DNA of 36,114 bases from Calditrichota bacterium (GCA_013152715.1 JAADFU010000012.1:1-36114), one strand, 5' to 3'. Numbered from the stretch's first letter, positions 1-36,114 are shown. Notes: generated by a model not told the origin, from the letters alone. Numbers and translations are program-made.

Positions 1-120
1 ATGTTTTGCTAATTCAATTGGAGATAATTTAGTATTTTTAATAATATCTTTCAATTAACAATGCTTTCCTTAATATTAGGCTAACATATTAGTTTATAAG
101 TCCACTAATTTGGGAATCTC

Positions 121-138
121 TTTTCTAATATTAGAAAA
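121..138. repeat. 18-bp perfect palindrome
   Basis: The sequence TTTTCTAATATTAGAAAA is its own reverse complement. It lies at the 3' end of the integrase relic and supplies that reading frame's stop codon. A further TAATATTAG lies about 50 bases to the left. It could be an operator or simply an AT-rich chance palindrome; no flanking gene decides between these. Confidence 0.35.
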
Positions 139-302
139 TTTTAGGGGTTGCTTTGTATGAAAAGAACAAGTCTTTTCTTATCCAATAGACAAACGCCTGC
201 TCTGTCCGGTAACGGTAATGTTTCACACGCACGGCGGTGCGCACCTTGGTCGAGTAATTCAGGTTGGGTGCGAGAAGATTTTGTGGGAGTCGTGTGTGCC
301 AT
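131..302 (-). pseudogene. Tyrosine recombinase (phage/integron integrase) N-terminal remnant, frameshifted
   Basis: Read on the minus strand from the ATG at 302, the frame begins MAHTTPTKSSRTQPELLDQ. Dropping one G of the GG at 244-245 continues it as VRTAVRVKHYRYRTEQAFVY, then WIRKDLFFSYKATP, and a stop at 131-133. This matches the SAM-like DNA-binding N-terminus of integron and phage integrases (pattern: L-D-x-V-R ... KHYS-x-RTE-x-AYV-x-WI-R). The catalytic domain (R...HxxR...Y) is absent; the DNA to the left edge shows no continuation. One base insertion plus truncation marks it as a relic of a mobile element. A possible ribosome binding site (AGGA) precedes the ATG by 8 bases. A sequencing error could explain the frameshift but not the missing body. 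Confidence 0.72.
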
Positions 303-328
303 TTGTGATCCTGAAGTTAAGGTAACAT

Positions 329-357
329 ATTATATCGAAAAAATTTCAGAATGTCAA
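329..357 (-). promoter_or_regulatory. Consensus sigma-70 promoter of the integrase remnant
   Basis: On the minus strand TTGACA (357-352) and TATAAT (334-329) are separated by exactly 17 bases, a perfect match to the vegetative consensus. Transcription would start near 322, about 20 bases before the ATG at 302. It would make a short transcript through the dead integrase toward the left edge. Confidence 0.75.
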
Positions 358-406
358 GCGAAAAATAACAAAAAACGAAAAATTTTGCTACCCACGTTAT
401 TTATTG

Positions 407-2986
407 CTACTTCACCAGCAACATCTTAATCACCTCTTTCCCCGCCTCGGTCTGAATAGTGCAGAAATAAAGTCCCCCGGATAATTGACTGGCGTTAAAA
501 TCAATGGCGTGAGTGCCGGCGGCCATTTTTTCATTGGCGAGTACTGCGACTTCTTTTCCGAGTACGTCATAGACAGTAATTTTCACTTGGTCGGCGCCGG
601 GCAGAGTGAAGCGAATTTTAGTGCTCGGATTGAATGGATTGGGATAATTTTGAATGACTCGAAAATGTTCGGGTGTCCTCGGTTGCGCTCTCTCGACCGC
701 GGTGTAGGGGATTCCCGGCAATTCAGTTCCTGCCGGGCGTTTTTTGCCTGCCTTGTCGGTTAGATACAGATTCACCCAGTCGGGTCTTTCCGGCGTCTGA
801 TCATTGTTGACCATCTCTGCCCAGTCATCGTCGGTGAGTCTGTTGAAGTTTTCCGTTATTTTCTCGTAGTAGCTCATCACAGGCCCCACGAAACAGGTGG
901 GACGAAAATCGTTGGACGGACTGTCTGCCAGAAAAACGCCCATGTTCACTTGTCCCACGCCAACGTGCAAAATTCTGCCCACGATATTGCCAAATTCGTC
1001 TGTGGGCTGCGTGTGCACATCGGCGACGAGGTAGTCTATTTTTGCGCCTTTTTCCCAGCCGTAAAACAGATCAGCGTACCAGCCGGAAAACGGCGGGGCG
1101 CCGCTGCCGCTTTCTTTGAACAACATGCGTTGCAAAAATTCGATTTCCTCGTCAGTGAAGTTTTCGCGATTGATCTCTTTGCGCACGATTTCTTTGAGTT
1201 TTCCCATGATGCCGGCGAATCTTTGCCAGTGGAAAATCACAGAGTCGCACAGGGGATTATTTTGGGGAAGAATTCTCTGAAAAATATCGCCCGCATTCTC
1301 GGCCAGAAATTTCATTTCAGTGAAGAAACTAAGGTTCGGTTCCACGAAGGAATGGGGATAAGAACAGACGGTGCCGCCGGTGTAAGATTGTTTGGCGTAA
1401 AGCAAATTATCGTGCCGCAGTTGGCTCCAGGAGGCTAATTGCGAATTGAGTTTTTGCTGGTGCCAGGCGGCGGTTTTTGTGAAAATCGGGAAATAGCCCG
1501 TCCTTTTTGCTGGATTCAGAGAACGGAGGGCATTGAGCCACAGATTGTAAACCGATTTTTGCCAGAAAGAATCATCGTAGGCATCAGTCAGATAACGCAG
1601 TGCAGCCAATTGGGAGGCGTATTTGTATTTTGTGATCTCTTCGGACAAAAGATACAGCGCGTCGTCATTGCCCAGCACAAACATCGCATCGAGCGGATCG
1701 GGCATGGGACGCCAGATTTTCCGCCCGTTGAAAATAATGCGGTCGTACACGATTTGAGAAAAAATGTAAGAATCGAGCACAAACCGTTGCCCCATTAATT
1801 TGAACGATACTGGCAGCGTGTCCGGCTCGCTGGCGAAAGGATCCATGATGAAAAAATTTGACAAGATTCGCTGGGAAGAATTCACGGAAGAGGACAGCGC
1901 TTGCTGGAATTGACGGAAATTGGAATCATCGAGCAGGTCCGAGGCGTGGTGAATTCCCGCGGAGTCCGCGGCAACGACGAACTCCGTTGGCGTCAAATTG
2001 TCGCTTTCGCCCACGAGCGCATCGATGATTTGATTGTTTTGGTCGAGCAAATTTCTCACGCCAGCCAGATCGAGCAATTCATTCACTAGGAAAGCGTCGA
2101 TTGTCATTCGTTTCAGATCGGATTCTGTCCAGGGCTGTTCGCTGAAACTCGGCGGAGGCGTGAGCAGAAAATCGATTCTGCCCAGCCACATCATGGTGCG
2201 AAAATAATTTTCCAGAGTTCTTTCGGTGAGCGTGATCGGGTCAAAAAATAGTTGGTTGTAATGACCGCGCGGCTTGAATTGACTGAAATCAATTTCCCTC
2301 ACATGCTCGCTGAACAGCGCCATGTTTGTCATTTGCTCACTAAAAATCGCATTCCAGACTTGCTGCACTTTTTCCTGATTTGTGTACTGCGGCAACTGCA
2401 AAGAATTTTGCGACAAAGAATAGGCAATAGTCACGTACAGATCTACATCTTCAAGCGATAGGCTCAATTGACTTTCGTTTTGATATTGACTGAGCAGTTG
2501 CGGGAATGTTTGATACAACGATTCCAGAAAATGGCTCAACTGCTGTTCTAAAAATGCAATTTCTAAATCCATTAAAATCAAATCATAAGAATTGTGAACC
2601 GCTTGCAAAATGGCATCGGTAGAGACAAAGACCGGCAGATCGAGTCCGTAAATCTTGTGAAATGCCTCGCCAAAGCAGGAATAGGAGAGCCGCTCCGTAG
2701 CGAAGAAATGATTTTGGCCAAGTAAATCCAATTCATCGGTTGTCAGTTCCAATTTTTCAATGACAGAATCCAGATAGCTGTAATCGCTGATGGAAAGCGA
2801 CTGATTGTTTCCTTTGAAATAAGTTTGCTGCAGCGGATAGAGAGTCTGAATATCGCCTGTCTCCATGTTTTGATGCTCCTGCAAAAATTTCGAGTACGCA
2901 GCGACATCAAAGTTGGCTTGGCTGTAGCCGGCGATGGTGAATGTTGCCAGCAGTAAAACGACGAGGAAATGAATTTTGGCTCTCAT
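407..2986 (-). CDS. DUF3160 secreted protein with T9SS type-A sorting domain
   Basis: The 859-residue product starts with a Sec signal peptide (about residues 1-22, hydrophobic core FLVVLLLATFTIAG, likely cleaved after YSQ). Its body, about residues 25-760, resembles the DUF3160 family: large, mostly helical extracellular proteins of unknown function. The last ~85 residues are a classic FCB-group C-terminal sorting domain: NYPNPFNPSTKIRF, then VYDVLGKEVAVL and a terminal GGLYF...KMLLVK strand. This implies outer-membrane export through the type IX system and attachment to or release from the surface. A strong GGAG sits 8 bases before the ATG and fixes the start. It is transcribed away from the PDZ gene's terminator as a single gene. 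No enzymatic motif could be recognised. Several long antisense frames are shadows. Confidence 0.9.
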   Translation of the reverse strand: MRAKIHFLVVLLLATFTIAGYSQANFDVAAYSKFLQEHQNMETGDIQTLYPLQQTYFKGNNQSLSISDYSYLDSVIEKLELTTDELDLLGQNHFFATERLSYSCFGEAFHKIYGLDLPVFVSTDAILQAVHNSYDLILMDLEIAFLEQQLSHFLESLYQTFPQLLSQYQNESQLSLSLEDVDLYVTIAYSLSQNSLQLPQYTNQEKVQQVWNAIFSEQMTNMALFSEHVREIDFSQFKPRGHYNQLFFDPITLTERTLENYFRTMMWLGRIDFLLTPPPSFSEQPWTESDLKRMTIDAFLVNELLDLAGVRNLLDQNNQIIDALVGESDNLTPTEFVVAADSAGIHHASDLLDDSNFRQFQQALSSSVNSSQRILSNFFIMDPFASEPDTLPVSFKLMGQRFVLDSYIFSQIVYDRIIFNGRKIWRPMPDPLDAMFVLGNDDALYLLSEEITKYKYASQLAALRYLTDAYDDSFWQKSVYNLWLNALRSLNPAKRTGYFPIFTKTAAWHQQKLNSQLASWSQLRHDNLLYAKQSYTGGTVCSYPHSFVEPNLSFFTEMKFLAENAGDIFQRILPQNNPLCDSVIFHWQRFAGIMGKLKEIVRKEINRENFTDEEIEFLQRMLFKESGSGAPPFSGWYADLFYGWEKGAKIDYLVADVHTQPTDEFGNIVGRILHVGVGQVNMGVFLADSPSNDFRPTCFVGPVMSYYEKITENFNRLTDDDWAEMVNNDQTPERPDWVNLYLTDKAGKKRPAGTELPGIPYTAVERAQPRTPEHFRVIQNYPNPFNPSTKIRFTLPGADQVKITVYDVLGKEVAVLANEKMAAGTHAIDFNASQLSGGLYFCTIQTEAGKEVIKMLLVK

Positions 2987-3091
2987 GGTAATTTCTCCGG
3001 TTATGTTTTATCAACTATCGCGGAAAAAAGGCAGTAGCGTTGTGAAGAAAAATGTCTCAATTTTTTGCTTGATTCAGCAACTTTCATTTTG

Positions 3092-3120
3092 AAAATACTA
3101 AAAAATGAGACCGAAGTCAA
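3092..3120 (-). promoter_or_regulatory. Possible promoter for the DUF3160 gene
   Basis: On the minus strand TTGACT (3120-3115) and TATTTT (3097-3092) are 17 bases apart. The -35 matches 5 of 6 consensus bases, the -10 only 4 of 6. It would give a leader of about 100 bases. The preceding gene ends in a terminator, so a promoter is expected in this gap, which is the main support. Confidence 0.35.
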
Positions 3121-3168
3121 TGAAAATTTTAAATTTTTTGCGGAGCGATAGGGGAGAATTGTGTAAAT

Positions 3169-3209
3169 AAAAAAACCGCAGTCGCTGGGGCCAGTCCAGA
3201 CAACTGCGG
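3169..3209 (-). terminator. Rho-independent terminator of the PDZ gene
   Basis: On the minus strand, 26 bases after the stop codon of the PDZ gene, a hairpin with arms CCGCAGT and ACTGCGG (3203-3209 with 3176-3182) is followed by a run of seven T (3175-3169). It separates the PDZ gene from the DUF3160 gene downstream. Confidence 0.85.
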
Positions 3210-3234
3210 CTCGATTAACTCAGAGAGCACAATG

Positions 3235-4137
3235 TCAAATTACATTATCAAAATTTTTGATGATTTTCTTTTTTTCGATGCGAATATTTTTGTCCGGTCT
3301 GTACCAGCGGAGCATTTTTTCGTTCATATCCATCAGTTTGTTCGGGCTGAACATCATGACGCCGTGTTTGCCTTCGCCGGGCATGATGAGAAAATTTTCT
3401 TCATTTTCAGTTTCTTCCAATTTCGCAGTCAATTTCTCATTTTTTCCGTGACGCACCACTTCCACAGTCACTTCTTCATCGGGTTCTGCTTCCCCAATAA
3501 TTTCCCGGACATCATCGGCGTCGTCAACTTTCTCGTCGTTAACGCGAACAATAACGTCGCCGGCTTTCACGTTTGCTTTTTCCGCCGGGCTGTCTTCTTC
3601 CACATCAATCACCAAAGCGCCTTTCTTGACGTTGAAATAAGAGGCGAGGTCTTCGTTCAAATCCGCGAGATGTACGCCAAGTCTGGCTTTTGTCGCAATT
3701 TTTATTGCCATTTTCTGCGGCTTGAAAGAGAAATCGAAGTTTTTCGCCTCTTTCAATTGGCCTATTTTCACTTCCAGCGTTTTCTTTTTCCCATCGCGTA
3801 AAATCAGGATTTTTGCTTTTTCCCCGGGCTTGATTTTCCGAATGGCGCGGGTTAGCGTGTTGGGACGGCGGATTTTGATGTCGTTCACTTTGAGGATGAC
3901 GTCGTCTTCTGTCAGTCCGTATTCATCCGCCGGACTGTCCAGTTCCACTTCCGCAATGAGCACGCCGTAGTCCGTGCCGAGGTCGGATTTCATCTTTTTA
4001 GACAATGGCTCAACTACCACGCCCAAAAATCCGCGCTCCGTTTTGCTTTCAGATTTGGAAATCGCGGAATCCACAGAAATGAGAAAAGCAATGAAGACAA
4101 TGGAAATGACGGAAATGATGATCCATTTTTGTTTCAT
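3235..4137 (-). CDS. Membrane-anchored tandem-PDZ protein (no protease domain)
   Basis: The 300-residue product has an N-terminal hydrophobic segment (about residues 5-24, WIIISVISIVFIAFLIS) that is either a signal anchor or an uncleaved signal peptide, placing the rest in the periplasm. Two PDZ domains follow: the first about residues 37-130 (GFLGVVVEPL ... SPADEYGLTEDDVILKVND), the second about 150-243 (RLGVHLADL ... SPAEKANVKAGDVIVRVND). The spacing is like the PDZ pair of DegP/HtrA proteases, but there is no Ser-His-Asp protease domain, so it probably binds exposed C-termini or acts as an adaptor. The last 55 residues are basic and unassigned. GGAGGT 6 bases before the ATG fixes the start. 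It is monocistronic, with its own terminator. Confidence 0.9.
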   Translation of the reverse strand: MKQKWIIISVISIVFIAFLISVDSAISKSESKTERGFLGVVVEPLSKKMKSDLGTDYGVLIAEVELDSPADEYGLTEDDVILKVNDIKIRRPNTLTRAIRKIKPGEKAKILILRDGKKKTLEVKIGQLKEAKNFDFSFKPQKMAIKIATKARLGVHLADLNEDLASYFNVKKGALVIDVEEDSPAEKANVKAGDVIVRVNDEKVDDADDVREIIGEAEPDEEVTVEVVRHGKNEKLTAKLEETENEENFLIMPGEGKHGVMMFSPNKLMDMNEKMLRWYRPDKNIRIEKKKIIKNFDNVI

Positions 4138-4366
4138 GACTGACCTCCGTGCTTATTTTATTTGCAAAAATTATTTTCGATGCTAATTTTATGACTGGAA
4201 AATTGTGGAAAAAGTTTTATCCCTTTTTGAAAAAAAGTGGTGCTCAATTTAGGAATTAAAGTGTAATGATGGCATTCTTGCAGTTTGGATTTTTTTAAAG
4301 GCTTGAAAATGATGAGGAAAATCCATGAATTAATTTCTAATATTTTATGTATAAATAAAAAAACGC

Positions 4367-4395
4367 TTGATTTTACAAAAAGTTTTATGTATAAT
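4367..4395 (+). promoter_or_regulatory. Promoter of the AAA/DUF4143 ATPase gene
   Basis: TTGATT (4367-4372), a 17-base spacer and TATAAT (4390-4395) precede the ATG at 4430 by about 28 bases from the expected start of transcription. A 12-base direct repeat TTTTATGTATAA occurs at 4343-4354 and 4383-4394, exactly 40 bases apart, the second copy overlapping the -10; it could be an operator pair. The same TTGATT-17-TATAAT layout occurs before the large operon at 10432. Confidence 0.8.
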
Positions 4396-4429
4396 TAAAA
4401 TAATAAAAATATTTTTGGGGTTAAAAAAC

Positions 4430-5632
4430 ATGAAAAATTACATTGACAGAAATATCTATCTGGAAAAGATTATTCCTTTCATTGATAAAAATATCGTTAA
4501 AGTGATTGTGGGGCAAAGAAGGGTCGGAAAGAGCTACTTCCTTCTGCAGATAATGGATCATTTGAGAAAGGAAAAGCAAAATCCAAATATCATTTTTATC
4601 AACAAAGAGTTGTACGAATTTGATTTTATCCGTGATTATCATGATTTAATGAAATATGTCCGGAGCAAAACTTCTGCGACTCAGCAAAATTATCTTTTTG
4701 TAGACGAAATTCAAGACATCGACCAATTTGAGAAAGCTTTGCGAAGCCTTCAGGCTGAGGGAAATTTTGATATTTTTTGCACAGGAAGCAATGCGAAAAT
4801 GTTGTCCGGCGATTTGGCAACTTTACTGAGCGGACGCTACATTGAAACTAAAATTTTCAGTCTTTCCTATCCTGAATTTTTGGAATTTCATAATTTGGAG
4901 AACAGCCAGCAGGCATTTTTTGATTACATTAAATTTGGCGGATTGCCCTATTTAATTCATTTGACATTGGAAGAGAGAGTGGTTTTTGATTATGTTAAAA
5001 ATGTTTATGATACAATCGTCCTGAAAGATGTTGTTTCGCGCTATCAGGTGAGAAATGTTGCCTTTTTAGAGAATTTAATCTTATTTTTAGCTGATAATAT
5101 TGGGAATCTTTTATCGGCAAAAAAGATAAGCGATTTTTTGAAATCTCAACGTATTCAGATGTCACCGAATCTTATCTTAAGTTATTGCAATTACATGGCT
5201 TCTGCATTTTTTATTTTCAAGGTAAAGCGGTCGGATATCTCTGGTAAAAAAATATTCGATGTCGGAGAAAAATATTATTTTGAAGACGTGGGGATGAGAC
5301 ATGCTTTAATCGGCTTTCGTCAAAAAGATATAAACCAGATTTTAGAAAATGTCGTTTTTACTCATTTGTTGATTTGTGGCTATTCCGTTACGGTCGGCAA
5401 AACCGATGGGAAGGAAATAGATTTTATTTGTCAAAAAAATGGTGAGAAATTGTATGTTCAGGTTGCTTATTTAATTCCGGATCAAAAAGTCCGGGAAAGA
5501 GAGTTTGGCAATTTATTAGCTGTAAAAGACAATTTTCCCAAATTAGTCGTTTCCATGGATGAAATGGCGGGCGGACAGTACGAAGGAATTTCGCATCTCC
5601 ACGTACGCGATTTTTTGAGCAAATACTGGTGA
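4430..5632 (+). CDS. AAA-family ATPase with DUF4143 C-terminal region
   Basis: The start is taken at ATG 4430 (400 residues), because the in-frame TTG at 4367 lies inside the promoter. Walker A is GQRRVGKS (residues 28-35), Walker B YLFVDE (about 88-93), and a sensor-like FCTGSNAKML follows near 118. The C-terminal half matches the DUF4143 ATPases and carries GKTDGKEIDFIC...YVQVAY, which resembles the PD-(D/E)XK-like nuclease fold found in this family (E/D then Q-V-x-Y). Members are widespread, often horizontally transferred and of unknown cellular role; suggested roles include DNA or defence-linked ATPase. No partner gene is adjacent. It has its own good promoter, and the coding DNA looks more AT-rich than its downstream neighbours, consistent with transfer. 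The ribosome binding site is weak (GGGG 9 bases upstream). Confidence 0.85.
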   Translation: MKNYIDRNIYLEKIIPFIDKNIVKVIVGQRRVGKSYFLLQIMDHLRKEKQNPNIIFINKELYEFDFIRDYHDLMKYVRSKTSATQQNYLFVDEIQDIDQFEKALRSLQAEGNFDIFCTGSNAKMLSGDLATLLSGRYIETKIFSLSYPEFLEFHNLENSQQAFFDYIKFGGLPYLIHLTLEERVVFDYVKNVYDTIVLKDVVSRYQVRNVAFLENLILFLADNIGNLLSAKKISDFLKSQRIQMSPNLILSYCNYMASAFFIFKVKRSDISGKKIFDVGEKYYFEDVGMRHALIGFRQKDINQILENVVFTHLLICGYSVTVGKTDGKEIDFICQKNGEKLYVQVAYLIPDQKVREREFGNLLAVKDNFPKLVVSMDEMAGGQYEGISHLHVRDFLSKYW

Positions 5633-5796
5633 TTCAAAAAGCGATGAAATAACAACTAACGGTATTGATTTTCAATTAAAATTCCTCAGCATTAAAAATA
5701 AAGACCGCTTATCAGGCGCTGACCAAAACGCTGCAATCGGAAATTCCTCAAAAACCATATTGCAAATCTAAACCGACAAGAAATGTCATTTCCCGT

Positions 5797-5825
5797 TTGC
5801 ATTTTTTAAAGATATTTTGTATATT
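5797..5825 (+). promoter_or_regulatory. Probable promoter for the DUF456/kinase/regulator genes
   Basis: TTGCAT (5797-5802), 17 bases, then TATATT (5820-5825), about 40 bases before the ribosome binding site of the DUF456 gene. The rest of the gap 5633-5796 shows no gene, hairpin or clear motif. Confidence 0.55.
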
Positions 5826-5872
5826 CAGCTTCACTCGCTTCATGATTAATAAAATTAGAAGGGATTGTTTTT

Positions 5873-6358
5873 ATGGTACTTACGATTATAGCAATTATTG
5901 CGGGGATTCTCATGATCGTAGGACTCATTGGTTGTGTCGTACCCGGAATGCCGGGGCCGCCACTGAGTTTTATTGGTTTGCTCATTTTAGCGATTGCTCA
6001 ACATTTTACGCCGCCGCTGACGTCGCAGCTCGTGCTCATCATGGCTGTGCTCATGGTTGTCGTGACAATTTTGGACTACATCATCCCTGTCGCCGGTGCG
6101 AAAAAATATGGCGCTTCCAAATGGGGAATATGGGGCTCCATTCTCGGAATGATATTGGGGCTGCTGTTTTTCCCGCCGTTAGGGATAATCATTGGCGCAT
6201 TTTTGGGCGCTGTCGTGGTTGAAATGCTGATTGGCAAAAGCGGAAAAGAGGCGTTGCGGGCCGGCTGGGGCACATTTCTGGGAACACTTTTGGGCACGAT
6301 TTTGAAATTGACGGTTTCCTTTACTATGACATATTATTATTTGAAGGCTTTGATTTAA
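5873..6358 (+). CDS. DUF456 family membrane protein
   Basis: A 161-residue, very hydrophobic protein with about four to five membrane segments. It shows the DUF456 features: an N-terminal helix followed by CVVPGMPGPPLSFIGLLIL, a central YGASKWGIWGSILGMILGL with glycine-zipper spacing, and a C-terminal GTFLGTLLG repeat. It acts in the inner membrane; the family has no established function. The AGAAGGGA ribosome binding site lies 7 bases before the ATG at 5873. It ends one base before the GTG of the histidine kinase, so the three genes to 9606 are probably one transcript. Overlapping long frames on both strands are shadows. Confidence 0.88.
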   Translation: MVLTIIAIIAGILMIVGLIGCVVPGMPGPPLSFIGLLILAIAQHFTPPLTSQLVLIMAVLMVVVTILDYIIPVAGAKKYGASKWGIWGSILGMILGLLFFPPLGIIIGAFLGAVVVEMLIGKSGKEALRAGWGTFLGTLLGTILKLTVSFTMTYYYLKALI

Positions 6359-6359
6359 T

Positions 6360-8255
6360 GTGAAGGAGCTACTGACAAAAATGATCGCACAATTTTTGCG
6401 TGATCATCGCGACACAATTTTGTCGCGATGGGAAGAAAAAATTTCGGTGCCTGAAGATAAAAAACTAAGGGGCGCTAGCGGAAAAAATTTGTTTGATTTT
6501 TTTGTGACAATCAATTTGGGCAATGGTGCAAAACTCGAGAAAGAAATCGATGAATTTATCGCTCACGATGGTATTCGTGATTCGCACGGCGTAGACGTGC
6601 TTCTGAATAATCTGGTTTTCATGAAACGCACAATATGCGACACGGCGCTGCAAGAACTCGACACCGGGGATCAGGCGCTGCGGGCGCTGGTTCTTTTTTC
6701 GGAAAAGTTTGAACGCGCTTTGCTTGTCGCTCTGAAACGATACCACAACGCGCAAATGGAAATCATTTCCAGCCAGAAAAAATTATTTGAGAAAGCCAAT
6801 GATTTGTTGCGCAGCGCAGTCAATTTCTCGAATATCGGGCTATTTATTTTAGATCGGAACTTGCGCATCATTTACTGGGGCAGCGGATTGGAAAGAATGT
6901 ACCGCATCCGAGAAAATGAGGTATTGAACAAACCAATCAGCGAGCAGTTTCCTGCGCTGAAAGATGAGGGGGTTTTTGAAAAATTTGAGCGGACGCTGCG
7001 CACGGGCGAGTCATTTGAGATGTCAGCCGTGGCGCACCAGTCGCTGCGCCGAGGTAAGCGCATTATTGATTTCAAAATTTCACCACTGCGAGAAGAAAAC
7101 GGAGACATCATCGGCGTCAACGTGCTGCTGAATGATGTCACTGAACGGCAAAGGAGCGAGGCGTCGCTGAAGGAATATCAACAGTTTTTGTCCAATATTT
7201 TTGACGATGCGGCGGAAGCGATTTTTGTGTTGGACGAAAATGACTGTGTCAAGTTGTGGAACAAACAGGCAGAAAAAATGTACGGCTACAGCGCCGAGGA
7301 GATGATTGGTAAGCACATTTCCTTGATTGTCCCCAATGATGAAAAATCCCGACGCGAAATTGAGTTGATCAATAAAATCGTCAAAGAAAAAGGCTTTGTG
7401 AAAGACTGGGAGACGGAGCGGATCACGCATGATGGCAGGAAATTATTGCTGCGCATCACTCGCACGGCAATTCGGGATGAAAATGACAACTATCGCGGCA
7501 GTTCGGTGATCGCGCATGACATCTCAGAACAGCGCCGTTTGGAGCAACAACTCATCCATTCGGAAAAATTATCTGCCGTGGGACAATTAGCCGCGGGAAT
7601 CGCCCATGAAGTCGGTTCACCGCTGACGGCAATTTCGTCTTTGGCGCAATTGCTCTACGAGCGCGATGACGACGAGTGGAACAAAGATAAATTAAAGATT
7701 ATCCGCGAACAAATTGACCGCATCGCGCGCATTGTCCGGGAATTAGTGAATTTTTCCAAACCAATTTCCACGGATGTCAAAGACATTTCAGTCAATCAAG
7801 TCATCGAAGAAGCGATACAAATTGTTCGCTACGATAGAAGATTGAAACATCTCACAATAAATCTGGATTTGTTTCCGGGCTTGCCCATGATCAGAGCCTC
7901 TTTTGATCAGTTACTGCAAGTGCTGATCAATATTTTGCTGAATGCCGGAGACGCACTTGAAGGACGACCCGACGGCGAAATTTCAATTTCCACGCAGCTT
8001 GTCGGTGAAAAAATAATCATCAGAATTATTGACAACGGCGCCGGCATTGCGGGAAAATATCTCGACCATATTTTCGAGCCCTTTTTTACAACAAAAGGGC
8101 CGGGAAAAGGAACTGGCCTGGGGTTATGGGTCTGCTACAACATTGTCAAGGGCTTTTCCGGAGAAATTGTTGCGGAAAGCGAGGAAAATCAGGGAACCGC
8201 GTTCCACATTATTTTGCCCGTTTTGAAAGATTTGGATGAAATCAAAGATGAATGA
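6360..8255 (+). CDS. Soluble PAS-domain sensor histidine kinase
   Basis: A 631-residue kinase without membrane segments, so a cytoplasmic sensor. Residues ~1-145 form a helical region of unclear family (it recalls RsbRD-like input domains). Two PAS domains follow (about 150-275 and 280-395, ending ...VTERQ and ...ISEQRRLEQQ). The HisKA H-box AAGIAHEVGSPLTAIS has the phospho-acceptor at H416. The ATPase has N-box NILLNAGDAL (~524), DNGAGI (~558), FEPFFTTK and GTGLGL. It should autophosphorylate and pass phosphate to the regulator that overlaps its 3' end. The GTG start at 6360 is used; the ATG at 6381 (residue 8), with AAGGAG 12 bases ahead, is an equally possible start. The ligand of the PAS domains cannot be read from sequence. 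Confidence 0.93.
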   Translation: MKELLTKMIAQFLRDHRDTILSRWEEKISVPEDKKLRGASGKNLFDFFVTINLGNGAKLEKEIDEFIAHDGIRDSHGVDVLLNNLVFMKRTICDTALQELDTGDQALRALVLFSEKFERALLVALKRYHNAQMEIISSQKKLFEKANDLLRSAVNFSNIGLFILDRNLRIIYWGSGLERMYRIRENEVLNKPISEQFPALKDEGVFEKFERTLRTGESFEMSAVAHQSLRRGKRIIDFKISPLREENGDIIGVNVLLNDVTERQRSEASLKEYQQFLSNIFDDAAEAIFVLDENDCVKLWNKQAEKMYGYSAEEMIGKHISLIVPNDEKSRREIELINKIVKEKGFVKDWETERITHDGRKLLLRITRTAIRDENDNYRGSSVIAHDISEQRRLEQQLIHSEKLSAVGQLAAGIAHEVGSPLTAISSLAQLLYERDDDEWNKDKLKIIREQIDRIARIVRELVNFSKPISTDVKDISVNQVIEEAIQIVRYDRRLKHLTINLDLFPGLPMIRASFDQLLQVLINILLNAGDALEGRPDGEISISTQLVGEKIIIRIIDNGAGIAGKYLDHIFEPFFTTKGPGKGTGLGLWVCYNIVKGFSGEIVAESEENQGTAFHIILPVLKDLDEIKDE

Positions 8256-9606
8256 AAAATTGCTCATCGTCGATGACGACGAAATTTTGCGCGAATCGCT
8301 CACCGCCGTGTTGGCCAATCGCGGCTACCAATGCACGCAATGCTCCAATGCCGAGGACGCCTTTGCTTTGCTCAGCGGCGGCTATGAGTTTGACGCGGTA
8401 ATTTCCGATATTGCGATGCCGGGAATGAGCGGACTGGAATTGATGGAAAAAGTTGTCGAAATTAATCCGAGAATTCCCTTCATTATTATTACTGCGTATG
8501 CCTCGATGGAAACGGCAATATTAGCGTTGCGCAAAGGCGCGTTCGATTATCTGATCAAACCGCTGAATTTCGAAGACGTTTACTTGAAAATTTCCAAATT
8601 GCTCCAACACAAGGAAATCGCCGCGGAAAATCAGGTTTTGCGGCAGGAACTGAATAATCAGTACAAATTTGACAACATTGTGGGAAAAAGTTCGGCCATT
8701 CAGCGGGTATTTGAAATCATTCGACAGGTTTCGCAGACGAGCGCTAACGTGCTCATTACCGGAAACAGCGGCACGGGCAAGGAACTTGTGGCGCGCGCCA
8801 TTCATTTTAACAGTCCCCGAATGAAGGGGAGATTTGTGCCGCTGAATTGCGCTTCAGTTTCGGAGACGTTGTTTGAGAGCGAACTTTTTGGCCATAAAAA
8901 GGGCGCGTTCACCGGCGCCATCGCTGAAACGGAAGGATTTTTCAAAGCGGCGGGAAAGGGAACGCTTTTTCTCGATGAGATCAGCGAAGTGCCCATTACC
9001 ATTCAGGCAAAACTTTTGCGCGCCATTGAGTCAAAGGAAATCATTCCCGTGGGCAGCAACCAGCCGCAGACAGTAGATGTGCGCATCATCGCTGCCAGCA
9101 ACCGCGATCTCGCCGCGGAAGTGAAAAGCGGCAATTTTCGCGAAGACTTATTTTATCGCCTGAATATCATTCACATCAAATTGCCGTCGCTTTCCGAAAG
9201 GCCGGAAGACATCCCGCTTCTTGTCAACCATTTCATGCAAAATTTCCGCGGTCAGATGAATAGGAAAGTGCGCGGCGTGGACCCTAAAGCGATGCAGCTT
9301 TTGATGAACAGAAAATGGCAGGGAGAAATCCGCGAGCTGCAAAACGCGATCGAACGGGCGATGATTTTTTGTCGGGGGGAGATGATTACGCTCGATGATC
9401 TGCCGCCGGAAATTATTACGGAATCAAAGGATGAGATGCTATCGCCGGAATTGAGTCTGAAAGAAGCCACGCAAAAATTCGAGCGCCAATTTATTTTGAA
9501 TGTCCTGAAGAAAAACAATTACCACAAAGGTAAAACCGCAAAAGATCTGCAAATCGGCGAGGCAACCCTGTATCGGAAATTAGCGGCGCTGGATATTCAG
9601 GCTTGA
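8236..9606 (+). CDS. NtrC-family sigma-54-dependent response regulator
   Basis: The 456-residue product has a receiver domain (about 8-122; acidic pocket DDD at 13-15, phospho-acceptor D58 in ISDIAMPGMSG, conserved K in LIKPLNF). The AAA+ domain carries Walker A GNSGTGKE (176-183) and the sigma-54-contacting GAFTGA loop (223-228). A Fis-type helix-turn-helix ends the protein (about 415-456). It is therefore competent to open promoters held by sigma-54 RNA polymerase when phosphorylated by the kinase encoded just upstream. The reading frame overlaps the kinase by 20 bases; the second ATG at 8248 gives an 8-base overlap and a start (MNEKLLIVDDD) closer to family length, so it may be the true one. 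I found no convincing -24/-12 site in the window, so its targets are unknown. Confidence 0.94.
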   Translation: MKSKMNEKLLIVDDDEILRESLTAVLANRGYQCTQCSNAEDAFALLSGGYEFDAVISDIAMPGMSGLELMEKVVEINPRIPFIIITAYASMETAILALRKGAFDYLIKPLNFEDVYLKISKLLQHKEIAAENQVLRQELNNQYKFDNIVGKSSAIQRVFEIIRQVSQTSANVLITGNSGTGKELVARAIHFNSPRMKGRFVPLNCASVSETLFESELFGHKKGAFTGAIAETEGFFKAAGKGTLFLDEISEVPITIQAKLLRAIESKEIIPVGSNQPQTVDVRIIAASNRDLAAEVKSGNFREDLFYRLNIIHIKLPSLSERPEDIPLLVNHFMQNFRGQMNRKVRGVDPKAMQLLMNRKWQGEIRELQNAIERAMIFCRGEMITLDDLPPEIITESKDEMLSPELSLKEATQKFERQFILNVLKKNNYHKGKTAKDLQIGEATLYRKLAALDIQA

Positions 9607-10002
9607 ATCGTGGCACATTCTGCAAAAATTGTCAATGCTTCCTTGGAATGTTCTCTTTCCAATCGTACTTTGGGCAACGCCGTCGTTTTTATCGCTATGC
9701 GGCAATTAGTGCCATATTTTTTTATTGTGAAATTTGTCGTTTATTTGCCATAAATGCAATTGATTGTACGTTGCGGACGGAAAATTCAAAAAACTGCAAT
9801 GCTAAAAATTTTCAGATGTCCCCCTTTTCTTATCATCTCATGCTTATCTTAATTCAAAACTCATCATTATTTTCAGTTGATTGTCAAACAAGGGGACGAC
9901 CGTTGTCTTGTCAAAAGATATGATATAAATTTTACAAAAAATTTCTATCCCTGACGACAGGAAAAGTAGGATAAAAAAATATGAAAAAAAATAAGAAATT
10001 GC

Positions 10003-10031
10003 TTGATTTTTAAAAATAAAATTATTATAAT
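10003..10031 (+). promoter_or_regulatory. Promoter of the large adhesin/motor operon
   Basis: TTGATT (10003-10008), a 17-base spacer and TATAAT (10026-10031). Transcription would begin near 10038, leaving about 394 bases of leader. The preceding bases GC and following TT also match the promoter at 4367 (GCTTGATTTT in both). In such AT-rich DNA chance matches are possible, but the exact spacing and -10 make this the best candidate in the gap. Confidence 0.65.
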
Positions 10032-10296
10032 AGACAAAACAAAAGTCCTAAACAATGAGTGCAAGATAGTAAAAATAAATAACTTAATATTAATCAATAA
10101 CTAAAATGTAAATAAATTAAAATAGTTATAAAATTAAATAGATTGTGAAATAAAATCATATAATAGTTTAATAATGAAGGGGATAGCAATAAAAAAAATT
10201 ACTACTTTATTTTCGCGTAACACTCAATTTGATAAGTTGCATTTTCGCTCTAAAAGATGCGAAATAAGCATAAGATAGTTTTTAGTGGCAATTTTA

Positions 10297-10355
10297 CAGG
10301 GGCGACATCTTCGATTTTCATCACCATTTTTCGATTAAAAAATCAGGGGCACGAC
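10297..10355 (+). promoter_or_regulatory. Repeated CAGGGGC(A)CGAC motif in the operon leader
   Basis: CAGGGGCGAC (10297-10306) and CAGGGGCACGAC (10344-10355) lie in the leader; a related CAAGGGGACGAC is at 9889-9900, upstream of the promoter. The G-rich boxes stand out from the AT-rich surroundings. They may bind a regulator or form part of an RNA structure. I could not match the leader to a known riboswitch. Confidence 0.3.
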
Positions 10356-10431
10356 TTCCAGGAAATCTTCTTTAAAAAAAATCTCATTTTTTACCAATTT
10401 TGCTGAATGCAATTAAGGGGAAAGGTGTGCG

Positions 10432-13400
10432 ATGAAACGCTCTGGAAGAATTAAGTTCTGTGGGCAATCCGGGCTGGTTATCGGTCTGATGTTGCTCTGG
10501 AATCTGGGCTGGGCATCATCGGGTTTTCACCTTCAGGATACGACTGCACAGAAAATCAAAAATCAAGTTTTGCAAACTCAGATGAAAATTGAACCTGTGG
10601 ATTCGCTGACATGCGATCACACTAAACCTTATTTTACGAATTTGCGTCCTTATCCGAACAAAAAGGGCGTAGCTCTCTTTCCTACTATTAAATTTACAGC
10701 GAATGACGACGATCAACATAAAGATGACGATCCTTCGGGAATAGATACCAGCGCTGTGTTCATTACTGTCAAGGTCCGTCCCACTTCAGTGCGAATCATC
10801 AAAGCGCGTCCGCATCTGGTACGTTTTCGGGATGGCTTTTTCAAGATTGATTATGATTTTACTTTGCCGAGGCAATTAAATTACGATGATACTGTTTGGG
10901 TGGTGCTCGAGGCAACTGATTTATCGCGGAACAAAAATTACGGGCGCAAACAGTACAGACTTTATATTGAAAAAGATCCTGTACCGCCTGAGCTTGAGGT
11001 CAGGCAGCCGATTCCGTTTTCAACTGAGACGCTGCTGGCAACACCGCTGATTTTTTTCGCCAAAGACAACAAAAATATGCTCAATCAAAATTCGGCGCAA
11101 CTGATAATTAATAATCAAATTATCCCGTGGGATAAACTGCAATTTATTTCGAATGGCAGCGGCGATACGATAAAATATCAGCCGGATTCGCCTTTTGATT
11201 ACAATGAGACTGTGGATGTGTCATTCCGAATAGCCGACATACAGGAAAATTGGGCGGATACGACTTTCTGGTTCGACACGATAAAAGATACGACAGCGCC
11301 ACAAATTGCGCCAGTTCGTCCGTTGCCTGATCAGACGGAAACTTCGTTGAATACGGACATAGTGATTTTTTGCTCGGACGACGTGTCCGGCGTTGATACG
11401 TCGAGTATTGTCTTCAAAATTAATGATGTTGCAATTTCCCCCAGGGATTACTCAATCATCCATGTCGCAGGTGGTGATTCGATAAAATATCAGCCTTCAG
11501 TTTATCAATGGAATGATACCGTGAATGTGTCTTTTGGAATTACTGATTTTGCGCATAATGCAGCAGACACGGCGTATCAATTTTTTATCAAAAGTGACCA
11601 TATTAAGCCGACGATCGAAGTTTTGCAGCCATTTGCGAATGAGAACTGTGTGGATGATAGTACCTGGATTAAATTTTACGTCTCTGATGACAAATCCGGG
11701 ATCGACCAAAATTCAGCGAATTTAGTTGTAAATGGAAAATCGGTTCCCTCATCTGAACTGATCTTCTCTTCCGACGCTTCAGGTGATACGGTGAAATATT
11801 TTCCGACCGTCCCGTTTGGCTACGGTGAAAACGTTGATGTCAATTTTTCAATCGCTGACATTGTCGGCAATTCCGCCGATACCAGCTATTCATTTATTAT
11901 CGAAACGATTCCGGAAATAAAAATTGTGCGTCCGCAGCCCAATGCAGTCAATGTGCCAATTTCAACGGATATCGCGTTTTATGTCCCGCAGACGCATTGC
12001 GGTATTGATTCCTCGACGGTGATTTTTGTGGTTAATGGCGACACAATCGATCATGCGGCATTGGATTTCTTCAATGATGGCCAGGGAGATTCGATAAAAT
12101 ACCAGTCGGCGACGCCGTTCGCCTGGGGTTCGGTTGATTCGGTTTATTTTCGCATTGGTGATTTGGTCGGTAATTTTGCGGAAACGAGTTACAGCTTCAC
12201 CATTGAGAATGAGCCATTTCCGCCTGAAATTGAAATAGTCAGTCCTTTGCCTGATGCAAATTGTGTAGATGGCAGCGCTTCGATTGTAATCGTGGCAATT
12301 GATAGTCTGTCAGGAATTGATATCAACACTGCGGATTTGAAAATAAATCTTCAATCGATTCCACTTTCCGATTTGATTTTCAAATCATTCAATAAAGGGG
12401 ATACAATAATTTACGAGCCAAAAACTCCATTTACAAATGGCGAAACGATAAATGTCAATTTTTTAATCTCTGACATCGCCGGGAATTCAGCCGATACCAG
12501 CTATTCGTTTATCATTGAGACGACGCCTGAAATTCAAGCAAATCATCCGCAGCCGGGAGAAATTGGCGTTTCGCCGACCACGGATATTGTGCTTTACGTG
12601 CCGGAGACGCTTTGTAAGATCGATACAAATTCAGTGAGTTTATCCGTGAATGATACCGCGCGGACAAGTATGAACATATCCTTTGACGGGACCGGTTACG
12701 AATTTCAGTTTATCCCGACAGCGCCGTTTCATTACAATGATACAGTAAATGTTTATTTTAGTATTTCAGATATGGCGAGCAATCAGGCTGATACAAGTTA
12801 TCATTTTGTAGTCGCTTCACCGCCTGATACGATTCCGCCGATTATTGAGATAATCAATCCTGTTCCGGCGGAGCATTGCGTCGATGACAGCGCTGAAATT
12901 GTTTTGTTTGCGAAGGATTTGGAAACTGGCGTAGCTGTATCAACTATCGAACTCGTACTAAATGGGTCTGTAATTGATACGAGTGATATAATTGCTACGC
13001 CTAACACGCAAGGCATTGGCGACACTCTCAGATTCCATCCGTTAGTGCCATTTGGCATGGGGGATTCCATTTCTGTTTATTTTGCGGTATCCGATTTCGC
13101 AGGGAATAAAGCGGATACAAGCTACTCATTTTTCATTGAAACAGCGCCAGAAATTCGGGTGGTTCGTCCGCTGCCGGGAGACACCACTGTGGCGCCGACC
13201 ACGGATATTGTGGTCTATGTCCCGGAGACGTTTTGCAAAATTGATACAAATTCATACGTCTTCACTGTAAATAACGCGCAGCAAGGGAACGTCAACATCT
13301 CGTTTGACGGTTTGGGTTATGAATTTCAATTTGTTGCGGCAGATACATTTTCAAGCGGTGATTCTGTAAATGTCTATTTTGGAATTGTTGATTCAGCCGG

Positions 13401-15975
13401 CAATTGGGCGGATACGAGCTATTATTTCAAAATCCGCTCTGAAATTATTTTGCCCAAAATTGCTATCATTCGTCCGCTACCGAATGCCACCAATGTGGAT
13501 GATTTGACGGATGTAAAATTTTATGTATTTGATTTTGAGAGCGGCATTGATACCACGTTTCTCGCATTAAAGGTTGATTCTGTGCTAATTGAACATAGCA
13601 AATTAGCTTTTAATAAAACTCCCGCTGGATTTTTCGTGACATACAATCCATCGCAGCCGTTCCAATATGGCGACACGGTTCCTGTGGATATTTTTGTAAA
13701 GGACAAAGCAGGTAATAAAGCGGATTCAAGTTACTCCTTTACAGTAGAGCCGCCGCCTGAAACGATTCCGCCAAGGATAGTAGTTTACGTTCCCAAACCA
13801 AATGCGACGGGAGTGGATCCTGGTACAAATATCAAGATTTACACTTTTGATTTAGAAACAGGAATCGATAGTTCGACGGTACAATTGTCTGTTGATGCTG
13901 CTGTGATCGACCATAGCGAAATTACATTCACGAAAACGTCGGTGGGATATTTTGTCGATTATCAGCCGGCGAGTCCGTTTTCTTATGATTCTACCGTACA
14001 CGTAAATTTTTCTGTCAAAGATTTTGCCAGAAATGTGGCGGATACGAGCTATGTTTTTGCTGTTAATTCCGCGCCGTCTCCACAGCCAAATGATTCGATA
14101 CCGCCAGTGATAGAAGTTATCACTCCTTTACCTGACGATCATTGTGTAAATGACAGCACAGAAATTATCTTGTTTGTCGAAGATGCGGATACAGGTGTCG
14201 ATTTATCCACTATTGAGCTCAAAATAAATGGTAACGTAATTGATAACCAAGATTTGATAATTAATACAACTACTCAAGGTATCGGCGACACAATCAGATT
14301 CCCGTTTGTGCCATTTGACATGGGAGACACAATTTCAGTGCATTTTTCTGTATCTGATTTTGCACCTAATATATCGCATACGACTTATTCATTTATCATT
14401 GAAACAATGCCGGAAATTCAAGTGCTTCGTCCGTTGCCGGGAGACACCACTGCAGCGCCGACGACAGATATTGCAATTTATGTACCGGAGACGCTCTGCA
14501 AAATTGATACAAGTTCATACGTCTTCACTGTAAATAACGCGCAGCAAGGAAAGGTCAACATCTCATTTGACGGTCAAGGTTACCAATTTCAATTTGTTCC
14601 AAATATTGCATTTTCTTTCAATGAAACAGTCAATGTTCATTTTGGCGTTGCGGATTCGGCGAGCAATTGGGCGGATACGAGTTATTCATTTAAAATTGAG
14701 AAAGCAAATACGGGTAAAGATACGATGTCGCCAATTATCACTCTGATCAGTCCAAAACCCAATGAGGTTGTTGAAGACACAACAAATATTGTCATCAAAG
14801 TTACTGATACAAGCCCTGGTGTCGATAGTTCAAAAGTTATTTTGAAAATCGACTCAAATGAGATAAATCATTCGTTCATTACTTTTTCAGGGGATTCTGC
14901 GGCGTACAATATCGTGTATAGGCCATCGGCTCCCTTTCAACAGGGCTCTGTGGTTAATGTCTATTTTTATGCTGCTGATTTTGATTCAAATCCTGCGGAT
15001 ACGAGTTATAAGTTTTCTATTATTTCTGTACAGGAAGATACCGTACTACCAAAAATTTTCGCGATTCATCCACAGCCAAATGAAACTAATGTTGACGACA
15101 GCACTGCTATTGTTCTTTACGTTGTAGATCACGAAACAGGAGTTGATCTTTCTACGGCATCGATGTCTGTGGATTCACAGAAAATTTCAAATGACAGTTT
15201 GCAGTTTATTCCAAACGTTTTTGGAATCGGAGATACGGTCAAATATCAGCCAGAGTACGCTTTTCAGGCGGGCGCTATTATTACAGTATCATTTTCAATT
15301 AAGGATTTTAGTAATAATCTGGCGACTAAAACGTACCAATTCACGGTTGAGATTCCGCCGCCGCAGCCGGATACGATTCCGCCAAAGATTGTAATCGTAG
15401 GCCCAAAGTTGAATGACAGAAACGTACCCACGACGACATCAATCAATATAAAAACGTGGGATGAGCAAACGCAAGTTGATAAATCTAAAATAAAGCTAAT
15501 CGTTCTCAATTCGGAGGTTCAATACAACAATTTAGTTATTGAAGAAATTCAAGATATTGCTTTGGATACATTTTCTGTTAAATATGTTCCGCAGATTGCC
15601 TTGCCGTCGCGACAAAAAATCACTGTCAGGTTTCATTCGGAAGATGTCGCAGGAAATGCGGCAGATAGCGTCTATAGTTTTGTGACCAAAGGCGCTAAAA
15701 TCATTGTCCGTTCGAACCCGTTTACGCCCAATGGCGACGGCATCAACGATGAGGTGGAATTCAATTTCGAGAAATTGGACGTGGCGGATCCTGTATTGAA
15801 AATATTTGATTTACATAATCAAATCCAGAAAGAAATACATCGACCCGGAGTCAGGAGCATCCATTGGGATGGGAGAGATGACAGAGGGAAACCATTGTTG
15901 CCCGGAATATATTTTTACATTTTATTAGATGGCAATAAGCCGAAAACTCGCGGTATCGTTGCCATTGCAAAATAA
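10432..15975 (+). CDS. Giant 16-module Ig-like surface protein with TPNGDG-type C-terminal domain
   Basis: The 1,847-residue product has a signal peptide (hydrophobic core LVIGLMLLWNLGWA, cleaved near residue 30) and then 16 consecutive ~100-residue Ig-like modules. Each follows the pattern P-E-I-x-V-x-x-P-x-P ... G-I-D-x-S ... G-D-x-I-K-Y-x-P ... D-T-V-x-V-x-F-x-I-x-D ... N-x-A-D-T-S-Y-x-F-x-I-E. Modules 4-9 and 12-13 alternate between two subtypes. The last ~95 residues (RSNPFTPNGDGINDEVEFNF ... IHWDGRDDRGKPLLPGIYFY) are the gliding-associated/FlgD-like C-terminal domain used as a T9SS type-B-like signal. It is probably an extended adhesin exposed on the cell surface. It is followed after 11 bases by a PorP/SprF-like gene, the same order as sprB-sprF in gliding Bacteroidota. 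A ribosome binding site (AAAGGTG) precedes the ATG. Confidence 0.9.
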   Translation: MKRSGRIKFCGQSGLVIGLMLLWNLGWASSGFHLQDTTAQKIKNQVLQTQMKIEPVDSLTCDHTKPYFTNLRPYPNKKGVALFPTIKFTANDDDQHKDDDPSGIDTSAVFITVKVRPTSVRIIKARPHLVRFRDGFFKIDYDFTLPRQLNYDDTVWVVLEATDLSRNKNYGRKQYRLYIEKDPVPPELEVRQPIPFSTETLLATPLIFFAKDNKNMLNQNSAQLIINNQIIPWDKLQFISNGSGDTIKYQPDSPFDYNETVDVSFRIADIQENWADTTFWFDTIKDTTAPQIAPVRPLPDQTETSLNTDIVIFCSDDVSGVDTSSIVFKINDVAISPRDYSIIHVAGGDSIKYQPSVYQWNDTVNVSFGITDFAHNAADTAYQFFIKSDHIKPTIEVLQPFANENCVDDSTWIKFYVSDDKSGIDQNSANLVVNGKSVPSSELIFSSDASGDTVKYFPTVPFGYGENVDVNFSIADIVGNSADTSYSFIIETIPEIKIVRPQPNAVNVPISTDIAFYVPQTHCGIDSSTVIFVVNGDTIDHAALDFFNDGQGDSIKYQSATPFAWGSVDSVYFRIGDLVGNFAETSYSFTIENEPFPPEIEIVSPLPDANCVDGSASIVIVAIDSLSGIDINTADLKINLQSIPLSDLIFKSFNKGDTIIYEPKTPFTNGETINVNFLISDIAGNSADTSYSFIIETTPEIQANHPQPGEIGVSPTTDIVLYVPETLCKIDTNSVSLSVNDTARTSMNISFDGTGYEFQFIPTAPFHYNDTVNVYFSISDMASNQADTSYHFVVASPPDTIPPIIEIINPVPAEHCVDDSAEIVLFAKDLETGVAVSTIELVLNGSVIDTSDIIATPNTQGIGDTLRFHPLVPFGMGDSISVYFAVSDFAGNKADTSYSFFIETAPEIRVVRPLPGDTTVAPTTDIVVYVPETFCKIDTNSYVFTVNNAQQGNVNISFDGLGYEFQFVAADTFSSGDSVNVYFGIVDSAGNWADTSYYFKIRSEIILPKIAIIRPLPNATNVDDLTDVKFYVFDFESGIDTTFLALKVDSVLIEHSKLAFNKTPAGFFVTYNPSQPFQYGDTVPVDIFVKDKAGNKADSSYSFTVEPPPETIPPRIVVYVPKPNATGVDPGTNIKIYTFDLETGIDSSTVQLSVDAAVIDHSEITFTKTSVGYFVDYQPASPFSYDSTVHVNFSVKDFARNVADTSYVFAVNSAPSPQPNDSIPPVIEVITPLPDDHCVNDSTEIILFVEDADTGVDLSTIELKINGNVIDNQDLIINTTTQGIGDTIRFPFVPFDMGDTISVHFSVSDFAPNISHTTYSFIIETMPEIQVLRPLPGDTTAAPTTDIAIYVPETLCKIDTSSYVFTVNNAQQGKVNISFDGQGYQFQFVPNIAFSFNETVNVHFGVADSASNWADTSYSFKIEKANTGKDTMSPIITLISPKPNEVVEDTTNIVIKVTDTSPGVDSSKVILKIDSNEINHSFITFSGDSAAYNIVYRPSAPFQQGSVVNVYFYAADFDSNPADTSYKFSIISVQEDTVLPKIFAIHPQPNETNVDDSTAIVLYVVDHETGVDLSTASMSVDSQKISNDSLQFIPNVFGIGDTVKYQPEYAFQAGAIITVSFSIKDFSNNLATKTYQFTVEIPPPQPDTIPPKIVIVGPKLNDRNVPTTTSINIKTWDEQTQVDKSKIKLIVLNSEVQYNNLVIEEIQDIALDTFSVKYVPQIALPSRQKITVRFHSEDVAGNAADSVYSFVTKGAKIIVRSNPFTPNGDGINDEVEFNFEKLDVADPVLKIFDLHNQIQKEIHRPGVRSIHWDGRDDRGKPLLPGIYFYILLDGNKPKTRGIVAIAK
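13141..14596 (+). repeat. Near-identical in-frame DNA repeat between Ig-like modules 9 and 13
   Basis: The segments 13141-13333 and about 14402-14596 are closely similar DNA, including an identical 36-base run at 13251-13286 and 14514-14549, exactly 1,263 bases (421 codons) apart. Similarity extends to silent positions, which points to a recent duplication or gene conversion rather than only protein-level constraint. The coordinates given span both copies and the modules between them. Confidence 0.75.
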
Positions 15976-15986
15976 AAGGTGATTCG

Positions 15987-17798
15987 ATGAAAGCGCAAAA
16001 TTTACAGAAAGCGATTATTATTGTCATTTTAATCGGATTATTTCAAGCGTTGGGCGCACAGGAATTGATACGAAATAATCCTGCGGATCGGAGCGATCCG
16101 AAAACACTATTGCGCAATCCGGCGATCATTCCGTTTCAGAATCTCGCGGTGAATTTTGGAATGCGGATACTAAACTATGGTTTTTTGGCGGATGATCCTG
16201 CCGGCATCAGATATACTTATAATACAACAAGCTATCCGGATTTACTGGGTACAGGCATTGCAATTGGTTTTCTGGCGCAGACGTTCAATGCCGTTCTTTA
16301 CTCGCAATCCGAATTTGGTCTTGCAGCAGCTTATTCCATTGGTGAGGCAGTTTCCGTCGGCGTGACTACGCGATTTCGCAATCACACTTTTGACCAAAGC
16401 AAAATGGATCTGGTAAATCCAAATGACCCCATTTTTGCCAACGGAACCGGGCAGTGGAATGCAAGCTTTGACGCCGGTTTAGTCATCAGCCCCATGGAGG
16501 AATTATCCATTGGCGTAAGCGTCTGTAATCTGAATAAACCTGATCTCTCCTTAGCAAATGCCGGTGCAAGATTGCCGCGAGAATTTTCTTTCGGCGGAAA
16601 ATATTTGTACCGTAATTTTGGTTTTTCTCTGTTTGGAAATTATTACAATGAAAAAATTGCTATTGGCTTAATGACCGAGGCAAATATAAAAAACCGTTTT
16701 ATTTTCCGCGCCGGTTACCTCGGCGGCGATGATTGCATTACTGCTGAAACGCAAATTAACATGTTCAAAGGACTTGGTTTGACCTATCGGTTCGATTATC
16801 CTCTGAATGAGATGAATAGTTTTGGCAGCGGCACGCATCAACTGGAATTGACCTGGAATATGCGCTACAATCCGTTATACGCTTATGACATTCAAGCCTC
16901 ATGCGATACTGTGGTAGTGGTTGCGGAAACGCCCATTATTCGGATTAGTAAGAATGCGATAACTGATTCGATTTTGAAAATTATTGAACCCAAAGATTTG
17001 CTTTTCAGCGATCAACTTAATGAGAAATTGTACGTTCCGGTCAAAGACGGCGGTCTGCCGCTTGACGCGCTCGAAGAAGACACATCATTTTATAAGACTG
17101 CCGCTATTTTTAAGCATAATTTTGACGACATCAAGGACTACACGGAGAGGACGGGCAAACGGATTCCGGTGCGCATTACTTACAACGATGCGGTCACTGG
17201 CGAACGGGCGGTGTTGTTAAGAAAATTTTTTATTGATAGTTTGAAGATTCCGCCGGAAGACATTCAGTTTGCGATGGAGAAGCCTTTGGATCAGCTTGAT
17301 TCGTTGGATGCGGCGAGAATGGATAGCATAAAAGAACTCATTTCTATGGCGGACACGGCGTTTGCTGTGGATGGGTATATCGAAATTTCAGGCCCGACTA
17401 TCGAAAAAATGGAACCAAGTTCCATAATTTTTCAGATATCTGGGATCAGACGGCGCAATGTATCCAAGTGGCGAATTATGATCACTGATTTCCTGGGCAG
17501 GAAAGTGCATGAGATTGCCGGTTATCATAGCGTGGAGCCGGAAGTCCCCTGGGATGGCTTCACCGCAGATGGACATCTATTGAGAACGGGCGATTTTTTC
17601 TACCAATTTCAATATTCTTTGGGCGGAAAGCGCTGGGTTCCCAAAAAGCCCAAGCGCCATCGCATCGCTTTTCGCATGATTAAAAGGTCTCATATTATTG
17701 AGATCAAAAGAGAACAAATTAAAAAATTTGGTTTACTCAAGAGCATCGTGATAATATTGAAAAATCCTTTGGAGGTCGAAAAACGCTTAAATCAATAA
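15987..17798 (+). CDS. PorP/SprF-like outer-membrane barrel with C-terminal extension
   Basis: The 603-residue protein has a signal peptide (core AIIIVILIGLFQALGA). Residues ~30-315 look like a PorP/SprF barrel: start LRNPAIIPFQNLAVNFGMR, repeated amphipathic strands with G-x-G turns, and the LSIGVSVCNLNKPDLSL stretch typical of that family's 'x-N-L-x-x-P' region. Residues ~320-603 are extra: an acidic/basic region around 350-460 (KDGGLPLDALEEDTSFYKTA ... GERAVLLRKFFIDSLKI), faintly OmpA-like in rhythm, then a FlgD-like Ig fold (VPWDGFTADGHLLRTGDFFY) and a basic tail. In known systems PorP/SprF proteins help export or anchor the neighbouring adhesin, and the gene order supports this here. An AAGGTG site 6 bases before the ATG fixes the start. 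Confidence 0.8.
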   Translation: MKAQNLQKAIIIVILIGLFQALGAQELIRNNPADRSDPKTLLRNPAIIPFQNLAVNFGMRILNYGFLADDPAGIRYTYNTTSYPDLLGTGIAIGFLAQTFNAVLYSQSEFGLAAAYSIGEAVSVGVTTRFRNHTFDQSKMDLVNPNDPIFANGTGQWNASFDAGLVISPMEELSIGVSVCNLNKPDLSLANAGARLPREFSFGGKYLYRNFGFSLFGNYYNEKIAIGLMTEANIKNRFIFRAGYLGGDDCITAETQINMFKGLGLTYRFDYPLNEMNSFGSGTHQLELTWNMRYNPLYAYDIQASCDTVVVVAETPIIRISKNAITDSILKIIEPKDLLFSDQLNEKLYVPVKDGGLPLDALEEDTSFYKTAAIFKHNFDDIKDYTERTGKRIPVRITYNDAVTGERAVLLRKFFIDSLKIPPEDIQFAMEKPLDQLDSLDAARMDSIKELISMADTAFAVDGYIEISGPTIEKMEPSSIIFQISGIRRRNVSKWRIMITDFLGRKVHEIAGYHSVEPEVPWDGFTADGHLLRTGDFFYQFQYSLGGKRWVPKKPKRHRIAFRMIKRSHIIEIKREQIKKFGLLKSIVIILKNPLEVEKRLNQ

Positions 17799-17830
17799 GT
17801 GAGTTTGAACACGAGACATAGGTCTTATTC

Positions 17831-17868
17831 AGATGCTATTCGTTGGCTATTTATAATGAGTAGCATCT
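17831..17868 (+). promoter_or_regulatory. Intercistronic hairpin between barrel and channel genes
   Basis: AGATGCTATTC (17831-17841) pairs with GAGTAGCATCT (17858-17868), an 11-bp stem with one T-G wobble and a 16-base loop. There is no good T-run after it, so processing, attenuation or mRNA protection is more likely than full termination. The loop contains TATAAT (17852-17857), with a poor TTCAGA 18 bases ahead, so a weak internal promoter is an alternative. Confidence 0.4.
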
Positions 17869-17927
17869 ATTTATTATGCAGCAGCATGGAGAAATTTCAA
17901 CTCGTTATAACATTTGAGGGAGGAAAA

Positions 17928-19589
17928 ATGAAACGGGTGATTTTACTGATTTTTTTGATCCTGGCAACGTCGGCGGTCATTTTAAATGTCATCGTTTTGG
18001 CACAACAGAAATCGGCAGCTACAGAAACACAAAATAGCGATACAACCGGGCTTAAGACTGCCGGCAAATCAGCTCCCGGGCGCGACACCAGTTCACAGGA
18101 CAGTGGGAAAAGAGGCTTTTCAGCCAATGTTTTATTGGATCTATTTAAAGAAGCTGAAGTCTTCGGCTATTTTTTGGCTTTAGATTTCATCCTTGGCGTG
18201 GTTTTCTTATTTCAACAAATCCTTGTTCTAAACCGCGAAATGAAAGACGCTCGCAAAATTCCTATCGATCAAATTAAACGTCTCGGATATGAAGAAATCG
18301 AAAAGATGTTCAAACAGGTGAAAGAAGATGAGCCAATTTCTGTTGACGAAGAAAAAGATGAAATGGAGAGGCTCCCTTTGCTCAAAAGGCTATTCATGCG
18401 CAAAAAAGCCTCCGCGTTTCAACTGGCACATCGGTTGTTTCTCGTTTTCGAAAATAAGCGGTCAACAGCAGAGTTCAATGAAATCACCTCTAATTTTGTA
18501 CAATATTTGAAAGACATGTTTAATCCGTTTCTCACGCGGCTGGCTTTTTTGTCCGACACTGCCGGCGCGCTTGGACTATTGGGTACAGTTTGGGGGATGT
18601 TTATGGTGTTCCATCGCGGTTCTCCGGATCAGTCGGAGATTTTAAAGGGCATGGGCGTCGCCTTATCGACAACCATTATCGGTCTGGTTATCAGTATCAT
18701 CCTTAATTCGCTGACTACTCTTGCGAACAACAAATTTGATCGTCATTTAGCGACAATTAATCGCGTCAGTGAAGTGTTACAAGAAAGGCTGATGAAAGAC
18801 GAGATCTTCCAGTCGGGAGGTCCGGCTCAAGTTGTCCTTGATGCGGATGCGCTGACGAGAATTCGCGAGCAAACGCCGGCCGCCGGCTCTGCGAAGCCTG
18901 ATGGCAAGAGCAGTGAAGAAAAAGTAACGCCGAAAAAGCGGCGAAAAATTCTTATGCCTTCGGAAATAAAAATTGTCTCCGGCAATAACCAGGTCGCCGA
19001 AGTCGGCAGCGAGCTCCCGCAACCCATTGTCGTAGAAGTCATCGATGAAGATGGTAACCCATTGGAAGGCCAGGAAGTTGCCTTTGTGGCGCAAGAAGGC
19101 GCCGGAAATTTCCCGAATGATAGCCGGGTGCGCAAAATTCTCACTAATGAAGAAGGTCGCGCGGAAACGGCTTTTTCTCTGGGAAAAAAGGCGGGCGAAA
19201 AGAAAATTACCATTACTTTGGACAGCGCAGAAGTCCAACCCAAGTCCCTGTTAGTGATGGCTAAACCTGCTTCTGCGGCTAAACTCGTCGATGTTGACGG
19301 CAATTATCAAACAGGCGAGTTAGGGAAGCGTTTGCCCCGACCATTTATTGTTGCGGTGCGAGACAAATTTGACAATCCGATCCCTCGCTATGAAGTGAAT
19401 TTTTCTCTCAGTCGGGGGAGCGGAAAATTTCAAGACTCACAAAATGCCCATTTGCTGGCTTATACGAATGAATCCGGGTTTGTAGAAGTTTATTTTATCA
19501 TTGGCAATGAACGCGGCGCAAGAGATATTGAGATTGAAGCCAAAAAAGTAAATCCGTCAAAAATTAATTATGAAATTTTTGCGGTGTAA
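17928..19589 (+). CDS. MotA/TolQ/ExbB-type proton channel fused to two Ig-like (Big_1-type) domains
   Basis: The start is set at ATG 17928 (553 residues) because GAGGGAGG sits 5 bases ahead; the in-frame GTG at 17799 would add 43 residues without signals. Order: a signal peptide-like helix (1-25, ending VLA), a Ser/Thr-rich linker, TM1 (~78-101), a cytoplasmic helical region (~102-205), TM2 with LGLLGTVWGMFMVF (~207-230), TM3 with GMGVALSTTIIGLVISIILN (~240-270), and a linker rich in K/R. Two ~100-residue Ig-like domains follow (~345-450 and ~455-553; each with the Big_1 pattern E-x-G-x-x-L-P-x-P-x-x-V-x-V-x-D-x-x-x-N-P). Ordinary ExbB/TolQ proteins are ~220-250 residues and lack these. Basic residues after TM1 and TM3 predict a cytoplasmic C-terminus, an odd place for such domains. 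It should form the proton channel with the two ExbD-type proteins encoded next. Confidence 0.88.
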   Translation: MKRVILLIFLILATSAVILNVIVLAQQKSAATETQNSDTTGLKTAGKSAPGRDTSSQDSGKRGFSANVLLDLFKEAEVFGYFLALDFILGVVFLFQQILVLNREMKDARKIPIDQIKRLGYEEIEKMFKQVKEDEPISVDEEKDEMERLPLLKRLFMRKKASAFQLAHRLFLVFENKRSTAEFNEITSNFVQYLKDMFNPFLTRLAFLSDTAGALGLLGTVWGMFMVFHRGSPDQSEILKGMGVALSTTIIGLVISIILNSLTTLANNKFDRHLATINRVSEVLQERLMKDEIFQSGGPAQVVLDADALTRIREQTPAAGSAKPDGKSSEEKVTPKKRRKILMPSEIKIVSGNNQVAEVGSELPQPIVVEVIDEDGNPLEGQEVAFVAQEGAGNFPNDSRVRKILTNEEGRAETAFSLGKKAGEKKITITLDSAEVQPKSLLVMAKPASAAKLVDVDGNYQTGELGKRLPRPFIVAVRDKFDNPIPRYEVNFSLSRGSGKFQDSQNAHLLAYTNESGFVEVYFIIGNERGARDIEIEAKKVNPSKINYEIFAV

Positions 19590-19633
19590 TTTTTACTTAA
19601 AAATTTGAACTTTTAAAATTTGTGAGGGGAAAA

Positions 19634-20056
19634 ATGTCTGGCAGCGGGGTTATTATCCGTTTGATTGACATTGTTTTGCTGCTTTTGTTCGGATTTATCG
19701 CCATTAGCGAGATAGAAAAAAAGAGTCCGGTAAAATTGCCACAAAGTGTCGCTCGTGTGAAAAATAAGCAAGAGGAGGATGAACTGCTTATTTTAGGAAT
19801 AACATTGAATGAAAATAAGAAGCTGACATTTATTGTTGAAGCTGAAGATGCAACTTTGCCGTCTTTGCGAAGCGTGAAAGATAAAATTCTGCGGCGACGA
19901 AAAACTTTGGCCGAAGAATTTGATCGTAAATTGAAAGTGCGCATTCGTTCGGATTGGAATTTACCAATCAAATATACCATGAAAATTGCCAAGTTTTGTC
20001 AGAAAAATAATATCCCTGTGGGGATGGATGTAGAAACAAAAAGCAGAAAATTTTAG
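19634..20056 (+). CDS. ExbD/TolR-type motor subunit, first copy
   Basis: A 140-residue protein with a very short N-terminus, one membrane helix and a periplasmic domain. The helix contains RLIDIVLLLLFGFIAIS, where D12 corresponds to the proton-carrying aspartate of ExbD/TolR/MotB. The periplasmic part (about 60-140) has the expected two-strand, two-helix size. GAGGGG 5 bases before ATG 19634 sets this start over the upstream in-frame GTG at 19622. It lies 44 bases after the channel gene and 25 bases before the second copy; both copies share IIRLID at the same residue positions, so they are paralogues that probably form a heteromeric rotor or stator core. Confidence 0.88.
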   Translation: MSGSGVIIRLIDIVLLLLFGFIAISEIEKKSPVKLPQSVARVKNKQEEDELLILGITLNENKKLTFIVEAEDATLPSLRSVKDKILRRRKTLAEEFDRKLKVRIRSDWNLPIKYTMKIAKFCQKNNIPVGMDVETKSRKF

Positions 20057-20081
20057 ATCATGATTCCGGTGGAGCAAAAAA

Positions 20082-20534
20082 GTGAAACGTAATGGTACGA
20101 TTATTCGTCTGATCGACGTGGTGATGATTCTTCTTCTTGGCTTTCTCTCTATCAGCGATATTGTGCATAAAAATGAAATAAAATTGCCAACCGGGCGTAA
20201 GAAAACTAAATCTCCGCAACAAAGCAAACTCTTGCGTCTCAGGATACAGATCGTACACAGCGATTCGACCATTGACAGCTTGCAGAACAATAATTCTCGT
20301 ATTGCGAAAAGCCAGCAATTCATCACATATTCTGTCAGCGGAGATGAGAAGTCATTTCGAATTCGCAATCTGGATCAGTTAGAGGATGAACTCAAAAAAA
20401 CGAAAGCAATGTATGATTCGATGTTGGTGATTATCGCGCCGGACTCCAACTCAATCGTGCAGGGAACAATTAATCTGATCGATATTTGCCGTAGGAACCA
20501 CTTCAAGCGGATGTTCGATTATCCAAAACAATAG
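20082..20534 (+). CDS. ExbD/TolR-type motor subunit, second copy
   Basis: A 150-residue protein with GTG start (GGTGGAG 6 bases ahead). It has the layout of the first copy: short cytoplasmic end, helix RLIDVVMILLLGFLSIS with the essential-type D12, then a periplasmic domain (IVHSDSTIDSL ... ELKKTKAMYDSMLVIIAPDS ... INLIDICRRNHFKRMF) that fits ExbD/TolR. The sequence outside the membrane helix is quite different from the first copy, so the two are not redundant recent duplicates. One ExbB-type protein with two ExbD-type proteins is the make-up of the AglRQS motor of Myxococcus and of some Tol-like systems. Confidence 0.87.
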   Translation: MKRNGTIIRLIDVVMILLLGFLSISDIVHKNEIKLPTGRKKTKSPQQSKLLRLRIQIVHSDSTIDSLQNNNSRIAKSQQFITYSVSGDEKSFRIRNLDQLEDELKKTKAMYDSMLVIIAPDSNSIVQGTINLIDICRRNHFKRMFDYPKQ

Positions 20535-20621
20535 TCAATCTGTCTGATTGGCATGTTTAGAAATTTCAATTTGTCGCAATGAATTTGGTTTTTGGGGCGG
20601 ATAAAATTTTGGTGAGATATT

Positions 20622-21626
20622 ATGAAATACAAATATGAGCTAAACTGGTGGGATCATTATGATCAAGACCGCTGGATCACTTCATACATCATTTCCGCTT
20701 TTGTGGTCTTGTTTGCTTTTTTTGTGTTAAAAAGCATCAACATTCCCAAATTACCCAAAAAGATGTTACCCCCAGAAGATTTGGTTTTTTACGAAGAGCC
20801 GGTGCAGAAAAAAATTATGCCCAAACAAATTCAACGTCAGCAGCAGCCGGTGCAGCAGGAAATATTTGAAAAAGATCCGGAAATCATCATCCCTGTACCT
20901 GCACCACCGGAACCAACGACGAATTTGCCTCAGAATATGCCAAGTTCAGATAATTTTCAGGTGTTTGAAAACCAAAGTCAGGACATGCCGCAAAGTATGC
21001 CCGAGATGCAACTCGCCGACGGGGAAATGGTTCCTGCTGAAGATGATGCGCCCCTGGAAATCCCTACAGGTTTCGAATCTGAATGGACTCAAGAGAACGC
21101 AATAACGAAAATCACGACAAAACATGGCGACCAGTCAAATGTCGATGTGAGTAGCGGCATTTCAACCACCATACGAATGGAACAAAAGAACAATAAAGTG
21201 CAGTTTTCCGGTTTTCGTGGTGAAATTGATTGGAGTGAAATCTTGGATCCTTTGTTGGGCTGGATTGGAAAAAACAATATGGATATCGGACTGATTCCCA
21301 GAAAAAAATTGACGCGCAAAGACAAGACAATGAAAACAACGAGAAAAAATTTGATAATAGACGGAAAAAAGTTTGAAATTCTCCTCGCTAGCAAGGAATC
21401 TAGGCGTCAGGTGACGATTTGCATGATAGACAAAAATACCAACGAATATGTGCTTTTGGTGGACCAGGGATTGACTAAAACGAGCAGCCTTTTCGAGTTG
21501 GGAACAATCGAGCGCGATAAAAATGGTCAGGTCGTCAGATTTAAATATAGCCAGAAAAGCGCTAATAGCGATATCGCAAAAAAGAGAATGGCGCAGTTTT
21601 GGGGATGGGCGAAAACGTTGCATTGA
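20622..21626 (+). CDS. TonB-topology protein, candidate energy transducer
   Basis: A 334-residue protein with a ~19-residue cytoplasmic end rich in W/D/Y, one membrane helix (about 20-40, SYIISAFVVLFAFFVL), a Pro/Gln/Glu-rich stretch (about 45-150, including QRQQQPVQQE and PVPAPPEPTTNLPQNMP) long enough to span the periplasm, and a folded C-terminal domain (about 195-334). This is the architecture of TonB/TolA-like transducers and its place after ExbB/ExbD genes supports that role. The C-terminal domain does not show a recognisable TonB_C motif, so the receptor it touches is unknown. GGTGAG 6 bases before the ATG fixes the start. The gene is 87 bases after the second ExbD-type gene. Confidence 0.7.
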   Translation: MKYKYELNWWDHYDQDRWITSYIISAFVVLFAFFVLKSINIPKLPKKMLPPEDLVFYEEPVQKKIMPKQIQRQQQPVQQEIFEKDPEIIIPVPAPPEPTTNLPQNMPSSDNFQVFENQSQDMPQSMPEMQLADGEMVPAEDDAPLEIPTGFESEWTQENAITKITTKHGDQSNVDVSSGISTTIRMEQKNNKVQFSGFRGEIDWSEILDPLLGWIGKNNMDIGLIPRKKLTRKDKTMKTTRKNLIIDGKKFEILLASKESRRQVTICMIDKNTNEYVLLVDQGLTKTSSLFELGTIERDKNGQVVRFKYSQKSANSDIAKKRMAQFWGWAKTLH

Positions 21627-21827
21627 TGTCGTCGAGCTTCGCTAAATTGTTCATATTTTCTGCTTGTCAATGAAGCGACTTGTTATTGCATTCAGGCGAT
21701 GAAGCGGGTGAGACGGGTAATAAACGATATTTGTTAGCAAAAAGCGAATAAAACAAAAGCATAAGAATAGCTGGTTAATTCAAAAAGTAGCCGACAAAAG
21801 AATTAAGACGAATCAACAGGAATCGAT

Positions 21828-23207
21828 ATGAAAACAGGAAAATATTCAATTGGAATTTTTATTTTTATTTTTCTGGTAGCCGGTTTTTTTGCGACCGTTT
21901 TAGCACAAGAGCAAAAAAAGTCCGTTTTTGATGTAGCAAAAATTGACACATCGATTTGGAAATATCTCCGGGCGTCGGATCGGACAAACTGGCAAATTAC
22001 GCCTGAAGATTCGCAAACTGCTTACAGAGATTATTTTTTGCCGGGATATTATTTGTATCTTGATGTCACTAAAATATTTTCAAAAATTAGCAAAAAACGA
22101 ACCACTTACGCCGAAAGCGCTGATAAACTCATTGATCTTTTGGAACAGACGCAAACCTATTTTGAAGAAACAGCGCGTTTAAATCCTTTTGCCAAAAATT
22201 TGCAATTGGCGTTAAGAAATGTGTATCTCTATTTAGATGGCTTGTACAAATTCAAAAAGGAAGATGAAAAACGGTATCCGATTTTGTTGAAACGGCTTAT
22301 TCTGGAAACCGACCGCAAGAAGAGGATCGTCATTTATAATAGCTTGTCTCAACTGATGAATTCCCAGCAAATGTTTCCGCAGGAGGAAAAGTATTCTCAG
22401 ACAGAAATTGACCTGATTTTTGAGGATGATTTTTCGAAAATTGACACGGTTCAATTATTCAGCGCTCTTTATCAGCGCGGATTTGCTCAATACAAAATGC
22501 ACAAGGGAGATGAAGCCTTGACCTCGTTTCGGCGCGCAATAACAATTGCGCCCAACGACAAGTGGAAAAAGGCAATAGCTGGATATATTCGTTTAATCGA
22601 CTGGGACAGGGGCAACATTGAATCTGCCGAATATTATTCCCAAGCAATGGGATTGATTCGCGAAAAAAAATATGCGTCGGCGTCCGAAAAACTGCAAAAC
22701 GCGCTAAATGTTGTTGCTACTCAAAAGGCAAGAAGAACCATTCAATTTCAACTGGCTTTTCTGGAATTTTATCAGCTTGGCAAAAAGGCGGAGGGGATCA
22801 ATCGGCTCTGGGTGCAGAACAAGATCCTGGCATCTTTGCCTGATTCCTCGGCGAGTATGGACTCCACGAAAAGCCTCTACTTTAATCGATACGCTCAAAT
22901 GTGCTTTCGCCTTGCCGGCGAATCGATGCAAAAAGATCGAAAAAGGGCATTTTTTTATTTTTACCAAATAACCACTTTTGATAATTCTCTCAAAGGGCGC
23001 GCTTACTATTATCTGGCTTCCCTTTCGTTGCTCAACCAGGATCAATGTCTGAAGTTTTGCCAGAAGGCGAATCAGTATTGGGATGAATTAGAGAAAAGCG
23101 AACAGTCCGGATTGGCCACGCTTTTTTATCGCGTTTATTCGAGTAAGGGAAATTTTGACGAAGCGCTGAATTGGTTTAAAAAAGCTCATTTTTTAAAGCA
23201 AAGTTAA
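21828..23207 (+). CDS. Periplasmic TPR protein, first of three paralogues
   Basis: The 459-residue product has a Sec signal peptide (IGIFIFIFLVAGFFATVLA, cleaved before QEQ) without a lipobox. The mature part is alpha-helical with TPR-like repeats, clearest at YQRGFAQYKMHKGDEALTSF and YYYLASLSLLNQDQCLKFCQ and at the C-terminal GNFDEALNWFKKAHF. A segment IDWDRGNIESAEYYSQA corresponds to ILWDDGNIRASE and IFWDGKNIRTAE in the next two genes, so the three proteins are diverged duplicates. Likely role: scaffold in the envelope machine. It follows a 201-base gap (21627-21827) in which I see no clear promoter or terminator, so it is presumed part of the operon. AGGA 8 bases before the ATG serves as ribosome binding site. 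Confidence 0.82.
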   Translation: MKTGKYSIGIFIFIFLVAGFFATVLAQEQKKSVFDVAKIDTSIWKYLRASDRTNWQITPEDSQTAYRDYFLPGYYLYLDVTKIFSKISKKRTTYAESADKLIDLLEQTQTYFEETARLNPFAKNLQLALRNVYLYLDGLYKFKKEDEKRYPILLKRLILETDRKKRIVIYNSLSQLMNSQQMFPQEEKYSQTEIDLIFEDDFSKIDTVQLFSALYQRGFAQYKMHKGDEALTSFRRAITIAPNDKWKKAIAGYIRLIDWDRGNIESAEYYSQAMGLIREKKYASASEKLQNALNVVATQKARRTIQFQLAFLEFYQLGKKAEGINRLWVQNKILASLPDSSASMDSTKSLYFNRYAQMCFRLAGESMQKDRKRAFFYFYQITTFDNSLKGRAYYYLASLSLLNQDQCLKFCQKANQYWDELEKSEQSGLATLFYRVYSSKGNFDEALNWFKKAHFLKQS

Positions 23208-23230
23208 TTTTGGATGCTGGAGAACAATAG

Positions 23231-24754
23231 ATGCGGCGATTAGGTATTTTGTTGATTTTAATTTTTCTTGTGGCTTGCGCAGGTCAGCAGCAACTGGCAA
23301 CGCAGCGGCCGATTGTCATCCCCCAGGGGAAAAAAGAAATTCCAGCGGGTTTGGACGCTAAAACGGTACAGGAGGCTGATTCAGTTTTTAATGAAGCAAA
23401 TGTCACTGAAAGGAGTCAGCAAATCGCGGCTGAATATTTTCGCCAAGCTGAAGAAATGGCGGGCTTGTGCGATTCTCTTTGGAATTTCATGACTTCTGAA
23501 CGACATTCAAAATCTGACACGACAAAAGCATTGCAGTGGCGTTTGCGAGCGCTGGAACATTTGAAAGTTGCGCCTTATGAATCGCGATCCATTTGGAAAT
23601 TGACAAAAAAATACGGGCGTCTGCATTCTTCTGTAATTGACGCTGTCGTTCGGGCTTTGATTCCGCAGACCAGTAAAATTTATGAGAGCGCGATCAGGTA
23701 CAATAGATTTGTGAGAGTTTTTCGTCAGCATTTCGCCGCATTTCTGGAATCGAGTTATGAGAAAATAATGGATCGTACCTTTTTGGATCGGGCGATTGAA
23801 CAGCATGAAACGGTGGTGAAATCAAAAAAAGACAGTCGCATTTCTTACGCGAAACTTGGAAATTTATATTACAAAGAAGGAAAATGGCAAAAAGCGTTTG
23901 AGAATTACGGCAAAGCAGCAACGCTCCTGAAGAAGACTGCCATCTTTAGCGTGCCCCAGCCGGAATTATATTTTGACCGATTGCCGGATGTGCCCGTTGA
24001 TACCGCGCGATTGGTATCTTATCTTTCTTACCAGGCAAACAGCAAAATTCATCTTTATGAGGCACAGCCGGCGTTGAAGTTTTTGCGAATAGCCAGAAAA
24101 TTGACTCCGATAGAGAAATACAAGCAGAGTTTCAAAAAACAAATTAAATGGATTTTATGGGACGATGGCAACATTCGCGCTTCGGAAATGAAGGACAAAG
24201 CAGATTCTATTTTGAATGCAAATAATTATCAAGAAGGAAAAGCGACCTTATTAGCGTTGTTGGGTATTCTCAGTACCAAGCGTACGCAGGATGAAACTAA
24301 TTGGAAAATTGCTCAGATCGATTTCACCTATTTAGACAATGAAGAAGCTGGCATTGCCAGAATGCATCGTGTGATTAAGTATTCCGCCAAAGATTCGCTC
24401 ACTGGCGCTCCGATTGATTCATTAGCCGGGCGCTATTTTGACAGTTACGGTCTGATGTGTTTTCAATTGGGGTTAGAATTTTTGGAGCAAGATCTGTCCT
24501 ATGCTTATGTTTATTTTTCACAGATTGCGCAGACTCCTTGTGCAGATCGCGCAAAAGCTTATATTCAGCTTGCAGTTTTATCTCAGTTTGATCCTAATGA
24601 AGTGATAAATTTGTGTAATAAGGCAATGGAAAATAAAGAATTATTAGATAATGATAGCCGTAAGGCGATGTACGAAATTCTTTACAAGGCTTACCGCAAG
24701 TTGGGAAATTTTACCGCAGCTCGAGACTGGTATGATAGGTGGCAAGGGGAATGA
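23231..24754 (+). CDS. TPR lipoprotein, second of three paralogues
   Basis: A 507-residue lipoprotein: signal peptide with lipobox FLVAC, so Cys16 would be acylated; residue +2 is Ala, which would favour the outer membrane by the E. coli rule. The body has TPR-like helices (ISYAKLGNLYYKEGKWQKAFENY near 200, KAYIQLAVLS near 440, AYRKLGNFTAARDWYDRW at the end) and the shared ILWDDGNIRASE segment. It begins 23 bases after the first paralogue with GGAG 9 bases ahead of the ATG. It probably bridges the periplasmic and outer-membrane parts of the system; partner specificity cannot be read from sequence. Confidence 0.82.
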   Translation: MRRLGILLILIFLVACAGQQQLATQRPIVIPQGKKEIPAGLDAKTVQEADSVFNEANVTERSQQIAAEYFRQAEEMAGLCDSLWNFMTSERHSKSDTTKALQWRLRALEHLKVAPYESRSIWKLTKKYGRLHSSVIDAVVRALIPQTSKIYESAIRYNRFVRVFRQHFAAFLESSYEKIMDRTFLDRAIEQHETVVKSKKDSRISYAKLGNLYYKEGKWQKAFENYGKAATLLKKTAIFSVPQPELYFDRLPDVPVDTARLVSYLSYQANSKIHLYEAQPALKFLRIARKLTPIEKYKQSFKKQIKWILWDDGNIRASEMKDKADSILNANNYQEGKATLLALLGILSTKRTQDETNWKIAQIDFTYLDNEEAGIARMHRVIKYSAKDSLTGAPIDSLAGRYFDSYGLMCFQLGLEFLEQDLSYAYVYFSQIAQTPCADRAKAYIQLAVLSQFDPNEVINLCNKAMENKELLDNDSRKAMYEILYKAYRKLGNFTAARDWYDRWQGE

Positions 24755-24776
24755 ACAGAACACTTCTGAGGAAAAC

Positions 24777-26402
24777 ATGAGAACAAAAGGGTTTCTGCTT
24801 TTGGGCATCCTCTTCTTGATTGTTGTCGGATGTGCAACTACGAAAAAATCTACAACCGTATTGATGCCAAAGACGGTAAACGAGTTGCCTTACGTGCCTG
24901 TTGGCGTCGATACTTCCGTTGCGATTAACGCTCGCTCTCGAGCCGCTAAATTGTTTAGCGCGTACAAGAGTAAAAAAGAGGCGGATAGCATTTATACCAA
25001 TACCAAAGATTATGTGGAGATAGTTTATGAATTGTACTCGAAATTGGAAATGAAGAAAGATTCGCTCAAGTTGCTCCGTTTGAAAGCCAAAAACCTGGAA
25101 GATAAAATCAAGAGTAAGAAGTCGGTTGTGCTTGAGGAGCGGAATCAATTAAAGAAATTGTTCAAAAAAATTGAAAATGATTCTGCCACCATTGAAATAA
25201 CGCTTAGCCTTTTGGAATATTATCTGTTTGACGTGCAAAATAAATTGGAACATGCCTATTCGATAGATCCTTTCAATCTAAATATTTTGATTTTGTCAGG
25301 TATGAGTGAAAATAACCGCGGCAGGATGTATAATGATAGCAGGGCTTATCAAAATGCAATACGACAGTTCAATAAATTTTTTAGCCATGATCGCGGGGTG
25401 TATTCGGCTTATGCTGCGATTTCGTTTAGTTACCATCAGTTAAAGAAATGGCAAAAAGCGTACCAATATGCGCGAAAAGCCAAGGAGATTTATGCGATCA
25501 CGAGCTATTTTGATAAGCCGCTGAAAAATATTCCGGAAAAATATGCCAAAACAACCTTGCCGCCCTTTGGGGATCCCGCTGAATACTTTAACTTGTTGAC
25601 GGCGAAGGGGGTCACTGAAGTTCGTACTTATCAAGCGGATTCCGCCTTAGCCACATTTAATGAAGCGTTACAGTTTGCTAGCTCAGGCAAAGATTCGAAT
25701 TATGTGGAATCTTTTATTAAAAATTATATTTTTTGGGACGGGAAAAATATTCGCACCGCTGAAAGACATCTGGAAATTGCCGATTCTTTGCGCGTTAACA
25801 ACTACAAGTGGGCATATCGCCCTTTGACGGAGTTATTGCCTCAACTAACAACTACCAAAGCCAGGCATGTCGTCAGTTGGGAATTGGCGCGAATTGAGTA
25901 TGATTCATTGAAACAGGAGGAAAAGGCAGCCAAGCGGCTTTATGCGGTCGTTGCTGAAGCTGATTCAGACAAAAGCACACCAAATTTTTTTGAAACCCCG
26001 GCCGATACGACCTATCTGCGCTACTTTCGTGATTGCGGACAAATGCTGCTCAATTTGGGCAGAAAATTCAGAGGTGAAGGCGACATCCAAAAGGCGCATC
26101 ATTATTTGAGTCAGGATACCACGATTTCATGGAAAGGGCGCGCGAAAGCTTTTCTCCTGATGTCGAATGTCATCGTTATTTCTTCGAATATTACAGGTCA
26201 AGAACGGCAAAAAATGTTTTTTAATGAAAGATTAAAGTTGCTCCTGCGAGCGCGGGAGTTTCGAAAAGATCTCGAACCCAATGAAATTGATGCGGTATAT
26301 CGAGGGATTATTGATATTTACAAAAGTTTAGGGAAAAGGAGGGAGGCTGGATTTTATTTTTATGAATGGAATAAAATCAGGAAACAAAGGAATGGTGACT
26401 GA
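24777..26402 (+). CDS. TPR lipoprotein, third of three paralogues
   Basis: The start is taken at ATG 24777 (541 residues): it is preceded by GAGG and gives a lipoprotein signal peptide GILFLIVVGC (Cys18), whereas the longer frame from 24651 overlaps the previous gene. After a coiled-coil-prone segment (about 85-150, KDSLKLLRLKAKNLEDKIKS and on) come TPR-like repeats (AYAAISFSYHQLKKWQKAYQ near 230) and the paralogue motif IFWDGKNIRTAE near 320. The coiled-coil part is unique to this copy. It lies 22 bases after the second copy and 23 bases before the last gene, so translation is probably closely linked. Confidence 0.82.
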   Translation: MRTKGFLLLGILFLIVVGCATTKKSTTVLMPKTVNELPYVPVGVDTSVAINARSRAAKLFSAYKSKKEADSIYTNTKDYVEIVYELYSKLEMKKDSLKLLRLKAKNLEDKIKSKKSVVLEERNQLKKLFKKIENDSATIEITLSLLEYYLFDVQNKLEHAYSIDPFNLNILILSGMSENNRGRMYNDSRAYQNAIRQFNKFFSHDRGVYSAYAAISFSYHQLKKWQKAYQYARKAKEIYAITSYFDKPLKNIPEKYAKTTLPPFGDPAEYFNLLTAKGVTEVRTYQADSALATFNEALQFASSGKDSNYVESFIKNYIFWDGKNIRTAERHLEIADSLRVNNYKWAYRPLTELLPQLTTTKARHVVSWELARIEYDSLKQEEKAAKRLYAVVAEADSDKSTPNFFETPADTTYLRYFRDCGQMLLNLGRKFRGEGDIQKAHHYLSQDTTISWKGRAKAFLLMSNVIVISSNITGQERQKMFFNERLKLLLRAREFRKDLEPNEIDAVYRGIIDIYKSLGKRREAGFYFYEWNKIRKQRNGD

Positions 26403-26425
26403 TTCGCAAACCGAGGGGTAGAATT

Positions 26426-27115
26426 ATGAGGCGTCTTGCTTGTGTCAACTTATTGTTAGTATTGATAATGGGTTCTGCTGCAAAGATTTGGTCTCAAGTG
26501 GAATATTATTACGATTATGAATTTGTCAGCAAAATAGTAATCACAGACAAGAAAGTGATTGACAAATTGGTTTTGGACTTATTCCTGGCTGAAACAAATG
26601 TTGAGAAAATTGAAATTTTCGACATCGACGGGAATGGCCCTGGTGAAGGCGATTTGCTCCGTGTTGATCCTTCGAGAAATGTGCATACGTTAAGCATGCT
26701 GACAAAAGAGACAAAGGACATTTTGAATGGGATTGAGAAAGATCCGAATGCAGGAGATGAAGGGTTGACAATTAATATCGGCGAACACCCGAGTACGCCT
26801 GAGGAAGAAATTCTCTCAATTATTGGCAATGTCATCATGAAAATCTATGCGCATGATCAACCGCTGAAGTTGTATTTCGAGCAAGACGAGGATGGCACTT
26901 ATCGTTACAATTTGTACGGATACAAGAAGGAAATGTTAAAGGATTCTACCCATTTCCATTTTGGTGAAGTCAGTGAACAGCAGGTACAGGATTTGCTCAA
27001 AGCCCTCTATCAGGAATTTGCCAGTGAATATAAAGGATTTCAGCCAACAGTGGTAAGAATTCGTGAAGTGATACGGGATACAGTTTACGTGCCGCTGTAT
27101 AAAAAGAAAAAGTGA
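26426..27115 (+). CDS. Secreted protein of unknown function, last gene of the operon
   Basis: I do not recognise this 229-residue protein. It has a signal peptide (LACVNLLLVLIMGSAAKIWS) and a mixed alpha/beta mature part with an acidic segment around 65-80 (EIFDIDGNGPGEGDLL), which looks like a possible calcium-binding loop (D-x-D-x-N-G) but lacks a clear EF-hand. The last residues are basic (PLYKKKK). GAGGGG 7 bases before the ATG fixes the start. Its position, 23 bases after the TPR lipoproteins and directly before the operon terminator, makes it a candidate accessory part of the same machine. Confidence 0.75.
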   Translation: MRRLACVNLLLVLIMGSAAKIWSQVEYYYDYEFVSKIVITDKKVIDKLVLDLFLAETNVEKIEIFDIDGNGPGEGDLLRVDPSRNVHTLSMLTKETKDILNGIEKDPNAGDEGLTINIGEHPSTPEEEILSIIGNVIMKIYAHDQPLKLYFEQDEDGTYRYNLYGYKKEMLKDSTHFHFGEVSEQQVQDLLKALYQEFASEYKGFQPTVVRIREVIRDTVYVPLYKKKK

Positions 27116-27137
27116 ATTCGATTGTCAGCGTTTTGTC

Positions 27138-27185
27138 AGGCAGGTGGAAGTGCGGGATAGCGCCATTCATCTGCCTTTTTATTTT
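27138..27185 (+). terminator. Rho-independent terminator closing the ten-gene operon
   Basis: AGGCAG (27138-27143) pairs with CTGCCT (27171-27176), continued by GTGGA with TTCAT and, after a small bulge, GTGC with GCGC around a GGGATA loop. The stem is followed by TTTTTATTTT. It lies 22 bases after the stop codon at 27115 and marks the end of the transcript that starts near 10038. Confidence 0.85.
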
Positions 27186-27424
27186 GCGCGTTGTTCGGGG
27201 TACGAGTCTGGCTAATTGCGAATGTTTTTCTCACAGAGGCGAATCAGGAAGATCTTTTCAGATGGCTAAAATCCGCGCGACATGCCGATTATTGAAACTT
27301 TCCACTAATGGTTAATGATTCTTACGCCCAATAATTTCATTGAACTTTTTTAATTCCTTTACGTCTAAAATATTAGCTTGAACAAATTAAATCCAATTTA
27401 AATTTTATGCGGGAGGTGGATCCC
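27186..27424 (+). other. Gene-free gap between operons
   Basis: No credible gene. A short frame here (from 27112) runs through the terminator and has no ribosome binding site. TTGAAC at about 27342 and a TAAAAT 20 bases later form a poor promoter for the next gene; nothing better is visible. Confidence 0.4.
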
Positions 27425-28657
27425 ATGCGTCGAATGCAAAATATTTTGCCTCGATTGTTGTTCGTTATATTTTTAGCTACGTTTTTATTCGCCGGGTGCT
27501 ATACGCAATTGGAAAGACCTCGTGTTGATACGGATGATGAATATTATTATGAGGAAGAAACAGCGCCGGAGGAACAGGGGCAATCCCAGCAAGAGCCTTA
27601 TTATGACCAGTCCGACACTACCGTTGTAAATTATAATTATTACAATAACAATTACTACTTCGATCCGTTCATGGATCCCTGGGATTATTGGTATGGTGCA
27701 AATTATAATCCTTATTTTTATGGCTATTATTACAGCGGATTTTATCCTGGTTATTGGTGGGATCCCTACTATCATCCCTATTATCCAGGATGGTATGCCG
27801 GATTTTATGGCGGTTATTACGACTGGTGGAATTATGACAACTACTGGTACGGCGGCGGTATGTACTGGGTCGCCGGGACAAAAAAGAAGCGGTCTTTTGA
27901 TCGTCGGTCGATAGGGCAACTCGATCGTGAAGTTCGCCGCGTACAGAGGGAATCCGTGCGCAAAGTACAAAGGGTGCCGCGAAGCGAGGATGTCGGAAAT
28001 AGAATTGTCGATAGAGGCGACAATCGGCGAGGCCAGTTGGAACCGAATCGTCAGACCAGACCTGTCTCCGGAGAGAGGCAAACGCTTGCTAAACCCAAAA
28101 ATGACGCTTTGCCGAATCGTGATGCGAGAAAAACGACAGTGAATCGCAGAAGAATGACTATTGTTCGTCCTGAAGGAAGAATTATCAAGCGTCGACCCAC
28201 GACGGGAAAAACTTATGTCCCACAAGCCGGACGGAAAACAATTGTTCGTGCGCCTGGGTCAGATGCCCGGCCTGATAAAAATGTGAGAAAACCAAGTTCG
28301 AAGAGATCAGGGGATGCAATTCGAACAAATCCGAAGTCAAAATCAAAAAGACCGGCGCCACAAGTGCGACCCAAGAGTAAATACAATCCGCCGCGGATAA
28401 GTAAAAAAGGAAATAGCAGCAGCTACAGACCGCATTTGCGTCCCGCGGCCAGAACAAATAGAAGCAGCACGAGTATTCGTCGCAGCAGCAGGTCCATTCC
28501 CAGTAGAAGTTACACGCGTCCTTCGACGAGCCGACCCAGCAGTCATTATTCACGTCCGAGCGTAAATCATAGTTCAGGCTCAGTTTCCAGACCTGCTCCG
28601 TCGCGTTCATCGAGTTCCGGGAGTAAAAGTTCCGGGTCAAAAACGAAGAATAAATAA
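27425..28657 (+). CDS. Aromatic-rich lipoprotein with basic Arg/Ser tail
   Basis: The start is set at ATG 27425 (410 residues) because GGGAGGTGG lies just before it and would be coding in the longer frame from 27407. Lipobox FLFAGC gives an acylated cysteine near residue 24. Residues ~55-145 are extremely rich in Tyr, Trp, Asn and Gly (for example YNYYNNNYYFDP and YYDWWNYDNYWYGGG), and residues ~155-410 are rich in Arg, Lys, Ser and Pro, with a very basic charge and low complexity towards the end (RPSTSRPSSHYSRPSVNHSS). I do not recognise a catalytic domain. Such composition suggests a surface or matrix-associated polymer-binding protein. It is 26 bases before a barrel gene and probably co-transcribed with it. 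Confidence 0.82.
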   Translation: MRRMQNILPRLLFVIFLATFLFAGCYTQLERPRVDTDDEYYYEEETAPEEQGQSQQEPYYDQSDTTVVNYNYYNNNYYFDPFMDPWDYWYGANYNPYFYGYYYSGFYPGYWWDPYYHPYYPGWYAGFYGGYYDWWNYDNYWYGGGMYWVAGTKKKRSFDRRSIGQLDREVRRVQRESVRKVQRVPRSEDVGNRIVDRGDNRRGQLEPNRQTRPVSGERQTLAKPKNDALPNRDARKTTVNRRRMTIVRPEGRIIKRRPTTGKTYVPQAGRKTIVRAPGSDARPDKNVRKPSSKRSGDAIRTNPKSKSKRPAPQVRPKSKYNPPRISKKGNSSSYRPHLRPAARTNRSSTSIRRSSRSIPSRSYTRPSTSRPSSHYSRPSVNHSSGSVSRPAPSRSSSSGSKSSGSKTKNK

Positions 28658-28683
28658 ATCAAGCAAAAGATGGAGAGATGCAC

Positions 28684-29976
28684 ATGCGATACGGTAAATT
28701 TTTAATCATAATGATAGTTGGTTTATTTTCAACAACCGTTTTTGCTCAAAGTGAAGCCTTCTTTTTGGGAACGAGCGCCGGTGTCGGAGGCAGAGCCCTT
28801 TCGATGGGAAGTGCTTACGTGGGCGTTTCGGATGATTATTCAGCTACCCTGTGGAACCCTGCCGGTCTCACGCAGCTTCGTCGGATGGAATTGTTCACTT
28901 CCATTACGAATTTCAAATTGACTAACGATGCCTCTTTCAAGAGTCAAGTGCAAACGGATAAGACTTCCAAAACAAAATTGAACTCAATCGGTTTTGCCTT
29001 CCCCATTCCGACTTATCGCGGCAGCATGGTTTTTGCTGTCGGATACAACAAAATCAGAAATTTTGACGAGGGATTTGCTCTGCAGGGATTCAATCCGCTC
29101 GATACGGTTCGGGCTGAACAGGGTTTTACCGAAGTGGAAGAAGGCGACATGGCAAATTGGGTTTTTGCCGGTGCAGTTCAAGTGACTCCGAACCTTTCCG
29201 TGGGCGCGGCTTTTAATTTATGGCGTGGGGAAGATTCTTTTGATTGGGCGTTCAATGAAAATGATGTAAATAATAATTACTATTACAACAGTTACGATTA
29301 TTTGCAGCAGATTCGGACGAATTTTTCAGCGACAAATTTCAAATTGGGCGCGTTTTATCAGTTGGGATTTCTCGGCAGAATCGCCGGGACCATTGCTACG
29401 CCCGTAAAAATCAAAGCAAAAGAAAACTGGCGTGAGACCGTGTCTCAGGTCGAAGATGCCGACAGTCCTAATCAGAATTACCAGAATAGCGAAGGCGGGA
29501 AATGGGACTACGGCATACGTTCACCGTTTACATTTACAGTCGGCGCGGCTTTGACGATGCTGCCGAATATTGTGCTGTCTGCAGATGCGGAGTACACTGA
29601 CTGGTCGCAGACACGCTACACCTCTGAGCCGCCGGTGGGTAATGAGTATCGAAAAAATTTGGATTTCAAAAATAATTTTCGTGCTACAACAACGATCCGC
29701 ATGGGCGGCGAATTTACTATTCCATTTATCAATACGCAAGTTCGCGCCGGCATTATTCACCAGCCTTCGCCGTTAGTAAATGCGCCTAAAGAAGCGAATC
29801 GCCTATTTTACACAGCAGGAATCGGCTTGCTTTTGGACAAGCAATTCAAACTCGACATCGCTTACGTCACTGGCGGCTATGAAAGACAAGGCAGCTACTT
29901 AAACGAATATTTTAATAATGTTACTGAAAAAATTAAAGTTGACCAAGTTTACGCAACAATGTCGATTCGATTTTAG
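28684..29976 (+). CDS. Outer-membrane barrel, OmpP1/FadL-PorV type
   Basis: A 430-residue barrel with signal peptide (LIIMIVGLFSTTVFA) and the family's N-terminal hallmark GGRALSMGSAYVGVSDDYSA followed by LWNPAGL. The remaining sequence alternates amphipathic strands and ends in a terminal strand with aromatic last residue (ATMSIRF), as needed for outer-membrane assembly. FadL-type proteins carry hydrophobic compounds; PorV-type relatives shuttle T9SS cargo, and both use this signature, so I leave the choice open. The start is at 28684 rather than 28678: GGAG is 8 bases ahead of the former and too close to the latter. The aromatic lipoprotein gene precedes it; a strong terminator follows. Confidence 0.85.
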   Translation: MRYGKFLIIMIVGLFSTTVFAQSEAFFLGTSAGVGGRALSMGSAYVGVSDDYSATLWNPAGLTQLRRMELFTSITNFKLTNDASFKSQVQTDKTSKTKLNSIGFAFPIPTYRGSMVFAVGYNKIRNFDEGFALQGFNPLDTVRAEQGFTEVEEGDMANWVFAGAVQVTPNLSVGAAFNLWRGEDSFDWAFNENDVNNNYYYNSYDYLQQIRTNFSATNFKLGAFYQLGFLGRIAGTIATPVKIKAKENWRETVSQVEDADSPNQNYQNSEGGKWDYGIRSPFTFTVGAALTMLPNIVLSADAEYTDWSQTRYTSEPPVGNEYRKNLDFKNNFRATTTIRMGGEFTIPFINTQVRAGIIHQPSPLVNAPKEANRLFYTAGIGLLLDKQFKLDIAYVTGGYERQGSYLNEYFNNVTEKIKVDQVYATMSIRF

Positions 29977-30000
29977 CTGATATTTAAAAATAAAACTTGA

Positions 30001-30044
30001 AAAAGTCTCTGTTATTGATTAATTTAATGGCAGAGACTTTTTTT
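30001..30044 (+). terminator. Rho-independent terminator after the barrel gene
   Basis: AAAAGTCTCTG (30001-30011) and CAGAGACTTTT (30031-30041) form an 11-bp stem with a 19-base loop, followed by T to 30044. It ends 16 bases before the ATG of the next gene, and no promoter is visible between the two. Confidence 0.85.
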
Positions 30045-30060
30045 GTGAGGGCTAATTCGA

Positions 30061-32178
30061 ATGTTTGCCAGGACGATCATTTTTTTCATAATAGCAGCCC
30101 GGCTGAGTTTTTGGCCTATTAATTTATTGGGAAATGACAATAAAGATGAGGCGGAAAAACTGTTTCAACAGGCGCTCGTTTCCCTGCAGAAAAAAGACAC
30201 CACTCAGGCAGTGATTTACCTCAAAGGAGCTACTCGAAAAAATTACAAATTAGCCAAGGCGCACAATCAGCTTGCACTGATTTACATGAATGCGGGAACA
30301 GTCTATGGCAGATTTAAAGCCACGTTTGAAATCGAAAAGGCGATCCGGTGTGACTCGAAAAATTTGCAATATCGTTTCAATCAGGCGCTTTTGAATTTGA
30401 AAAAAGGAATGACAAGTCTCGCCGAACATCAATTCAAAAAAATTCTCGAAAAAGATCCTGACAATTATCAGTGTTATCTTCATCTTGCTTCCATAAAAGA
30501 AAATGAACTTCTGCACTACCAGAACATGGTCAGCATTGATCCCGGCAGCGATGGCGTTATTTTTTTTCAAGAATTTGCTGATAAACTACTGGATCAGACT
30601 GCGGAATATTATCGCAAAGCAATTTCTCTGCGGCCTCAGGAAACTGAACCTTATTATCGGCTATCGCTCATTTTTTATGAATTTGACCGATTGAAAGAAA
30701 TGATTCAATTATTGGAGAGCGCGGTTAAAATCAATCCCCGCGACAAAAATTGCCATCTTTTTCTGGGCTTTGGCTATCATGGTTTGAGGGAATACGAGCT
30801 TGCGAATTCGGAATATGAAAAGGCGAAAAAATTAATGAGTCCGGAAGAGTGGGCAGTGATGGAGTCAATTGAGCCAATTTTATCGGACAGCAAGAAGGTT
30901 GAATTTCTCGCCATGGGACCGCGGAAAAAGCATGATTTTGTTAACAATTTTTGGCGAAAAAATGAACCATTTTATCTGTCAAAAATAAACGAGCGAAAAT
31001 TGGAGCATTACAGCCGGGTGGCTTATGCGAATTTGCGCTTTTCCGATCCCAGGAAAAATATCGAAGGCTGGCAAACCGACATGGGCAAAGTTTACATCCG
31101 CTACGGCAAGCCCAAATATCGTTTTCGCACGCGGCCTTATCTCGGCGCTCACTCGCCTGGCACGAGGAATCCGTTGGTGCATTCGCGGGAAATCTGGATT
31201 TATCCTGATTTCAGATTCAAATTTGAAGATGAGTATCTTTCCGGCGCTTACACTTTTGCCCGGGATTATTCACCCGAATTTGATTACAAGCTGATTTATG
31301 AAAACATGACTAAAGAAAAGCCGCAATATTATCAAATGTTCCCTGATTCGATGACTTTCACGCCGCCGCTTGATATTGTCCGATTTTTTGACGTGAGGAA
31401 AATGCCTGATCCGGAATTTTGTTTTGGCATCCCGCTCGACTCGATTCGTTATCAGGGCGTCCTGCCAATCGGCAAAAATCTGAAATCAGGGCTTTTTATT
31501 TTTGATGAAAATTGGAAAAAAGTACTTGAGAAAAAACAGAACTTCCGGCTTGTCAAGGAAAATTTCGTTGATATCGGGAAACAACTATTTTTCACTTCGC
31601 ACACGGGCGCGCCGCTCAAGCCTGGGAATTATCATTACGCGCTGGAATTTGAGGATGATTTTTCCGGCAAAAGGGCGAAAATTCACGCTGATTTAGTCGC
31701 CGACAGCGTGGCGACTAAACACGTGAAAATGAGTCAGATTCTAGTGGCGAAAAAAATTGACCCGCGCATTTACGTTTCTGCGCAGACGAGATCGGATTTT
31801 GATATTTTTCCTAATCCGACGCATAAATTCACTAAGGGCGAGCCGGTTGCGGTTTACTTTGAAATTTATCAACTTGCGTCGGGGAATGACGGCAAATGCC
31901 GCTATCGCATCGAATATCGCGTGGGCGAAGATATTTCATCCGCCTCCATTTTTGTACGTGCCCTGATGCGGCTTGGCGTGAAGAAAAATCCCGGAACAGT
32001 CACGACATCTTACGAATATTCTTCAAATAAGAGCCGGGTCGTTCACTATCAGTATCTTACGCTATCACAAAAATCAGCAGCAAGACAAAAATTGACAATT
32101 ACCGTCACTGATTTGGTGTCAGGGAAGAAGGACAGCCAGTCGATTTCATTGGAAATTCCGGAAAAGGAGAAGCAGTAG
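30061..32178 (+). CDS. TPR and GWxTD-domain protein
   Basis: The 705-residue protein has an N-terminal hydrophobic segment (TIIFFIIAARLSFWPINLL), probably a signal peptide. TPR repeats cover about residues 28-265 (EAEKLFQQALVSLQKKDTTQ, AKAHNQLALIYMNAG, NCHLFLGFGYHGLREYELAN). A GWxTD domain follows with its motif EGWQTDMGKVYIRYGKP (GWQTD at 336-340), and a beta-rich C-terminal part about 450-705. GWxTD proteins are typical of Acidobacteria, Gemmatimonadota and FCB lineages; their function is not established. GTGAGGG 10 bases before the ATG is the ribosome binding site. The upstream terminator at 30044 suggests expression by read-through or an unseen promoter. It is directly followed by the reductase gene. 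Confidence 0.87.
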   Translation: MFARTIIFFIIAARLSFWPINLLGNDNKDEAEKLFQQALVSLQKKDTTQAVIYLKGATRKNYKLAKAHNQLALIYMNAGTVYGRFKATFEIEKAIRCDSKNLQYRFNQALLNLKKGMTSLAEHQFKKILEKDPDNYQCYLHLASIKENELLHYQNMVSIDPGSDGVIFFQEFADKLLDQTAEYYRKAISLRPQETEPYYRLSLIFYEFDRLKEMIQLLESAVKINPRDKNCHLFLGFGYHGLREYELANSEYEKAKKLMSPEEWAVMESIEPILSDSKKVEFLAMGPRKKHDFVNNFWRKNEPFYLSKINERKLEHYSRVAYANLRFSDPRKNIEGWQTDMGKVYIRYGKPKYRFRTRPYLGAHSPGTRNPLVHSREIWIYPDFRFKFEDEYLSGAYTFARDYSPEFDYKLIYENMTKEKPQYYQMFPDSMTFTPPLDIVRFFDVRKMPDPEFCFGIPLDSIRYQGVLPIGKNLKSGLFIFDENWKKVLEKKQNFRLVKENFVDIGKQLFFTSHTGAPLKPGNYHYALEFEDDFSGKRAKIHADLVADSVATKHVKMSQILVAKKIDPRIYVSAQTRSDFDIFPNPTHKFTKGEPVAVYFEIYQLASGNDGKCRYRIEYRVGEDISSASIFVRALMRLGVKKNPGTVTTSYEYSSNKSRVVHYQYLTLSQKSAARQKLTITVTDLVSGKKDSQSISLEIPEKEKQ

Positions 32179-33069
32179 TTGGAAAAGAAACGAATTTTGA
32201 TCACCGGAGGCAGCGGTTTTGTCGGGGGCCATCTTATTCACTTGGCAAAAAGAAAATTTGAAGTTCATGCCACTTTTTTTAACCATCCGGTAACCATGCC
32301 CGGCGTAAACTTTCACCGCATTGACATGGCCCAATCCGCTTCTGCGGAAAAACTTTTTGCCGCAGTCAATCCCGACGTCATCATTCACACGGCTGCTATT
32401 TCCAATCCGGATTTTTGTGAAAAAAATAAGTACCTCGCCCGAACGATAAATTTCGCTTTTTCCGCCCAATTGTTTGATTTTGCCAGAAAAAATCAACGGA
32501 GGTTTATTTTTACTTCTTCAGATTTAGTGTTCGACGGCACAAGGAAAAATTACACTGAAAATTCCTTGACAAACCCGCTTAATTTTTATGCCAGAACAAA
32601 AGTCGATGCCGAAAATTATATTTTGAAATATTCAGCCAATGCAGTAATCGCGAGATTGGCGCTGGTTTACGGCTTGGGAATAACGAGAAAAAATACTTTT
32701 TTCGAGACGACAATAAAAAAAATGCAATCGGGTGAGCAGGTGGTACTATTTGATGATCAGTTTCGCGCGTCCATCTGGGTCAATGACCTGGCGGTGACGC
32801 TGCTGGAATTGGCTGCGAATGATTTTCGCGGCATAATTCATCTCGGCGGGGGCGAATGTCTCAGCCGCTGGGAATTTGGCAATTTGATGTGCGAGATTTT
32901 CGGATTTGAAAAAACATTGATCATTCGCAAATCGATGGAAGAAGTGAGAACAACAGCGCCGCGACCGAAAAAAATTTGCTTGGACAACACGCTGGCAAGA
33001 CAAGTTTTGCGAAGCAAAATCCGCAAGCCAAGCGAGGCGTTGCCGATAATCCGAAAATCTGTGAATTAA
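32179..33069 (+). CDS. SDR-family reductase, RmlD (dTDP-4-dehydrorhamnose reductase)-like
   Basis: The 296-residue protein begins with TTG immediately after the stop of the GWxTD gene (GGAG 9 bases ahead), so the two are translationally linked. It shows the extended-SDR NAD(P)-binding motif ITGGSGFVGGHL (about residues 7-18), DVIIHTAAISNPDFCE (about 65-80), the active-site serine region FTSSDLVFDG and the catalytic Y-x-x-x-K in FYARTKVDAE. The pattern fits RmlD-type sugar-nucleotide reductases, which finish dTDP-rhamnose synthesis; other rhamnose genes are not nearby, so the substrate is uncertain. It is cytoplasmic. No terminator is obvious after it. Confidence 0.87.
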   Translation: MEKKRILITGGSGFVGGHLIHLAKRKFEVHATFFNHPVTMPGVNFHRIDMAQSASAEKLFAAVNPDVIIHTAAISNPDFCEKNKYLARTINFAFSAQLFDFARKNQRRFIFTSSDLVFDGTRKNYTENSLTNPLNFYARTKVDAENYILKYSANAVIARLALVYGLGITRKNTFFETTIKKMQSGEQVVLFDDQFRASIWVNDLAVTLLELAANDFRGIIHLGGGECLSRWEFGNLMCEIFGFEKTLIIRKSMEEVRTTAPRPKKICLDNTLARQVLRSKIRKPSEALPIIRKSVN

Positions 33070-33072
33070 TCC

Positions 33073-33101
33073 TTGCATTTTAGGCGACAATTTGTTATTA
33101 T
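33073..33101 (+). promoter_or_regulatory. Promoter of the transporter/P-loop gene pair
   Basis: TTGCAT (33073-33078), a 17-base spacer and TATTAT (33096-33101), about 92 bases of leader before the ATG at 33200. It lies directly after the reductase stop codon. Confidence 0.55.
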
Positions 33102-33199
33102 TAACCACTTTTTTATTCCAAACATTGAAAAAATCCTGACGATCTGCGCTGTCTCTCATCGAATCAGGGAATTGACCGGATTTTTGGAAGGAGAAAATT

Positions 33200-34594
33200 A
33201 TGGCCACTCTGGCGCTGGAAAAACCTGAACATTCCACTGCTTTTCGCGTGCGTCGCTTTCTGAACTGGTTCCCCATGGGACTGACTTACGCGTTTTTGTA
33301 CATGGCGCGATACAACCTGACTGTCTCGAAAAATGCGCTTGGCTCTTTAATGTCAAAAGAAGATTTCGGCATTATTTTCGGCGCAGGAACGATCACGTAC
33401 GCCTTCGCCTTTTTGCTGAACGGGCCGCTCACTGACCGGCTGGGCGGCAAAAAAGCTATTTTGACCGGAGCCTTCGGTGCCGCAGTTATGAACATTTTGC
33501 TGGGAATTTTGACGTATCTCATCGTTGCCAAAGGTATGGCGATCAATATCGCGCTGGCGTTTTCCATTGTTTATGCCGGTAATATGTATTTCCAGAGTTT
33601 CGGCGCCGTGGCAATCGTGAAAGTGAACTCGTCCTGGTTCCACGTCCGCGAGCGCGGAGTTTTTGGCGGTATTTTTGGCATTCTCATTTCGTTGGGAATT
33701 TATTTTGCCTTTGATTGGGGAACGGCAATTGTGGAGGCGACCCAGGCGAATCCTGAGGTGGAACTCAGTTGGATTCAGCATCTGATTCGTTCCGCTGTCG
33801 GAATTTCGCCCGAGGGCGTCGATCAAACCTGGTGGGTCTTTTTCATTCCGGCGATGCTATTACTGACCTTTTTTGTGATTGAATTGTTTTTGTTGCGAGA
33901 TAAACCTTCTCAGTCCGGATTTGAAGACTTTGACACCGCAGACGCTTCTTCCGGCGAGGAAGAGGAGCCGTTTGATTTCAAATTATTGCTGAAGAAAATT
34001 TTGACCAATAAAATTATTCTCACTATTGCCATTATTGAATTTTGCACGGGAGTGCTACGCCAGGGAATTATGCACTGGTACCTGATTTTCACCAACGAAA
34101 TTGGTCTCAGCTCCGATCATTTCATGCGCGAGCACTGGGGATTGATTTTGATGCTCGCCGGATCTTTCGGCGGAATTTTTGCCGGATTTGTTTCCGACCA
34201 CATTTTTGGTTCGCGCCGGGGACCTGTAGCGGCGCTATTTTACGGTCTAATGATTGTATTGACCCTTATCATGGGTTTTACTTTGCACATGAATCCTTAC
34301 GTTCTGGGAGCAATTGTTACACTGATGTCGCTGGCAGTCATCGGAACGCACGGTATGTTGTCGGGGACCGCGACCATGGATTTCGGCGGACGAAAAGGCG
34401 CCGCCACCGCTGTCGGTTTGATTGACGGATTTGTCTATCTGGGAACCGGTTTTCAGGCCATCACGCTCGGATTTTTGCTGTCAAAAAGCTGGAGTTATTG
34501 GGCGCCGTTTCTGGTGCCGTTTGCCATTATCGGTTTTATTCTGGCGATTAAAATCTGGCACGCTTTTCCGACCGGCAAAAAATCTGTTCATTAA
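33200..34594 (+). CDS. MFS transporter of the organophosphate:phosphate antiporter (GlpT/UhpC) type
   Basis: A 464-residue protein with about 12 membrane segments. The N-terminal half has the GlpT-family arrangement: YMARYNLTVSKNALGSLMSK before the second helix and the MFS signature GPLTDRLGGKKAIL between helices 2 and 3. The central cytoplasmic loop is acidic (EDFDTADASSGEEEE, about residues 240-256), and the second half has another loop FVSDHIFGSRRGPVAAL and FGGRKGAATAVGLIDGF. Members exchange glycerol-3-phosphate, hexose phosphates or similar organic phosphates; the substrate here is not known. GAAGGAG 7 bases before the ATG fixes the start. The P-loop gene follows after 26 bases and may share the transcript. 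Confidence 0.88.
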   Translation: MATLALEKPEHSTAFRVRRFLNWFPMGLTYAFLYMARYNLTVSKNALGSLMSKEDFGIIFGAGTITYAFAFLLNGPLTDRLGGKKAILTGAFGAAVMNILLGILTYLIVAKGMAINIALAFSIVYAGNMYFQSFGAVAIVKVNSSWFHVRERGVFGGIFGILISLGIYFAFDWGTAIVEATQANPEVELSWIQHLIRSAVGISPEGVDQTWWVFFIPAMLLLTFFVIELFLLRDKPSQSGFEDFDTADASSGEEEEPFDFKLLLKKILTNKIILTIAIIEFCTGVLRQGIMHWYLIFTNEIGLSSDHFMREHWGLILMLAGSFGGIFAGFVSDHIFGSRRGPVAALFYGLMIVLTLIMGFTLHMNPYVLGAIVTLMSLAVIGTHGMLSGTATMDFGGRKGAATAVGLIDGFVYLGTGFQAITLGFLLSKSWSYWAPFLVPFAIIGFILAIKIWHAFPTGKKSVH

Positions 34595-34620
34595 CCATTA
34601 AATTTGTGAGGAGCTAAACT

Positions 34621-35343
34621 ATGGCACAGGATCATTTTGACATAATTATTTTAACAGCGAGGCCCGCTGCTGGGAAATCAGAAGTGATTAATTTTCTCAA
34701 AAATACTGATGTTCCGACACGATTAAAACGATTTCATATCGGCGAATTTGAAGAAATGGATGACTTCCCTTATGTCTGGGACACTTTTGTGATTGATGAC
34801 ATTTTGAGCAAACACGGCAAACCGCGCTTGTTCACGGATGAGGAGTATTATTTCAAAGATGATTTTATCTGGAATTTGTTCATTGAAAAGATGAATATCG
34901 CCTACGCGCGTAAGCTGGCGTACAATCCCAATTATCACGACACGCACACGCTGATCATCGAGTTTGCTCGTGGCGGCGAAAATGGCATCGGAGAGGCGCT
35001 GTCCTATCTGGACAATGAGATTCTCAAAAAAGCGGGAATTTTTTATCTCGATGTCAGTTACGAAGAATCCGTGCGAAAAAATCGGGCGCGTGCGCGAAAG
35101 GGGCAGGAGGATTCGATTTTATTTCATTCGCTGCCGGACGAAAAAATGGAATTCTATTACAAAACAAACGACTGGGAAAAATTAACCAAAGACGATCCCA
35201 AGTACATCTCTGTCAAAGGAATCAAAGTGCCGTACGCCGTATTTCACAATATGCCTGATTTAACAACACCGGGCGGCGAGCCGCTGGGAAAGGCGCTGGA
35301 AGATACTTTTGGGAGATTGTGGGAGATTAAAATGAAAAAATAG
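34621..35343 (+). CDS. P-loop kinase-like protein of unknown substrate
   Basis: A 240-residue protein with a Walker A loop ARPAAGKS (residues 13-20) right after strand FDIIILT, and a lid-like basic segment SVRKNRARARKGQ near 147-160, together resembling small-molecule or nucleotide kinases. A conserved-looking motif FHIGEFEEMDDFPYVWD lies near 38-54 and HTLIIEFARGG near 108-118. I do not recognise a named family. Its place directly after the sugar-phosphate-type transporter suggests a role on the imported or exchanged compound, which is an inference. GTGAGGAG 8 bases before the ATG fixes the start. Confidence 0.82.
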   Translation: MAQDHFDIIILTARPAAGKSEVINFLKNTDVPTRLKRFHIGEFEEMDDFPYVWDTFVIDDILSKHGKPRLFTDEEYYFKDDFIWNLFIEKMNIAYARKLAYNPNYHDTHTLIIEFARGGENGIGEALSYLDNEILKKAGIFYLDVSYEESVRKNRARARKGQEDSILFHSLPDEKMEFYYKTNDWEKLTKDDPKYISVKGIKVPYAVFHNMPDLTTPGGEPLGKALEDTFGRLWEIKMKK

Positions 35344-35360
35344 CAGGCGGAATAATAGAA

Positions 35361-35397
35361 CGCGGATTTCACGGATTGAACGGATTCTCGCGGATTT
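35361..35397 (+). repeat. Array of four CGGATT units, left flank of the GxxExxY gene
   Basis: CGGATT occurs at 35363, 35372, 35381 and 35391, with steps of 9, 9 and 10 bases and a preceding A or G. The same units in the opposite orientation lie to the right of the gene, so the two arrays form a large inverted repeat around it. From 35398 to 35523 I see no other feature except an AAGGAG ribosome binding site at about 35510. Confidence 0.7.
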
Positions 35398-35523
35398 AAA
35401 AGCAAAAATAAAATATGAATTTACCGTGTTTAATTTCAATAATCTAATCAATGAATTTCACCCAATATATTTTTCACCAAAGTCTTAATAAATTCTTCGG
35501 TATAAAAGAAGGAGACGAATAGA

Positions 35524-35910
35524 ATGCTTCATTCAGACCTAACCAATAAAATTATTAGGGCATTCTATAAAGTTTATAACACGCTTGGCTATGGATTCCT
35601 CGAAAAAGTATATGAAAATGCATTAGCAACGGAATTGCGGAAAGCTGATTGCAAAGTCGAACAACAAAAAAATATTAGAGTTCATTATTTAGGAGAAGTT
35701 GTTGGCGATTATTTTGCTGATTTGATAATTGATGACACTGTGATAGTTGAATTAAAAGCAGCAGAGGGAATTTGTGAAGGACACGAAGCACAGTTACTTA
35801 ACTATTTGAAAGCAACAGACAAAGAAATTGGCTTGCTGTTAAATTTTGGAAAGAAAGCAGAGTTCAAGCGAAAAATATTTACAAATGACAGAAAAAATAT
35901 TAACCTTTGA
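35524..35910 (+). CDS. GxxExxY protein (PD-(D/E)XK nuclease-like fold)
   Basis: The 128-residue protein shows the family's signature GFLEKVY (G24, E27, Y30) following LTNKIIRAFYKVYNTLGY, which matches the GxxExxY family in both length and order. The core carries ADLIIDDTVIVELKA with D66 and E76-x-K78, the active-site spacing of PD-(D/E)XK enzymes, and later EAQLLNYLK. It is probably a small nuclease or nucleic-acid-binding relative; no function is established. AAGGAG 9 bases before the ATG is a clear ribosome binding site. The gene stands alone between inverted CGGATT/AATCCG arrays, which suggests it travels or acts with these repeats. Confidence 0.88.
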   Translation: MLHSDLTNKIIRAFYKVYNTLGYGFLEKVYENALATELRKADCKVEQQKNIRVHYLGEVVGDYFADLIIDDTVIVELKAAEGICEGHEAQLLNYLKATDKEIGLLLNFGKKAEFKRKIFTNDRKNINL

Positions 35911-35936
35911 CAACTTCCGTGCAAACTAAATTATGC

Positions 35937-35999
35937 GTGCGGATTTTCAAATGTAATTTTTTTTAATCTGTGAAAATCCGCACAATCCGTGTGCATCCG
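35937..35999 (+). repeat. AATCCG array and 13-bp hairpin, right flank of the GxxExxY gene
   Basis: AATCTG (35965), AATCCG (35975 and 35984) and CATCCG (35994) follow one another at steps of 10, 9 and 10 bases, the inverse of the left array. GTGCGGATTTTCA (35937-35949) pairs perfectly with TGAAAATCCGCAC (35971-35983), a 13-bp stem with a 21-base loop containing eight T. The T-run is in the loop, so this is not an ordinary terminator of the gene. Confidence 0.72.
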
Positions 36000-36016
36000 T
36001 GTTCCAAAAGAAAAAT

Positions 36017-36114
36017 CTACTTTTTCACCATCCGCCCCTGTACTTTGGAACTCACCTCTTTTCTTTCTTCAATCGTTTGCATCACTAAATCCGATAGCGG
36101 CATATTCAAATTTT
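36017..36114 (-). CDS. Probable 3' end of a minus-strand gene (partial)
   Basis: On the minus strand a frame open at the right edge reads ...NLNMPLSDLVMQTIEERKEV and on to VKK, then a stop at 36019-36017. The 31 visible residues are polar and helical in character and would be the C-terminal end of a protein that starts outside the window. They are too short to name. Confidence 0.4.
   Translation of the reverse strand, partial: NLNMPLSDLVMQTIEERKEVSSKVQGRMVKK

Follow-up and report, generated by a model that had tools for sequence, protein, structure and literature searches.

A ten-gene operon of a Calditrichota bacterium encoding a giant type B adhesin, its PorP/SprF-like barrel, an ExbB/ExbD/ExbD motor and a transducer with an unrecognised tip

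Ten genes of a Calditrichota bacterium encode a giant secreted adhesin, a PorP/SprF-like barrel, an ExbB/ExbD-type motor, a transducer of TonB-like topology, three TPR proteins and one more secreted protein, and the whole block is probably one machine powering its surface protein. We observe the co-occurrence of these genes, their order and co-inheritance, the channel residues, the transducer layout and the presence of SprA; the function is inferred, and we regard it as likely that the motor works in some way on its own adhesin–PorP complex. The window, that is, the whole stretch of 36,114 nt analyzed here, belongs to a 4.15 Mb draft genome, whose nearest named relatives are MAGs of candidate division KSB1 and Caldithrix. 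All ten ORFs have been confirmed on the plus strand at 10432–27115, in the order given in the preliminary description, which had reported ten same-strand genes. The families it had named are also matched by Pfam (Big_5 and CHU_C, PorP_SprF, MotA_ExbB, two ExbDs, and TPRs in P7–P9, with the P8 and P9 matches below cut-off), and P10 is secreted without a match. The features are as follows.

10432–15975, plus strand: P1, secreted adhesin of about 16 Ig-like (Big_5) modules with a C-terminal CHU_C domain, the T9SS type B signal (TPNGDG), assigned by Pfam, NCBIfam and module count
15987–17798, plus strand: P2, PorP/SprF-like outer-membrane barrel (residues ~54–291) with a C-terminal periplasmic extension of ~300 residues, assigned by Pfam and a structural model
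17928–19589, plus strand: P3, ExbB/TolQ-type channel subunit that begins with a signal peptide, followed by three TM helices and, at the C-terminus, two Big_1 Ig domains (the ORF opens at 17799; start from the Shine-Dalgarno site)
19634–20056, plus strand: P4, first ExbD/TolR-type subunit (PF02472, 2e-10; the ORF opens at 19622)
20082–20534, plus strand: P5, second, distinct ExbD/TolR-type subunit (PF02472, 8e-11)
20622–21626, plus strand: P6, transducer of TonB topology, with a TM helix (15–38), a disordered Pro-rich linker (~50–200) and a globular C-terminal domain (204–332)
21828–23207, plus strand: P7, TPR protein with an ordinary signal peptide, paralogue of P8 (TPR_1, 2.9e-10)
23231–24754, plus strand: P8, TPR lipoprotein, lipobox LVAC (TPR_11, 1.8e-4, below the Pfam cut-off)
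24777–26402, plus strand: P9, TPR lipoprotein, lipobox VVGC (TPR_12, 4.2e-4, below cut-off; the ORF opens at 24651)
26426–27115, plus strand: P10, secreted protein with an ordinary signal peptide, no Pfam match and a conserved D-x4-G-x4-D loop
27138–27180, plus strand: intrinsic terminator closing the unit, hairpin AGGCAGGUGGA...UUCAUCUGCCU followed by a U-run (11 pairs, –26.2 kcal/mol, z = –3.2)

Intergenic gaps are short, 11–130 nt, with the exception of 201 nt before P7. ATG codons behind clear Shine-Dalgarno sites are the likely starts of P3 (17928), P4 (19634) and P9 (24777), and given the last of these, P9 does not overlap P8. The terminator expected at about 27138 is well supported by the hairpin and U-run, while the promoter proposed at 10003 is not supported: its sigma-70 match cannot be told from chance, as a scan yielded 56 sites of this kind where 43.5 ± 6 are expected. 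Directly upstream of the operon, at 6360–9606, a PAS histidine kinase and an NtrC-type sigma-54 response regulator (8236–9606) are encoded. A sigma-54 promoter for the operon was considered and rejected, the GG/GC core being absent between 9924 and 10432.

The adhesin P1 matches Big_5 in six significant stretches (1.8e-30), and the motif count, 14 clear module ends and two looser ones, is consistent with the 16 modules described earlier. Its CHU_C match (PF13585, 7.7e-8) is above the Pfam cut-off, so we accept a type B C-terminal signal; the NCBIfam model TIGR04131 (3e-5, 24 bits) stays under its cut-off of 35. For the adjacent P2, PF11751 (PorP_SprF) scores over cut-off (1.6e-14) and also matches 30 of 33 P2 homologues, so the adhesin has a neighboring barrel of the family; TIGR03519 from NCBIfam reaches 62.9 bits, below the cut-off of 90.55. 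In the AlphaFold2 model (pLDDT 81.6) P2 is a FadL/PorV-type barrel, and its Foldseek matches include relatives of FadL as well as a component of the T9SS complex (8gl6_F). P2 runs ~300 residues past the PorP family models, which end at 273–292 positions, and the extension is therefore a plausible point where the barrel is coupled to the motor. It comprises an alpha/beta domain followed by a FlgD/CTD-like Ig domain, and the closest PDB sequence match is FlgD (E 0.0096).

P3 matches MotA_ExbB (7.4e-14) and carries two Big_1 domains (1e-14), which were absent from the preliminary description. The signature SDTAGALGLLGTVWG is conserved among P3 homologues, and the two TM threonines of ExbB are kept in 98% of them. 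In P4 the TM Asp and an Arg are invariant (100% across 42 homologues), as is the TM Asp of P5 (100% across 40); the numbers of loci with P4 and P5 are lower bounds, as ORF picking favors longer ORFs and sometimes an antisense ORF replaces a short ExbD. With a MotA_ExbB channel retaining the TM Thr and an ExbD retaining the TM Asp, P3–P5 have what defines the 5:2 motors of the ExbB–ExbD and TolQ–TolR kind, and one TolQ with two TolR (P3, P4, P5) is the subunit set of Agl–Glt. From the topology, a signal peptide and then three TM helices, it is inferred that the Ig tail of ExbB should be cytoplasmic, an unusual place for Big_1 domains. Zorya defence (ZorAB with ZorC/D) was rejected, since P3 has only a weak generic match to ZorA and P4–P10 have none. 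A scan of the genome contigs with P3 as the sole query yielded no relatives.

The TonB-like protein of the preliminary description, P6, does have the topology ascribed to it: in the model the tip (204–332) has pLDDT mostly above 90, and TM helix, Pro-rich linker and folded tip follow each other as in a transducer. P6 is not TonB, though. No Pfam family is shared by 32 members, with single chance-level matches only; the C-terminal domains TonB_C and TolA are absent from all 32 at E ≤ 0.1; no sequence relative was found in PDB, and no PDB fold match to the tip by Foldseek at E ≤ 1e-3. P6 can thus be called a transducer by layout only, as predicted from the model, and membership in the TonB, TolA or vWA families was rejected, no such domain being matched in 32 homologues. 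Weak Foldseek matches to CapZ (E 3.5e-3, low TM) were discarded. By eye, the P6 alignment also lacks the SHLS-type TM motif of TonB and TolA, which counts against a motor–adhesin link.

P8 represents the TPR protein present in nearly all homologous operons, and homologues of P8 and P9 are similar by phmmer. At least 15 of the loci, a number that counts some contigs twice, encode an extra TPR lipoprotein of ~340 residues ahead of the adhesin. D66, G71 and D76 are invariant in the P10 alignment, and the loop looks EF-hand/dockerin-like by eye. Several operon proteins end their signal peptides in ...AQ, which suggests that the Q-rule of Bacteroidetes may reach the phylum of the window.

The lipoproteins resemble CpoB, and the P2 extension has a weak OmpA-like look (an RAxGLR motif in the alignment, alternating strands and helices in the model), which leaves room for an envelope tether of the Tol–Pal kind, in which the outer membrane would be coupled to the cell wall by the motor, the TPR lipoproteins and P2 with its alpha/beta domain, the adhesin being a mere passenger. 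We consider this very improbable, as TolB and Pal are absent from the unit, several paralogous operons are found per genome, and a true peptidoglycan-binding OmpA domain in the extension is supported neither by Pfam in 33 P2 members nor by PDB sequences, the resemblance of folds being by eye only.

Within the phylum, the P6 family is present in 31 of 82 genomes (28 of 63 in the class). Further loci were defined by a scan for the ExbB signature [LF]SDTAGALG, which, to our knowledge, is missing from generic ExbBs; it yielded 47 loci, including Balneolales/Balneolaceae, Salinibacteraceae, Rhodothermaceae, Bacteroidetes-labelled and a few Gemmatimonadota MAGs. The gene order recurs in KSB1, Caldithrix, Balneolales/Rhodothermota and Bacteroidetes-labelled MAGs. 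Out of 59 distinct ExbB loci, 49 are complete or have enough upstream sequence, and 47 have 5 kb downstream. PorP is found in 47 of the 49 upstream-covered loci, and PorP together with a CTD protein in 45; the downstream-covered loci contain P6 (43/47), TPR (43/47) and P10 (41/47). The length of the adhesin varies from ~550 to ~1900 residues across conserved loci, and thus the order is kept across several phylum-level groups while the adhesins differ, a pattern that had been named beforehand as support for one machine.

Operons of type 1, as in the window, have the order adhesin–PorP–ExbB (+Ig)–ExbD–ExbD–P6–TPR (1 to 3)–P10. Type 2 is PorP–ExbB (no Ig)–short CHU_C protein–large vWA/cohesin/CTD protein–ExbD–ExbD–P6–TPR–P10; the partner domains (vWA, cohesin and CTD) were read in one locus, L071. 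In these operons (L071–L079 and L090) PorP and the motor flank the short CHU_C protein and a protein of ~900 residues. A cohesin–dockerin-like contact between the P10 loop and the cohesin domains of type 2 partners is conceivable, with no data on contacts.

Several genomes have two or three copies of the operon. For one copy, the closest relatives of its P2, P3 and P6 are mostly neighbors in a single foreign locus, and for the other copy in another (e.g., L025 with L026, L036 with L037, L075 with L076), that is, the three proteins have separate parallel ancestries in the copies. Identity matrices of most family pairs correlate at 0.74–0.91, the lowest value being 0.66. Such block inheritance over deep divergence (often 20–50% identity) is predicted by a physical machine, and together with the conserved order it supports the claim that adhesin, barrel and dedicated ExbB/ExbD motor are one unit.

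P6 is matched in 21 of 394 genomes drawn from the phylum to which a Balneolaceae genome belongs; the weakest of these matches cover only its N-terminal part. Some of these loci form types 3 and 4, with ExbB, two ExbDs, P6, TPR and P10 and no recognisable PorP or CTD, these being replaced by proteins in which DUF4402, Ig or CarboxypepD_reg-like stretches occur; the core of six motor genes is therefore a module serving more than one kind of secreted partner. A motor occurring as a rule apart from the adhesin–PorP pair would have refuted the single unit; such separation is seen in some genomes only, those with types 3 and 4, and is not the rule. Still, the same motor beside other secreted proteins in these types counts against a link between motor and adhesin, as do the few loci with PorP and adhesin downstream of the motor, not upstream (L040, L083), and the lack of any experiment, expression data or predicted complex joining the two. 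The P6-motor clusters without recognisable PorP or CTD at L173–L187 possibly represent a fimbria-like system.

The T9SS translocon SprA (PF14349, 2.9e-34) is encoded on contig C74 of the same genome. Of the phylum's 82 genomes 79 have SprA, as do 16 of 18 operon-bearing genomes checked, whereas the GldM profile matches none of the 82 and, in the 18, nothing over threshold, with one sub-threshold match. The same profile matches 51 of 198 genomes in a draw from the Bacteroidota phylum, which is a positive control for the GldM search. In the 82 genomes GldL gives one weak match and nothing over cut-off, and GldN matches none of them, without a positive control. Thus, among the T9SS core genes named in the preliminary description, SprA is present and GldM was not detected. 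The operon's motor appears to stand where GldLM is missing, at the sensitivity of profiles, for which GldL and GldM may be too divergent.

In Bacteroidota, SprF binds SprB (PMC9143113), and GldLM powers both secretion and SprB movement (PMC8986121). The operon shares with this system a type B CTD adhesin, a PorP/SprF barrel, SprA in the genome and a proposed proton-driven inner-membrane motor, but has its ExbB/ExbD/ExbD and P6 encoded with the adhesin, a barrel extended by ~300 periplasmic residues in contrast to SprF, and nothing over cut-off for GldL, GldM or GldN in the 82 genomes.

The near-ubiquity of SprA and the undetected GldM, with the control matches, would fit a motor energizing export of its own cargo, i.e., powering release of the type B adhesin and its PorP carrier from SprA, the job of GldLM in Bacteroidota. 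We see this as possible but unlikely: most genomes with SprA secrete without this motor (P6 in 31, SprA in 79 of 82) and need another power source, and GldL and GldM could simply have escaped the profiles. As SprA is common without the motor, we favor mechanical actuation over export, if the motor acts on its own complex. An ExbB–ExbD pair follows sprA in the genome G000 and in two order-level relatives; as the general T9SS motor of the phylum it was dropped, being undetected in the other sprA neighborhoods read. In most of the sprA neighborhoods read (L194:11410–19799, L195–L214) sprA is followed by a gene whose product looks like a glutaminyl-cyclase/M28-type protein.

Mechanical actuation could proceed as follows. 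By analogy with T9SS biology, the adhesin would be exported via SprA by its type B signal and stay bound to P2, as SprB does to SprF. The P3 ring of ExbB type and the P4/P5 axle of ExbD type, judging from their families, would convert proton motive force to motion. With its TM helix at the motor, P6 would reach across the periplasm by the Pro-rich linker and engage the outer-membrane side with its tip; the inferred partners there are TPR lipoproteins, P10 and/or the extension that P2 has in the periplasm. The force might then move or re-orient the anchored adhesin, resulting in surface motility or switchable adhesion similar to that of Agl–Glt/Nfs. Whether the operon is such a self-contained ion-driven trans-envelope machine, targeting its own adhesin–barrel complex to move or re-orient the adhesin, is in our judgement evenly balanced, function being inferred.

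The AglRQS motor consists of one TolQ/ExbB-type and two TolR/ExbD-type subunits. It drives the surface movement of the Glt and Nfs complexes of Myxococcus xanthus after export (PMC3858216), and the operon resembles it in that one ExbB-type and two ExbD-type proteins would drive a trans-envelope complex and in vWA-type surface proteins (here, type 2 partners), differing in the T9SS type B adhesin class, the PorP barrel and P6 without known relatives. The vWA force transducers, encoded with TPR, tolQ and two tolR genes (PMC12204202), likewise combine a TPR gene, two TolR-like proteins that differ from each other and a transducer whose tip is not of TonB type; unlike them, the tip of P6 has no vWA match, vWA occurs in the secreted partner (type 2), and there is a link to PorP and a CTD adhesin. 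The TonB–ExbB–ExbD system has the same ExbB and ExbD families and the topology of P6, whereas here the tip is of another kind than TonB_C, a plugged TonB-dependent transporter is missing, ExbD is doubled and ExbB has an Ig tail.

The cluster FSU_2396–2403 of Fibrobacter succinogenes (OmpA–TPR–TPR–...–ExbB–ExbD–ExbD–TonB), up-regulated on cellulose and read as cellodextrin uptake (PMC6851124), shows a similar layout of TPR, ExbB–ExbD–ExbD and a TonB-family-type protein in an FCB-group bacterium, with no PorP or giant adhesin reported there. On this precedent, the ExbB–ExbD–transducer layout and the cohesin domains of type 2 partners could be read as TonB-like uptake, the adhesin capturing polymers and ExbBD–P6 driving import of the breakdown products. 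Such a role is improbable, as the operons contain no TonB-dependent transporter, P6 has no TonB_C, and the barrel is PorP/FadL-like, with PorP relatives carrying type B cargo.

In the literature searched, no system of this composition is described, in agreement with the earlier claim of an undescribed combination; most subscription papers and preprints were outside coverage. As far as searched, the parts are of known kinds, whereas their combination and the tip of the transducer are new. The operon as a whole is placed with the ion-driven 5:2 trans-envelope force systems. P6 adds a transducer family with an unrecognised tip to the TonB, TolA and vWA types. With SprA near-universal in the phylum and GldM undetected, an operon joining the adhesin–carrier pair to a motor makes the powering of T9SS or of adhesins outside Bacteroidota testable, and if the adhesin is moved, this would be a further surface-motility machine derived from the ExbB/ExbD motor kit.

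One more feature concerns the junction between ExbB and its Ig tail. Seven Balneolales loci have a run of ten adenines there (A11 in L123), a few codons before the end of the ExbB ORF, at these positions:

L112:7073
L113:3001
L116:10485
L120:4553
L121:5705
L122:5337
L123:5093

Lacking a signal peptide, the Ig tail follows the run in a different reading frame, which stays open for ~250 codons in six loci and for fewer in L121. The position of the run is constant, though third codon positions are only 42–56% identical between most pairs (L120–L122 are close relatives), and it is the sole A run of nine or more in 78.6 kb of ORF sequence of these loci. Probably, programmed transcriptional slippage or frameshifting yields both untailed and Ig-tailed ExbB in the seven loci, a prediction from sequence, with products not demonstrated; this reading also fits a cytoplasmic tail. 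Tentatively, and with doubts prevailing, we consider a new class of surface motors of bacteria, in lineages with SprA that lack GldLM (KSB1, Balneolia and relatives): there, every giant type B adhesin may have its own ExbB/ExbD/ExbD proton motor and a transducer of unknown fold driving it along or off the surface, with some lineages tuning the ring by slippage between Ig-tailed and untailed ExbB.

Outside the operon, the window encodes a DUF3160 protein with the Por_Secre_tail T9SS signal (407–2986, minus strand), a second likely T9SS substrate, and, downstream at 28678–32178, a barrel of FadL/TodX-like type and a TPR protein that matches GWxTD.
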